A stretch of 64,000 bases of DNA, from contig JAFGGS010000016.1 of the NCBI GenBank assembly GCA_016930415.1, forward strand, positions 275,340 to 339,339, in the 5' to 3' direction. Both the position numbers and the translations under genes were made by a program. Source of the stretch: Candidatus Woesearchaeota archaeon. GTDB lineage: Archaea; Nanobdellota; Nanobdellia; Woesearchaeales; SM23-78. Below are positions 1-64,000 of this stretch, one piece after another. Position 1 is the stretch's first letter; each line of letters starts with the position of its first letter. The notes under the pieces were generated by a model. The model was not told where the DNA came from, did no database searches, and saw only the letters and a list, made by a program, of their open reading frames with translations.

Positions 1-2
1 TC

Positions 3-275
3 ATCCACGGCGACCTCACCACGAGCAACATACTCATAGGCAAGGACGGAAACTTAGTTTTCATAGACTTCGGCCTCTCGTTCCAAAGCCACAAGGTAGA
101 GGACAAGGCAGTCGACATCCACTTGTTCAAGCAAGCGCTTGAGAGCAAGCACTTCAAGGTCTACGACGAGGCATTGAAGGAGTTCCTAGCAGGCTACAGG
201 AAAGCAGAGGGTTATGGCGAGATAATGAAGCGGCTCGAGGAAGTGGAGGCGCGCGGAAGGTATAGGAAGGGATGA
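3..275 (+). CDS. bud32: Bud32 (KEOPS kinase) C-terminal fragment, truncated by the window start
   Basis: Frame 3 reads IHGDLTTSNILIGKDGNLVFIDFGLSFQSHKVEDKAVDIHLFKQALESKH...RYRKG*. HGDLTTSNI and IDFGLS are the Bud32 catalytic and DFG motifs. Confidence 0.9.
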   Translation: MHGDLTTSNILIGKDGNLVFIDFGLSFQSHKVEDKAVDIHLFKQALESKHFKVYDEALKEFLAGYRKAEGYGEIMKRLEEVEARGRYRKG

Positions 276-279
276 TATC

Positions 280-2253
280 ATGAAAGGAAAGCCAAGTCTT
301 ATCTTTGTATTGTTGCTGGTTGTTTGCGCCTCTTTGGCTGCGCAGCCCGGCAGCGCAAAGACTTACCAGATGACCTTGCTCACAGTAGGCGAGGCAGGGG
401 ATGATCTCTTCGGAGGCACCGCCAAGGCATATCTCGAGGTCAAGCCAGGGTCAGGAAGGATATTCCTAGACTCGTTCCCGCTCACCAAGCTAGACACGCA
501 GATAAGCACAAGGTATGCCAATAAGATCGCGTGCGACTACAGGGACCTTGATTGCACAAGATATGATTTCTTCTACACGATAAGGGCAGATTCCACAATC
601 GTAGGGGGTCCTAGCGCCAGCGCTCCATTGACGATCCTGACAATCGCAGCCCTTGAGAAGCTTGACCTGAAGAACGACACTGTGATGACCGGCACCATCA
701 ACTCAGGAGGCAGCATAGGTCCTGTCGGCGGCATAAAGCAGAAGGCAAAGGCGGCGCAGGACGCTGGATTCGAGAGGATACTCATACCTAAGTTCTCCAT
801 AAGCGGCAAGGGCGGCAACGAGTCCAACGCGAGCACGAATCCTATAATAAGGTCCATCCAGATAACGACAACAAACAATAACACGCAGAACAGGAGTGAG
901 AACAAGAGCATCACCGTGGTGATAAACGATATACTCGTGAACAACACGGAGAGGCCTGAAGCGAACCATACTCCTGAAGAGAATGAAGCGGATGATAGAT
1001 CAGATGAGAAAGCGAGCGATTATGACCTGACTAACCTGACAATAGAGATTGTTGAGGTAAGAAGCCTTGAGGAAGCACTGCCTTATTTCACTGATAAGAT
1101 GAAGGCGAGGGAAGCGCTTGAGATAAGAGTCCCTGACGCATACATCAAGATGATGAAGGAGATATCAGAGAGCCTCTGCAACAAGGCCTATAGACTTAAG
1201 ATGAAGGTCAACTTAAGCGAGAGCGACCGCAACAAGACAGTCGACTTCGAGAGCAAGATAAATGCGAGTCTAGAATCAGGAGACCATTACTCCGCTGCCA
1301 GCTTCTGCTTCAACATGGGCGTTCTCTTGAGAAAAGCGAACATAAACGAGGTGAGCCTGAAGAGACCGGACAGGCTAGAGCTAATAAGAGCCAAGACCCT
1401 CCAGACAGTCGAAGCCCTCGACAATAATCTTGAGAACAGGACGATCTCGACCCTTCCTGAGATGGAGAGCTATATCATCGTCAAGGAGAGGGTTATTGAA
1501 GCCAAGCAGATCCTGAAGGAGATCAAAGGGAACATAACGGCTGACGAGCTCGCCTACGCGATCGAGAGGTATTACAGCGCAGCATACTGGTCCGTGTTCT
1601 TCAAGCTTAAGGGAGAGCCGATAAAGCTCGACCAGGATTTCCTGGAAGAGGCCTGTTACAAGAAGACTTCAGAGGCAGAGGAGAGACTCAACTATGCAGA
1701 CTTATATCTTCCTTCCATATTGAGAGCCACGAGAGAGGACATCGATGAGGCCCAGAAATATGCAAAAGAAGGCAACTACAAGATGTGCCTCTTCAAGGCA
1801 AGCTTTGCAAAGGCAGAGGCGAATCTCCTGCTCTCAAGCCTCTCTATCGAGAAGGAGCAGCTGGGAGACCTTGCCAGCGAGAAGCTCAGCTCTGCCGAGA
1901 GGCTGATTGCAAAAGAGAGCGCGAGGGGCTACTTCCCGATAATGGGCTACAGTTACTTCGAGTATGCAAGCTCCCTCAACGCAAACAACGAGTCGGTGTC
2001 CAGCCTGATATTCTCAGAGTATTCTCTTGAGCTGAGCAATCTAGAGATGTATTTCCCAAAGCACGGCTTCAGGCTTCCGAACGTCAATTATGAGGTATTG
2101 ACCTTGCTTGGTTTCACGTTCCTGGCGGGCATGGCTGCAGGCTCGCTCCTGACAATAAACCTCATCTTGAGGAGGATGAAAGAGAGATCCAAGGGACAAG
2201 CTGAGGCCAGAAGTGGAGTCAGGAGAGGCTCTGGCAAGAGAAGGATGAGATAA
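280..2253 (+). CDS. Membrane-anchored S16 (Lon-like) serine protease without an ATPase domain
   Basis: N-terminal signal sequence; GGPSASAPL (catalytic Ser) and GPVGGIKQKAKAA (catalytic Lys) of the Lon proteolytic domain; C-terminal TM (LLGFTFLAGMAAGSLLTINLI). Confidence 0.82.
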   Translation: MKGKPSLIFVLLLVVCASLAAQPGSAKTYQMTLLTVGEAGDDLFGGTAKAYLEVKPGSGRIFLDSFPLTKLDTQISTRYANKIACDYRDLDCTRYDFFYTIRADSTIVGGPSASAPLTILTIAALEKLDLKNDTVMTGTINSGGSIGPVGGIKQKAKAAQDAGFERILIPKFSISGKGGNESNASTNPIIRSIQITTTNNNTQNRSENKSITVVINDILVNNTERPEANHTPEENEADDRSDEKASDYDLTNLTIEIVEVRSLEEALPYFTDKMKAREALEIRVPDAYIKMMKEISESLCNKAYRLKMKVNLSESDRNKTVDFESKINASLESGDHYSAASFCFNMGVLLRKANINEVSLKRPDRLELIRAKTLQTVEALDNNLENRTISTLPEMESYIIVKERVIEAKQILKEIKGNITADELAYAIERYYSAAYWSVFFKLKGEPIKLDQDFLEEACYKKTSEAEERLNYADLYLPSILRATREDIDEAQKYAKEGNYKMCLFKASFAKAEANLLLSSLSIEKEQLGDLASEKLSSAERLIAKESARGYFPIMGYSYFEYASSLNANNESVSSLIFSEYSLELSNLEMYFPKHGFRLPNVNYEVLTLLGFTFLAGMAAGSLLTINLILRRMKERSKGQAEARSGVRRGSGKRRMR

Positions 2254-2355
2254 TTCTGGTTTTAATAGCATCAGTTCATCTGTTTTTGATTGATGTTCTT
2301 GATCGATAACTAACAGGCTCAGCTCGCAGGCTATTTCACGATTATTAAACCCAAA

Positions 2356-2378
2356 GAAGACCTCAGATTGAGGTCTTC
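2356..2378. repeat. Perfect 10-bp stem hairpin, intergenic
   Basis: GAAGACCTCA-GAT-TGAGGTCTTC. Confidence 0.8.
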
Positions 2379-2386
2379 CCGGGAAA

Positions 2387-2433
2387 AAGAGGTGAGAGTG
2401 ATTCGTGAAAATATTTTCTCTAGCTCACCTCTT
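2387..2433. repeat. 10-bp inverted repeat with 27-nt loop, intergenic
   Basis: AAGAGGTGAG ... CTCACCTCTT. Confidence 0.75.
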
Positions 2434-2507
2434 CTCTCGAGAAACTCTCTCACAGCTTTCTCTGCTTTCTAGAAATACAATACTACTATTTAAACTTTGC
2501 GCTGAAA

Positions 2508-2525
2508 CACCATTACGGAATGGTG
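2508..2525. repeat. 7-bp hairpin, intergenic
   Basis: CACCATT-ACGG-AATGGTG. Confidence 0.65.
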
Positions 2526-2626
2526 ACAAAAACCAGGGTCGCTCCTGAGCCTGTTTTTGGCCGGAAGAATCATGGAAAAAACCACTCAAGAATTATTAAG
2601 GACTCCTGAAAACCAAACCTACAAAG

Positions 2627-3577
2627 ATGAGAATAATAACACCAGTCGCGATCCACGCCATGTTGATAATACTTATCGCGTGCACATATGCTCCAGAAGC
2701 CACGCCAGCAGAGAACGGGACTATAAAGACCTGCTTTAGCATGCAAGAGGACTGCGAGACAAGGCTTGCAGAGTTGATATCATCCTCTGCGCACGTCAAG
2801 ACAGCGCTCTATGACTTAGACGCACCCAGAATAATAACCGCCCTGAAAGACAAAGACACAGACTTGCTTATAGATGAGGACAACTACGAGGATTACGGCC
2901 AGGAGATAAAGAGCCCGGGACTCATGCACAACAAATTCTTCATACTGCACAACGCCTCTGGAAATGACTACGTGATCACAGGATCCACCAATCCGACCAG
3001 GAACGGCTTCCTAAAGAACGACAACAACATGATAATCATAAACTCACTCACGCTCGCGAATAACTACGAGGAGGAATTCTATGAGCTCAAGGAAGGAAGA
3101 GCGAGCAGAAAGACGACGTACACAAGGATCATTTTCAACGGCCACGAGCTTGAGAACTACTTCTGCCCGGAAGATAACTGTGAAGACGAAGTGCTAGAAG
3201 AGCTGGAAGCTGCCAACGAGAGCGTCCACTTCATGACTTTCAGCTTCACATCCGACAACATCGGAAAGCTCCTCATGAAAAGAAAAGAGGAACTTGACAT
3301 CAAAGGCGTGTTCGACAAGAGCCAGAGCGCGAGCAACAGGGAATACTCAGAATACCCTTGGATGAAGGAAGCAGGCATGGACGTGAAACTCTCAGACGGA
3401 AAAGGTAAGATGCACCATAAAGTCTTCATCATCGACAACAAGACAGTGATTACGGGCAGCTACAACCCGACAGCATCCGGGAACGCGAAGAACGACGAGA
3501 ACATGCTCGTCATCAGAGAACCAGCCATTGTCGAGAAATACCTGAAAGAGTTCGAAAGAGTGTGGAGTGAGAGCTAG
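2627..3577 (+). CDS. Secreted or lipid-anchored phospholipase D-like (nuclease/PLD superfamily) protein
   Basis: Two HKD-type motifs: MHNKFFILHN...ITGSTNPTRNG and MHHKVFIIDNKTVITGSYNPTASGN; N-terminal hydrophobic segment ending in a lipobox-like LIAC. Confidence 0.85.
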   Translation: MRIITPVAIHAMLIILIACTYAPEATPAENGTIKTCFSMQEDCETRLAELISSSAHVKTALYDLDAPRIITALKDKDTDLLIDEDNYEDYGQEIKSPGLMHNKFFILHNASGNDYVITGSTNPTRNGFLKNDNNMIIINSLTLANNYEEEFYELKEGRASRKTTYTRIIFNGHELENYFCPEDNCEDEVLEELEAANESVHFMTFSFTSDNIGKLLMKRKEELDIKGVFDKSQSASNREYSEYPWMKEAGMDVKLSDGKGKMHHKVFIIDNKTVITGSYNPTASGNAKNDENMLVIREPAIVEKYLKEFERVWSES

Positions 3578-3603
3578 AGAGAGCTAGAAAGAGAATCAAA
3601 TAG

Positions 3604-4599
3604 CTATATCTCGACAAGAGAGTATTCTTCCTTGCCCATTCCTTGCCTCTGGGCTTCCTTGATCGAGAGGTAGGGGTCATGGTGGTGAAGCTCCTTGTAG
3701 AAGTCTTTGCCTTCCTGCTTTATCGAGAGATCCAGGCTTGCCTTGTCAGCAGCCACTATGTCGCTTGTCATGACTATCCCCACATCTTTTGCGACAGGGT
3801 CTCCTGGAAACGGGAAGCAATCGCAGTGCTTCGTGATGTGCCGCACGTCGTTCACATAGTAGACAGGCTTTCCCTCCAAGCTCTTTAGGGCGGCCCACGC
3901 GGCCTCGCACAGGAGGGTTTCGAAGTTCACGCTTATCTCGAGCGCGTCGTGCGGACAGTTGTAATAGCAGGTATCGCAGCCCATGCATCTGCTCTCGTTT
4001 ATCACGCACTTGTCCTTGACCTTGATGACCTTGAAAGGGCACACCTCCTCGCATATATGGCAGGCAGTGCACTTTTCGTTGACCTTAGGCATCCCGAGCT
4101 TGTGCTGGTCCCTCTTGGACTTAGGGCTCGCGCAGCCCATGCCGAGGTTCTTTATGCTTCCGCCGAAGGATGCGCAGTCATGTCCCTTGAAGTGGGTCAG
4201 GACGAGCATGGCGTCTGCCTCAGCCATCTCTTTTGAGACCTCGACGTCCATGTGGGCGGTCTTGAGTGTCACGTAATCGTCAGATATCATCACAGGGCAG
4301 CCCATCTTGTTTTCAGTGAAGCCGTGCAGCAGGGCGTTAGCCTTGTAGCCAGCCTTTATGTGCCTGGGCCCAGGGTACATGACGATAGTGTCGAACAGGA
4401 ATGGCTTGCAGCCAAGCCCTGTGAGGACTGAGACTGCTCGCTTGGCTAGCTCTGGCCTAAACATCCCCTTGCCTTCACCCATATGCAGCTTGACAGCCAC
4501 AGTCATGCCCTGCTTGAAGCCAGCATCCTCAAGTTCGGCCTCAAGGGCTTCTTCGAAGCCTGGCGACTCTGCGTCTCTCAATAAATGGACTTGCGCCAT
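3604..4599 (-). CDS. DUF362 domain / 4Fe-4S ferredoxin protein
   Basis: DUF362-like N-terminus plus two 4Fe-4S clusters: CTACHICEEVCPF and CMGCDTCYYNCP. Confidence 0.88.
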   Translation of the reverse strand: MAQVHLLRDAESPGFEEALEAELEDAGFKQGMTVAVKLHMGEGKGMFRPELAKRAVSVLTGLGCKPFLFDTIVMYPGPRHIKAGYKANALLHGFTENKMGCPVMISDDYVTLKTAHMDVEVSKEMAEADAMLVLTHFKGHDCASFGGSIKNLGMGCASPKSKRDQHKLGMPKVNEKCTACHICEEVCPFKVIKVKDKCVINESRCMGCDTCYYNCPHDALEISVNFETLLCEAAWAALKSLEGKPVYYVNDVRHITKHCDCFPFPGDPVAKDVGIVMTSDIVAADKASLDLSIKQEGKDFYKELHHHDPYLSIKEAQRQGMGKEEYSLVEI

Positions 4600-4782
4600 A
4601 GGGACGGTAATCAGGATAGAGATTTAAATATGTTTTGAAAGAGTACTCGCCTGAGAACATTTCCATTTTAGAAATCTTTAAAAAGCCACCGCGATTCTCG
4701 CATATCTATCAGAAAGATTATTCAATAGGGATTTAAAGGGACTTAAAGGATAAGAAGAATTTTTCAGCGAGGTGCATGTTTT

Positions 4783-5190
4783 ATGGCAGTTATCGGATTC
4801 AATTTCACCAAGATGCTTGTTGAGAAGTACAGCCCTGTCAAGGGGAAGATCAGCATCAACAACAACGTCGGAATCACTGGACTTGAGGAGACCAAGCTCG
4901 ATATAAACACTGATAAGAAGAGCCTGAGGCTGACTTTCGAGTTCACATCAGCTTATGAGCCTAAGGTCGCCAAGATCCTCCTCGAAGGAGAGGTCATCTA
5001 CCTGATTGACAAGGATAAGGCCGAGGACGCTGTCAAGAACTGGAAGAAGAACAAGAAGGTCGACAAGGACGTCATGGCCCAGGTCCTCAACAGCGTGCTT
5101 GCGAAGTGCAACGTCGAGGCCCTTATCCTGAGCAGGGACATGAACTTGCCTCCGCCCATGCCTCTTCCCAAGGTCGGTGTGAAGGAGTAA
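4783..5190 (+). CDS. Small conserved-looking protein of unknown function (135 aa)
   Basis: Intact ORF with good codon structure and an upstream promoter-like region; no motif recognised. Confidence 0.6.
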   Translation: MAVIGFNFTKMLVEKYSPVKGKISINNNVGITGLEETKLDINTDKKSLRLTFEFTSAYEPKVAKILLEGEVIYLIDKDKAEDAVKNWKKNKKVDKDVMAQVLNSVLAKCNVEALILSRDMNLPPPMPLPKVGVKE

Positions 5191-5261
5191 GTCCTCTGCT
5201 TTCCTAAAACTCATTTTCTTTTAGAAATAGAACCCGAAAGGTTTCCGGCGTATTTGTAAGA

Positions 5262-7124
5262 ATGCTTATAAATACTCCGCGAATAAATAGACCAACGAGA
5301 GAAACCACCCTAGAGGGAACTAGCATGGCAAACAAGAACACCAGGAAAGAAGAGGAATTCAGCATAGACTACAAGTACAACCTGAAGCTATACTGGAGCA
5401 TCCTCAGGAGATACAAGCCCCTGATAGTGAGCATACTCGCAATAATACTGGTGCTTGAAAGCGCGCACACGTTCGACAGGTACCTATTCAAGATAATCGT
5501 GGACAAAGGGACGACCTTCATAGCAGGCACAATAACACGCGAAGCATACCTGCACGTATTACTCCTGATAGGAGCGGTATTCCTGGTAAGCATCGTGACC
5601 AAAGCCAGCCTCAGGTGGTTCTACTTCCACTGCGTGAACAAGATGGAAGTCAATATAATGCTCGATATAAAAACCAAGTTCCTGCACCACCTAGTCGGGC
5701 TCTCGTACAACTTCCACACGACCCACAAGACAGGAAGCCTAATAAGCAAGCTGATAAGAAGCGGAAGCGCAGTCGAAAGGATGACAGACACGTTCGTCTT
5801 CAACTTTTTCCCCCTCGCATTCCAATTAGTGGTGATAACAGCGTCAATAGTGTATTTCGACGTGACCTCAGCAGCGATAATAATCCTGATAGCAGCTTCG
5901 TTCATAGGCTACAGCATACTAATGGCAAAGAAGATGCAGTCAGCAAACGTAGAGGCCAACGAGGCAGAGGACTCAGAGAAAGCCCACATAAGCGACATAT
6001 TCACGAACATCGAGTCCATCAAGTACTTCGGAAAAGAGAAGGCTATACAAGAGAAGTACAAGCCCATAGGGGAGCAGACAAGAGACCTGCTGCTGCACTA
6101 CTGGAGCTACTTCAGGTGGCAAAGCGCAGGACTGAACCTTATACTAGGGATAGGGACGCTGCTGATCGTCTACTTCCCACTGGTCAAGATACTGAATGGA
6201 GAGATGAGCATAGGGACGCTCGTATTCATATACACGGTCTACGGAGGCCTGCTGAACAACCTCTTCAGCTTCGACCACGGCATAAGAGGATTCTACAGGT
6301 CAATGGCTGACTTCGAGTCGCTCTTCAAGTACTACAAGATAGAGAATGACATAAAAGACAAGCCGGGATCAGGGGACTTGCAGGTGAAGCGCGGAGAGAT
6401 CGAGTTCAAGGATGTCAGTTTCAGCTATAAGAACAGGCCTATCTTCAATAAGTTCAATCTCGTAATCCCAAAGAACAAGAAAGTCGCGCTGATAGGACCG
6501 AGCGGAGGAGGGAAGACATCACTCATAAGACTGCTATACAGGCTCTACGACGTGGACGAGGGAAAGATAACCATAGACGGGAAGAACATAGACAGTTTCA
6601 GGCAAGAAAGCTTGCGAAGCGAGTTCTCAGTAGTCCCCCAGGAATGCGTGCTGTTCGATGACACAGTCTACAACAACATAGCGTTCTCCAGGCCAGGCGC
6701 GACCAGGAAGGAAGTGATGCAGGCTATGAGGTTCGCCCAGCTGGACAGGATAGTCAAGAAATTCCCAAAGCAAGAGAACACGATCGTAGGAGAACGGGGA
6801 GTGAAGCTCTCAGGCGGCGAGAAGCAAAGGGTGTCCATAGCAAGAGCGATCCTGGCCGACAAGAAAGTCCTCGTCCTGGACGAAGCCACCTCAAGCCTGG
6901 ACTCAGAGACAGAGAGCGAGATACAAAAAGACCTCTACCGCCTGATGCAAGGAAGGACAAGTATAATAATAGCCCACCGCTTGAGCACAGTCATGCACGC
7001 AGACATGATAGTCGTCATTGACAAGGGAAAGATAACCCAGACAGGCAACCACAAGGACCTGATCAGGAAGGAAGGCATCTACAAGAAGCTGTGGAATTTA
7101 CAGAAAGGAGGTTACTTGGAGTAA
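5262..7124 (+). CDS. ABC transporter, fused permease and ATP-binding protein (exporter type); true start may be ATG at 5325
   Basis: Six-TM permease region; Walker A GPSGGGKTS, signature LSGGEKQR, Walker B VLVLDEATSSLD, H-loop IIIAHRLSTV. Confidence 0.93.
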   Translation: MLINTPRINRPTRETTLEGTSMANKNTRKEEEFSIDYKYNLKLYWSILRRYKPLIVSILAIILVLESAHTFDRYLFKIIVDKGTTFIAGTITREAYLHVLLLIGAVFLVSIVTKASLRWFYFHCVNKMEVNIMLDIKTKFLHHLVGLSYNFHTTHKTGSLISKLIRSGSAVERMTDTFVFNFFPLAFQLVVITASIVYFDVTSAAIIILIAASFIGYSILMAKKMQSANVEANEAEDSEKAHISDIFTNIESIKYFGKEKAIQEKYKPIGEQTRDLLLHYWSYFRWQSAGLNLILGIGTLLIVYFPLVKILNGEMSIGTLVFIYTVYGGLLNNLFSFDHGIRGFYRSMADFESLFKYYKIENDIKDKPGSGDLQVKRGEIEFKDVSFSYKNRPIFNKFNLVIPKNKKVALIGPSGGGKTSLIRLLYRLYDVDEGKITIDGKNIDSFRQESLRSEFSVVPQECVLFDDTVYNNIAFSRPGATRKEVMQAMRFAQLDRIVKKFPKQENTIVGERGVKLSGGEKQRVSIARAILADKKVLVLDEATSSLDSETESEIQKDLYRLMQGRTSIIIAHRLSTVMHADMIVVIDKGKITQTGNHKDLIRKEGIYKKLWNLQKGGYLE

Positions 7125-7148
7125 AGTATTTATTTTTCTCTTCGTTAA

Positions 7149-7270
7149 GGCTCTGTTGAAAATGTCGCCTTCGGCACCCCTTAGGGGACAACCCCTGCCT
7201 TTACAGCCGAAGAGTCTGCTTTTTTGGCAAAGCTCGTGCTGTAGGCTGTGGCGACATTTTCAACGCACCC
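7149..7270. mobile_element. MITE-like element with about 21-bp terminal inverted repeats and 8-10-bp flanking direct repeats
   Basis: Left GGCTCTGTTGAAAATGTCGCC and right GGCGACATTTTCAACGCACCC (18/21 complementary); flanking direct repeat cttcgttaag at 7140-7149 and 7271-7280; no coding capacity. Boundaries uncertain by 1-2 nt. Confidence 0.75.
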
Positions 7271-7337
7271 CTTCGTTAAGAAAGATTTAAATATGCCCGC
7301 ATCCAGTCTAGGCTAAGGAGGTGTTGGCGCTTACAAG

Positions 7338-8282
7338 ATGGGATTGTTCGATTTCATTATAGAGACCTTCGCAGACCCTGGCAGGTTCTTCAGGCTTAGG
7401 AGAAATGCTCATCGTGGCGGAGCAGGCTTTCATCACGAATCTCACGAGATCAAGAACTACATCAGGTACGCAAGAAGGTATCAGAGCAGGTTTGACGATT
7501 ATGCAAAAGAGCTGAATAACAACATAGACAGGCCGGTCAATAAGAAGGCACTAATCCATTCCATGGATGGATTCGCATCATCGGTCACTGAGGAGATCAA
7601 GGATTTATGCCACGTAATGGAGCGGGTATACAAGATAGTCTATAATCATATCGAGAAGTATCAGTTACGGAAGCTTGAAGCGCTCCACGAGGAGGCTAGC
7701 CGGAAATACGCTGAAAAGGGACAAAGCCTGAGGTTCAGGCATTACCTTGGAGGCTTCCATGAGAAGAAGAGAAAGCTGGATGAGAAGATAAAGCGAGTGA
7801 AGGACCTGGCAGTGGCCCAGCACCAGCCTAACTTATTCACAAAGATTAGGAACTTATCGGCCTTTTCAAGCAAGCACATCGAGAGGCAGATGAAGCTCGA
7901 CTACTTTCACTTAAGAAGGACATACCATAAGATCGAAGCCAAGACAGAATACCTGGAGGGTCGAGTCAAAATCCCCGAGTTCTCAAAGATAGAGAAAGAA
8001 TTCAAGGAGACCATCGACCTGGTGGAAGAGGAGTTAAGCCGAATCATAAGTCTTGCTGAGCACACAATGACCTTGATGCAAAGGATTCAGGACCAGATCG
8101 CAAAAACCGAGAAGAACCTTATGAGCAAGAAGCCCAAGGAAACAGATCCTGAGGATTTCAGGAGCGTATTCAACAAGCTAACGGAAGACCTTGGCCAATT
8201 GTCAAAAGGAGTCAGGTACAAGATAAGGCAGAACGCGGAAGCCGCGATATCTCTCTGGAAGGATGTCAAGCTCATAAATTGA
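7338..8282 (+). CDS. Helical/coiled-coil protein of unknown function
   Basis: Long charged heptad-like sequence, SD-like aaggaggtg upstream (about 7316). Confidence 0.65.
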   Translation: MGLFDFIIETFADPGRFFRLRRNAHRGGAGFHHESHEIKNYIRYARRYQSRFDDYAKELNNNIDRPVNKKALIHSMDGFASSVTEEIKDLCHVMERVYKIVYNHIEKYQLRKLEALHEEASRKYAEKGQSLRFRHYLGGFHEKKRKLDEKIKRVKDLAVAQHQPNLFTKIRNLSAFSSKHIERQMKLDYFHLRRTYHKIEAKTEYLEGRVKIPEFSKIEKEFKETIDLVEEELSRIISLAEHTMTLMQRIQDQIAKTEKNLMSKKPKETDPEDFRSVFNKLTEDLGQLSKGVRYKIRQNAEAAISLWKDVKLIN

Positions 8283-8367
8283 GAACAGGACCTTTCTTCA
8301 AACGTGTTCAAGCCCTTTTAAACAAGGAACAAAACACATATAAACATGTGCCTATTTGCGACAGGGT

Positions 8368-10911
8368 ATGTCGAATGAGATCAGGCTCAAGGTGGCAGAA
8401 GCCATTCCTGAGGACGTGAACAAGGGTATCGTGAGGATCGACAGCACATTCTTGAAGCAGATAGACGTCCGCCCAGGCAGCATAGTCGAGATCGAGGGAG
8501 AGAGGGCTACTGTCGGTATCGCTGACCGCGCCCTTCCTGGAGACATGGGCCTAAACATCATAAGGACAGACCCTTTGATCAGGAGGAATGCCAAGACCAG
8601 CATCGGAGACGTGGTTACTGTCAGGAAGGCTGACGTGAAAGAGGCCAAGACAGTCACTATAGCACCTGCAAGGGAGGGCATGATGATCAAGGCAAGCCCC
8701 GAGATATTCAGGCGCGGACTCCTCGGAAGGCCTGTTGTCAAGGGCGACATAGTCTCTCTTGGCGGCACCCAGCGAAGAAGGAACACCATGGCAGGCCATC
8801 CTTTCTTTGACGAGATATTTCCCATGCTCAACGAGACTGTGAGCGGTTTTGGCCTGGGAGACCTGAAGTTCATAGTCACTGCCTGCGAGCCAAAGCAGGC
8901 AGTCCTCATAACAGAGAACACCAAAGTCACGCTGGTAGCAAAGGCGGCGGATGTCAGCGAAGAGAAGCAGATAGACGTCAACTACGAGGACATAGGAGGC
9001 CTTGATGAGGAACTCAAGAAGGTCCGAGAGATGATCGAGCTGCCCTTGAAGCATCCTGAGATATTCGACAGGCTGGGAATAGAAGCCCCTAAGGGAGTAC
9101 TCCTGCACGGACCGCCAGGAACCGGAAAGACTCTTCTTGCAAAGGCAGTCGCGAACGAGACCAACGCCAACTTCATACTGATAAACGGCCCTGAGATCAT
9201 GAGCAAGTTCTACGGCCAGTCAGAGGAGAACTTGAGGAACAAGTTCGAGGAGGCAGAGAAGAATGCTCCCTCGATCATATTCATAGACGAGATAGACGCG
9301 ATCGCCTCCAAGAGGGAGGAGAGCAAGGGAGAGGTCGAGAAGAGAGTCGTAGCCCAACTCCTCGGACTGATGGACGGCCTTAAGACCAGAGGAAAAGTCA
9401 TAGTAATCGCAGCGACCAACATTCCGAATGTCCTGGACCCTGCACTCAGGAGGCCTGGAAGGTTTGACAGGGAGCTAGAGATAGGAGTGCCTAACGAGAC
9501 TGGCAGGCTCTCGATCCTGAAAGTCCACACCAGGAACATGCCTATCACGCCTAACTACGACATAGGCCAGACCAGGAGGGCTGTGAGCGAGAGGATAGAT
9601 TCGCTCATGAGAGAGATGAATAGTCTCTCGAAGAAGAAGGAGAACGAGTCCTTGGCAGCGCTCCTCAAGACCAAGAAGGAAGAGCATGACATCCTGAAGA
9701 AAGCCTTGGAGAAGACCGGCAAGATGAAGAATGCAGACCTCCAGAAGCACATGGCAAGTCAGGAGACGACTCACCTCTTAGTAGAGGAAAAGGCAGCCAT
9801 AAGGACCATACTGCTGGAAGAGTTCCTGAAGAAGATCGCAAGCACCACGTACGGGTTTGTCGGAGCAGACTTATCAAGCCTTGCGCGCGAAGCCGCGATG
9901 ACTGTCCTGAGACGCGTGCTCTCAGACGTTACCTTGAAAGAGAACGAACCGATCCCTGAAGAAGTGCTCGCAAAGCTCATCCTGAAAGAAGGAGACTTCC
10001 AGGAAGCCCTCAAGGTAGTGCGACCAAGCGCGATGAGAGAAGTCCTTATAGAGATCCCGAACGTCAAGTGGGAAGACATAGGAGGCCTTGAGAACATCAA
10101 GCAAGAGCTCAAAGAAGCAGTAGAGTGGCCTCTTCAGAACAAGGATTCTTTCAGGAGGATGGGAGTCAAGCCTCCGAAAGGAGTCCTAGTCTACGGCGCT
10201 CCTGGAACCGGTAAGACAATGCTCGCAAAGGCAGTGGCTACGGAGTCCAAAGCTAACTTCATACTCATAAAAGGCCCTGAGCTCTTGAGCAAGTGGGTCG
10301 GCGAGTCAGAGAAGGCCGTGCGCAAGATATTCGAGAAGGCAAGACAGACCAGCCCGACAATCATATTCTTCGATGAGATAGATTCCCTTGTACCCAAGAG
10401 AGGCGGCGGGGGAAGCGATGACCACGTGACAGAGAGAGTTGTAAACCAGTTATTGACAGAGATCGATGGCCTGCAGTCATTGAACGATATAGTCATAATG
10501 GGAGCGACCAATAGGCCAGACATCATGGACACAGCCCTTCTCAGGCCTGGAAGGTTCGACAGGATCCTCTTAGTGCCAGCACCTGAGATGGAATCAAGAA
10601 AAGAGATATTCAAGGTTCACACCAAAGGAATGCCTCTTGACAAGGACGTCGTGATAGACGAACTCGTCGCGAAGAGTGAGGGATACGTCGGAGCGGACAT
10701 CGAGAGCATATGCAGGGAAGCAGCCATCTTCTCTCTTCGAGAGGACATGGAAGCCAAGACCATCAAGATGAAACACTTCGAGATGGCACTTGAGAAAGTG
10801 AAGCCTTCATCCACCAAGGAAGTAGAGGAAGCATACGCCGAGCTTGAGAACAGTTTCAGGGCGGCGCGCGGCAAGGAGATGAAGCAGGATAGGCCCTCAT
10901 ATTACGGATAA
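8368..10911 (+). CDS. cdc48: CDC48/VAT-type double AAA+ ATPase; the track start at 8356 is TTG, ATG at 8368 (MSNEIRLKV) is more likely
   Basis: N-domain [26 protein letters not shown]1 GPPGTGKT, D2 [18 protein letters not shown] and [10 protein letters not shown] Walker B motifs; C-terminal YYG. Confidence 0.95.
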
Positions 10912-10959
10912 GCCAAGAGCACTCGAGATTCTAGAAGAAAAAATTAAGTGCGCATAATC

Positions 10960-12123
10960 CTATTCAGGACTCGCCAAAGTTCTAGCGGTGAGCGCCAACG
11001 CAAGAAGAGAGACGCCGCCAGCAATCACGAACAATATCCTCATGCCGTAAGCGACTGCTATGAATCCTGACGCTACTGAGAGGATGAAGTAGCCTATCCT
11101 TGCAAGCGAGGAATAGCTCCCGACAACAACTCCCTCGATGCCCTCCTGTTCCCCAGTCTCAGACATGAGAGTCCAGGCAGAGATGTTCCAGAAAGCAGAA
11201 GCCAATGCCTGGAAGACCACGAGCAAGCATAGGAACACTATGCTGTCCGCGAACCCCATCAGCGTGAAAGCAGAAGAGGCAAACAAGACAGAGATTATCA
11301 CCACCTTCGCGCTCCCGACCTTATCAACTATCTTTCCAGCAACTCCTTGGAACAAGTATGAGAATCCATCCAGGAAGAAGACCATTCCCACGGCCGCGTA
11401 GGTGTAACCCATCTGAAGCAAGAGAAGGGGCAGGAATATCTGGAATACAGGATTCTTTGAGTTCATAGCCGCGCCTAGGATGGCCATCGCTCTGAGCTTC
11501 TTGTGCGACAAGAATATCTTGATGGACCTCCAAGGATTGAAATCCCTCTTCTCAATCACAGGCTTGTGATGGCTCTTCCAGAGAGTAAGCCAAACCAAGA
11601 GTATCAGCATTCCGAAAAGCGAGAGCATGAGCGTGAACCTGATAGATACTAGCTGGGCAAGGTAAGCCCCTATCGGCGGTGCGATGAGGAATCCTATGTA
11701 TGAGAAGCTCAGGAACACTCCTGCCTTAGAACCTCGTTCCTCCTTTGACAAGTGATCCTCGACCTTGGCCAAGGTGATCAAGCCTACGCCAGCCCAGCCC
11801 ACTGCCGCGAGGAAGCGAGCAAGCATTATCATCGGGACGGTCGGCATCCAGATGTAGAGCACGGCAGCGATGGCCTGAAAGACAATCCCCGCGTATATTA
11901 TCCTTTTGCGGCCGACGTGATCAGCAAGAGCGCCTACGACCGGAGAGAACAAGACAAGCATAAGCGGGAAGCATGCAAAAACGATCCCCAGCATCTGATC
12001 GCTGATGCCCGCCTCCTTAAAATAGATCGGGAGCAGAGGCGCATATAAGTATATCATGAAGTTGAACAGCACGCTCACAAGCGTCGGCACTACAAGCTCC
12101 TTCCTCATGCTGAAGAAACGCAT
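10960..12123 (-). CDS. Major facilitator superfamily transporter
   Basis: 12-TM pattern; GALADHVGRKRIIYAG loop motif and GVAGKIVDKVGSAK second-half repeat. Confidence 0.88.
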   Translation of the reverse strand: MRFFSMRKELVVPTLVSVLFNFMIYLYAPLLPIYFKEAGISDQMLGIVFACFPLMLVLFSPVVGALADHVGRKRIIYAGIVFQAIAAVLYIWMPTVPMIMLARFLAAVGWAGVGLITLAKVEDHLSKEERGSKAGVFLSFSYIGFLIAPPIGAYLAQLVSIRFTLMLSLFGMLILLVWLTLWKSHHKPVIEKRDFNPWRSIKIFLSHKKLRAMAILGAAMNSKNPVFQIFLPLLLLQMGYTYAAVGMVFFLDGFSYLFQGVAGKIVDKVGSAKVVIISVLFASSAFTLMGFADSIVFLCLLVVFQALASAFWNISAWTLMSETGEQEGIEGVVVGSYSSLARIGYFILSVASGFIAVAYGMRILFVIAGGVSLLALALTARTLASPE

Positions 12124-12295
12124 AAGTAAGACGAGCGGATTCGATGTTTAAAAAATTTTTGGAATGATGACAGCCGCAATAGACATAACAAAGATATACA
12201 ACAAGAGCATGATTTTTTAGTAAGCTTTAAAAACTCTTGTTCACAGAAAGCATCTTATACTGGTTTTTGATGAGTATGTTGAAGGTGATTTTAAC

Positions 12296-12538
12296 ATGAG
12301 CGTAAGAAGGAAAGTCTTATCTGCCGCTGCTCTTGCGGCCATTGGAGTGATTACGGTAGGCGCAAGGAAGCTGCACCAGCACGACTATGACGAGAAAGCG
12401 CTCGCGCTCCTAAGAGGATTCGCATCCAAGGTGAAAGTAGAAGCTGACCGAGTGGAGAAAGCAGCCGCAAGAAGACTCAAGGCCAGGAGAGCCAGAAGGG
12501 CGAAGGCCAAGAAAGCAACCGGAAAGCGTAAGCGTTAA
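12296..12538 (+). CDS. Small protein with hydrophobic N-terminus and K/R/A-rich basic tail
   Basis: 80 aa, tail RRLKARRARRAKAKKATGKRKR. Confidence 0.55.
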   Translation: MSVRRKVLSAAALAAIGVITVGARKLHQHDYDEKALALLRGFASKVKVEADRVEKAAARRLKARRARRAKAKKATGKRKR

Positions 12539-12566
12539 AAAGAATAGTCTTCTTCTATATCAACAA

Positions 12567-13868
12567 GTGGTTATTTTGAGGCAGGGCGAGAAGGTACTCT
12601 TAAGATCAGGACAGGACAAGTATGAAGGCGTGTTCGTGAAAGAGGATGACTTGAACATATTCATAAAGCTAAAGAGCGGATACAACCTGGGAGTATCAAA
12701 GGCGAGCATTTCTGAAGTCAAGAGCGTCGACAATTCAAGAGAGGAAAAGAACCTGGAGAAGGAGAAGATGAAACCTATGAAACAAGACAAGTCATTGCCA
12801 ACCATCTCGCTCCTCCATACAGGAGGCACAATCGCGTCAAGAGTGGATTATGAGACTGGCGCAGTCACTGCAAAGTTCACGCCAGAAGAGATACTCATCA
12901 TATTCCCAGAGCTCACAAGGATAGCCAACATCAAGAGCAGACTCATCTCCAATATGATGTCCGAAAACATAAGGTTCCACCACTACAACGTCATGGCGCA
13001 GGCAGTAGAGGAGGAGATCCGAAACGGCGCCCAAGGAGTCATAATAACCCATGGGACAGACACGCTACATTACACCGGCGCGGCATTAAGCTTCGCACTG
13101 AAGAACGTGCAGATACCTGTCATGATCATAGGAAGCCAGAGAAGCAGCGACCGCCCAAGCACGGACTCTGCAATTAACCTGTTAAGCGCGGCCACGTTCA
13201 TAACGAAGACAAGCATGGCAGGCGTGTTCATATGCATGCACGAAGACATCAATGACGACAAGTGCATCGTGATAGAAGGCGTGAACGCAAGGAAGATGCA
13301 CACGAGCAGGAGAGACGCGTTCAGGCCGATCAACAAGACGCCGGTCGCAAGGGTCAACTACGCCACGAAGAAGGTGGAAGTCATAAGACCATATCCTGCG
13401 CCACAAGGAGAATTCACAGTCAAGCCCTTTGATGAGAAAGTGAAGGTTGGGTTGGTAAAAGTCCACCCGCAGATGTATGCAGAGGAATTAAGCCCTTATG
13501 ACAGCTTCGACGGACTCATAATAGAGACTACCGGCTTAGGACAAGCCCAGATAATCGCGTTCGACGACAAGTCAATCGAGAACGAGAAGATCATGCACGC
13601 GCTGTCCCGCATCGCGAAGAAGATACCAGTCGCGGCAAGCCCGCAGACGATATACGGCCGGGTGAACATGAATGTGTACAGCGAAGGCCGAAAACTAATG
13701 GACCTGGGAGTATTAGGCAACTATTGCGACATGACGCCTGAGACCGCATTCATAAAGCTTGCGTGGCTCATATCAAACCATAGCACGCAGGAAGTGAAGG
13801 AGTTCTACGATAAAAATCTACGGGGCGAGATTAGCGAGAGGAGCGAGAAGGAGACGTTCTTAATATGA
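12567..13868 (+). CDS. gatD: Glutamyl-tRNA(Gln) amidotransferase subunit D (GatD), GTG start
   Basis: Asparaginase-like motifs LLHTGGTIASRVDYETGAV and VIITHGTDTLHYTGAALSF; overlaps gatE. Confidence 0.94.
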   Translation: MVILRQGEKVLLRSGQDKYEGVFVKEDDLNIFIKLKSGYNLGVSKASISEVKSVDNSREEKNLEKEKMKPMKQDKSLPTISLLHTGGTIASRVDYETGAVTAKFTPEEILIIFPELTRIANIKSRLISNMMSENIRFHHYNVMAQAVEEEIRNGAQGVIITHGTDTLHYTGAALSFALKNVQIPVMIIGSQRSSDRPSTDSAINLLSAATFITKTSMAGVFICMHEDINDDKCIVIEGVNARKMHTSRRDAFRPINKTPVARVNYATKKVEVIRPYPAPQGEFTVKPFDEKVKVGLVKVHPQMYAEELSPYDSFDGLIIETTGLGQAQIIAFDDKSIENEKIMHALSRIAKKIPVAASPQTIYGRVNMNVYSEGRKLMDLGVLGNYCDMTPETAFIKLAWLISNHSTQEVKEFYDKNLRGEISERSEKETFLI

Positions 13869-15283
13869 GCAGGCCGAACTACGAGGAACTTGGCTTCAAG
13901 TGCGGTATCGAGATTCACCAGCAGCTCGAGGGCAAGAAGCTCTTCTGCAACTGCCCGACCGATATCAGGAAGGACAAGCCTGACTTCGAGATAGTGAGGA
14001 GGCTTAGGGCCAGCGCCGGCGAAGAGGGAAGAGTCGACGCCGCCGCGCTTCACGAGCAGAAGAAGCAGAAGTACTTCATCTACCAAGGATACTACGACTT
14101 GACATGCGGCGTGGAGCTTGACGAGGAGCCTCCGCAGCCAACGAACACCGAGGCTCTCAAGACCGCGCTTCGCGTGGCTAAGATGCTAGGCTGCAGGATA
14201 GTCGACAAGATCCAAGTCATGAGAAAGACAGTGATAGACGGGTCTAACGTGTCAGGGTTCCAGAGGACTGCGCTCATCGGGATGAACGGCTGCTTAGAAG
14301 TGGGAGGAAAGATGTATGGAATCGAATCGGTCTGCCTTGAGGAGGAGGCGTGCCAATTAGTGAAGAGGACTGAGGATCACGACATCTACAACCTTAGCAG
14401 GCTAGGGATACCTCTCCTTGAGATCGCTACGGCGCCTGACATGAAAACCCCTGAAGAAGCAAGAGAGGTCGCGGCGAAGATAGGCATGATCCTGAGAAGC
14501 ACCGGCTCTTGCAAGAGAGGGATTGGCTCGATAAGGCAGGACGTCAACCTGAGCATCAAGGGAGGCTCGCGCGTAGAGATCAAGGGATTCCAAGAGCTGA
14601 AGAGCATCCCGAAAGTGATAGAATATGAGGTCGAACGACAGCTCAAGATCATCAAGAATGGCGAGAAGATGAAAGAGGAAGTCAGGAAAGCTGAAGCCGA
14701 CCTGACGACAAGCTTTCTTAGGCCCATGCCAGGGACTGATCGGATGTATCCTGAGACTGATATTCCTGAGATAACTCCAAACGTCAAGGGGATCGAGGCC
14801 ATAAAGACCATCGAGGAGAGGATAGAAGAGGCCATGGGCCAGTTCAGCCTTGCAAAGGAGCTTGCGACCCAGGCCGTGAAGGCAGGGATAGACCTTGCAG
14901 GCTATGCTGAGAGATACGCCAACCTCGAGCCGAAATTCATCGCAGACACGCTCATCAACGCCCCTAAGGAGATAAAGGCAAGGTTCAAAAAAGAAGTCGA
15001 CGCGCTAAAGCACGCCGACGAGCTCTTCGACAAGGTGAACCGCGGAGAGCTGCCGAAAGGAGCAGTCTTTGAGATACTGTCAGAGATCGCCCACGGCAAG
15101 AAACCGGACTTATCAGGATACAAGAGCCTGAGCGCCAAGGAGCTAGAAGCAGAGATAATAACGCTTGTAAAGAAGCAGAAAGACGCGACCACCCAGGCCT
15201 TGATGGGCTTAATAATGGGCAAACACAGGGGAAAAGTGGACGGGAAGACGGTCATGGATCTTCTTAAGAAACACAAGAAATAA
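13865..15283 (+). CDS. gatE: Glutamyl-tRNA(Gln) amidotransferase subunit E (GatE)
   Basis: FKCGIEIHQQLEGKKLFCNCP; SIRQDVNLSIKGGSRVEIKGFQEL; adjacent to gatD. Confidence 0.95.
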   Translation: MSRPNYEELGFKCGIEIHQQLEGKKLFCNCPTDIRKDKPDFEIVRRLRASAGEEGRVDAAALHEQKKQKYFIYQGYYDLTCGVELDEEPPQPTNTEALKTALRVAKMLGCRIVDKIQVMRKTVIDGSNVSGFQRTALIGMNGCLEVGGKMYGIESVCLEEEACQLVKRTEDHDIYNLSRLGIPLLEIATAPDMKTPEEAREVAAKIGMILRSTGSCKRGIGSIRQDVNLSIKGGSRVEIKGFQELKSIPKVIEYEVERQLKIIKNGEKMKEEVRKAEADLTTSFLRPMPGTDRMYPETDIPEITPNVKGIEAIKTIEERIEEAMGQFSLAKELATQAVKAGIDLAGYAERYANLEPKFIADTLINAPKEIKARFKKEVDALKHADELFDKVNRGELPKGAVFEILSEIAHGKKPDLSGYKSLSAKELEAEIITLVKKQKDATTQALMGLIMGKHRGKVDGKTVMDLLKKHKK

Positions 15284-15302
15284 AAACCCGAAGCAAGAGG
15301 AT

Positions 15303-16133
15303 ATGATTCTTATGCAATGGAGCAAGCTTTTCGCACACAGAGTATTCTTCCAGGACAAGGCATTGCAAGACCTGAAGAGAGATCACATGTTCATAGACAT
15401 GCACACTCACACAGGATACTCCCATGACTCAAACACCAGAGTGAGTTCTCTGCTACGAACCGCCAAGAAGGAAGGGATAGGGCTTGCAGTGACAGACCAT
15501 CTTCAGGTAAAAGGCGCATTAGAGGCATGCAAAGACAGAAAAGTCTTTGTAATACCGGGGATTGAGATTGCGGCCAAGGAGAACAAAGAGATCCTGTTAT
15601 ATTTCTATAGCATAAAGGACCTCCTGGATTTCCACCAGAAAAATATAGAAAGAAGACTGACAACACATGAATATAAGCACGCAAGATTCAGGAACACCAT
15701 CAAATCCCTGAAATGCACCACTCCGATGATAGAACTGCTAGAACAAGCAGACGAATATAACTGCGTGAAGTGCATACCGCACCCATTCTCATACCTGCTG
15801 AGGAACAGCCATAAGTTCTTCTCCCAAAAAGACGGGAAGATGAAGCTCATCGACGCGATCGAGGTCGTGAACTCCACCATGAGCCCGAGCAGGAACAAGA
15901 AAGCGGCTAAATGGGGGATGAAGCAGAAGAAAGCCTTCACCGCAGGGAGCGACGCCCACACCGCCAAAGAGCTTGGGAAAGCCATGACCGCGACCAGAGC
16001 CAGCAATATCGAGGAGTTCCTAGAGCGGATACGTGAAAAACAAGGGATACTCCTGGGAAAGGAGATGAGCAGGAGGGAAGCGATAAATCATATCATAAGG
16101 CTTGGCCTTGTAAAAAGAGAGAAGATGGAATGA
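15303..16133 (+). CDS. PHP domain metal-dependent phosphoesterase-like protein
   Basis: DMHTHTGYSHDS, GIGLAVTDHLQV, VIPGIEI, GSDAHTAKELG. Confidence 0.87.
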   Translation: MILMQWSKLFAHRVFFQDKALQDLKRDHMFIDMHTHTGYSHDSNTRVSSLLRTAKKEGIGLAVTDHLQVKGALEACKDRKVFVIPGIEIAAKENKEILLYFYSIKDLLDFHQKNIERRLTTHEYKHARFRNTIKSLKCTTPMIELLEQADEYNCVKCIPHPFSYLLRNSHKFFSQKDGKMKLIDAIEVVNSTMSPSRNKKAAKWGMKQKKAFTAGSDAHTAKELGKAMTATRASNIEEFLERIREKQGILLGKEMSRREAINHIIRLGLVKREKME

Positions 16134-16159
16134 GGCTAGAATCGGCCAAGGAAGATTGT

Positions 16160-17272
16160 TCAGGCAAGCTCTTTCTCTAACAGCAGGTAATTAGCCGCCC
16201 AGAGCATTGACTCATCAGAATAGTAAAGAGCAGTCTTGAATGGTTTTCCACGCCTATCAAAGACTTCCAGGAAATTCTTATGCTCAAGCACGAGCTTCCT
16301 GTAAGCATTAAGATAACCTACCGCGATCTTCTTATCAGTCTTGGCCGCGACTGCTATGAACATCATCCCGATATGCGCCCACACAGCATCCCTCTCATAA
16401 TCGCCCGCGAATACCTCTAGCCTTATCATCTTGTGCGCTTTTTCCCTAGAAGACGCATATTTAAGAGGGAAAGGCTTGTTAAGATCCTCTTTCATGACAG
16501 ACGCAAGAGCAGACTTGCGCATGACAGGATCATGTATTATTCCAGACCAGAAAGGAAGAGTATTCGCTCCTCCGCAGACATCCTTCCCGCCAGACAAGTC
16601 ATCAAGGAAGTAGCTTCCGGTCCAGAAATGCTTTTTCAGAAGAGAGGCATAATCATACTTCTTGAATGGATTGGCGAGACCTAGGAATGCCAAATCCTCC
16701 CTTAGCATCGCAGTCATCACGTTATCATAACACGAGCTTGAACGGACAGAATAATCCTTCATGGAACTGAAATGGCAATCCTTACGGACAAGCCCGGTGT
16801 TCTTATCTATCACCGCATCAAAGTATCTCAAAGATTCCTTCTCTAGAAAAAAGCGATACCTCTCAACCAAGCTCTTGTCTCCAGCCACCTTAAGGGAGCG
16901 TACTATGAATGCCAGCGCGTCAGGAGAGTATACCTGAGGAAAGGTGAAAGCTTTTCCTCCAGGGCTGATTATCTGCTCGATCCGGCCGTGCTTCTCAAAG
17001 ATCGAGAGTGCATAGGCAAGAGTACTTATCACCTGCTTTTTATAGCCAAGCTTCACAAGGCTCTCAGCGCACCACCCGAAATCCCTGCAGTAGAACTCGC
17101 AGAAATGGCCTGCGCTCACCCTGAAATACCTCTTCTCATGGTCATAACAGGATTCTATGATCTGTCGGCAGATGGATTCGGGCGATCCTGAGTATCTCTT
17201 GATGCCAAAGAAGAGCACCCTGATTCTCCGGAAAAACATACGCAACGACTCCTTCAGGTAGACAAACATCAT
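16160..17272 (-). CDS. Six-hairpin glycosidase-like helical protein
   Basis: Repeated alpha-helical pattern with DFGWCAESLVKLGY and YDNVMTAMLREDLAFLG-type segments; inferred fold only. Confidence 0.5.
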   Translation of the reverse strand: MMFVYLKESLRMFFRRIRVLFFGIKRYSGSPESICRQIIESCYDHEKRYFRVSAGHFCEFYCRDFGWCAESLVKLGYKKQVISTLAYALSIFEKHGRIEQIISPGGKAFTFPQVYSPDALAFIVRSLKVAGDKSLVERYRFFLEKESLRYFDAVIDKNTGLVRKDCHFSSMKDYSVRSSSCYDNVMTAMLREDLAFLGLANPFKKYDYASLLKKHFWTGSYFLDDLSGGKDVCGGANTLPFWSGIIHDPVMRKSALASVMKEDLNKPFPLKYASSREKAHKMIRLEVFAGDYERDAVWAHIGMMFIAVAAKTDKKIAVGYLNAYRKLVLEHKNFLEVFDRRGKPFKTALYYSDESMLWAANYLLLEKELA

Positions 17273-18486
17273 TCTTTTTCGGATTTCTTGTTGAAAATAT
17301 CCTTCGTCCTATTCTTATGCTTATGGAATATGAAATCATATCTCTTCTTCAGGGAATCTACATCCATGTAGGATATCTTATGCTTCTCAAGAGGTTTCTT
17401 CCTGAAAAGCTTCATGTCAAGAAAATCCTGCTTCCCTCCACGAAAGACCGTCAGCTTGACGACTGGATTGGCGTAATGCGCGTTGAAAGCCTCTCCGAAG
17501 ACCTTCTTCAACGATCCGTAGTAGAATGCCAGGCCAAGCGCTACCAAAACCCATATCATATCCCTCGCCCTGGTGATCATCGCAAGGCCGACTCCAGCAG
17601 CAGATCCTAACGCAAGCGAGCGGAAGAGCCAAGCCTGCATGAACTCAAGGCTTCCCAAACCCATAGGGACTGGTATCAGGAAAGACATTCCGACAACAGA
17701 GAATACCATGAACGTCTTGCCAAGCGACGGCGCCACACCAACCATCTTAAGCAGGAAGTGATACTCGACCATGGACAGGGAGAAAGCAAGTATGGTGAGT
17801 CCTAAGGCATAGAAATAAGCCTTCCTCTCTTCATTGTAGAACCTTATGATCGGCTTCTCAAACTCTGCAATTGCATGCTCATACTTAGAGAGGAACTTGA
17901 GCCTGTCAAGGTTCAGGAACCTGAAAAGCGCGATGAATATGGGCTTTCCCTGCCACATCCTGTTATAGAAAGTCCAGTTGACGAATATCAGGAAGCAGCA
18001 CAGGAGCGCAAGGAAGACTGCATAGCCCCCTGAGAGTGCATGGCTAAGGATCAACAGGAAACAGCCTATTGCGAACATGATCACCGTAAACGAGAGCTCG
18101 ATGGTCTTGTCTATCGTGATGGAAGTCAATGCCTGCCTGAAGCTTATCCCGTTCCTCATGCACATGGCAGCCCTCACAGGCTCCCCTGCGAGCTTGCCAG
18201 TAGGGGTCACGTAACTGACCCCGTAATCTATTACTCTATAGCTCAAGAGCTCTGAGAAAGTTATGTTCTTATGGCCTTGGGCGTGGAGCAAGACGTTCCA
18301 ACGTGCCGCAAAGGTAAGCATGATAAAGAATGAGACCAATAAGTAGCCTAGGAGGAGCGGCCAAGTCACGTTCTTAAACGCAGACCAGACGTCCCCGAAA
18401 GGATACACCCTCAGGACAAGCCATAACAATAGCAGACCAAGCGCGATAGAAAAGGTGACACTCATCGAAGTCCTGCTTATTTTCAT
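17269..18486 (-). CDS. UPF0104/lysylphosphatidylglycerol synthase TM-type (flippase-like) membrane protein; start revised from 18558 to ATG at 18486
   Basis: Multiple TMs, GEPVRAAMCMRNGISFRQALTSITIDKTIEL; the extended N-terminus in the ORF track reads into the tRNA gene. Confidence 0.78.
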   Translation of the reverse strand: MKISRTSMSVTFSIALGLLLLWLVLRVYPFGDVWSAFKNVTWPLLLGYLLVSFFIMLTFAARWNVLLHAQGHKNITFSELLSYRVIDYGVSYVTPTGKLAGEPVRAAMCMRNGISFRQALTSITIDKTIELSFTVIMFAIGCFLLILSHALSGGYAVFLALLCCFLIFVNWTFYNRMWQGKPIFIALFRFLNLDRLKFLSKYEHAIAEFEKPIIRFYNEERKAYFYALGLTILAFSLSMVEYHFLLKMVGVAPSLGKTFMVFSVVGMSFLIPVPMGLGSLEFMQAWLFRSLALGSAAGVGLAMITRARDMIWVLVALGLAFYYGSLKKVFGEAFNAHYANPVVKLTVFRGGKQDFLDMKLFRKKPLEKHKISYMDVDSLKKRYDFIFHKHKNRTKDIFNKKSEKE

Positions 18487-18517
18487 CCCGACGACCCCTC
18501 GCCTGAAATAATTTAAA

Positions 18518-18699
18518 CGCACCTGCGAGGATTCGAACCCCGGACCTACAGCTTTCACCTGCCTTTCAGTTAACTCTCACCATGCCAATGACGGCACTAG
18601 CGAAATGATCTTCATCAAGGAAAGTTTTAGGAGGCTGCCGCGCTATTTGCCCTCTCGGCCGGAAGTATCCTGCCGACATCCAGGCTGCGCTACAGGTGC
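18518..18699 (-). tRNA. tRNA-Arg(CCU) with two introns (D-loop intron about 18645-18677; anticodon-loop intron about 18554-18627)
   Basis: Minus strand: acceptor GCACCTG/CAGGTGC, D arm GCGC-AGCCTGGATA-GCGC, anticodon arm GCAGC-CTCCTAA-GCTGT, variable AGGTC, T arm CGGGG-TTCGAAT-CCTCG; removing 33 nt and 74 nt leaves 75 nt including the discriminator. Confidence 0.88.
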
Positions 18700-18793
18700 A
18701 AATATCCTAGTTGTATCTTAAATATCTTTTTAAAGCAAAAAAGTAAGGGTTGATTTATTAATGTTTTGCTAAAAGAACTGGGATTACGTGCCG

Positions 18794-19219
18794 CTAGTCG
18801 CGAGCGAGCTCGTCTAGGGTCCTGACCTTGCAGTACGCGCCCAAAAGCCTTCTTAGGTTTCCATGGGTGTGTGATCCGAAAGCGTTGGTTATGTCCAGGT
18901 GCAAGGCCTGCAACGTGCCGTTCTCATCTGGCAGCCAGCTCTCATCTACGCGCTCAGCATATAGGGCTGCTTCAACACCATCATAATGGAATCTAGCCGG
19001 AAGCTTATCTCCTCGGCGAGGAGTCCTCTGTTCAAAGCCAAAACCAGTAAGCAAGACTGTCAAATCAGAGACTGCCTCTGTTAACTCAGCCTTATCAGCG
19101 ATTATCACGTATAGCTGGAATTTCATATCATCATCCAAGGTAATGTCATACGGCATGTTTAGTCCTCTTTTCAGTAGTCGCATTACCGACCATTTATAAA
19201 TCTTTCGGTAAGTAGCCAC
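18794..19219 (-). CDS. Hypothetical protein; likely start at the internal MPYDITLDDD methionine
   Basis: Intact ORF, divergent from truD; no family recognised. Confidence 0.55.
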   Translation of the reverse strand: MATYRKIYKWSVMRLLKRGLNMPYDITLDDDMKFQLYVIIADKAELTEAVSDLTVLLTGFGFEQRTPRRGDKLPARFHYDGVEAALYAERVDESWLPDENGTLQALHLDITNAFGSHTHGNLRRLLGAYCKVRTLDELARD

Positions 19220-19250
19220 TCCCTAGTGACTACTTTTTCTCAAAAGATTT
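19216..19250 (+). promoter_or_regulatory. Promoter-region motif CCACTNNCTAGTGACTA plus TATA-like AAAAGATTTAA
   Basis: Near-identical arrangement at 21964-21998; the TATA-like element lies about 30 nt upstream of ATG 19279. Confidence 0.5.
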
Positions 19251-19278
19251 AATTATGACCGCACATCCCAGAAAGAAT

Positions 19279-20295
19279 ATGCACAAGGAAACGTACGAGC
19301 TAAAGAAGATCGCTGAAGACTTCATCGTGAAAGAGAACTCAACTGAGAAGATCCAAAAAGAGCTCAAGGAAAAAGGAGAATACAAGGTCTTCAGGCTCAG
19401 GAAGAAGCACTACACGACAGAGAACGCAGTCCAGCAGATAGCAAAAGCCCTTCGCCTTCCAAGAAAGAACATCGGATACGCAGGAAGCAAGGACTCAAAA
19501 GCGATTACTACGCAACTGATAAGCATCAGAGCAGCGCCAAAAGAGAACATCCTTGCTCTTCACCTAAATGACCTGGAACTCGAGTATCTTGGCGCAATGG
19601 AGGATCCAATCTGCCTCGGAGACCTGGAAGGCAACAGCTTCGAGATAACCATAAGGAACCTTAGCGAAAGCAAGGAAGATGCGCCTCGGAAGATAACCAT
19701 GTTCATCAATTATTTCGGAGAGCAAAGGTTCAGCAAGAACAACGCCGCAATCGGGAAAGCAATAATAAAGAAAGAATTCAAGAGAGCCACAGAGCTAATC
19801 ATCGAGTCATCCGCAGATGATGCTAAGAAGCTCGAAGAACACCTCTCGAAGAGCAGGAACGACTACGTCGGCGCTCTCAAAACCCTGCCATTCAAGACCC
19901 TTACCTTGTTCATACATGCATATCAAAGCAAGCTATGGAACGAAGCAGCAAAGGCACTGATAGAGGGAAATCCAGGCCGAGAAAACGAACTAATCCCACT
20001 AATCGGCTTCGGGACTGAATTCATGAGCAAAGAAACAGAAGAGACCTACAAGCAGATACTTGAGAAAGAAGGTGTGAGCCAGTCAGACTTCGTGATACGC
20101 GCAATCCCCGACCTCACCAGCAACGGAAGCGATCACACACTCTACGCAGAGATAAAAAACCTGAAGATCCAAGAGATGGAAGAGGACGAGCTAAACCCGG
20201 GAAGGAACAAGTGCAAAGTCACATTCTCACTAGCCAAAGGCTGCTACGCGACAGAAGCAATCAAAGCAATGATGGTACAAGACGCGCCGCAATAA
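19279..20295 (+). CDS. truD: tRNA pseudouridine synthase D (TruD); start revised from 19255 to 19279
   Basis: KNIGYAGSKDSKAITTQLISI (catalytic Asp motif), NYFGEQRFSKNNAAIGKAI. Confidence 0.92.
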   Translation: MHKETYELKKIAEDFIVKENSTEKIQKELKEKGEYKVFRLRKKHYTTENAVQQIAKALRLPRKNIGYAGSKDSKAITTQLISIRAAPKENILALHLNDLELEYLGAMEDPICLGDLEGNSFEITIRNLSESKEDAPRKITMFINYFGEQRFSKNNAAIGKAIIKKEFKRATELIIESSADDAKKLEEHLSKSRNDYVGALKTLPFKTLTLFIHAYQSKLWNEAAKALIEGNPGRENELIPLIGFGTEFMSKETEETYKQILEKEGVSQSDFVIRAIPDLTSNGSDHTLYAEIKNLKIQEMEEDELNPGRNKCKVTFSLAKGCYATEAIKAMMVQDAPQ

Positions 20296-20349
20296 ATAAG
20301 GATAGACGCTCAACAGCAATCAATATCTTTATAAATTTGCAGGGCGTAA

Positions 20350-20383
20350 CACCCCTCAGACCACAACAAGAAGCACAGGGGTG
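20350..20383 (+). promoter_or_regulatory. Leader hairpin upstream of the cysteine desulfurase gene
   Basis: CACCCCT-(20 nt)-AGGGGTG; AGGGGTG lies close to the start codon; TATA-like tttataaat at about 20330. Confidence 0.4.
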
Positions 20384-20391
20384 AATAAAGG

Positions 20392-21534
20392 TTGATTTTC
20401 AAGAAGCAGATAATCTACATGGACAACGCAGCCACGACCGCACTCGACCCGAAGGTCACGCAGGCCATGCTGCCTTTTTTCGAGCAGAAGTATGGGAACG
20501 CGTCTTCAAGCCATCAATTAGGCCGCCAGGCAAAAGAGGCATTGGAGCGTTCAAGAAGCGTGATCGCAAAGAGCATCGGAGCGAAGGCTGGCGAGATCTT
20601 CTTCACGAGCGGAGGGACCGAAGCCAACAACTTTGCTATCAAGTCAGTCGCTTTCGCCAACAGGAGCAAGGGAAACCATATAATCACTACCAAAGTCGAA
20701 CACGAGTGCGTATTGAATAGCTGCAAGTGGCTCGAGAAGCAAGGCTTCAAGGCCACCTACCTTGACGTTGACAAGGAAGGATTCGTGAACCCTGAAGAGA
20801 TCGAGAAGGCAATCACTCCGAAGACGATCCTGGTGTCGGTCATCCATGGAAACAACGAGATAGGCACGATCCAGGACTTGGCAGCCATAGGAAAGGTCTG
20901 CAGGAAGCATAGCGTCTTGCTCCACACAGATGCTTGCCAGAGCTACTGCAAGACAGACTTGGATGTCAATAAGCAACAAGTCGACCTAGTGACGCTCAAC
21001 GCCCACAAGATCCACGGGCCGAAGGGCGTCGGCGCGCTCTATATCAGGGAAGGAGTGAACATACTCGCCTGGCAGAGCGGAGGAGGGCACGAAGGAGGCC
21101 TAAGGTCAGGGACAGAGAACATCCCAGGCATAGTCGGATTCGCAGAGTGCGTGAAGCAAGGAGCGTCAAAGACCCACAGAAAGCACATGACCGCCCTTCG
21201 CGACAAGCTCATCTACGGAGTGCTCAAGATAGAGGGAGCAAGGCTTAACGGCCCGAGGGGCGATAAGAGGCTTTGCAACAACGCAAACTTCGTCTTTCCA
21301 GGGCTCGTCGGCGAGACCATAGGCGGCTATCTGGACCAGAAAGGCATCTGCTCCTCGACTGCAAGCGCGTGCACCGTGCATACGAACGAGCCAAGCCATG
21401 TCCTCCAGGCAATCGGCCTCTCAAAGGAGGAGGCGGAAGGAGGCCTTCGGCTCACGATCAGCAGGTTCACGACCGAAGAGGAAGTGGACAAGGCGCTGAA
21501 GGCGCTTCCAGGGATAATCGCGAAGATACGATAG
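20392..21534 (+). CDS. iscS: Cysteine desulfurase (NifS/IscS family)
   Basis: YMDNAATTALDPKV, TLNAHKIHGPKGVGALYIR (PLP Lys), CSSTASACTVHTNEPSHVL (catalytic Cys loop). Confidence 0.94.
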   Translation: MIFKKQIIYMDNAATTALDPKVTQAMLPFFEQKYGNASSSHQLGRQAKEALERSRSVIAKSIGAKAGEIFFTSGGTEANNFAIKSVAFANRSKGNHIITTKVEHECVLNSCKWLEKQGFKATYLDVDKEGFVNPEEIEKAITPKTILVSVIHGNNEIGTIQDLAAIGKVCRKHSVLLHTDACQSYCKTDLDVNKQQVDLVTLNAHKIHGPKGVGALYIREGVNILAWQSGGGHEGGLRSGTENIPGIVGFAECVKQGASKTHRKHMTALRDKLIYGVLKIEGARLNGPRGDKRLCNNANFVFPGLVGETIGGYLDQKGICSSTASACTVHTNEPSHVLQAIGLSKEEAEGGLRLTISRFTTEEEVDKALKALPGIIAKIR

Positions 21535-21537
21535 AAA

Positions 21538-21963
21538 ATGGCTGTCCGAAGAGCAAGACCAAGGGATCTTGAGGGAATATATAATATCGTGAAGGGCACA
21601 AGGGAATTCGAAGCCTCAAAAAACACGCGTTTCTTCAAGAAGCAGGAGCTTAAGGAGTGGATTTCCGACAGGAAGAGCAGCATAGTCCTAGTCTCAGAAG
21701 AAGGAAAGATAAACGGGTTCTTGTTCGCGAAGATAATCTCACGGAACTGGTGTATGCTGGATAGCATCGCAGTGTCGCCAGATCACAGGGGGAAAGGATG
21801 TGCCACCAGGTTGCTCGATAAACTGTACAAGGAGCTTAAAGCAAAGAAGTGCGACTACATCCAAGCGCTCGTCTTGGCAGGTAACAAGCAGACCAGAGGC
21901 TTCTGGAGAAAGAAAGGGTATTCTGAAGGAAACAAGTTTGTCTGGATAGAGAAATTCTTATAA
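21538..21963 (+). CDS. GNAT family N-acetyltransferase
   Basis: LDSIAVSPDHRGKGCATRLLDKLYKEL (acetyl-CoA binding motif). Confidence 0.88.
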   Translation: MAVRRARPRDLEGIYNIVKGTREFEASKNTRFFKKQELKEWISDRKSSIVLVSEEGKINGFLFAKIISRNWCMLDSIAVSPDHRGKGCATRLLDKLYKELKAKKCDYIQALVLAGNKQTRGFWRKKGYSEGNKFVWIEKFL

Positions 21964-21998
21964 CCACTAACTAGTGACTAAAAATCGAAAGATTTTTA
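21964..21998 (+). promoter_or_regulatory. Second copy of CCACTNNCTAGTGACTA plus TATA-like GAAAGATTTTTAAA
   Basis: Matches 19216-19250; lies about 26-35 nt upstream of ATG 22024. Confidence 0.5.
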
Positions 21999-22023
21999 AA
22001 TGATCCCCATTTCAGGAAAGAAC

Positions 22024-23391
22024 ATGAGCACAAAGAACTACATCCCTGCAGAAGACGTGACTGCAGTCACGCTAGTCGGCGGAGAAGGCTCAAGGCTAGG
22101 ACCGCTAGTCTGGTCCAGGACAAAAGCAGGAGTCCAATTCGGCACATCAAGAGTCACTGCCGCAGCAATATCCAGCGCGTTCAACTCAGGAGTCGAAAGA
22201 GCAGTACTAGCAACACAATACCTGCCATTCAGCCTAAGGAAGTTCTATTCAACAATATATGGGGTGGAATGCGGACCAGACAGGAAGATCACGATAATAT
22301 CGCCTCACGACACCATGAAAGAAGATGCGACATACAGAGGAACTGCCCACGCATTCTCTGAAGCCCTCAAGATAGCAGGCCGCATGAACCCAAAATACGT
22401 GCTGGGACTCTCAGGAGACCACACATACAAGTTCAACTTCGCAGGGCTGTTCGACCAATTCTACGACAGGTACGATGACAACTCATTCATAGTACTGACC
22501 AAGAAAGTAAAGCGCGAAGAAGCTCACCGGTTCGGGATAATCCAGATAAAGAAAGGGAACACAAAAATAGTCTCGTTCAAGGAAAAACCACAAGATCATG
22601 AGCTTCCCGAAGGAGACGAGCTCGACGCAAGCCTAGGAATATACTTCGCACCGACAAGGGTATGGCAAAAGGCTCTTGAGATAGACCAGGAAAGGGCAAG
22701 GAGAGAAGAATCAGAACAAGACCTGGGAAAAAATGTCATCCCATTCCTCATAAACAGGCAAAACGAGTTCAAGGTCCACGCATTCCCATTCAGCGGGTAC
22801 TGGCAAGACGTCGGAGAACCTCAAGCGTATTATGAAACCTGCAAGGACGTCTTCCTGAAGAGGAACCCAGACCTGTTCGGAGACCCGACCTGGAAGATAG
22901 ACGGCATAGGAGAGCCCGAATTCATCGGGAACGGAAAACCATACTTCAAAGGGGGCGACGTCAAGATAAACGAGTCAAACGTCGGAGGAACAGTCATATC
23001 ACCTGGAACAACCATAGAGCGATCCACTGTAGAAGATTCCATCTTGCTAGGCCAATCACACAACCGAAGGACCAACGTCAGGAACTACACGACAATAAGA
23101 CGCGCAATCGTAGACAAGGCATCAGACATCGGCCCAAACGCAGAGATCACGAGTGAAGAAGGAGTCCTAATAGTCACAAAAGACACTAGAATCCCATCAG
23201 GCGTCAAGATAAGGCCGAAAGGAGACGCAGTGGTAGCCAGCCTTGAGCGCATGGCTGAGAACTACACAAACCTGACCAAATACATCGACAACCTAGAAAA
23301 GAAAGGCATAGCAGTACAACTCTACGACCCAGAAGGCAACGAACACCACCTAGAAGAAATTGTGACACTGGGAAAAGCGCTGAAACGATAA
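22024..23391 (+). CDS. glgC: Glucose-1-phosphate adenylyltransferase-like nucleotidyltransferase with C-terminal left-handed beta-helix; start revised from 22000
   Basis: VTLVGGEGSRLGPLVWSRTKAGVQFG, LGLSGDHTYKFNF, hexapeptide-like VGGTVISPGTTIERSTVEDSILLG. Confidence 0.82.
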   Translation: MSTKNYIPAEDVTAVTLVGGEGSRLGPLVWSRTKAGVQFGTSRVTAAAISSAFNSGVERAVLATQYLPFSLRKFYSTIYGVECGPDRKITIISPHDTMKEDATYRGTAHAFSEALKIAGRMNPKYVLGLSGDHTYKFNFAGLFDQFYDRYDDNSFIVLTKKVKREEAHRFGIIQIKKGNTKIVSFKEKPQDHELPEGDELDASLGIYFAPTRVWQKALEIDQERARREESEQDLGKNVIPFLINRQNEFKVHAFPFSGYWQDVGEPQAYYETCKDVFLKRNPDLFGDPTWKIDGIGEPEFIGNGKPYFKGGDVKINESNVGGTVISPGTTIERSTVEDSILLGQSHNRRTNVRNYTTIRRAIVDKASDIGPNAEITSEEGVLIVTKDTRIPSGVKIRPKGDAVVASLERMAENYTNLTKYIDNLEKKGIAVQLYDPEGNEHHLEEIVTLGKALKR

Positions 23392-23418
23392 GCGACCCAT
23401 AATCCAAAGAGACATCGC

Positions 23419-24093
23419 TCATCCAAGCTTCTTCATTATGTCTAGGAACACCTTCTCGATCATCTGCTCGCCGTTTATCCGCAGGAGGACTCCTTTCTTC
23501 TCATAGAAGCTTATCAAGGGAGCAGTCTCAGAGTGGTATTTTGAGAGCCTCAGCTTCACTGCTTCTGGCTTGTCATCATCCCTCATTATCAGCTCCCCTC
23601 CACAGGAGTCGCACACGCCCTCGACCTTTGGCTTTAGGTAAATAATGTTGTAATTTGCCTTGCACTTGGAGCAGATCCTTCTCGCACCAATCCTCTCAAT
23701 AGACTTGTCATCCCCAACCTCTATAAGGATGCAGTGCTTTATCGGCCGCAGCCTGTCCAAGTTCTCTGCTTGGGAGATATTTCTCGGGTAGCCGTCAAGT
23801 ATGAATCCTGGCTTCGCATCGTCTTTCTTTAGCCTTTCAGCAACTATCTGGTTGGTTATCTCGTCAGGGACAAATATCCCTTTGTCTATAAGGTCTTTGA
23901 CTTTCCGACCAAGCTCAGTATCCTGCGTCCTCATCTCTCGGAATACGTCTCCAGTCGATATGTGAGGAATGTGAAACTTCCTCTCAAGCCTCTCTGCCTG
24001 CGTTCCTTTGCCGCTTCCTTGCGCGCCAAGCACAACTATGTTATTCTCCTTGTTTTTTTCATCCATAAAAAACTCACCTTTCTTAGGATTCAA
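23419..24093 (-). CDS. adk: Adenylate kinase with Cys4 zinc-binding lid
   Basis: VVLGAQGSGKGTQAERL P-loop, FILDGYPRNISQAE, CSKCKANYN...CDSCGG lid. Confidence 0.94.
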   Translation of the reverse strand: MNPKKGEFFMDEKNKENNIVVLGAQGSGKGTQAERLERKFHIPHISTGDVFREMRTQDTELGRKVKDLIDKGIFVPDEITNQIVAERLKKDDAKPGFILDGYPRNISQAENLDRLRPIKHCILIEVGDDKSIERIGARRICSKCKANYNIIYLKPKVEGVCDSCGGELIMRDDDKPEAVKLRLSKYHSETAPLISFYEKKGVLLRINGEQMIEKVFLDIMKKLG

Positions 24094-24126
24094 GAGGATT
24101 TCTGATATAAATAATCTTCCAATAAC

Positions 24127-24627
24127 CTAGCCGAAATAGCCGTATTCCTGCCTGGACTCAGAGTCTCCTTTCCAAGTGTCCCTGAGGCGTTCCAGAACGT
24201 TTAATAACTCAGGCTTCACTGCAATCCAGTCCGAGTAGAATCTCTTTATCAGTGCCGCTGCCCCTTCTTCCGAGTAATTGAACTCCATAAGCAGGAGCTC
24301 TTTCTCGCCATATGATAGCTTCCGCATCAGCTCCAGCACCTTCTTCCGATCGTTATCTGAGAACCGTTCTGATTCCTGCATGTTCGCCAAGTGGTTTTCC
24401 GGCTGGATTATGTCGTTTAGTATCTTAAGCGCAAAGTCGCAGCGCTCCTGTATCTTGAAGAGTATGCTTCTCAAGAGGAATTTTCCTGGCTCTAGCTGAC
24501 CTAGCACGAATTCCCGGTCAAGTTCTTCTAGCTCCGCAAGCCCGTGCTTCTCCTTGAGCAGGTCGTAGTCCTTCTTTGCGTCTTTCTCCTTGTGACTATC
24601 TTTTTCTTCACTCATGTTTTGCTTCAC
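24127..24627 (-). CDS. Hypothetical acidic helical protein; start probably at MSEEKD
   Basis: Intact ORF, no recognised family. Confidence 0.5.
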   Translation of the reverse strand: MKQNMSEEKDSHKEKDAKKDYDLLKEKHGLAELEELDREFVLGQLEPGKFLLRSILFKIQERCDFALKILNDIIQPENHLANMQESERFSDNDRKKVLELMRKLSYGEKELLLMEFNYSEEGAAALIKRFYSDWIAVKPELLNVLERLRDTWKGDSESRQEYGYFG

Positions 24628-24736
24628 CTATCCTTCCTTACGGGCTGGTCGGTTGTTTTTAACTTTTTCTCTTATTTCATGATCCGCGGCATTTATTGGC
24701 TGATAAGACCAGAATAGTAACATTTATATATGAGTT

Positions 24737-24749
24737 CTTGTAATACAAG
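24737..24749. promoter_or_regulatory. Palindrome CTTGT-AAT-ACAAG just downstream of TATA-like tttatata, upstream of RHH genes
   Basis: Position and symmetry typical of a ribbon-helix-helix operator. Confidence 0.45.
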
Positions 24750-24857
24750 GAGAATACTATACAATTACGTATACCAATCGAGATGTTTCGACTGAAAAGA
24801 ACACAAGAAAAATACAAGTAAACTACTAATGTCATACATACAACCTACAGGGGATTT

Positions 24858-25103
24858 GTGTTGAAAGGTAGACAAGCCAAGAACAGGACAAAAGAATCCG
24901 GAAAGCCACGAGAAGGGCAAACCGAAATAGTGAACATAAGAATCCCGAAAGACCTCATTCTAGAACTAGACTTTCTCGTAGAGAGAAGAGTGTTCAACTC
25001 ACGCTCAGAAGCCATAAGAGAATTTGCAAGAGAATACGTGCAAAGCCAAATGCACGAAAAAGACGCCAAAAGTTCTGAACAAGGGAGGAAGACAAAATGG
25101 TAG
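24858..25103 (+). CDS. Ribbon-helix-helix (CopG-type) transcriptional regulator
   Basis: EIVNIRIPKDLILELDFLVERRVFNSRSEAIREFAREYV. Confidence 0.85.
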   Translation: MLKGRQAKNRTKESGKPREGQTEIVNIRIPKDLILELDFLVERRVFNSRSEAIREFAREYVQSQMHEKDAKSSEQGRKTKW

Positions 25104-25393
25104 ACTCCATCGTGAGCATCAGGATGCCTTCCTCCCTGGTTCATGAACTCAAAAGCCTCTCGAAAGAGAACCACTTCCTAGACGTAAGCGAGGAGCTGCG
25201 AAGCATAATCAAGATCAAGACAAGAGAATACAAACTGAAGATAAGCGACGGCCAAAATATAACTGAAGAGAGAGAGGAGAAGATCGTAGAGAAACAGGTC
25301 GACTTCAAAACAGAGAATATCGTCAAGGAAGAGCTTGTCAAGCGGCTCAAGGAAATGATAAGGCAGCTTGAGAAGAACCATAAGGAAAGATGA
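25097..25393 (+). CDS. Second RHH-like protein with coiled-coil tail
   Basis: SIVSIRMPSSLVHELKSLSKENHFLDVSEELRSIIKIK; 7-nt overlap with the preceding gene. Confidence 0.7.
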   Translation: MVDSIVSIRMPSSLVHELKSLSKENHFLDVSEELRSIIKIKTREYKLKISDGQNITEEREEKIVEKQVDFKTENIVKEELVKRLKEMIRQLEKNHKER

Positions 25394-25400
25394 AAACAAG

Positions 25401-28400
25401 ATGAGAAGAACTAGCAGCATGAAAAGAAGCGGAGGGATGAAGAGCCCAAGCAGCCCCATGACAGGAAGAAGTCCGGCGGCTATCTTCATGCTAGCTACAG
25501 CAGCGATACTCATCACAATACTCACCATGATCATAACTTCCGCCCAAGCGTCTGCCATAATAGACCTCGTCTCACCAGAAGATGGGATGCACACGAACCA
25601 GAGCACGAACACGTTCGAATACTACCTCAACTTCAATGCGACCCAATGTACCATAAAGATAGACGGCACAAGCGCCAATACGACTCAAAGCAACAACGCA
25701 GGATTCAACACAATATCTGCTAGCGCCGCAATGGGCGAGCATCAATGGAAAGTCTCATGCGCAGGATCTAACGGGACAGAGGAGAGTGAGGAGAACCAAC
25801 TTACAATCGACTTAGTAGGACCTAGCATAGTGCTGTTCACCCCGCAGGATGGTGCGACGCTCACCACAAGAAAAGCGTCTTTGAGCTTCGTGGCGCTCGA
25901 CAACTTCGCTGAGCTGCTAGGATGCAGCATCAACATAGATGGGGAAGAAGCATATACTGTAGAAGCCAACAACAGCGAACCGATGACCATGACCACATAC
26001 GACTTCCCGGACGGAACGCATACCTGGAACGTGGGATGCAGCGACATGGCACAGAACTATAGAATGAGCGATACTAGAAGCTTCAAGACCAACACCACGC
26101 CCGCGGCGCCGACCTTCAGCATATCCCTCTCCAGGACGGCTTTCTACACAGGAGAGCAAGGCCAGATTACAGTCGCAGCTCCAGAAGGAAGCAGCGCAAG
26201 GGTCGAAGTATGCCCCGACACTAGCGGATTCGTCGAGTGCAGCGTACCCATAGACGTGCATAACTCGACCTCATTCCCTATCCAACAAGGATTGCCATTC
26301 CTCTACAATGCTAACAAGTACATAGTCGAAGCCTACTTCACGTACGCAAATTACACCGAAACGAAGACTGCAAGATACAATGTCAGCAGCAACATCGCAA
26401 TAAACGTAGACTACCCTGATAAGCCCAGGAAGAACGAGCCAGTGATGCTGGAAGCCAATGCGGGCGGAGGATATGGGACCTTGAACTACAAGTGGATATT
26501 GAGCAACGGGAACGTGGTCGAGAATAGGAAGGCCAACATCACGTACGCCTCAGCAGGAAACTACACTAACATAATAATCGTGACAGACGCTTACAACAAT
26601 TCAGTCAACAGGAGCATTTCCCTTGATGTCAGCGACTCCTACAAGATCAAGGTAATCGTGAAGGATGAGGAGACGCAAGCAAAGATATGGAAGGCCACTG
26701 TGGAAGTGGACGATCAGGAGAAAGACACCGACACCAATGGAGAGGTAGAGCTCTTCCTCAGGAAAGGCAAGAGAGACATCAGCATACTCGCAGAGAACTA
26801 CTCCCTCTACGCTGGCGAGCTTAACGTCACGAATGACGAGACATTTACAATACTGCTGATGCCGATGCAGCTGGTCAGGACAGAGCCACAAGTGACCTTG
26901 ACTTATCCCGACAACAACGCGAAGATAATGGGAGACTCCTCTGAACTGGGATTCAAAGTAGACCACAAGTACAAGACGAACTGCAGCATATACATAAGCG
27001 AGGAGCTGAACAGCGGCTTCTTCATCCACCTGGGAGATAAGGAAGTGGCTGCGAACGACAATGGAGAGAAGAGGATCCAGGTCATAGAGCTTGAGAACAT
27101 GACTTATTATTGGAAGGTGGAATGCAGTGATGATAAGGGCAAGACAGGATCCAGCGAGACCAGGAAATTCGACGTAGGGCTTAAGACATCGCTCTCCAAA
27201 GCAGGCAACGAGATCCAGCTCCTAAGCTCAAGGGTCAAGGAGTACGAGCTGCTGCTCTCGGACATCGCCAACATGCCGCCGGACCTGAAGGAGGGCGTAA
27301 CCAGGCTTGGTCTAGGCAAGCAGATTGAAGACGCGATAAAGGTCATGAAGGATGCAATCAGGGACATCGACGGCCTTTCCAGGAGCAACCAGCCAGCCGA
27401 CCAGATCGAGAGCTCTAAGAGGTCACTGTTTGAGAAAGCTGAGAGCGCATACCAGAAAGCGCCAGTAGATATAACCTTGTTAGGATCAGATTCGTTCGTG
27501 GACTACATAGAGTCCGCAGATCTAGAAGGGCTTGTCAATGAGGTCATCAAGTTAGAATACGGCGAAAACGAGAGCATCAACGCAAAGCAGGCCTTCAGCA
27601 GGATTGAGGAGCTTCAGCAGGAAGCAGTGATATCCACCAAGACCAAGAACCTCAGGGTGAGCTTTAGGGATGGAGCTCAGAAGGATATCACCTTGGTGAT
27701 AAGAGATATCAAGACCTACAACATAACAAGCGACGCCACGCTAGTGGAGGCCATACCTAAGGAAGTGGCGGCGAGCGCAGGAGAGATAAAGAGCGCGGCC
27801 GCGTTCAAAGTGATAAAGGATGACCCTATAATAAGCTTCCCGCTCTCCAAGGATGCTACGATAACATACTACTTTGAGAAGCACATCAGTCCAGAATCGC
27901 TTCGAGACATCAGGATAGCTGTCTTCACAGGCCTTGACAGGCTTGAGCCTGAATATGTAACTGGGTTTAGCATAAGCGACTTCGCGATTCCAGGAATCAA
28001 GAAGGGTTGGCTAATCCCGACCATAGTAATAATATTAGCAGGACTCGTTGTCTTCGCGACAAAGTACGAAGGTGTCAAGGCTGCAAAGTACGCGCTCTAT
28101 CTTGCCAAGAGGAAGAACACAGTCCACTACATCAACGTAATCCTAAGCGACATAGCAGATAACCTGCAAGCAGGCAACGTGCAAAAAGCGATCTCGCTCT
28201 ATGATGAGGCCAAGTCAGCGTATATTGATCTTCCAAGCATCGCAAAGAACGACGTGTATGAGAAGATAATGGATACTGCGAATAGGATCGAGAACTACCA
28301 GGAGACCCTTGCCAAGGATGACAGGCTGAAATCCATCACCGCACGGCTTCAAAGGACTGAGCAGATGATCTCTACGCAGCAGATAGGGATCGTGATACAT

Positions 28401-28523
28401 GATTACAAGCAGATAGAGGAGATGTATCACTCGCTTGAGGACAATGAGAAGGATGTTGTCCATGCAAGGATCGTGGACATAGGGAACAAGATACAGGTGA
28501 TGATCGACAGCAACAAGGCTTGA
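25401..28523 (+). CDS. Ig-like/PKD-like membrane surface protein with cytoplasmic helical domain; start revised from 25368
   Basis: N-terminal TM; Ig-like repeats (IDLVSPEDG..., IVLFTPQDG...), PKD-like segment, late TM (GWLIPTIVIILAGLVVFATKYEG) and helical tail KAISLYDEAKSAYIDLP. Confidence 0.8.
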   Translation: MRRTSSMKRSGGMKSPSSPMTGRSPAAIFMLATAAILITILTMIITSAQASAIIDLVSPEDGMHTNQSTNTFEYYLNFNATQCTIKIDGTSANTTQSNNAGFNTISASAAMGEHQWKVSCAGSNGTEESEENQLTIDLVGPSIVLFTPQDGATLTTRKASLSFVALDNFAELLGCSINIDGEEAYTVEANNSEPMTMTTYDFPDGTHTWNVGCSDMAQNYRMSDTRSFKTNTTPAAPTFSISLSRTAFYTGEQGQITVAAPEGSSARVEVCPDTSGFVECSVPIDVHNSTSFPIQQGLPFLYNANKYIVEAYFTYANYTETKTARYNVSSNIAINVDYPDKPRKNEPVMLEANAGGGYGTLNYKWILSNGNVVENRKANITYASAGNYTNIIIVTDAYNNSVNRSISLDVSDSYKIKVIVKDEETQAKIWKATVEVDDQEKDTDTNGEVELFLRKGKRDISILAENYSLYAGELNVTNDETFTILLMPMQLVRTEPQVTLTYPDNNAKIMGDSSELGFKVDHKYKTNCSIYISEELNSGFFIHLGDKEVAANDNGEKRIQVIELENMTYYWKVECSDDKGKTGSSETRKFDVGLKTSLSKAGNEIQLLSSRVKEYELLLSDIANMPPDLKEGVTRLGLGKQIEDAIKVMKDAIRDIDGLSRSNQPADQIESSKRSLFEKAESAYQKAPVDITLLGSDSFVDYIESADLEGLVNEVIKLEYGENESINAKQAFSRIEELQQEAVISTKTKNLRVSFRDGAQKDITLVIRDIKTYNITSDATLVEAIPKEVAASAGEIKSAAAFKVIKDDPIISFPLSKDATITYYFEKHISPESLRDIRIAVFTGLDRLEPEYVTGFSISDFAIPGIKKGWLIPTIVIILAGLVVFATKYEGVKAAKYALYLAKRKNTVHYINVILSDIADNLQAGNVQKAISLYDEAKSAYIDLPSIAKNDVYEKIMDTANRIENYQETLAKDDRLKSITARLQRTEQMISTQQIGIVIHDYKQIEEMYHSLEDNEKDVVHARIVDIGNKIQVMIDSNKA

Positions 28524-28589
28524 AGGCCTAAGAGCAAGACAAGCCTCGGGACGTAACCAAGATAAGAGATTGAAGAGACCAAGAACAAG

Positions 28590-31500
28590 ATGAAAGACAA
28601 GAACATCAAGAAGGAACTCGCATTCGGAATCCTGATATTCATACTCGTAGTGCTATCAATCAAGGGGCTCATCACTGTCGCGCAATACGTGGGATACGCG
28701 TCTTACATGGAGGCTGATGGGGGCACGATAACAGAGATAGAGCTAATAGCCAAGTTCGACGTGACCCATTGGAACGCGCTTTACGGGACTGCTTGGAGCG
28801 TCGGCTACACGAGCACTTGGATGTATAACCTGACAGGGAACACTACGCTTACGACTACCAATAACGAGAAGCACATGATATTCATGTGCTTTGAGCCAGG
28901 AGTCGAGCACGAGCTGTACGCAAGCATGGTGCCTGAGGCAGCAATAGACTTCAATACGCTAACTGCAGCTACGCCTGCTGAATACGACGCTTACATGAAT
29001 GTCAACGGCGCAAGCTTCTACTCGGCGACCAACACGTTCACAGAGACAGAGACCTTCGAGGTTGGGGAGAACTCAATCACTACAGCGGCGACTATCACGA
29101 TGCGTCAGTCAACAAGCAACGTCACCTCCTTCGTGACTGGTCTACTCAAGGATGGCAGCGGAAACCTCGTCTTGGTCACTAAGATACTGACCGCGCCGAT
29201 CCAAGGATACAACTACGGATTATACAATTACCAGATGCTCCTCCCGATACAGAACGCTGATTCACAATTGTATTATGTCTGGAGCGACCCCACAGACGAG
29301 TGCCCTGAAGGGCAGGGAGTGGCGCCATGGACTGGCTGGGTGTTCGGAAACGTGACAGACACCTCAGGCAATCCGCTTGGAGAGGTAGCGATAGTCGTAG
29401 GAGGCCAGGTCAACATAAGCGATAATGTCACTGGAGAATACACTGTCTACAACGTCGAGGAAGGCAACCACTCCATATTCGCGCTCAAGACAGGCTTCAG
29501 GGTGTATCATGGAGAGGTCAATGTGAGCAGGGATAACGGGACTGTCCATAACATAGTGCTCGTGGCTGAGCAGCCGCCTAACCCGCCGCTCCCAGGCATC
29601 GGACCTGGAGAGGATGCACCAGGCGATCAGACAGAGACTGGAAAAGGCCCTGGCCAGACCGTGAAGACCAAGGATGCAGAGTATGACATGCCTCCTGTCA
29701 TGCAGAGGCCGAAGAAGATTGAGGGAACTGACTACATCATATCGATCGCTGAGATCAACAGGAAGCTTAGGATAGGCAATTTCCTCCAGGAGAAGGTCAC
29801 GCTCTACAGCTTCAAGGAGACGTCGGCTAACGTCTTCTTCGAGATCGTCGGGAACGTATCGGACCTGATTAAGATTGACAAGGACTCTGTAATAATAGCC
29901 CCCAGGGACTCTGACTTCATAACCCTCACGATCTTCGGAGTCGGAGAGATAGGCATGTACAACGGAAGTCTAGAGATTACAGGGGACTTCAACGCGAGCA
30001 TACCCATAATCATAGAGATACTTCCGAGGGATAAGTTGCCGGTAGAGGCATTGTTGATAGATGTTGAGCTTGCGAAGAAGAACGTGTATCCTGGAGAGAG
30101 CCTGAAGTTCAAGACAGACCTAAAAAACCTCTTGACGGATCAGCAGTACCCTGTGAACCTGCTCTTCAGCATCCAGAACATCGAGGGCACAGAGACCCTC
30201 TGGACTTATGACACCAATGTCTTCCTCAAAACGAGCTTTTCAATAATAAAGACTGCCCAGATCCCGAGGGACACCAAGCCAGGGGATTACGTGCTTAGGG
30301 TCACTGCCAATTATCTCGGGCTGAACTCAGGGACTAGCCAGATATTCAGGATAGACACGCCATGGTATCTCATACTCATCTGGGGTCCGATCAGAGTCTG
30401 GCACCTACTCTTGTTCCTATTGATAGCGGCAGGAATCGCATTTGCAGTCTGGGATATCAAGAGAAGGATCGAGGAGAAGAAGAAGTTCCACCTGAAGGTG
30501 GATACCAACGAACTTCCCAAGCCAGGAGGAAGGAGCATCTGGGTCGGCAAGATCGCTGAGACAGACACGAAAACCTACTTCAACATGGAAAGCTTCATGA
30601 CTCACTGCATCGACGCAGGATCCACTGGCAGCGGTAAGTCAGTCTCGGCGCAGGTCATAATAGAGGAGATGCTCATGAAGGGAATCTCAGTCATAGTCTT
30701 TGACCCTACGGCCCAGTGGACTGGGATGCTCAGGAAATGCACTGACAAGGTTATGTTGTCGCTATACCCTTATTATGGGATGAAACCAACCGACGCAAAG
30801 GCTTTCAACGGCAACATCAGGATGATAACGAATCCCAGGGAGATAATCGATATCAAGAAGTACGCGAAGCCAGGCGAGATCCAGGTGTTCGCCTGTCACA
30901 AGCTGGAGCCTAAGGACATGGACATATTCGTGGCGAACAGCATCAGGCAGATCTTCCGCGCGAACTACGGCGAGAGCAGGGCCTTGAAGGTCATCTTCGT
31001 GTATGACGAGGTCCACAGGCTGCTGCCCAAGTTCGGCGGCTCAGGAGAGGGCTTCCTGCAGATAGAGAGGGGCTGCAGGGAGTTCAGGAAGTGGGGGCTT
31101 GGAGTCCTGCTCATCTCCCAGGTCTTGAGCGACTTCGTAGGAACCATCAAGGCCAACATAAACACTGAGATACAGATGAGGACGAGGGATGAGGGAGACC
31201 TGGATCGTATCAGGGTGAAGTACGGAGATGACGTCTTGAGGTCGCTCGTTAAAGCCACTGTCGGAAGCGGAATGGTAGAGAACCCGCAATATAATATAGG
31301 AAAACCTTACTTCGTGGCGTTCAGGCCTCTCATGCACAGTGTCCAGCGTCTTACTGATGAGGAGATAGAGAAGTACAACGAGTACAACGACCAGATCGAG
31401 CAGATGCAGTACGAACTTGAGGAGCTTGAGAAGCTTGGAGTGGACGTGTTCGACCTGAGGCTTGAACTCAAGCTCGCCCTTGACAAGGTGAAGACCGGAA

Positions 31501-32396
31501 GCTTCAACATGGTCCAGATCTATATAGAGGGCTTGGCGCCAAGGGTGAAGAAGCACTGGGCTAAGCTTGGCAAGGTCGCTCCCAAGCTTGAGAAAAAGGT
31601 GATTTCAGAGTCAGAACTGAAGGCTGATCTTGAGAAAGCAAAACAGGCCAGGGAGGCTTACGAGGCTGAGCAGAAAAAGAAGAATCCTGCCGGAGCAGGC
31701 GGCGCGGGAGGCGCTCCTAAAGAGCAGGACTTGTATAAGAAGGACGTGAGTCCTGAGAAGCTGCTGAAGCTCGTGAACGGCATGCTCGTAATCAACATGG
31801 CAAGCCTCTACGATGAGATCGCTGCGATGAAGGATGATGATTACGCTCAGCACGTGAATTACAAGAAGAACGACTTCGCTAATTGGGTCAGGGACGCGGT
31901 CGGAGACCCTGAGATAGGAGAGCTGATAAGATACTCTGAAGGCAAGAAAGACGTGTTGTCGTTCCTGGAGCTGCGGAAGAACAAGAAGCCTCTTCCGAAG
32001 CTTGATCCTGAGAAGAAGAAGCGCGTCGAGGAAGCGAACGCGGCAGCGGCAGCGGCAGCGGCGAAGGCCGAGGAGGAGGCTAGGAAGAAGGCAGGTCAGC
32101 AAGGAGGACAGCCAGGTCAACCGCAAGCACCGCAACAGCCAGGACAGCCAGCAGCGCCTGGGACTCCTACGACGGCACAGGCTCAGCCAGCAGCGACTCA
32201 GACAACCCAACCTGCGCCTGCGCAAACAGCTGCGCAGCAGGCATCTCCTCCGCCAGCGCCAGCACCTCCAGCACCTGCAGGTCAAGAGCAGAAGAAAGAG
32301 GAAGATAAAGGGATACCTAGCTTGGATGATGAGATGAACGCGCTCATAAAAGAAGTCCTTGAGGAAGACAAGGCGCAGGGTGGTGCAAATGCCTGA
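28590..32396 (+). CDS. HerA/DUF87-type P-loop ATPase fused to an N-terminal extracellular region (carboxypeptidase-regulatory-like and Ig-like) through a TM; low-complexity C-terminus
   Basis: TM1 at the N-terminus; GWVFGNVTDTSGNPLGEVAIVVGG; TM LILIWGPIRVWHLLLFLLIAAGIAFAVW; Walker A DAGSTGSGKSVSAQ, Walker B KVIFVYDEVHRLLP; A/P/Q-rich tail. Confidence 0.85.
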   Translation: MKDKNIKKELAFGILIFILVVLSIKGLITVAQYVGYASYMEADGGTITEIELIAKFDVTHWNALYGTAWSVGYTSTWMYNLTGNTTLTTTNNEKHMIFMCFEPGVEHELYASMVPEAAIDFNTLTAATPAEYDAYMNVNGASFYSATNTFTETETFEVGENSITTAATITMRQSTSNVTSFVTGLLKDGSGNLVLVTKILTAPIQGYNYGLYNYQMLLPIQNADSQLYYVWSDPTDECPEGQGVAPWTGWVFGNVTDTSGNPLGEVAIVVGGQVNISDNVTGEYTVYNVEEGNHSIFALKTGFRVYHGEVNVSRDNGTVHNIVLVAEQPPNPPLPGIGPGEDAPGDQTETGKGPGQTVKTKDAEYDMPPVMQRPKKIEGTDYIISIAEINRKLRIGNFLQEKVTLYSFKETSANVFFEIVGNVSDLIKIDKDSVIIAPRDSDFITLTIFGVGEIGMYNGSLEITGDFNASIPIIIEILPRDKLPVEALLIDVELAKKNVYPGESLKFKTDLKNLLTDQQYPVNLLFSIQNIEGTETLWTYDTNVFLKTSFSIIKTAQIPRDTKPGDYVLRVTANYLGLNSGTSQIFRIDTPWYLILIWGPIRVWHLLLFLLIAAGIAFAVWDIKRRIEEKKKFHLKVDTNELPKPGGRSIWVGKIAETDTKTYFNMESFMTHCIDAGSTGSGKSVSAQVIIEEMLMKGISVIVFDPTAQWTGMLRKCTDKVMLSLYPYYGMKPTDAKAFNGNIRMITNPREIIDIKKYAKPGEIQVFACHKLEPKDMDIFVANSIRQIFRANYGESRALKVIFVYDEVHRLLPKFGGSGEGFLQIERGCREFRKWGLGVLLISQVLSDFVGTIKANINTEIQMRTRDEGDLDRIRVKYGDDVLRSLVKATVGSGMVENPQYNIGKPYFVAFRPLMHSVQRLTDEEIEKYNEYNDQIEQMQYELEELEKLGVDVFDLRLELKLALDKVKTGSFNMVQIYIEGLAPRVKKHWAKLGKVAPKLEKKVISESELKADLEKAKQAREAYEAEQKKKNPAGAGGAGGAPKEQDLYKKDVSPEKLLKLVNGMLVINMASLYDEIAAMKDDDYAQHVNYKKNDFANWVRDAVGDPEIGELIRYSEGKKDVLSFLELRKNKKPLPKLDPEKKKRVEEANAAAAAAAAKAEEEARKKAGQQGGQPGQPQAPQQPGQPAAPGTPTTAQAQPAATQTTQPAPAQTAAQQASPPPAPAPPAPAGQEQKKEEDKGIPSLDDEMNALIKEVLEEDKAQGGANA

Positions 32397-32904
32397 CGAC
32401 TCAGAATTGACGGACGAGACTCCTGAGGAGAAAGCGAAGAGGGAGAAGGACGAGGCAGAGCTCAAGAAGACCGTGGTAGAAGTGACTGAGACCAACAAGA
32501 AGATAGATGATGTTTATGATGAGAGGATGAGGATATTGGAGATGAAGAGGAAACTCGTCCCGACTGACGAGCAGGCTGAGGAAGAGCATCAGGGAAAGAT
32601 CCTCATGCTCAAGGAGAGATACGAGGATTTAAGGAGCAGGATAAGCCAGGCCCGCAGGAAGGGCAAGGATCCTATAATCGCTGACCTGATGACCAGGAAC
32701 ATCCCTGCTAAGATAAAGATCGCTGATGCTACCCGTGAGAAGAGGGATTTTGACCAGGTCGAGATCATGCTCAAGAACGTCGAGGCCGAGCTTGAGGAGG
32801 CGCTCAAGGAGGTCGAGATCAACGTCAAGATGGAGATAGAGCAGCGTTTGAAGAGTGACTTCCAGAAGGCCACTGGAAAGGTAGAGGAGGTTGAGGAGGA
32901 CTGA
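32389..32904 (+). CDS. Acidic coiled-coil protein; start revised from 32359 to the ATG overlapping the HerA-fusion stop
   Basis: ATGCCTGA overlap at 32389-32396; heptad-rich sequence throughout. Confidence 0.7.
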   Translation: MPDDSELTDETPEEKAKREKDEAELKKTVVEVTETNKKIDDVYDERMRILEMKRKLVPTDEQAEEEHQGKILMLKERYEDLRSRISQARRKGKDPIIADLMTRNIPAKIKIADATREKRDFDQVEIMLKNVEAELEEALKEVEINVKMEIEQRLKSDFQKATGKVEEVEED

Positions 32905-33013
32905 CTAGGCAAGGTGAGGTGCGTTAAAACATAACTGTTAAAAAAAGAGGATTACAAGATATCGATTACAGGAAGAATAGGAGAGAAAGGAAAAAAGAGG
33001 AACGAGAGAAGAG

Positions 33014-34486
33014 GTGAGTTTAGCATTGGGATTATTCGACAAGAAGCCCAGTAGGGATGATGTCATCGCGCAGGGAATCGCGCAGCAGGCAGCCGACGCA
33101 GAGGCAGCTGCAGGAGGGTCTGACAAGAAGGATGACATGTTCAGCTCCGGCAACCCTAAGGTTGACATGGAGATAGTCAAGATAAAGGCTCAGCTGGAGT
33201 CATTCAATGAGATAAGGAAGTCCAATTCTGAAAGGTTCTCAAGGCTTGGAGAGCAGATGGGAGAGCTTCGCGGCATGATCCTCGACACTAACAAGACGCT
33301 CTCCAAGGTAGAGGTGAGCGCGACCAAGGCTATAGACTTAGTGGAGAGCGTCCAGCCTGAGAAGCTCATGATAGAGATCAGGAAGATGGACGGCAAGGTC
33401 GAGAGCCTCAAGGCCAACATCGAGAGCAACGAGTCCATGATGCGAGACCTCATGGATGAGCTCAAGAAGATGCGTTCCCAGATGAACTTCTACAAAGGGA
33501 TAGAGCAGGTGGCCAAGCTCAACGAGGAGGTCAAGGGGGAGATCCTTGAGATAAAGAAGGTCGAGGCTACTATCGAGAGGCACGCTGACAAGGGAGAGAG
33601 TATATTCCTTGACATGGAGAAGAAGTTCGCGGAGTATGAGAAGTTCCAGAAGAAGGTGGACGACATGGACTCAGTGTTCCACGCGATCCAGAACGATTTC
33701 GACAAGATGAAGCTTGGCATAAGCAATAAGTCCGATCGGAAGGAGTTCATCACGCTCATCAACAAGTTCTCTGAGTTCGAGAAGCATACTAGTGAGGTAT
33801 TGAAGCTTCTGGATGAGAGGAATAGGAAGAACAGGAATGATATGAAGGAGGCAGTCTCCAAGATCAAGAAGATAGTCGCTAAAAAGCAGGGTCTGCGCAT
33901 AGATGACGTTGACATAAGCAAGGGAGACAGGGATCTTCCGGACCTGAAGCTCAAGCCTGAGCTTTTGATCACCAAGGAGGATGCTCAGAAGATCGAGGGC
34001 GCTCAGGAGAAGGAGGCCGCTGCCATGGATGCGCAGACAAAGGAGGCCCAGGAAGCTCTCGAGAAGAAGAAGGCTGATGAGCAGAGGAAGTCAGAGGAAC
34101 AGCAGAAGGCAGGGAGTGATGGGAAGGAGGAAGAGAAGAAGGGAGAGAAGAAGGATGAGAACAACTCGTCTGCGCCTCCTGAGAATCCGGAATTGACTCC
34201 GCCTCCGCCGCCTCCATCCAAACCTGCTCCTGAAAAAGCCCCTGAAAAAGAGCTTACACAACCAACCGAGCCTGTGCAGCCAGCTAAGGAAGCAGTACCT
34301 GATCAGGCTGAGCCCTCAGCAAGTCCTGAAGAGCCCGGAAAGAAAGGGGGAAGCCTGAAGGGATTCATAAACCTCGTGAAGAAGAAGGTGGATGACAGCA
34401 TCCAGCGCTCTGAGAACGGCGATCCTAATCTCTTAGGAGTGATCGGGCTCCGCAAAAAGGCCGAGAAGAAGGAAGAGCATGAATAA
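33014..34486 (+). CDS. Long coiled-coil cytoplasmic protein with P/E-rich C-terminal region
   Basis: Extended heptads (MEIVKIKAQLESFNEIRKSNSERFSRLGEQMGELRGM...), PPPPPPSKPAPEKAPEKE linker, no TM. Confidence 0.7.
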   Translation: MSLALGLFDKKPSRDDVIAQGIAQQAADAEAAAGGSDKKDDMFSSGNPKVDMEIVKIKAQLESFNEIRKSNSERFSRLGEQMGELRGMILDTNKTLSKVEVSATKAIDLVESVQPEKLMIEIRKMDGKVESLKANIESNESMMRDLMDELKKMRSQMNFYKGIEQVAKLNEEVKGEILEIKKVEATIERHADKGESIFLDMEKKFAEYEKFQKKVDDMDSVFHAIQNDFDKMKLGISNKSDRKEFITLINKFSEFEKHTSEVLKLLDERNRKNRNDMKEAVSKIKKIVAKKQGLRIDDVDISKGDRDLPDLKLKPELLITKEDAQKIEGAQEKEAAAMDAQTKEAQEALEKKKADEQRKSEEQQKAGSDGKEEEKKGEKKDENNSSAPPENPELTPPPPPPSKPAPEKAPEKELTQPTEPVQPAKEAVPDQAEPSASPEEPGKKGGSLKGFINLVKKKVDDSIQRSENGDPNLLGVIGLRKKAEKKEEHE

Positions 34487-34644
34487 AACAGCATAACTGA
34501 CAGCAAGCACACATTAATAAACACACATAAACACAGATTCACACATTTGTTCACATATTAATAGATGAATCGTTAGATAAATCTTGGATTCACAAAGGTA
34601 TATAAACCTGGAATGAATGCCAAGAATGGCAGAGCAGTGAATCA

Positions 34645-35889
34645 TTGATGATTAGCACCTGGCAGATAATAACCCTCATAATCCTTCTTTTCCTATCAGG
34701 ATTTTTCTCTGGCGCAGAGGTAGCTCTTATAAGCTTGAGCAAGCACAAGGTCCGCAAGCTGATCAGCCAGAGGTATGCCGGGGCGAAGTATATCAAAAAA
34801 CTTAAGGATAATCCTCACAGGATGCTATCCACAATTCTTCTTGGGAACAACGCAGTGAATATAGGTGCGGCGGCCCTGACGACTTCTATCGCGATCAGGA
34901 TGTTTGGCCATTATGCAGTCGGAATCGCGACTGGCATCATGACCTTCCTAGTGCTCATCTTCGGGGAGATTACCCCTAAATCAATCGCCACAGCTCATAA
35001 CGAGATAGTGTCCAGGATAGTTGCGCCTCCTATATGGTACCTAAGCCTGATCTTCTCCCCAATCCTGACGGTGCTAGAGTTCATGGTAAGCGCGATACCC
35101 AAGGTCTTCGGAATCAGCCTCAAACCCAAGAAGATGACTGAGGATGACATGATACATCTGGTGAAGATCGCTCAGGAGGAAGGGGCGATCCTTGACTCTG
35201 AGGAGAAGCTTATTACGAACGTGCTCTTGTTTGATAACAAGAAAATCAAGGCAGTGATGACTCCCAGGAGGAAGATCGTCTCTCTCGGTTCTGGTCTGAC
35301 CATATCCGGGGCCGTCAAGATATTCGCTAGGACTAAGTTCTCAAGGCTTCCGGTCTATGATGAGGTGAAGCATCAGTATATCGGCGTAGTCTACGCTAAG
35401 GAACTGATCGAGCATTCTGACAAGGGTGATGAGAGCATCACTTCTATAATGAAACCTACCTTATTCGTCTCAGGGAACATGGGGCTTTCAAGGATGTTCC
35501 AACTCTTCAAGGAGAGGCACAGCCAGTTCGCCCTTGTCCTGAACGAGATCGGGCAGGTCAGTGGGATGATTACGCTCGAAGACTTGCTTGAGGAGATCGT
35601 GGGCGAGATCCATGATGAGATGGAGACTGTTTCTGAGAAGATCGTCAAAATCAGTGACAAGAAATATCTTGTCGAGGGGGATACTGAGCTTGAGAAGATC
35701 AATGCCCAGTTCCAAGTCTCCTTGCGGCAGGATGGTTGCAATAATATCAAGGATTATGTCTATCATCAGCTTAGGAAGCAGAGGAAGGCTGCCTTTCCTG
35801 GAGAGCGTATCTGGATTAGTGACTTGACTATCAAACTCCAGGAGGTTGATGGGGAGAATATCGACCAGTTGATAATCGAGAGGAGATAA
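34645..35889 (+). CDS. CNNM/CorC (HlyC-family) protein with CBS domains
   Basis: FLSGFFSGAEVALISLSKHKVRKL, ILLGNNAVNIGAAAL, FGEITPKSIATAHNE, VMTPRRKIVSL. Confidence 0.9.
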   Translation: MMISTWQIITLIILLFLSGFFSGAEVALISLSKHKVRKLISQRYAGAKYIKKLKDNPHRMLSTILLGNNAVNIGAAALTTSIAIRMFGHYAVGIATGIMTFLVLIFGEITPKSIATAHNEIVSRIVAPPIWYLSLIFSPILTVLEFMVSAIPKVFGISLKPKKMTEDDMIHLVKIAQEEGAILDSEEKLITNVLLFDNKKIKAVMTPRRKIVSLGSGLTISGAVKIFARTKFSRLPVYDEVKHQYIGVVYAKELIEHSDKGDESITSIMKPTLFVSGNMGLSRMFQLFKERHSQFALVLNEIGQVSGMITLEDLLEEIVGEIHDEMETVSEKIVKISDKKYLVEGDTELEKINAQFQVSLRQDGCNNIKDYVYHQLRKQRKAAFPGERIWISDLTIKLQEVDGENIDQLIIERR

Positions 35890-36181
35890 GGATCTGGGGA
35901 GTAGATTCCCGGAAGGGGTTGATGAAGAAATAAAAAAGTATTTAAAGGGGTTTTCTTGTCTCTTGTTCAAAGGTTTTTAGGGGGATTATTATTTTGGGGA
36001 AACTTTTAGGGGATATACTAGCATCATCCTGTGTGGATGAGGTTTTCGAGAGTTCTTGAGATAGATTCATCCCCAACCAGAACCAATTATACTTCAGAAG
36101 ATTCAATATTAGACTTCTAAACATTTAAAAAGACAAAAAAAGAGAAACATTTATAAATTATACCATCTAAAAACAATAATG

Positions 36182-36209
36182 TTAGTTATATTTTAAGAAG
36201 TATAACTAA
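36182..36209. promoter_or_regulatory. 9-bp inverted repeat TTAGTTATA-(10)-TATAACTAA upstream of the winged-helix gene
   Basis: Perfect arms; the downstream gene encodes a wHTH protein preceding the giant gene. Confidence 0.45.
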
Positions 36210-36278
36210 AAATAATTTAAGATCACGAAAAATCGGCTTGATTCAAAAGGCCAAAAACGCATCAGGGGGCGTGCAAGG

Positions 36279-36872
36279 GTGGTTGGAAACGCACTAGAAC
36301 AAGAGATAATAGAGCTCTACTCAGACAATCCAAGCTCAGTCTACAGCATAAACCAGATAGCCAGCAAACTCGGGAAGAAATACCCCTACATAAACAAGAA
36401 AGTCACCATCCTCATCAAGAACAAGATCTTCAAGAAGATAGTAGTGGGCAGAAGCCACCTCTGCAGCCTCAACCTAAAGAACGACGAGACAATATATCTT
36501 CTCATACTCAACGAGATAAGGAAGAAGAAGAAAGAGATGGAGCGAAGCCAAAGGCTCGAGCAAGCAAGCAAATACCTAGCCAAGGCAGCCAGGGCAGCGA
36601 ACATACCCCTCATTCTCAAGCAGAAAAACAGCATACTCTTCGTGCTCGACACAAAAGAAGCCAAGAACGAATTCGAGAAGAGCATGGTAAAGCAGGCGCT
36701 TCACGGCCACGAGGCAAGCCTCATGACAAAAGAGGAATTCCTGCAAGCGCTAAAAGAAGACAAGACCCTGCACGAAGACCACACCATACTGCACGGCTTC
36801 GAGAAGTACTACGAATACATACGAGAGATAGAGGACGAGCTGAAGATCAGATACTCGAAGCTCACCCCCTAA
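36279..36872 (+). CDS. Winged-helix DNA-binding protein, GTG start
   Basis: VYSINQIASKLGKKYPYINKKVTILIKNKIFKKIVVGRSHLCSLN. Confidence 0.75.
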   Translation: MVGNALEQEIIELYSDNPSSVYSINQIASKLGKKYPYINKKVTILIKNKIFKKIVVGRSHLCSLNLKNDETIYLLILNEIRKKKKEMERSQRLEQASKYLAKAARAANIPLILKQKNSILFVLDTKEAKNEFEKSMVKQALHGHEASLMTKEEFLQALKEDKTLHEDHTILHGFEKYYEYIREIEDELKIRYSKLTP

Positions 36873-36930
36873 TAATCCCCGAAGAAAGCATGAAGAAAAA
36901 GAAGACACAAGAGAACAAAAAGAAAACAAC

Positions 36931-39900
36931 ATGAGAATAGGAAAGGCAGGAGCCAGGACAGCGAAGACAGCCAATAGCATGGCAATGATAGTCATAGTGC
37001 TGGCCATAACCCTGCTGACGACTTCTGCAGCAGCAAACAACAACGTAACGCTGACCATCCCAAAGACGACATATTACTTAGGGGAGAGAGTCACCATCAC
37101 GATAACAGGAGCGCTCACAGACCACAGCCTAAAAGTCCAGACCCCAACCAAAAGCTACAAGTTCTCAGGAGAGATGAACGGACAGATACCGTTCATACCA
37201 AAAGAAGACGGGAATTACAGAGTCATACTGACCAAAGGCCAAACCCCCCTGCAAGACATAGCGTTCAAGGTTAGTTCGGCAGAGCAAACAAGCCCTCAAG
37301 AGCAGAGCCAAGTCCCGCCAACACCAGAAAATGCCAGCGAGAGCGAGGAGAACAAGACAAGCCAGCAGGAAGAACAAGTGCAGCAAGAGATGCAACAAGA
37401 AGGACAGACCGAGCCCCGACAAACCCAGAAAAACAGATTCATCAGGACAGAGAAGAAGACGTACAGCCTAGGAGAGACGGTCACTGCAGACATCTCCGCA
37501 GACCCCTTAGAATACCAGCTATACTATGAATACTCAGGATTGATCCAGAAGCACATGGGAGACTTCAGGAAGATAACCCTAAGACCGAAAGGGATAGGGC
37601 TTCACCTACTCATCCTCAGAGACAAGAACAACAGCCTCGTGGAAGAGCACGAGATCACAGTAGACGAGCCAGAAGGGAAGCCAGATGGAAACTTAAGCGA
37701 GAGCGATCAGCCCCAAGCGCAGGAAAACACCACTTCAACAGGCACGACCAACACAACAGGCATGACCAACACAACAAACACGACAGGCAGCACAATCACC
37801 AAAGGCGCAGCGCCAAGCAAGGAATATCACGATGCAAGATCGCTAATAGCGTTGTCTGACGGAACCGGACAACCGGTGCAAGCAGAGGTGCAGGCCGCAG
37901 CGAGCCAGCCAGGGATCGACACGCAGGCAACAGAGAACCAATCGTCGCAGACCTCGCAGGACCGACCGTTGAGGCCAGGGAAGTACGACGTCGTCATGGA
38001 CCTCAGCCAGGCTATCGGATCAGGAAAGATAAGGAGCATATCACTAAGCGACCTGCAATACAACGGAAGCGCGCTTGACCTCAGAGTAGAGGAGGTGCCG
38101 CTCGCAAGCATCAAGGAGACTGAGGAAGACAGGATAGGAAGCGAGATAATATCAGCCTACGCGATAGATCCCACAAGGCTCAACTTCACAAGAGGCACCC
38201 TGACTGCGACAGCCAATGGCAGGGAGCTCTGGAAATGCGCAGAGTGGAACTTCACGGCAAGGACTTGCGAAGGAAACTGGGCGAAAGTGATGAGCCTTAA
38301 GCCAGGCCAGGATTATGAATTGTTGCTCTCACCCCAAGACCCAGCATACGCAGAGACAGGAGTTGCCAGCATCAACACCAACCAGTCGGTTTACCAGCCA
38401 GGACAAGTCGCGCTGATAACCATAGTCGCTCTCGACACACAAGGACACCTAGTGCCGGCGGCACAAGTGAACGTGACAGTGACCATACCCGGAAGCACAG
38501 ACCCCATCCAAGTAAGGCAGACTGAAGAGCCAGAGCGAGGCATCTACGAGTTCGAGTACAACCAGACGCTGACTGAAGGGACCTACAACATGCAGGCGAC
38601 CGTGCTAGGCGCGGAAGTCAACAGCACGATGACGTCCAATTTCCTTGTGAGCAGCGCAGAAGAGTTCGAGATAATAAGGACGACGCCCCACACCACCGAT
38701 CCTTTCATGACAGACTTCCAGACGATCATAAGAGTCACCAGCAGGAACTACACAAGCTTCAACTACACAGAGACCCTGCCGGCGAACTTCACCATAATAG
38801 ACGCAGGAGGAGCGGCGGTAGTGGCCAGCAGCGAATCAATCCTGCTGACCTGGAGCATGACAAACAACACAGAGATAACATACACCGCAGTTCCGCCGCT
38901 CGTGACGCCAGAGCTATACGAGCTCAGAGGAACAATCGGATATTACGCCGCCAACGAGACGTATGAAACGTACGAGGAGGCAAGGGCATGGCTCCTCGCA
39001 GTGGACCCGCAATATGACACCACTTCCTCAGTAGAGATGAAAGTCTTGCCGCTGGACGAAGTCACGTTCGCAATCATGTACATAGACTCCTCGTCGCAAG
39101 ACGTGAGCATACAAGTCTTGAATACTACAGGATCAGTCCTTGTGAGCGAGACCGACCTCAATCTGGACGTAGACTTGGATGGAAGGGTTGATGGCGCAGT
39201 GATAAACAGCACGCACTTCGCAGTCGGGGTGTATGACAGCAGTGGCGGCGGAAACGTAGAGTACTATATCTATGACAGGTACGGCAACCAGGACCTGGGA
39301 GCGACGCAGGTCGACACAGGGGCTGGAAGGACAGTCGACATAGGTATGGCCAGCATAGGAGATCGGCTGGCGTTCGCATGGACAGTTGATGATGGCAGCA
39401 ACGACGTGAACGGCGAGATCTGGACCCTTGGGGGCGCTTCTGTTACAGCAGAGTGGAACGTGGATGGGAACGCGGCTCCGGATGACATACGGAGGAACGA
39501 CGTCGACGCGGCAGGCATAAGCAGCACCAGATGGGTAGTCGCTTGGTTTGATGATAACAGCGACGCAGTCAGGATAAGCCTATACGACCAGAATGGCGGA
39601 TCAGGCAACGAGGTGGCAGGGCCAGTAACCCCTGACGCGGCAGTCGGAGGAACCGCAGGAGTCGCAGTCACTGCCCTTCGCAACGGCTACGTCGCAATGG
39701 CGTATTATGACAGCGTAGACGATGACATCAGCATGGTGATATACGACACCAGCGCAGACTCGTTCGCGACAGTCTACGGACCAGCAGATATCAACACGAC
39801 CGTCGGGACCGATTCAAGACTCGCAATCTCAGAAGTTGAGTCAGACGGCCAAAGCATGATAGCGCTCGTCTGGTGGAACCAGGCGATAGACGCGATCCAA

Positions 39901-42900
39901 GCCACTGTCTACAACAGCACAGGAGGACTGGTCACGCCGCAGTTCATAGTAGACTCAGACCCAGCATCATCAACCTATCCGCTGCTAAGCGTGGCCGGCG
40001 CAGTCAACCACTCAGGAGTCAGCCTTTGCAGCAACACGTTCATAGTCGCATACAACAACGACACAGGAGATGCGTCATACAAGCAATACTATGTTAACGG
40101 AACCGACTGGAACGGAGTATGCCATAAGAACAGCCCGTCAACAGTCCCGACTGACATAAGATGCGATGGAAGCACCAATTGCAACATAGTGGTCACTGGG
40201 AGCGTAGTCATCAACAGCACAGGATCGACAGACCCTGACGGCGACAACATCACATACCACATAGAAGCATGGCTGCAGAACGTCAGCTCCGCAGAGCATA
40301 CGACAGACTTGTCATTCAACAGCACAATACCCTCAATCAGCTATGATTCCTACAGTTCCAGCAGTATAAGCGCAAGCACAACGCTCTCATGGGCTCACAC
40401 AATTGGCGGCGGAAGCAACAGGCTCTTAGTAGTCGGTGTTGCTGCAGAAGACGCCACCTCGGCGCAGACTGATGTCACAGGAGTCACCTACAACAGCGTC
40501 GCGATGATGCCTCTCAACGAGGAGGTCACAGGATCATCTTATTACGAGAACGTAGAACTGTGGTACATGCTAGAATCAGACCTGCCTGCAGCAGGCAGCC
40601 ACACAATCCAGGTGACAATTGGAGGGAACGCAGAGGATATAATAGGAGGGGCAGTCTCGCTCTCAGGAGTAGCGCAGCAAGCGCCAGAAGCCAACACCAC
40701 CAATGAAGACAATCAGGCAGGAAACGCCTACATCTACACTAGCATAACAACGTTGACCGACAATGCCTGGCTTGTGGACGTCGTAGGAAGCGGCAACGCA
40801 ATAGGAGGCTTCACTACAGCAACCACAGGGCAAACCGAAAGATGGGATACAGTTGCAGCAAGCTCAAGGGGCGCGATGAGCACAAAGGAGGTGTCAACCG
40901 CAGGCCTCACCTGGATGAATTGGACTGCTGCAGGATCAAACAGGATAACGCACGCAGTGGCGGCATTCGCACCTACTGCAGTAGACGTGAATAGCAGCTA
41001 CACGACTTATCCTGACGCAGACGGAGACTATGACCAGGTCGAGGATGTGACCGTCACTATAGAGGTCGACAGCTACGATCCGAGCGGAAGCTATGCTGAA
41101 TCATCGCTTTATCCGGATGTCCAACTAGAGCTGTATAACGGCAGCAGCTGGGTAAGCGTAGGACTGTTCGGGCTAAACAACACATACCTCGGAGACAGCC
41201 TGGATACAACCAACAGAATATTCAAGCTCAATACAACGCAGGCAAGCGTACTGGCCTCGTGGGCGACTTCATCCAACCAAGATGCAAGGATAAGAGGCGT
41301 GAACCTGGATTACTCAGGCGCATCCAGCCAGGACCAGATAAACATAACCACTGTGTGGGTGAACGTGACTGGTAGGAGATGGACAGAGATAGGCAACCAT
41401 ACCGAGACGACCGCGTTCACGTGGAACACGCAAAACATAACAGACCAGACCTGTGTGGACCTTCGAAGCAGGGCGATAGACTACGACGGGTCAGCCACGT
41501 TCAGCAGCTATTACACGAAGGGAGCCTGCATGAACCTAAGCGCCTTCCCGCCACCCCTGCTAAGCAACATCCAATGCTTCAGGACAGGGACTGGGTGGAC
41601 CGCCTGCAGCAACATATTGTTCGGGAGCACGATGGAGCAGGTCAGGGCAACCTGCACTTCCCAGATGGGGGGAAACATCACCAATGTCTCATTCAGCCTC
41701 TCAAACTCCCAGGACGCACACACCTACTTTGACGTCACTGCAACCACGAATTCATCAAGCGTCTGGACTTATGACATACCTGACCTCACCATCAGGGACT
41801 CAGGGAACTTCAACCTGCACGTGACCTGCAGGGAGAACCCGACGACAGAGGAAAACGTCGACTGGTGGATACCTTTCGGAACTCTCTCGGCCCAGATGAA
41901 CTATCCGACGACGCACATCAATGTCACCAGGAACCGGCTCTTCAACTGGTCATCCAATATCACCTGCAGCGGAGGGGAGTGCGGATGGATGAATGCGACC
42001 CTGGATCCGATCGAGGATTGGTGGAGCACCAATTACGGCTACAGGAGCATGATAAACGTGACGAACAACGACGGCTCCACAGCCCTCCAAGCAGGCCACA
42101 CAGTAAACTTCACGCTGAACCATTCGGGGCTTGTCAGCCAAGGAAAATCCCTGTCAAGCGGGAACGACGTGAGAGTCACTTACTACAACGGGACGAGCCA
42201 TGTCGAGATAGACAGGATAAACCTCAGTGCGTGGAACACAGCGACCACAGTGATTGCGTTCAGGCTTCAGGAAAGCCTCCCTGCATCCTCTGTAGGGGCC
42301 AATTACACAGTGTATTACGGGAATGGAGGCGCGGGAAGCCCGCCGCAGGACCCTTCAGGAGTATACTTCATATACGACCAGTTCAATGATTCATCTATAG
42401 GCAGCGATTGGTCCACTGCAGACAATGACCTTGTAGCAGGCACGAGTTTTGCGGAAGGGAACGATTACCTGCAGATAGACGCTGGAGGAGCAGACACCTG
42501 GACCGGCAACGACGAGTTCGGTGCAGTGTATCAGCAGATAACAGGGGACTTCGACGCGTATGCAAGGATAAACTACCAGGAAGCAGCGGATCCTTGGGCC
42601 AAGGCAGGCATCATGGCAAGGAACGACATGACCACCCCGGCTTCGTCGACTGGATACGTATTCATGGCCGAGACCCCAGGGAACGATTTCTCTTTCCAAC
42701 GGGATTCCAACAACAACGGATACCTAGACGCCAACACGCAAGGAGGAGCCACCACATATCCTGGGTGGGTGAGGCTTAGGAAGGTCGGAACAAGTTTCAC
42801 AGGATACTATGCAACAACCAATCCGGAGTCAGGAGGAACCTGGAACACAATCGCGAGTGCCACGATAACGTCCACCCTGACAACCCAAGACATAGGCCTC

Positions 42901-45900
42901 GCAGTGACGTCGCATGCAGGCACGACCCTAAGCAACGTAACTTTCGAGTTCATCAAAGTGACGCTGGTGATAGGGACTTCCCCTACAGCGCAGCTAGGGG
43001 AGGAAGAGACTTCAGGGAAAGGAGTCATACCCATGTATAGCGGGATGCCGTTCTACACAGATACAGCGAACCCGATGGTCGCAGCCAACAACTCCTGCCT
43101 ATTCAACATGACCAGCGGAGGAGTATGCACGACTGAATGGGATGTGAACGCGACCGGGAGCGCCGGCAGCACCTGGACCTTCTACGCCCAATACGAGTCG
43201 CTCAACTACTCAACCAACATGAGCGTCAAGAACACCACCCTGATAAACATCACGATAATAAGCAACCAGGCGCCATCCATGGTTTTCGTCAACATAAGCC
43301 CCAGCAAGCCAGGGCCAAGCACACCTCTCAACTGCACGTTCAGAGTGCACGACTCAAGCTACAACGACCCCTTGCTCGCGAACATCTCATGGTACGAGTC
43401 AGGCACGCTCAGATACAGCACCATATGGAGCGTCGTGAACGGCCAGACCACAGTCCACACGCTCTCTCCTGGAAACACGACAGCCGGCGAGACCTGGTGG
43501 TGCGGAGTGACCCCGAGCGACCACGAGCTTACAGGCAACCAATCCAATAGCACAAGCGTACTCGTCCTTGCCTCAGAGCCCCCTGTCATAAATAGCATCC
43601 AATGCCAGGAGAGCGGCGGGAGCTGGTCTTCCTGCAGCAACGTGCTCTTCAATGACAACCTGACCGGCGTGCGGGCGCAGTGCACAGACCCGGACGGCTA
43701 TGTCCTGAACGCGACCTTCAGGCTTGACAACGTCTTTGACAGCACGACGCTCTTCAGCAACTTCACGTCCGACAACAGCAGCTATCCAGGATACTGGTAC
43801 TTCAACAACACAGATACAGTGATAAGGGATTCAGGGCTGTTCACCCTGAACGTGACCTGTTGGGACAATTCGACGACGCCAGGGACGGGAAGCACTAACT
43901 GGACGATTCCCTGGGGGACGATAACAGGCAACCTCATAAATCCCGGCAGCGACGTGAACGTGACCCAGGACAAATACTTCAACTTCACGGCCAGGATCAC
44001 CTGCAGCGGGGGAGAGTGCGGATACATCAACGCGACGCTCGACCCGTCCAACTGGTGGAACGAGTCATTCTGGTACAGGCAGTCGATAAACCTGACAGAG
44101 AATTCAGGGAACACGCTTACAGACTACCAGTTCGCGGTGACCCTGAACACGGCGACGCCTATAAGCCAAGGCCATATGAGGAGCGATTGCGGAGACTTAA
44201 GGTTTGTGAACGGATCAGGCACGATGCTGAGCTACTGGATTGAGTCAGGCTGCAACTCAGCGAACACGCTAGTCTGGGTGAAGCATAGCCTGGCAGCTAG
44301 CAGCAGCCAGCTCATATACGCGTACTACGGGAACTCGACAGTATTGAACGCAAGCAACGCCACAGCGACGCTGTTCATCTACGAGGACATGACGACCGCA
44401 CCAACAGGCACGATGACCGGGTCGGCATGGTATGACAGCGGCAACGGACGGGTGGAGCTCACGAACACAGGAGGGAACCTGCTAGGATACCTATACTACC
44501 TCCAGAATCCAGGTCCTGGATTCTACGGAAGGTATGAGACTTGGGCAGGAGGAGGAAGCGGAGCGGACTCCACCTGGTTCGGAGTGCACGACACATCAGT
44601 ATCATCAGGAAGGGAGGACATCGTGAACGGCGGATACCACTTCACGGTCGACGAATGGCAGGACAGGGTGGCGTTCACCAAGAGCACTGTTGACAACGGC
44701 GCACCAATCGCATACTGGGGATCATCAACCCTTGACAACTCTCAGTGGCATAACTTCACGGTGTACTTCTACAATAGCGGGGCCAGCGCAAACGCACTCA
44801 TCTACTACGACCAAGTCTTGAGGGTCAACGGAACCGACAACTCGCCGCAGTCGACTGCAGGCAACTACTTCTTCGTCGGAGGAAGGACAGGAGGTTCCAC
44901 GAACTACCACTACGTGAGGAACATAAGAGTGATGAAATACGTCAACCCGCAGCCGACTGCAACACTCGGCACTGAGATCTCACAGACGAAAGGCATAATC
45001 CCGATGCACACAGGAGACCCATTCTACACGATAACCGCGAACCCGATGTACGCCGCCAACAACAGCTGCCTCACAGACATGAGAGGGGGAGATAGCTGCG
45101 ACACGACCTGGGTCGTCAACGCGACAGGCATCACAGGGGTGCCTTGGGAGTTCTTCGTGACATACAGCTCGATGAACTACTCAGATTACGGGGTCTCTAA
45201 CGTCACGAAGAAGATAAACATCACCATAACCGCCAACATGGCGCCCAACGTATCATACATATTCCTGAACCCAGAGTATCCGTTGCCAAACGAGGACCTG
45301 TACTGCAACTTCACGATCTACGACCCCAACTTCTTCGACACCCTGAGGGCCAACGTTAGCTGGTATCGCGGAACGACGCTGATGCACTCCCAGATAGTGA
45401 GCGCATCGAACGGCGTCGAGACGTACGGGATGCTCGGGTACGGCAACACGTCGCTATACGACGTATGGCACTGCGGAGTGAAGCCCTACGACGAGGACAC
45501 GTCAGGACTCCAGGTGAACTCGTCCAACGTGACCATAGACCTCACCAAGCCCCCGTCTATCCACGAGATACAATGCCAGAGGAACAACGCGACGTGGACT
45601 GGGTGCGGGAACATCACGTTCTACGACAACATCACAGGCATAAGGGTGAACTGCACGACAGATTACATGCCGATAAAGAACATGACAGTCAACATCACTA
45701 ACATCCCGGACGCGTACACGTTCTTCACCAACACCACGACCACAAACATAAGCCACTGGTGGTACGTCAACAAGACCCTGCTCATCAACAACTCAGGGAC
45801 GTACACGATCGGAGCGGTGTGCATGAACAACGAGTCAGGCATGGATGATTACTCAGTCTCATGGACAGTTCCTTGGGGGCACTTCGTAGTGACCCAGATA

Positions 45901-48900
45901 GACCCTGACTCCAACAGGGACGTCGAGCAGTACAGGTTCTTCACATACACAGTAAACATTAGCTGCGTCGGAGGAGAGTGCGGCGACGTCGAGGCAATAC
46001 TCGACCCGCGAGAAGATTCCGGAGAGGTATCTGAAGATATATCAGGAGAGATGTCGGGAGAGGTGTCTAGAGGAATCTCATACCTGCAGCCCCAATCGAC
46101 TCAATCCAGGCCAATAAATGGCAAGAAGCTCGGAAACCCAGAGTACCCGCATGGACTAGTCACAATCAACCCGGAGAAGCCAGTCTATGAACCTGGAGAG
46201 CGCGTGAAGCTGGCGGCAGTCGCCCTTGACAGTAAGGGAGACTTCGCGCCTGATGAAAAGCTGACATTGAGCATAGCCAGGCCTGACAAGAAGAAGGACA
46301 CGTTCGTGCTTGACCGAAGGCACGAGACCAAGCCAGGGCTTTACGAGACAGTATACCTGCCTGCCATGCAGGAAGGAACATACACAGTGACCGTCTCTTC
46401 AGATGGAAGGGTCAAGGACAGCACACAGACAACATTCGTGGTCAGCGACGACAGCCAGGATTATCCGTTCTACATCATAAGGGATGCGCCAGTAACCATA
46501 GACCCTTGGAGAGAGCATTTCAGGGCTAGCATAAGGATAGCTGCGAGAGATCCCGCGTCAAAGGCGGAAAACATCTTGTTGACGGAGAGGATCCCGCCCG
46601 ATTGGGAGATTATAGACCCGCAAGGCGCATACGTCTGGGAGTCAGAGGATTGGAAGGAGCTCGTGTGGACCATACGATTGCCTGGATTGACTGGGGAGGA
46701 CGCGCTAGCAGGATATACTGCAAGTATCCCGTTGGTATCCCCCAACAGATACGGACTGAAGGCTTCAGTGGCAAGCGGCGGAAGGACATATGACGAAGCC
46801 AGGCAATGGATGGTCGCGATCGACCCGACAGCCTATTACGTGGCGTATGCAGACACGACGAGCACATACAGCAGCGGCGGAGGATCAGCGACAGATGGAG
46901 GAAGCTACGCCAATACGGACGTGGCTGACTGCTCGGGAGGAACATGCACCCAGTCTAATTCGTGGGTGACCGGTCGAATAAACTTCAACAACGTAGAGCC
47001 CTACAACTGCATGGTCAACTCGACCTTGTCATTCAACGTGAGCAGCCTGAAGGCAATCTACATGCAGAACGTGACCATAACCTGGAACGGTTGCTGGCAT
47101 GGCACAGAGTCACTTGCAGCCAGCAGCTGCACAGGCACGTCCAACCCTGACTTCTACGACGGATCAGGAGGAGGAAGCTTCGACATGCTTATACAAAACG
47201 GCACTAGCTGGAGCAAGCTCGATTGCGTCAACACAGTAGGAAGCGAATGCGGAGCAGGAAGCATAATACCACTAGGTTCTGAAGGCGTATCGCCCTCCTG
47301 GGGAGACGCAGACACGTACCACACGTACAGGTACACTATCAAAGGGATAAACTCTACCTATCTCCAAAACAACAACCAGACGATAAACATAATGTGGAGG
47401 ATGTGGGGAGACGGCACTTGCGGAGACACCGACAGCGAGGACGACATACAGATGGCCATAGACTACGCCAATCTCAGCGTCGAATGGGCATACCTGACGA
47501 AGAGCGGCATGATATCAACAATCGCAGGCACAGAACCCTTCTACACGACAAGCCCCAACCCGCAGGACAAGGGAGACGTGAGCTGCCTATCAGACATGAT
47601 ATCGGGCAAGACCTGCACTGTCACATGGTCAGTCAACGCCTCAGGAGGCATAAACACGACTCACGAGTTCTACGTGATAGCCAACGTGACACAATACCCC
47701 TTATACGTCAACAACAGCGAATCGACTCATATATACATTACTATAAGGGACACCTCAGGGGTTCCGCCAGTGACGACCCTTGTATCCCCCGCCCACAACT
47801 CAGCGGTCGCGAACACAACAGTCGTATTCAACTGCTCAGCTACAGACAACAATGGCCTGGTAAATGCGACTCTTTACGGCAACTTCAGCGGGACGTGGTC
47901 ATCCGACGGGACCAACCCCTTCGGAGGCACCAGCAACAGCACAACCTTCAGCAGAACGCTAAGTGAAGGCACGTACATCTGGAATTGCCTAGCGTACGAC
48001 GACGATGGCAACTACGATTGGGGCAACAGCAATTACACAGTGACTGTCGACGTCACCAAACCTAACATAACCTTGGTCAACCTTGCGCCCGGCCAGGAGA
48101 TAACCAGCGGAAGCATACAGTTCAACTTCACGGCAAGAGACAACCTCGACCCTACATTGACATGTAACCTGACAGTGGACGGCGCATTCAACAACACGAA
48201 CATGCCGGCCACGAACGGGGCCTTGACATCAAGCCTGGTCACGGGGCTGGCCCAAGGGACACATTGGTGGAACGTGACCTGCTGGGACGACGCTGGAAAC
48301 ACCAATGTAAGCGAGAACAGGAACTTCACCATAGTAGATCTCCCACCGACAGTCGTCCTGAACACGCCAAACATGTACTCCCAGAACTATCCAGTCATAT
48401 CGCTATCATACACGCCGAATGACAACAATGGGATCGTGAACGCGACGATCTACATCGACAGCCAGATCAACCAGAGCGAGACAGCAGTAGACAACGGCGA
48501 GCCAAATGAGTTCGACGTGTACGGCCTCACAGAAGGATGGCATAACTGGACCGTGAACGTGACTGACGTGAGCAACCTATCGGCTCAAGCGCCCTGGATA
48601 TGGTTCATAATAGACTTCACCCCGCCGCAGATCAACGTGTACGCCCCTGCCAACAAGACCACTACCAACAATACGGACCTGTTCAACTTCTCAGTCACAG
48701 ACAACCTCCACACCAACGCGTATTGCAACATAACTATAAACGGAGTGGTATGGGATGTGAATTTCCAGGTCCAGAACGGGACTAACGTGTCCAGGACGAT
48801 AAGCAACATCCCTGACGGCAACAACTACTGGAACATCACCTGCTGGGACAACGCGAGCAACAGGAACACTAGTGAGACGAGACTGCTCAACATAAGCGCT

Positions 48901-51900
48901 CCTCCATACGTCACCCTGGACTACCCGCCGCCGAACTATACTCAGGCCGGAAGCACGCTAATGTTATACTACACTCCAAGCGACAACACCAACGTGACCA
49001 ACTGTACCCTGATAATAAACGGCGCGAACAACCAGACGAACGACACCATAATCAACAACCAGCAGCACAACTTCACGCTGACAGGCCTCACTCAGGCAGA
49101 GTACAACTGGACCGTGAACTGCTCAGACAATCTGGGACTGTACTACGCGCCCGAGCAAAGAAAGTTCATAATAGACTCGCAAGAGCCGAGCATCATGCTC
49201 AACGCGCCGGCGCCGAACCAGACAATAATCTCCAGGTGGATCAATTTCAACTTCACGGCGACAGATAACGTAGACCCAATCCTGATGTGCAATCTAACAA
49301 TTGACGGCACAGTCCGATGGATAAACGCCAATGCGCCTTCAGGGACCCCGGTAAACAACACCATAAACATAACGTTCGACGGCCTCCACTTCTGGAATGT
49401 CACTTGCTGGGATGATTCAGGAAACACCAATACCAGCCAGAACAGGAACTTCACGACCTCAAACCCGCCGGACATCACGCTCAACTACCCGCCAAACGGT
49501 TCATACGTGAACTATTGGCAGAACGTGACGTTCAACTACACCCCCTCTGACAGCGACGGCCTAGGCACTGCGTGGCTTATCATAAGCGGGACCAAGCAAG
49601 GCACTGACACCAGCCCTGACAACTATGTAGAGAACAAGATCACCCACAACTTCACGGCAGACGGAATCTACATCTGGACCGTGAACGTGACCGACACGAT
49701 AGGGCTTGAAGGAACAGCATCACCTGCCAGAACAATAATCGTTGACACTACCCCTCCCAACATAAGCATCATAACCCCATATGAGGGATACACAGCCAGT
49801 TGGAACAACGTCACATTCACCTTCAACGCAACAGACCTCTTAGATAGCGAAGTCGTGTGCAACGTATCCGTGGACGGCACGGCTTACTGGGACAATATCT
49901 CAGTAGAGAACACCACCAGCTTCACGTACTACTACGGCCTACGCGACGGAAACCACAACTGGTCTGTCTGGTGCATCGACAACGCGACCAACACGGCGAC
50001 CAGGCTTATAAACTTCACTGTGGACGCGCCACCTAACGTCACGCTCATATTCCCAAGCAACGGCTATAGAACCTACAACCAGACTATCAACTTCACGTAC
50101 ACTCCGGCCGACTTCTTCGGCTTCGACAACTGCTTGCTCTACCTGAACGGCGCTTACAGCAGGACAGACTATAATATAGAGAGGAACGTGATAAACAACT
50201 TCACCCTGGTAAGCATGAGCGAGGGTGACTACAACTGGACCGTGCTATGCACTGACGAGACTCCAGACAGCAACACGCACATGGCAGACTGGCAGAACTT
50301 CTCCATAGACATATCCGGGCCCACAATCTCGCTGGACGTGCCGAACGAGGGTGACTTCATAAACGACAACGACGTATACTTCAACTGGACCGCTACAGAC
50401 TACATAGGGACCCAGGTTAACTGCTCACTTTACATAGATGATGCCTTCAACAGCTCCCAGCAGCTTATCAGCGGGAGTAGCTTCAGCATAGTAGTGTACG
50501 ACCTGACTGAAGGCCCGCACAACTGGAGCGTGAACTGCTCAGACAACATCGGGAACTGGAGAGTCAGCGACATCAGGAACTTTACGATCAACGCGCCAGA
50601 CCTGTACATAAACACAAGCCTGTTGACATTCAACAACACCAACCCTGATCTTAACGAGCAGATAATGATAATAGCGAACGTCTCCAACATAGGAGGAGTG
50701 CCGGCGATGAACGCCTTCGTCGAGTTCTGGGACGGCGACCCCGGAGCCGGCGGGACGTATATAGGCAACGCTACCAAGAACGTGACCCAAGGGAACTTCA
50801 GCCTCTTCACAGTAAGCTGGACAATAACAGCAGGGCACCACACAATATACTTCCTCGCTGATCCATACCTGGCCTTGGTCGAACAGAACGACAGCAACAA
50901 CAACGCCACCATTAACATCTCGGTGCTCTCGGCCAACATCACAGCCCCGCCTAGCGGGAGCATGTTCAACGTAAGCTACGCTAATATCTCCTTCAACATG
51001 ACAGACTACACTGGAGGAAGCATCAACTACACCATATTCGTGAACGGCGCGGTCAACGCGACAGGATCGGCTACTGACCAGGATAACATGACAGTGCAGC
51101 TGTACTTCGCCACAGACGGCACGAAGACAATAATATTGCAAGCCAAGGATGGCCTTGGAAGGGCGAAGAACAGCACGCCAGCAACAATATACGTGGATAC
51201 CAGCGCCATGCCCATGCAGTTCATCACGCCGACCCCGCCAAACAACCATCTCCAGAGCACCACGAGCGTGATCATCAACGTGTCGCACTCAGAACCGAAC
51301 CCGGACGCCATCAAGCTATACTGGAACGGAGCCCTTAACATCTCGCAGAACTACTCAGGATCATACACTAACTTCACGCTAACAAGCCTAGGGGATGGGA
51401 TATACAATTACTACGTCTGGGCTAACGACACCTTTGGGTTCTCCAACCAGACAGAGACCAGGATATTAAGAGTAGACCTGAACCCTCCGATGATAATCCC
51501 ATTATCGCCGCTTGAGGACAGCACAGTGGCCAGCAACGCAGTCGAGTTCCTGTTCATGATAAACGACTCAAGCAGGTACGCGAACTGCAGCCTCTACATC
51601 AACGACACTTTCAACAAGTCGCTCTATAACATGCCGACCAACGCCAACGTCTTCTTCGCGCTGGAGATGGAGGACGGGGAGTACAGCTGGTACGTGAATT
51701 GCTCAGACGCTTTCAACAGGAGCAACGTATCTGACACAATCAACTTTACGGTGATGCAGTCGTATCCAGTATGGTCTAACATATGGTATGAGACCCATGA
51801 TTCAGACTGGGCAAACGAGACCGCGTACATAGACCTCGCCCCAGAGGATGACTTCACAGAGAACTTCAACAACTTCGAGCTTGACGCAGGAGACCTGTTC

Positions 51901-54900
51901 GCAGTGGTGAACGCGACGTCCCCGCTCATAGGAGGACTAGGAGGGATAATAACGCCGGGAACGCTGTGGTACAACGGGACATACCAGACAGAGGCGGTCC
52001 TGGCAGGATACCTCACCTGGAAAGTATACCTGACTAATGAGAGCGGAGACTACCTGATAGCACAGTACGGCGATGATAGCACGGGAGGAGTGGTGCTTGT
52101 AGACGACCCATTCCCGCAGTTCTCGCAGTCATCACAGAACGTGCCGACAGCCTGGATGGTAAAGCCTCTTGACAGGCTCAGGCTCGTCGTAGACATATAC
52201 AACGCAGACAGGCTCAACGAATACTATCATTACTGGGACGACAGGTCAGACTCCAGGATAGAGTTCGCGAACTTCATAGTAATAGGAGAAGTCAACGTGA
52301 CCATAGTAGAGCCTGCGAACAACATATCAACAGTTCCAGGAGAGATTTTCAACCAGACCTGTGAGGTAGATTGCCTTTATGGGACCTGCGTGAACACGTA
52401 CGTCTACGCCCAATACAACTCTACCCTGCCAATCAGCACCAACTGGACCAACATAAGCGGAAGCGGAAACCTGAAACTGAATAACGGAACGAACCCAGTC
52501 TTCCTGGGAAACATCAGCGCAGGCAAGACCAACGTCACGTTCGCGATCAACGGAACGACGGCCTCGATAAACAATGTGAGATGCTACGTCAAGACAGACT
52601 ACGATGACGACCTGAGCGACGAGACCAGAGAGATCGTGGTGAGCGACTTCGACGCGCCGACAGTCAACCTGAACTGGCCCACAGACAGGTCAGCCCACCC
52701 ACTCCAGAACATAACACTTAACTTCACAGTGACCGACAACGTGGCTCTCGCCAACTGCACGCTCTACTTCGACGGGACGTACAACCAGACCAAGTACTCC
52801 GCGAACCTCACCAATGGAGCGATCAACAACTTCACGCTGACGTACCTGACTGAGGGCAACCACACCTGGAACGTGACTTGCCAGGACACCAGCGGAAACA
52901 TAGGCAACTCCACTCAATGGATTTTCGTCATAGACAGGACTAGACCGGTCGTGACGCTTCTCCTGCCACCCGACACTGAGAGCCTAGTGGCCACAGCAGT
53001 GTATCTCAACTTCACAGTCACTGATAACATTGATGATTCGCTGACATGCAACCTCACGCTTGACGGCACAGTCATAAGGACTGCCTTCGAGGTGCAGAAT
53101 GCCAGCAACTCAAGCACGCTGGCAACAAGCCTCTCAGAAGGGACGCATTACTGGAACGTGACCTGCTGGGACAACGCGAGCAATATCCAGAACAGCAGCA
53201 CGTGGAGCTTCAGCACGTACGAAGCTCCAATCATAACCCTGATAAGGCCTGCCAACAACAACATAAGCAACAATCCCAACCAGACGCTCTTCTTCAACGT
53301 GAACGACTACACAGGCATCGAGAACTGCAGCCTGATACTGGACGGTGCGCTGAACCAGACAAAGTACAACTCTGAGATAACCAACAACGCGACCAACAAC
53401 TTCACGCTAACAGGGCTGAACGGGACATACTCCTGGGCCATCAGCTGCTACGACAACACGACAGTCCAAGCCCAGAACACCACCCAGACCTGGAACTTCA
53501 TAGTCGATATCGACCCGCCACAGCCAAGCATACTCACCTCCAGCGGGACCTGGTTCAACACTGCGACGCCCCAGATACAGTTCAACATCACAGACAACTA
53601 CGACCTGCTGATAAACTACACGCTGTACGCAAACGGGATTGAGAACATAAATGGAACAGTCGCCAACGCGAGTCTCGGAAGCCAAAATCTCAACACCTTG
53701 ACTCCGGATGGCGAGTACACCATAATCCTGCAGGGAAAAGACGACGCTAGCAACGTGCAGAACAGCTCAAACATCACGATATACGTGGACACGACCAAGC
53801 CATGGATCAACCTGAGCGCGCCCCCGCCCAACGAGAACTTCAACGCGACCTCTATACAGTTCAACTTCACAGCACACGACAACATGGCAGGATTCCTGAT
53901 ATGCAACTTCACCTTGAGCAACGGGATGAACGATCTCAACCTGAACCTGAGCAACGCAACGCTCCAGAGCATCAACAAGAGCGGGTTCGTGTCAGGGATA
54001 TACTACTGGAACGTGAGCTGCTACGACATAGCAGGCAACTGGAACACGAGCGCGACTTGGAACTTCACGATAAACACGCCAGACGTGACGATAACCTCCG
54101 CGAACATCACCTTCAACGAAAGCGAGTTCGAGGAAGGGAGGAACATCACAATCCACGCGAACGTCCAGAATATAGGGGGGGTTCCGGCCTACAATTTCAC
54201 AGTGCAGATCTGGCACGGGGACCCTGACGCGGGCGGAACGCAGATAAACGGCAACCTGACAATAACAAGCCTCGCTCCTAACGCCAACTACAGCGTGAGC
54301 GTGACCTACTCCCCGATAATAGGGCCGAACAACATATACGTCGCAGTAGACCCACCGACAGCAAGCAACGGAAGCATCTCAGAGGAGAACGAGAGCAACA
54401 ACAAGGCCAACAACACGTTCGAAGTCCCGCTCTACCACAAGTATGCAGGGAACATAACAGGCCTCATTGAGATCGAGAAGCAGAGCGTGAACCTGACATT
54501 ATACACTTGGAGCCCAGGAAATACCAGCGGAAGCCACATATTCGTCGCTGACCTGGAAGGAATAATCAACTTCCTAAGCCTACAAGCGATCGGCCGCGAC
54601 ACAACCAACCAGAGCACGGCAGACGACTTTGAAGAGATAGACACCGCCATAGGGAGCACAAACCTAAGCGACTCTATAAACAGGACGTACACGACTGCGG
54701 GCGCTCCAAAGGAGACCGGCATCATGAACATATACGGGTCAGACATACTTAACATCCCGCTAATCAACAGCTCAGCCAACACCACCTTCAAGACAGGCAT
54801 TCTCTGGGATGAAAGCGACGGAGGCCTAGAATACAACGGGACCCAGGATATCGTGTTCGTGAGCGAGACCAGCATAGGGAAGCAAGGAAGCAAAGGGATA

Positions 54901-54987
54901 TACGACTTCGAGATAGCAGTCCCTGCATTGCTACGGGACTACAACGCAGGAGGCAGCAGCGTAGCCTTCTATGTGGAGCTGAGATGA
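36931..54987 (+). CDS. Giant (6018 aa) modular secreted protein: MG2-like, DUF2341-like, Ig-like and CARDB-like modules
   Basis: N-terminal signal sequence; two DUF2341-like domains (WWSTNYGYRSMINVTNN..., WWNESFWYRQSINLTEN...); 15 or more Ig-like repeats from 47.8 to 54.0 kb; two CARDB-like domains (about 50.6 and 54.1 kb); dense N-x-S/T sequons and paired Cys. Confidence 0.9.
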   Translation: MRIGKAGARTAKTANSMAMIVIVLAITLLTTSAAANNNVTLTIPKTTYYLGERVTITITGALTDHSLKVQTPTKSYKFSGEMNGQIPFIPKEDGNYRVILTKGQTPLQDIAFKVSSAEQTSPQEQSQVPPTPENASESEENKTSQQEEQVQQEMQQEGQTEPRQTQKNRFIRTEKKTYSLGETVTADISADPLEYQLYYEYSGLIQKHMGDFRKITLRPKGIGLHLLILRDKNNSLVEEHEITVDEPEGKPDGNLSESDQPQAQENTTSTGTTNTTGMTNTTNTTGSTITKGAAPSKEYHDARSLIALSDGTGQPVQAEVQAAASQPGIDTQATENQSSQTSQDRPLRPGKYDVVMDLSQAIGSGKIRSISLSDLQYNGSALDLRVEEVPLASIKETEEDRIGSEIISAYAIDPTRLNFTRGTLTATANGRELWKCAEWNFTARTCEGNWAKVMSLKPGQDYELLLSPQDPAYAETGVASINTNQSVYQPGQVALITIVALDTQGHLVPAAQVNVTVTIPGSTDPIQVRQTEEPERGIYEFEYNQTLTEGTYNMQATVLGAEVNSTMTSNFLVSSAEEFEIIRTTPHTTDPFMTDFQTIIRVTSRNYTSFNYTETLPANFTIIDAGGAAVVASSESILLTWSMTNNTEITYTAVPPLVTPELYELRGTIGYYAANETYETYEEARAWLLAVDPQYDTTSSVEMKVLPLDEVTFAIMYIDSSSQDVSIQVLNTTGSVLVSETDLNLDVDLDGRVDGAVINSTHFAVGVYDSSGGGNVEYYIYDRYGNQDLGATQVDTGAGRTVDIGMASIGDRLAFAWTVDDGSNDVNGEIWTLGGASVTAEWNVDGNAAPDDIRRNDVDAAGISSTRWVVAWFDDNSDAVRISLYDQNGGSGNEVAGPVTPDAAVGGTAGVAVTALRNGYVAMAYYDSVDDDISMVIYDTSADSFATVYGPADINTTVGTDSRLAISEVESDGQSMIALVWWNQAIDAIQATVYNSTGGLVTPQFIVDSDPASSTYPLLSVAGAVNHSGVSLCSNTFIVAYNNDTGDASYKQYYVNGTDWNGVCHKNSPSTVPTDIRCDGSTNCNIVVTGSVVINSTGSTDPDGDNITYHIEAWLQNVSSAEHTTDLSFNSTIPSISYDSYSSSSISASTTLSWAHTIGGGSNRLLVVGVAAEDATSAQTDVTGVTYNSVAMMPLNEEVTGSSYYENVELWYMLESDLPAAGSHTIQVTIGGNAEDIIGGAVSLSGVAQQAPEANTTNEDNQAGNAYIYTSITTLTDNAWLVDVVGSGNAIGGFTTATTGQTERWDTVAASSRGAMSTKEVSTAGLTWMNWTAAGSNRITHAVAAFAPTAVDVNSSYTTYPDADGDYDQVEDVTVTIEVDSYDPSGSYAESSLYPDVQLELYNGSSWVSVGLFGLNNTYLGDSLDTTNRIFKLNTTQASVLASWATSSNQDARIRGVNLDYSGASSQDQINITTVWVNVTGRRWTEIGNHTETTAFTWNTQNITDQTCVDLRSRAIDYDGSATFSSYYTKGACMNLSAFPPPLLSNIQCFRTGTGWTACSNILFGSTMEQVRATCTSQMGGNITNVSFSLSNSQDAHTYFDVTATTNSSSVWTYDIPDLTIRDSGNFNLHVTCRENPTTEENVDWWIPFGTLSAQMNYPTTHINVTRNRLFNWSSNITCSGGECGWMNATLDPIEDWWSTNYGYRSMINVTNNDGSTALQAGHTVNFTLNHSGLVSQGKSLSSGNDVRVTYYNGTSHVEIDRINLSAWNTATTVIAFRLQESLPASSVGANYTVYYGNGGAGSPPQDPSGVYFIYDQFNDSSIGSDWSTADNDLVAGTSFAEGNDYLQIDAGGADTWTGNDEFGAVYQQITGDFDAYARINYQEAADPWAKAGIMARNDMTTPASSTGYVFMAETPGNDFSFQRDSNNNGYLDANTQGGATTYPGWVRLRKVGTSFTGYYATTNPESGGTWNTIASATITSTLTTQDIGLAVTSHAGTTLSNVTFEFIKVTLVIGTSPTAQLGEEETSGKGVIPMYSGMPFYTDTANPMVAANNSCLFNMTSGGVCTTEWDVNATGSAGSTWTFYAQYESLNYSTNMSVKNTTLINITIISNQAPSMVFVNISPSKPGPSTPLNCTFRVHDSSYNDPLLANISWYESGTLRYSTIWSVVNGQTTVHTLSPGNTTAGETWWCGVTPSDHELTGNQSNSTSVLVLASEPPVINSIQCQESGGSWSSCSNVLFNDNLTGVRAQCTDPDGYVLNATFRLDNVFDSTTLFSNFTSDNSSYPGYWYFNNTDTVIRDSGLFTLNVTCWDNSTTPGTGSTNWTIPWGTITGNLINPGSDVNVTQDKYFNFTARITCSGGECGYINATLDPSNWWNESFWYRQSINLTENSGNTLTDYQFAVTLNTATPISQGHMRSDCGDLRFVNGSGTMLSYWIESGCNSANTLVWVKHSLAASSSQLIYAYYGNSTVLNASNATATLFIYEDMTTAPTGTMTGSAWYDSGNGRVELTNTGGNLLGYLYYLQNPGPGFYGRYETWAGGGSGADSTWFGVHDTSVSSGREDIVNGGYHFTVDEWQDRVAFTKSTVDNGAPIAYWGSSTLDNSQWHNFTVYFYNSGASANALIYYDQVLRVNGTDNSPQSTAGNYFFVGGRTGGSTNYHYVRNIRVMKYVNPQPTATLGTEISQTKGIIPMHTGDPFYTITANPMYAANNSCLTDMRGGDSCDTTWVVNATGITGVPWEFFVTYSSMNYSDYGVSNVTKKINITITANMAPNVSYIFLNPEYPLPNEDLYCNFTIYDPNFFDTLRANVSWYRGTTLMHSQIVSASNGVETYGMLGYGNTSLYDVWHCGVKPYDEDTSGLQVNSSNVTIDLTKPPSIHEIQCQRNNATWTGCGNITFYDNITGIRVNCTTDYMPIKNMTVNITNIPDAYTFFTNTTTTNISHWWYVNKTLLINNSGTYTIGAVCMNNESGMDDYSVSWTVPWGHFVVTQIDPDSNRDVEQYRFFTYTVNISCVGGECGDVEAILDPREDSGEVSEDISGEMSGEVSRGISYLQPQSTQSRPINGKKLGNPEYPHGLVTINPEKPVYEPGERVKLAAVALDSKGDFAPDEKLTLSIARPDKKKDTFVLDRRHETKPGLYETVYLPAMQEGTYTVTVSSDGRVKDSTQTTFVVSDDSQDYPFYIIRDAPVTIDPWREHFRASIRIAARDPASKAENILLTERIPPDWEIIDPQGAYVWESEDWKELVWTIRLPGLTGEDALAGYTASIPLVSPNRYGLKASVASGGRTYDEARQWMVAIDPTAYYVAYADTTSTYSSGGGSATDGGSYANTDVADCSGGTCTQSNSWVTGRINFNNVEPYNCMVNSTLSFNVSSLKAIYMQNVTITWNGCWHGTESLAASSCTGTSNPDFYDGSGGGSFDMLIQNGTSWSKLDCVNTVGSECGAGSIIPLGSEGVSPSWGDADTYHTYRYTIKGINSTYLQNNNQTINIMWRMWGDGTCGDTDSEDDIQMAIDYANLSVEWAYLTKSGMISTIAGTEPFYTTSPNPQDKGDVSCLSDMISGKTCTVTWSVNASGGINTTHEFYVIANVTQYPLYVNNSESTHIYITIRDTSGVPPVTTLVSPAHNSAVANTTVVFNCSATDNNGLVNATLYGNFSGTWSSDGTNPFGGTSNSTTFSRTLSEGTYIWNCLAYDDDGNYDWGNSNYTVTVDVTKPNITLVNLAPGQEITSGSIQFNFTARDNLDPTLTCNLTVDGAFNNTNMPATNGALTSSLVTGLAQGTHWWNVTCWDDAGNTNVSENRNFTIVDLPPTVVLNTPNMYSQNYPVISLSYTPNDNNGIVNATIYIDSQINQSETAVDNGEPNEFDVYGLTEGWHNWTVNVTDVSNLSAQAPWIWFIIDFTPPQINVYAPANKTTTNNTDLFNFSVTDNLHTNAYCNITINGVVWDVNFQVQNGTNVSRTISNIPDGNNYWNITCWDNASNRNTSETRLLNISAPPYVTLDYPPPNYTQAGSTLMLYYTPSDNTNVTNCTLIINGANNQTNDTIINNQQHNFTLTGLTQAEYNWTVNCSDNLGLYYAPEQRKFIIDSQEPSIMLNAPAPNQTIISRWINFNFTATDNVDPILMCNLTIDGTVRWINANAPSGTPVNNTINITFDGLHFWNVTCWDDSGNTNTSQNRNFTTSNPPDITLNYPPNGSYVNYWQNVTFNYTPSDSDGLGTAWLIISGTKQGTDTSPDNYVENKITHNFTADGIYIWTVNVTDTIGLEGTASPARTIIVDTTPPNISIITPYEGYTASWNNVTFTFNATDLLDSEVVCNVSVDGTAYWDNISVENTTSFTYYYGLRDGNHNWSVWCIDNATNTATRLINFTVDAPPNVTLIFPSNGYRTYNQTINFTYTPADFFGFDNCLLYLNGAYSRTDYNIERNVINNFTLVSMSEGDYNWTVLCTDETPDSNTHMADWQNFSIDISGPTISLDVPNEGDFINDNDVYFNWTATDYIGTQVNCSLYIDDAFNSSQQLISGSSFSIVVYDLTEGPHNWSVNCSDNIGNWRVSDIRNFTINAPDLYINTSLLTFNNTNPDLNEQIMIIANVSNIGGVPAMNAFVEFWDGDPGAGGTYIGNATKNVTQGNFSLFTVSWTITAGHHTIYFLADPYLALVEQNDSNNNATINISVLSANITAPPSGSMFNVSYANISFNMTDYTGGSINYTIFVNGAVNATGSATDQDNMTVQLYFATDGTKTIILQAKDGLGRAKNSTPATIYVDTSAMPMQFITPTPPNNHLQSTTSVIINVSHSEPNPDAIKLYWNGALNISQNYSGSYTNFTLTSLGDGIYNYYVWANDTFGFSNQTETRILRVDLNPPMIIPLSPLEDSTVASNAVEFLFMINDSSRYANCSLYINDTFNKSLYNMPTNANVFFALEMEDGEYSWYVNCSDAFNRSNVSDTINFTVMQSYPVWSNIWYETHDSDWANETAYIDLAPEDDFTENFNNFELDAGDLFAVVNATSPLIGGLGGIITPGTLWYNGTYQTEAVLAGYLTWKVYLTNESGDYLIAQYGDDSTGGVVLVDDPFPQFSQSSQNVPTAWMVKPLDRLRLVVDIYNADRLNEYYHYWDDRSDSRIEFANFIVIGEVNVTIVEPANNISTVPGEIFNQTCEVDCLYGTCVNTYVYAQYNSTLPISTNWTNISGSGNLKLNNGTNPVFLGNISAGKTNVTFAINGTTASINNVRCYVKTDYDDDLSDETREIVVSDFDAPTVNLNWPTDRSAHPLQNITLNFTVTDNVALANCTLYFDGTYNQTKYSANLTNGAINNFTLTYLTEGNHTWNVTCQDTSGNIGNSTQWIFVIDRTRPVVTLLLPPDTESLVATAVYLNFTVTDNIDDSLTCNLTLDGTVIRTAFEVQNASNSSTLATSLSEGTHYWNVTCWDNASNIQNSSTWSFSTYEAPIITLIRPANNNISNNPNQTLFFNVNDYTGIENCSLILDGALNQTKYNSEITNNATNNFTLTGLNGTYSWAISCYDNTTVQAQNTTQTWNFIVDIDPPQPSILTSSGTWFNTATPQIQFNITDNYDLLINYTLYANGIENINGTVANASLGSQNLNTLTPDGEYTIILQGKDDASNVQNSSNITIYVDTTKPWINLSAPPPNENFNATSIQFNFTAHDNMAGFLICNFTLSNGMNDLNLNLSNATLQSINKSGFVSGIYYWNVSCYDIAGNWNTSATWNFTINTPDVTITSANITFNESEFEEGRNITIHANVQNIGGVPAYNFTVQIWHGDPDAGGTQINGNLTITSLAPNANYSVSVTYSPIIGPNNIYVAVDPPTASNGSISEENESNNKANNTFEVPLYHKYAGNITGLIEIEKQSVNLTLYTWSPGNTSGSHIFVADLEGIINFLSLQAIGRDTTNQSTADDFEEIDTAIGSTNLSDSINRTYTTAGAPKETGIMNIYGSDILNIPLINSSANTTFKTGILWDESDGGLEYNGTQDIVFVSETSIGKQGSKGIYDFEIAVPALLRDYNAGGSSVAFYVELR

Positions 54988-55075
54988 GGACCATAGCAAG
55001 GTGCAGGGACAATAAAATCCAATGCGCATCAAAAGCGACAGGAGAACAGCAAAGTATTAGAATCATAAAGCCAAG

Positions 55076-58000
55076 ATGATAAGGAAAAAAGGGAGTGAGA
55101 TGGAAAGGAAAAAGAGGCAGGATGCAGGTGAGAGGAAGCGCTCCACTAACCTTATGCTTGTCTTGCTGCTGATAGTGATCATACCGACATCTATAATAGT
55201 CCTAGCTACCATATTCGACGCAGGGAACTACTGCACGCTAGGCCCGAACTGCGACTGCAGTTCGGAAATCGCCCAGTGCGGAGGGTCTTACGAGGTAGCT
55301 AACAACTTCAACACCATAGACAGCTGCCAAGACGGGGCTGCCAAGTCCAAGTACGACTTCGTGAACAACATCAGGACGACCGACCTCAACAAGTCAGGGC
55401 AGAACACTGAATACGAAGGTGGCGACAAGATAGAGTCTGAGATCCAGTTCAGGTGCTACCCAGGGGACTTCATAGTCTTCGCATACACCAACTACTCGAA
55501 CGCCACTACAGTGAACTGGACCAAGATATACGGCACGACCTGCACGATAAACGGATACGCAACCTACTTCCATAACCACACGCTGGACGACAGGGAAGGC
55601 TGGCACGGATTCAGGTACATAATCGCATACCAAGGCAGCAGCTCGATGACCTGCGCCCAATCATACCCTTACTCTGACAACGACGACATAGCATTATACG
55701 TCCACGCTCAGCCTGACAGCAGTCCCCCGACAATCAACAGCATAACGCCGGCTGAGGGGGAGAACATAGAGTACAGCGTCGGCATGACAGTCAACCTGAT
55801 CGTGAACGCGTCAGACACGGCAGGCGTAAAGAACGTGACCGCCAAGCTTGAGTGGACTGGGGAAACCCGTTACTTCAACTTGTCCAACGCCTCACTGGCA
55901 GGAGGACTCTTCAACGTGACAATGAATAACCTGACGAACCTGACAAGGTACAACGTGACAATCAACGCGACAGACAACCTCAACAACTCAGGCCTGACCA
56001 CCTCGTACTTCTTCATAGTCAACAACGCGTTCATGAACATAACATCACCCTCATTCGGGGTAACTTATCCTTACACGAACGTCACGCTCACGTTCAAGAT
56101 AGGCGACAACCTGACCCCTTTCCAAGAAGTGTACTATTACCTGAACGGGGGGAACAAGACGACACTGCCGCTGAGCGTGTCAGTCATCAACAACAACAGC
56201 GAAACAGTGACGATGCAGCATAACAACAGCCTGGATAACCTGTCGCAATCGTTCATAACCTACGAGTCGATGGAGATAAGCGAACTGATGCTGAGAGCGG
56301 CTAGCGGGACTCCCGAGCTCTTCAGCACGAACATACTGCTCCGCGGAGGAAACTCCACAAATCCCAACAGCACGACGTACAGGAACGTCACGCTCAACAA
56401 TTCATACGAAGGGAACCAGAGCTTCTCATGGGCCAATGCGACCTTCCAGACGCAGTTCACGCTCCAGCCAGGCACATGGTACTGGATCACCATGGCGCAA
56501 GCCAACACGACCCACTTCTTCAGCTGGGAAGCCAACCTTGACGGCTACTCGGAAGGCAGTTGTTCCGCAAACAACAGCATAGACCTCCTGTTCAAGGCCA
56601 TAGATATCTACAAGTACAGCACAATCGTCAACTCAACCGAGGGGAGTAACACGATAGAGGTGTGCGAGAGGAACTCAGCCAGCAACTCAGACTGCTCACT
56701 GACGAACTACAAGGCAGACACAAACCCGCCAGTCCTGGCAGTTCCCACAGAGACCTCTGACCCGATGGAGTTCGGGAACACGTCATCCCAGTTCATAAGG
56801 ATAACAGTCACTGACGCCGTGAGTTCCATAAACACGGCAGTGATAGAGACTGAGGGCACCAACCACACTATGGACGGCCTGGGAGGAGGACAGTACGAGT
56901 ACAGGTGGGACATATACAATACCACAGAGATAGGCATGCACTATTACAGGATCTACGCCAACGACAGCGTGGACAACAGGAACAACACAAGGATGTACAA
57001 CTTCACAGTCAGGGATAGCCTCCCGCCGGAGACCACGCTGCTGAACTACACTCCCAACACGAATTCAGACCTGGACCCTGAAGTCAACATCTCGATAAAC
57101 TACACCATAAGCGACTACGTGCAGGTCACTGAGGCCAGGCTGCAGTACGCCACCGCAAGCAACGCGGCAATCAATAACTGGACAAACGTCACTATGAGCA
57201 ACATCAGCTCGAACTTCTACTCTAACTTCACGCCTCTCGACGAGGGGAACTGGTCTTTCAGAGCTTATGCAATCGACCCTTACAACAATAGCGTGAACAC
57301 CAGCATGAACAACATAAGCGTCTTCTACGACAGGACCTGGGTGTTTAGCCCTGACGAGATGGAGACAGTCTTCACCACTGAGGGCGCGAGCGTGAGCCTC
57401 GGCAACATCACCATAAACAACACAGGAGACACCCAGCTGAACTTCACGCTGGCACAGACAAGCGGACTCCCCACAGTCACCATTACACCCAACAGTATAA
57501 CGATAGGCATAGCTGACAGCCAGATGATAAACCTGTCAACCACTGCGCCAGCGCAGAACCCGACGCCTTATCCATACAGCATCGACATAGCATGCGACAC
57601 TTCAGGCTGCGAGAGTGCGAACGAGACAGTCTACGGCTACATGATGGTCGGGCAGGGCGGCCCGTTCATAACACACTCTGAATTCCTGTACAGCTACGAA
57701 GTGGTGCAGGGAGACAGGAGCGTGCCCCTGAACGTGACCTTGAAGAACATCGGGAACGAGACAGCGTACAACATAAGTGTCGATTGGGTGCTTCCAACAG
57801 GATGGTTCTCTGACGATAATGTGAGCGCGTTCTTCGCCAACATGACACCCTACGCAACCACGTTCGTGACTGAGAGCCACGGAATAGTCGGATCAGTCCT
57901 CCTGAACGCGACCGTGGGACTGCAAAACCTGACAGTAAACATAGTATACTACACGACTGTGGGGGCGCAGAGGACCTACACAATAACAAAGACAGTGGAT

Positions 58001-59587
58001 GTAGTATACCCGCAGGATTATGAACCGCCAGAGACAGGAGGAGGAACCACCACCACGACAGGCGGAGGCGGCGGTGGAGGCGCAGGTACTGGAGGAGGAG
58101 GCATCCCGCCAGCGCCGAAGAGCTTCAACCTCACGATCGACGTCCCTGAGAGGATCACCATATTAAGAGGCCAGAACAGGACCATACAGGTCAACCTGAC
58201 GAACGACAACCAAGCGTACTTCTACGACTTGACGCTAAGGCTTGAAGGCTACCCGACTAGGAGATACTCCATAAGCCCTGCAAACATCAGCGTCCTAAAC
58301 CCTGGAGAGACCAAGGCGTTCAACGTATATATAGACGTGCCTGTCTATATGGGATACTCCCTCAACCTGTTGATGCTAAGCTTCAAGGGTAAGAGCCAGG
58401 AGCGCCTGAACGCATCCAAAAGCAGCTATGAGCAGACCAAGACTATGACGCTCATAGTATCGGAGATTGACGAGAGCGAGTCTGCAGGCTGCATCGCAGA
58501 GTCCGAGGCCTTCCTGCTGGAGATGCAGGCAGAGAACTTCAGCACCGCGAGAGTAGAAGCGCTCCTGGCAGAGGCTAAGGACGCATTCGCGACTCTCGAC
58601 TACACCTTAGTCAAGAACAACTGCGAAGCCATAAAGACCCTCAAAGAGACCTCGTTCGAGCTCAGGCAGAGGATGTCAAGCCTGCTTGAGGAGGCAACCA
58701 ACGCCCAAAAGGAAGGGTATGACATGAGAAACATCCTCAGGCTCCTCAACATATCCCAGGAGATGTTCCAGACAGGAGAGTACGAGAAGGCGCTCGAAAG
58801 AGTCCAGAGGACAGAGGAGGCCATGGCGCTCCAGGTCCAGACAGAAGACGCAAAACTAGGCAGGCGGCTTGCAAGGTTCCTCTCCAAATACTGGTGGGCA
58901 GTCATAATCTTCCTGGGAATAATGACTTATGTGAGCGGGATATACTATCAGAAGCACGTCCAGCAGCAGATAAAAGACAGGCTAGAGAGCCTCGGCAATG
59001 AGGAGGAATCAATAACAGAAGTCATGAAGAAGCTCCAGGAAGGATACTTCGCCCAGAAGAATGTGAGCACGAAAGTGTATGACCTGACAATGCAGGACTA
59101 CAAGAACAGGCTGGCAGAGATCGAGAACGAGAAGATCGACCTGAAGAACAAGAAGGTCAGGATGTTCAAGACTGACAACACCTACGAAGGCCTGCTCGTG
59201 CAGAAGGAGGAGATGCTCGCGCTAGTACGGGAACTCCAGGAGAACTACTTTGTCAACACCAAGATCGACAAGAGCACCTACACCAGGGCTTTCACGACCT
59301 TCAAGAGGAAACTCGCAGAGATCGAGAAGAAGATAAAGGTGAAGAAAAGGGAGATTGATACGAAGGAAGCAAGAAAGGGTGAAGAGACGGCGCAGGCCCG
59401 GGAAGCCCAGACCACAAGACCAACAGCCTCGCATGAGCCTGACAAGAAAAATATACTTGAGCAGAGGAGCGAGATGAACCCTAAAGTGAAGAGAGAGAAG
59501 AGGCCTGAAGGCGACGAAGAGAAAGATGATAAGAAGAACAAGAAGAAAAAGAGGCTCTCATACCTCCACAAGAAGCTCAACGAATGA
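55076..59587 (+). CDS. Membrane surface protein: Ig/NEW3-like ectodomain, C-terminal TM, cytoplasmic coiled-coil tail with duplicated helical motif
   Basis: N-terminal TM LMLVLLLIVIIPTSIIVLATI; NEW3-like GDRSVPLNVTLKNIGNETAYNISV; Gly/Thr-rich linker; TM WWAVIIFLGIMTYVSGIYY; basic tail. Confidence 0.85.
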   Translation: MIRKKGSEMERKKRQDAGERKRSTNLMLVLLLIVIIPTSIIVLATIFDAGNYCTLGPNCDCSSEIAQCGGSYEVANNFNTIDSCQDGAAKSKYDFVNNIRTTDLNKSGQNTEYEGGDKIESEIQFRCYPGDFIVFAYTNYSNATTVNWTKIYGTTCTINGYATYFHNHTLDDREGWHGFRYIIAYQGSSSMTCAQSYPYSDNDDIALYVHAQPDSSPPTINSITPAEGENIEYSVGMTVNLIVNASDTAGVKNVTAKLEWTGETRYFNLSNASLAGGLFNVTMNNLTNLTRYNVTINATDNLNNSGLTTSYFFIVNNAFMNITSPSFGVTYPYTNVTLTFKIGDNLTPFQEVYYYLNGGNKTTLPLSVSVINNNSETVTMQHNNSLDNLSQSFITYESMEISELMLRAASGTPELFSTNILLRGGNSTNPNSTTYRNVTLNNSYEGNQSFSWANATFQTQFTLQPGTWYWITMAQANTTHFFSWEANLDGYSEGSCSANNSIDLLFKAIDIYKYSTIVNSTEGSNTIEVCERNSASNSDCSLTNYKADTNPPVLAVPTETSDPMEFGNTSSQFIRITVTDAVSSINTAVIETEGTNHTMDGLGGGQYEYRWDIYNTTEIGMHYYRIYANDSVDNRNNTRMYNFTVRDSLPPETTLLNYTPNTNSDLDPEVNISINYTISDYVQVTEARLQYATASNAAINNWTNVTMSNISSNFYSNFTPLDEGNWSFRAYAIDPYNNSVNTSMNNISVFYDRTWVFSPDEMETVFTTEGASVSLGNITINNTGDTQLNFTLAQTSGLPTVTITPNSITIGIADSQMINLSTTAPAQNPTPYPYSIDIACDTSGCESANETVYGYMMVGQGGPFITHSEFLYSYEVVQGDRSVPLNVTLKNIGNETAYNISVDWVLPTGWFSDDNVSAFFANMTPYATTFVTESHGIVGSVLLNATVGLQNLTVNIVYYTTVGAQRTYTITKTVDVVYPQDYEPPETGGGTTTTTGGGGGGGAGTGGGGIPPAPKSFNLTIDVPERITILRGQNRTIQVNLTNDNQAYFYDLTLRLEGYPTRRYSISPANISVLNPGETKAFNVYIDVPVYMGYSLNLLMLSFKGKSQERLNASKSSYEQTKTMTLIVSEIDESESAGCIAESEAFLLEMQAENFSTARVEALLAEAKDAFATLDYTLVKNNCEAIKTLKETSFELRQRMSSLLEEATNAQKEGYDMRNILRLLNISQEMFQTGEYEKALERVQRTEEAMALQVQTEDAKLGRRLARFLSKYWWAVIIFLGIMTYVSGIYYQKHVQQQIKDRLESLGNEEESITEVMKKLQEGYFAQKNVSTKVYDLTMQDYKNRLAEIENEKIDLKNKKVRMFKTDNTYEGLLVQKEEMLALVRELQENYFVNTKIDKSTYTRAFTTFKRKLAEIEKKIKVKKREIDTKEARKGEETAQAREAQTTRPTASHEPDKKNILEQRSEMNPKVKREKRPEGDEEKDDKKNKKKKRLSYLHKKLNE

Positions 59588-59685
59588 TCCGGGAATAGAA
59601 ACAGATAAATACTTAAATGATTAACCTGAAAAGAACCATCAGGGATATACTGAAAAAAAGAGGTCGGAAGGGGGCTTGAAGAATA

Positions 59686-61644
59686 ATGGATATGTCTCAG
59701 TATAAGCAGGAATTTCTCTCAGAGGCAAGAGAGCACCTTGAACAGATAAACGAAGGTCTCCTCGCCCTGGAAAAAGACCCTTCTGACTCAGAGAACATCA
59801 ACAAGGTGTTCAGGTCATTTCACACGCTGAAAGGCAACTCAGGAGCCATGGGCTACCAGAAGTTCGCTGAGCTCGCACACGTACTGGAGGACCTGCTCTC
59901 AAGGATACGCGAAGGAAAAATCCAGATAGGCCAGGAGATAATGGACTTAGTCTTTGAGGGATGCGACGTGATCGACAGCGGACTCACCGCCATAGAGAAG
60001 AACACTCCTGAGGAATTCAGCGCAGAAGGGATAATAAGTGAGGTACAGAAGTTCACGCAGGAGAGGCAGGATACGGCCAGCATAAGCATGGAGGCCAAAG
60101 CCCGCCTAAACGAGAATGACCAGATAATGATCGATCAGAGGAAGAGCGCAGGAAACAACGTCTTCCGCCTGGTTACGGTCTTCGAGTCAGGGAACCAGCT
60201 CAAGGGGCCGAAAGCGATGGTCATGCTCAGGCTAATCAGGGGAGCAGGGGAAGTCATAAAGACAAACCCTTCTGAGGAGAGCGTAAGGGAAGGACGTTTC
60301 AGCACAGAATTCGAGACCCTACTCTCCACCAGGAAGAGCAAGGAGGAGATAACAGAGATAGTCAATAGGCTCACGGGAATCAAGCACATCTTCGTCCTCA
60401 CAATGGAGGAGACATATGAGAAGCCCAAGGAGACTGTGCACGAAGAGAAGGAGCATGCAAAGAGCCAGATACTCAAAGGCCACCACGATGAGGTCCTAAA
60501 GCAGATACAAAGCGTAAGGGTCAACATGAACAAGCTTGACAAGCTCATGAACCTCGTTGGAGAACTGCTCATAAGCAACATCAGGCTCCAGGACATAGAC
60601 AAGAAACAGGACTACACTCATCTCAAGACCACGCTAAAGGCGATCGACAGGCTTATACTTGACCTTCAGGACGAGGTCATGACTGTCCGCATGATACCCA
60701 TAGGCAACGTATTCAACAGGTTCACCAGGATGGTCCGGGACCTGTCAATGAAGGAAGGCAAGAAAGTCAACCTGATAATAGAAGGATCAGAGATGGAGTT
60801 CGACAGGACAGTCCTAGACCAGATCGGAGACCCGCTCGTGCACATATTAAGGAACTGCGTAGACCACGGCATAGAGACTCCTGAAGAGAGGATGAACGCC
60901 GGAAAGCCAGAAGTAGGCACGATCAAGCTGATAGCCAAGAGGGAGAAGAACAGTGCGACCATCAGGATAAGCGATGACGGCCAAGGGATAGACCCTAAGC
61001 TCATCAAAGAGACTGCCATCAAGAAGGGCAAGATAACCGCAAAAGATGCAGAGAAGATGAGCGAACAAGAATTGCAGATGCTCGTCTTCAAGCCAGGAAT
61101 GAGCACCAATAAGATAGTCACTGAAGTGAGCGGACGCGGAGTCGGGATGGATGTGGTCATCACGAAGACCAAAGAGCTAGGTGGAAGCGTAAGGCTCCAC
61201 TCAGAAGTCGGGAAAGGCACCAGGGTCACGCTAACGCTCCCTCTTAGCGTCGCGATCATAAGCGCACTGCTCATCAGGGTGGCGAATGACATCTTCGCAA
61301 TACCTCTGAACGCGATTGACCAGACAGTCGACCTGGAGACAAGTAACATAAAGACCATCCAAGGCCACGAACTCTTCGTGCTCAGGGGGAATGAAATACC
61401 CTTGTTCTGGCTCCACGACCTACTAGGAACCGCACCGCAGGAGAAGAAAGATAAGTTGACGGTGCTCATAGTCAACAAAGATGAGGAGAAAGTAGGCTTG
61501 GTTACTGACGAAATATTATCCCAGCAGCAGATACTGATAAAAGGTCTCCAGGACAGCGTGAAAGGACTGAGAGGAGTGTCCGGCGCGACAATACTTGGGG
61601 ATGGCAGTGTAGCGCTCATACTAGAAGTGGACACTTTAGTATGA
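59686..61644 (+). CDS. cheA: Chemotaxis histidine kinase CheA
   Basis: HPt FRSFHTLKGNSGAMG; N box HILRNCVDHGIE; G1 ISDDGQGID; G2 GRGVGMDVV; C-terminal CheW-like domain. Confidence 0.96.
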   Translation: MDMSQYKQEFLSEAREHLEQINEGLLALEKDPSDSENINKVFRSFHTLKGNSGAMGYQKFAELAHVLEDLLSRIREGKIQIGQEIMDLVFEGCDVIDSGLTAIEKNTPEEFSAEGIISEVQKFTQERQDTASISMEAKARLNENDQIMIDQRKSAGNNVFRLVTVFESGNQLKGPKAMVMLRLIRGAGEVIKTNPSEESVREGRFSTEFETLLSTRKSKEEITEIVNRLTGIKHIFVLTMEETYEKPKETVHEEKEHAKSQILKGHHDEVLKQIQSVRVNMNKLDKLMNLVGELLISNIRLQDIDKKQDYTHLKTTLKAIDRLILDLQDEVMTVRMIPIGNVFNRFTRMVRDLSMKEGKKVNLIIEGSEMEFDRTVLDQIGDPLVHILRNCVDHGIETPEERMNAGKPEVGTIKLIAKREKNSATIRISDDGQGIDPKLIKETAIKKGKITAKDAEKMSEQELQMLVFKPGMSTNKIVTEVSGRGVGMDVVITKTKELGGSVRLHSEVGKGTRVTLTLPLSVAIISALLIRVANDIFAIPLNAIDQTVDLETSNIKTIQGHELFVLRGNEIPLFWLHDLLGTAPQEKKDKLTVLIVNKDEEKVGLVTDEILSQQQILIKGLQDSVKGLRGVSGATILGDGSVALILEVDTLV

Positions 61645-61767
61645 ATGATCCTGGAAAAGGCGCAGGACCGATAAGTTTAAAAGAATACGAGAACGTAAGA
61701 TACACAACCAATTAAGTATGCTATCAAGCTCTAGAAAAAAAGAAAAAAAAGAAGAGGCAAAGAAAAA

Positions 61768-62124
61768 ATGGCTAAGATAATAGTTGTGGATGACTCCAAC
61801 CTGATTGCCGCGGTGATCTCGCATTTCGCAAAAGGATATGATTGTGAGATCCTGACAGCAAGAGACGGGGAAGAGGCGATCGAGAGGTACAAGTCCGAGA
61901 AGCCGGACCTGGTCTTCCTGGACATAAAGATGCCAAAGATGAACGGAATACAAGCTCTTGAAGAGATCAGGAAGATAGATCCTGAAGCGAAAGTCGTCAT
62001 GTGCACTGCGCTGAAAGAGAAGGCCCAGGAGGAGAAGGCCAAGGCATTAGGGGCGTGCGGCTACATCACTAAGCCCTTCACGAAAGAGGACATCACAAGC
62101 ATACTGAAGAAATACCTGAAATGA
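61768..62124 (+). CDS. cheY: CheY-type response regulator 1
   Basis: IIVVDDSN, LVFLDIKMPKMNG, VMCTA, ITKPF. Confidence 0.93.
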   Translation: MAKIIVVDDSNLIAAVISHFAKGYDCEILTARDGEEAIERYKSEKPDLVFLDIKMPKMNGIQALEEIRKIDPEAKVVMCTALKEKAQEEKAKALGACGYITKPFTKEDITSILKKYLK

Positions 62125-62164
62125 TAGTATATATTCGGAAAAAAGAGAGGGGTGTCAAAGAAAA

Positions 62165-62530
62165 ATGAAAATACTAATCGTGGATGACTCCGCGTTCATG
62201 CGGACAATGATAAAAAATGTTCTTAAAGACGGCAACCACGAGATATTTGAGGCAGGAAACTTCGACGAAGCAGTCAAGGCTTTCAAGGAGAACAAGCCAG
62301 CACTCATCTTCCTCGACGTCATAATGCCCGGAAAGAACGGAGTGGAGACGCTAAAAGAGATAAAGAACATCGACAAGGAAGCCCACGTGGTGATGTGCAC
62401 ATCAATCGGGGGGCAACAGAAGATCATAGACGAGTCGGTTTCGGCAGGGGCGGATGACTTCATCATAAAGCCTTTCAAGGCAGAGGACATACAGAAAGTA
62501 GTGAACAACATAGCCAATCCTGCAAAATAA
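62165..62530 (+). CDS. cheY: CheY-type response regulator 2
   Basis: ILIVDDSAFMR, LIFLDVIMPGKNG, VMCTS, IIKPF. Confidence 0.93.
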   Translation: MKILIVDDSAFMRTMIKNVLKDGNHEIFEAGNFDEAVKAFKENKPALIFLDVIMPGKNGVETLKEIKNIDKEAHVVMCTSIGGQQKIIDESVSAGADDFIIKPFKAEDIQKVVNNIANPAK

Positions 62531-62545
62531 GCCCGGGTGATATAT

Positions 62546-63199
62546 ATGGAAGAAAAAGAAACCGGGCAAAAAGTAAAGCTTACATCACTTGAACTGGACG
62601 CACTCAAAGAGATGGGAAACATCGGGACTGGAAATGCAGCGACATCCCTCTCAAAGTTCATCAACAAGAACGTCGACATGAACTTTCCCGAGACAAAGTT
62701 CGTCCACGTGAGCAAGTTCTCAGAGACAGTAGGCGGCCCAGAGAAGATGGTGGTGGGAATCTACCTCCAGATCAGCGGTGAAGTCCATGGCGAAGCCATG
62801 TTCTTGTTCCCTGAAAAAGGGGCTTATGAGCTAATCGACCTCATACTGTCCAAACCACTTGGGACGACCAAGCGAATGGATGACATGGACAAGTCAGCCT
62901 TCATGGAACTATCCAACATACTGACAGGATCATTCCTGAACGCTCTTGGAAACATGCTCGAAGCGAAGATACTCCCGTCAGTCCCGCACGTCGCAGCAGA
63001 CATGGCACAGACCCTTCTTGACTTCATACTGATAAAGATAAGCAAGTGCGCAGACACGCTTCTCTACGTTAAGACAGGAGTCAACGTGGAAGGGCATAAG
63101 ATAGACGGCGAGTTCACAGTCCTCTTCGACCAGGACTCCCTCAAGAAGATAATCTCAAAGATGCATGACAAGTACGGCCTTGAGAGCCCAGGAGCTTAG
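62546..63199 (+). CDS. cheC: CheC-family CheY-P phosphatase, both active-site motifs intact; start likely 62546
   Basis: DALKEMGN-x22-P and SAFMELSN-x22-P both fit [DS]xxxExxNx(22)P. Confidence 0.92.
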   Translation: MEEKETGQKVKLTSLELDALKEMGNIGTGNAATSLSKFINKNVDMNFPETKFVHVSKFSETVGGPEKMVVGIYLQISGEVHGEAMFLFPEKGAYELIDLILSKPLGTTKRMDDMDKSAFMELSNILTGSFLNALGNMLEAKILPSVPHVAADMAQTLLDFILIKISKCADTLLYVKTGVNVEGHKIDGEFTVLFDQDSLKKIISKMHDKYGLESPGA

Positions 63200-63316
63200 G
63201 CAGGACCCCAAGAAAACGCCGAGCCATCCAGGACGGAAAAGAGGAGAAGACAAGAATATCTGTCACTAACCAACCGATGGCTCGTCAACAGCGACAATAA
63301 CGAAAAAAAGAGGAAA

Positions 63317-64000
63317 ATGACCGACATAGTAGTGGACATGGGATCAGTGGCGCTAGGATACGAGCATGACAACCTGATATCAGTAGGACTCGGCTCGTGC
63401 GTAGGAGTGGCTCTGTACGACCCTGAAAAGAAGATAGGAGGGATGGCGCATATCATGCTTCCTAACAGCAAGGAGATACCAAGCCAGCAGATAGAAAGAA
63501 AAGCGTTGATAGCAGAAAAGGATTCCAAGATAAGAAGCAGCCTGAAAAACACACTGGCCCACCTAGGATTCGCATCAATCACAGAGACAGAGGAGAAGGA
63601 AGGCACGCTTGCAAAATACAAGGAGACCAGCCCCTCAATCGCATTCATAAGCGCGTTCCTCCCGCCGACAAACGGGGTGGACACTGCAAAAGCCATACTC
63701 TCGAAAGAGCCAAACGCGCCCATAGTGATAATGAGCCCGCCAACGGACAGGACCACAATATCATATTATAGCCAAGAAGGCGCAAAAGAAGTCATGATCT
63801 CTCCCTTCACAGAAGAGAGAGTCAGGAGCGTGAGTGAATTCATCCTGGGAATCAACCAACTCAAGTTCGCTGACAAAGCGATACAGGTCCTGGTAGAGCT
63901 CATGGTCAACAGAGGAGCCGACAAGCGCCGCCTGGTAGCCAAGATAGCTGGAGGAGCCCACATGTTCCCCACACTCATGGACGAGGAGGTCATAAACATA
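63317..64000 (+). CDS. cheD: CheD-like protein with an inserted degenerate receiver-like domain; runs off the window end
   Basis: Hand translation from ATG 63317: MTDIVVDMGSVALGYEHDNLISVGLGSCVGVALYDPEKKIGGMAHIMLP ... [insert] ... KFADKAIQVLVELMVNRGADKRRLVAKIAGGAHMF; no in-frame stop to the window end. Confidence 0.9.
   Translation, partial: MTDIVVDMGSVALGYEHDNLISVGLGSCVGVALYDPEKKIGGMAHIMLPNSKEIPSQQIERKALIAEKDSKIRSSLKNTLAHLGFASITETEEKEGTLAKYKETSPSIAFISAFLPPTNGVDTAKAILSKEPNAPIVIMSPPTDRTTISYYSQEGAKEVMISPFTEERVRSVSEFILGINQLKFADKAIQVLVELMVNRGADKRRLVAKIAGGAHMFPTLMDEEVINI

Follow-up and report, generated by a model that had tools for sequence, protein, structure and literature searches.

A degenerate receiver domain nested in the core of an archaeal CheD, and its candidate roles

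At the end of the window (the whole stretch of 64,000 nucleotides analyzed here, G000:C1:275340-339339, where G000 is the genome carrying it) lies an open reading frame that resembles CheD at both ends and the response regulator CheY in between. An earlier note on this DNA had read the frame from 63317 onward as a CheD with a receiver nested in its core. Is the CheD core really interrupted by a receiver, where does the insert come from, and what might it do there?

Anatomy of the interrupted CheD

The frame from 63317 is still open at 64000. Its continuation on the same contig reaches a stop and completes a CheD of 280 aa (L001 964-1806). PF03975 matches this protein with 98.8 bits at residues 180-273 (cut-off 25), and PF00072 (Response_reg) matches the insert with 41.7 bits at residues 64-170, or with 44.3 bits when the insert is taken alone (cut-off 30.2). 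The Thermotoga maritima CheD chain 2f9z_C, which scores 133.6 bits with the A1 profile, is matched in two pieces, residues 3-52 and 183-272 of the query aligning with 4-53 and 61-146 of the chain. With a profile of five insert-bearing CheDs, 130 query residues stand where 2f9z_C has 7, and this gap in the CheD match is covered by the T. maritima CheY structures 4iga and 1tmy (E ~1e-22). The insert is about 125 aa long and enters after the IMLP motif, five residues past the catalytic His45. Cys28 and His45, which the earlier note had described as retained, are both present and do not vary among the five insert CheDs that are complete. Pfam and the two-piece structural match agree with the architecture that the note had proposed, and we regard a CheD core interrupted by a receiver as close to certain. 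The coordinates are collected in Table 1.

Structure prediction added little to this assignment. AlphaFold was run on the 228 residues encoded in the window with alignments of 5 and 7 rows. When the alignment contained two rows each of CheY and CheD, the model had a pLDDT of 53.5, and its top Foldseek match was T. maritima CheY (TM 0.72 by target), a result that is partly circular because CheY rows were in the alignment. With CheD rows only, the pLDDT was 48.8 and Foldseek returned no receiver match. Since the models are of low confidence and take a CheY fold only with CheY rows, the assignment of the insert as a putative receiver is based on sequence.

Table 1 Features of the chemosensory gene cluster in the window
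Feature	Position in window	Strand	Remarks
cheA: Hpt, P2, dimerization, ATPase and CheW domains	59686..61641	+	P2 is a possible rival docking partner
cheY1, intact receiver	61768..62121	+	Pfam
cheY2, intact receiver, CheY group nearest the insert	62165..62527	+	Pfam, receiver tree
cheC, two ExxN phosphatase motifs, partner candidate	62537..63196	+	PF04509, PF13690; directly upstream of cheD
cheD with nested pseudo-receiver	63317..64000	+	First 228 of 280 codons in window; gene end at L001:1806
N-terminal CheD core, residues 1-56, Cys28 and His45	63317..63484	+	Matches 2f9z_C 4-53
Pseudo-receiver insert and linkers, residues 57-181	63485..63859	+	Response_reg at residues 64-170
C-terminal CheD core from residue 182, GGAHMF motif	63860..64000, runs past window	+	Profile matches

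Distribution and origin of the insert

Within the same archaeal order we sampled 353 genomes, of which 15 have a PF03975 match and 12 of these encode typical CheDs. The insert occupies the identical place in six of the 12 (G000, G039, G029, G321, G233 and G142), so that the search for further examples proposed in the earlier note yielded five more genomes. The six insert-bearing genomes belong to six different families. The copy in G142 is cut by a contig end, and those in G039, G029, G321 and G233 are complete, with 33-49% identity. A frameshift, chimeric join or mis-assembly is ruled out for practical purposes by the single open frame and by the same architecture in these five independent genomes, which also exclude chance. 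Ordinary short loops without an insert were found at L011-L014, L016 and L017 in the same order and at L023 in another order, and the six bacterial relatives (L005-L010) have no insert. No insert-bearing CheD appeared among plasmids, viral contigs, the typical CheDs from the class and phylum draws, or one other order. The same order also contains divergent CheD-like ORFs of 154 and 161 aa (L020 1183-1644 and L021 1204-1686) and a 376-aa open frame that is CheD-like in part (L022 80-1207).

A tree built from the receivers of these operons unites the six inserts in a single clade (99/98), which lies within the CheY portion beside the operon CheYs. Three insert branches are long, two of them meeting, and the order within the clade is unsure. 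In MAFFT alignments that combined CheYs with CheDs, parts of the CheYs were put in the wrong place, and to some extent this also affects the alignment used. An origin from a CheB receiver was rejected, as the CheB receivers form a separate clade (100/100) and the inserts group with CheYs. The CheD-core tree also joins the six insert CheDs, without support (49/16). Because the inserts form one clade beside the operon CheYs, the likely history is a single insertion of a CheY copy in an ancestor, followed by the loss of phosphotransfer. Family f61 contains both an insert CheD (G142) and an insert-free CheD (G141), which makes gene transfer or an old duplication possible.

Active-site residues and operon setting

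In the insert of the window protein the acidic pair reads E67-K68, S112 takes the place of the phospho-Asp, the switch is S140 and S162 replaces the Lys, so that the canonical receiver set (acidic pair, phospho-Asp, Thr/Ser, Lys) is incomplete. The earlier note had read the same residues and had counted all of them as signs of degeneration. The readings stand, and Ser140 has to be taken off the list, since Ser/Thr is the consensus at the receiver switch position (PMC12632262). The acidic pair is broken in all five readable inserts (EK, DA, DK, EH and HN), and the phosphorylation Lys is absent from all six, being replaced by S, D, N, H, N and I. The phospho-Asp is Ser in four of the six (the window protein, G039, G321 and G233) and Asp in G029 and G142. 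A pseudo-receiver is a domain that is recognized as a receiver and lacks one or more of the five residues (PMC12632262). The window insert, with a Pfam score above the cut-off and active-site residues missing, is a pseudo-receiver by this definition. The window protein, G039, G321 and G233 are in addition aspartate-less receivers, while the G029 and G142 inserts are pseudo-receivers that keep Asp and fall outside that class. Judging from these residues (E67-K68, S112 and S162 in the window protein), normal phosphorylation should be expected in none of the six inserts, as the earlier note had argued for its degenerate receiver. In G039 the CheB (L024 4567-5583) has a degenerate receiver too, with EH for DD and Asn for the phospho-Asp, and two receivers of that pathway look dead.

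The genes are ordered cheA-cheY1-cheY2-cheC-cheD-MCP-cheW, followed further downstream by cheY3-cheB-cheR1-cheR2-cheC2 and a KaiC-like gene. In all five genomes readable on that side, a cheC with both ExxN motifs lies directly upstream of the insert cheD. The insert CheDs keep the CheC-contact motif GG-(A/G)-x-(M/L/I)-F, which is GGAHMF in the window protein. The hallmarks of a CheC-CheD system are therefore present, namely a CheC with ExxN motifs and a CheD with the CheC-contact motif. The operon MCP contains Q/E pairs, and G000 also encodes an ordinary CheB. The che cluster is immediately preceded, on its own strand, by two ORFs of 6018 aa (36931-54984) and 1503 aa (55076-59584). The second CheC has only the first ExxN motif and is followed by a gene for a KaiC/DUF7504-like ATPase; this pair (L002 12853-14086; L030 4804-5990) recurs in G141, where the ATPase is 64.6% identical, and stands behind two cheR genes in both genomes. 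One CheY of G142 (L019 76-645) carries a tail of about 60 residues that is rich in proline and glutamine.

G000 is archaeal by its markers (GatE above the NCBIfam archaeal cut-offs, GatD, CDC48 and a match of 769 bits to the archaeal SSU model). The genome is small and the order deep, which may point to a DPANN-type lineage. In a survey, DPANN was reported to have no chemotaxis system (PMC9680633). CheW and CheD matches are absent from all six other species of the G000 genus, and the whole che cluster is therefore patchy in its distribution. CheF was not found in G000 or in 12 related CheD-bearing genomes, and archaellin is present in only two of the 13 (G039 and G127). A link to the archaellum was rejected on these grounds, and these archaeal chemosensory pathways seem to work without the known motor adaptor CheF.

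Candidate roles of the insert

A comparison of the three closest inserts shows 11 invariant positions out of 22 in the loops that surround the dead site vs 16 of 95 in the rest of the insert (Fisher p 0.003); the test comprised three sequences and loops chosen after the alignment had been seen. CheY2 of the same three genomes has no such bias (10/22 vs 42/95, p 1.0). The loop motifs are missing from the two inserts that have diverged most, which could reflect partial relaxation. On the C-side, the linker runs from the proline that follows the Lys site up to the CheD helix and measures 21 aa in all five complete proteins; the N-side linker has 15 aa in four and 14 in one.

CheC-family phosphatases contact CheY on its active-site face, as in the CheX-CheY complexes. 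Because the kept loops lie on this face and GGAHMF is retained, we favor, with a probability of about 0.35, a built-in CheY mimic that tunes the CheC-CheD complex by docking on CheC. The pseudo-receiver, held at a fixed geometry inside CheD, would be a permanent CheY look-alike in cis, and its former active-site face would dock on the neighboring CheC. With such a mimic, CheC and CheD would have affinity for each other even in the absence of CheY-P, or free CheY-P would meet a competitor at the CheC sites; in either case the mimic would set the amount of CheD that is free to act on receptors. In Bacillus subtilis, CheD binds CheC, CheY-P strengthens this binding, and M101/F102 of the CheD GGAxMF motif are located at the CheC interface (PMC3513319). 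In Halobacterium salinarum, a CheC/CheB/CheF subnetwork linked to CheY is organized around CheD as its hub (PMC3579733). We count for docking on CheC the CheY-like clade, the conservation in six genomes, the adjacent cheC, the loop bias and the constant linkers; against it stand the low-confidence models, the faster evolution of the insert, the divergent loops and the half of the order's CheDs that are insert-free. The earlier note had suggested that the insert offers CheC or CheA a docking surface, fixed or decoy, and this suggestion would fit the data, given the adjacent CheC, GGAHMF, the P2 of CheA and best-kept residues on the pseudo-active-site face.

Next in our order of preference, the pseudo-receiver may dock on the P2 domain of CheA and keep CheD at the receptor array, as the CheB receiver does for CheB. 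P2 is the docking domain of CheA for CheY and CheB, the P2 of the operon CheA is of the T. maritima type (PF07194), and the operon CheYs, from which the insert probably descends, are expected P2 ligands. The best-kept positions of the insert, however, are the active-site loops and not alpha4 or alpha5, and we consider array targeting somewhat unlikely. The position of the insert beside His45 and the fixed linker lengths could alternatively point to an intramolecular cap, in which the receiver lies over the CheD active site and restricts access to the deamidase until it is displaced by CheC, a receptor or some other partner. Such a cap would resemble the CheB receiver over its methylesterase, but without phosphorylation. 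The arrangement of the domains in our models is of low confidence, and the cap is unlikely in our estimation. Finally, a CheY duplicate that entered a loop and lost phosphorylation may have no specific function and be kept mainly because its clean removal is hard. The insert does diverge faster than the CheD core in every pair (15-47% vs 36-52% identity, for example, 34% vs 51% and 47% vs 52%), and the residues at the five sites vary between species. An open, alignable receiver has nevertheless been kept in six families, with constant linkers, and conservation is concentrated in the pseudo-site loops of the three closest inserts; we find a tolerated passenger improbable. The insert makes a real and probably useful variant of CheD.

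Compared with known CheDs (PF03975; T. maritima 2f9z and B. subtilis), the insert CheDs have the same catalytic Cys and His, the whole core, the GGAxMF motif and a cheC neighbor, and differ in having a receiver of about 125 aa in place of a 7-residue loop after the HxMLP motif. The insert aligns over its full length with CheY and other receivers (PF00072), belongs to the same lineage as the operon CheYs and has T. maritima CheY as its best structural relative. Unlike CheY, it is nested in an enzyme, has lost the Lys and mostly the phospho-Asp, and has a broken acidic pair. It corresponds to described pseudo-receivers and aspartate-less receivers (PMC12632262, PMC4395418), with DD2 non-acidic as in most of them, whereas it is archaeal and nested inside an enzyme. 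The main text of these two papers contains no occurrence of CheD as a partner domain. In CheB, too, a receiver shares one protein with an enzyme that modifies receptors, but the CheB receiver is N-terminal and normally phosphorylatable, while that of the insert CheD is nested and has no phosphorylation residues; the insert CheD is thus not a fused response regulator of the CheB type. No description of a CheD with a receiver, a pseudo-receiver or a fusion was found in the open-access papers searched, in line with the earlier note, which knew of no precedent.

What archaeal pseudo-receivers do is reported not to have been investigated, and the way in which any pseudo-receiver is switched has been called an open question (PMC12632262). 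Here, the pseudo-receiver sits in an enzyme with a known assay, beside the known partner CheC, and the insert-free relatives are natural controls, which makes its function directly testable. It is conceivable, though doubtful at present, that the feedback from CheY to CheD is wired into one protein, with a dead CheY replacing or competing with CheY-P at CheC. If so, adaptation would be set by intramolecular competition and not by CheY-P binding alone. Besides CheB, the insert CheD would be a second example of how a receiver can be combined in a single chain with an enzyme that modifies receptors.
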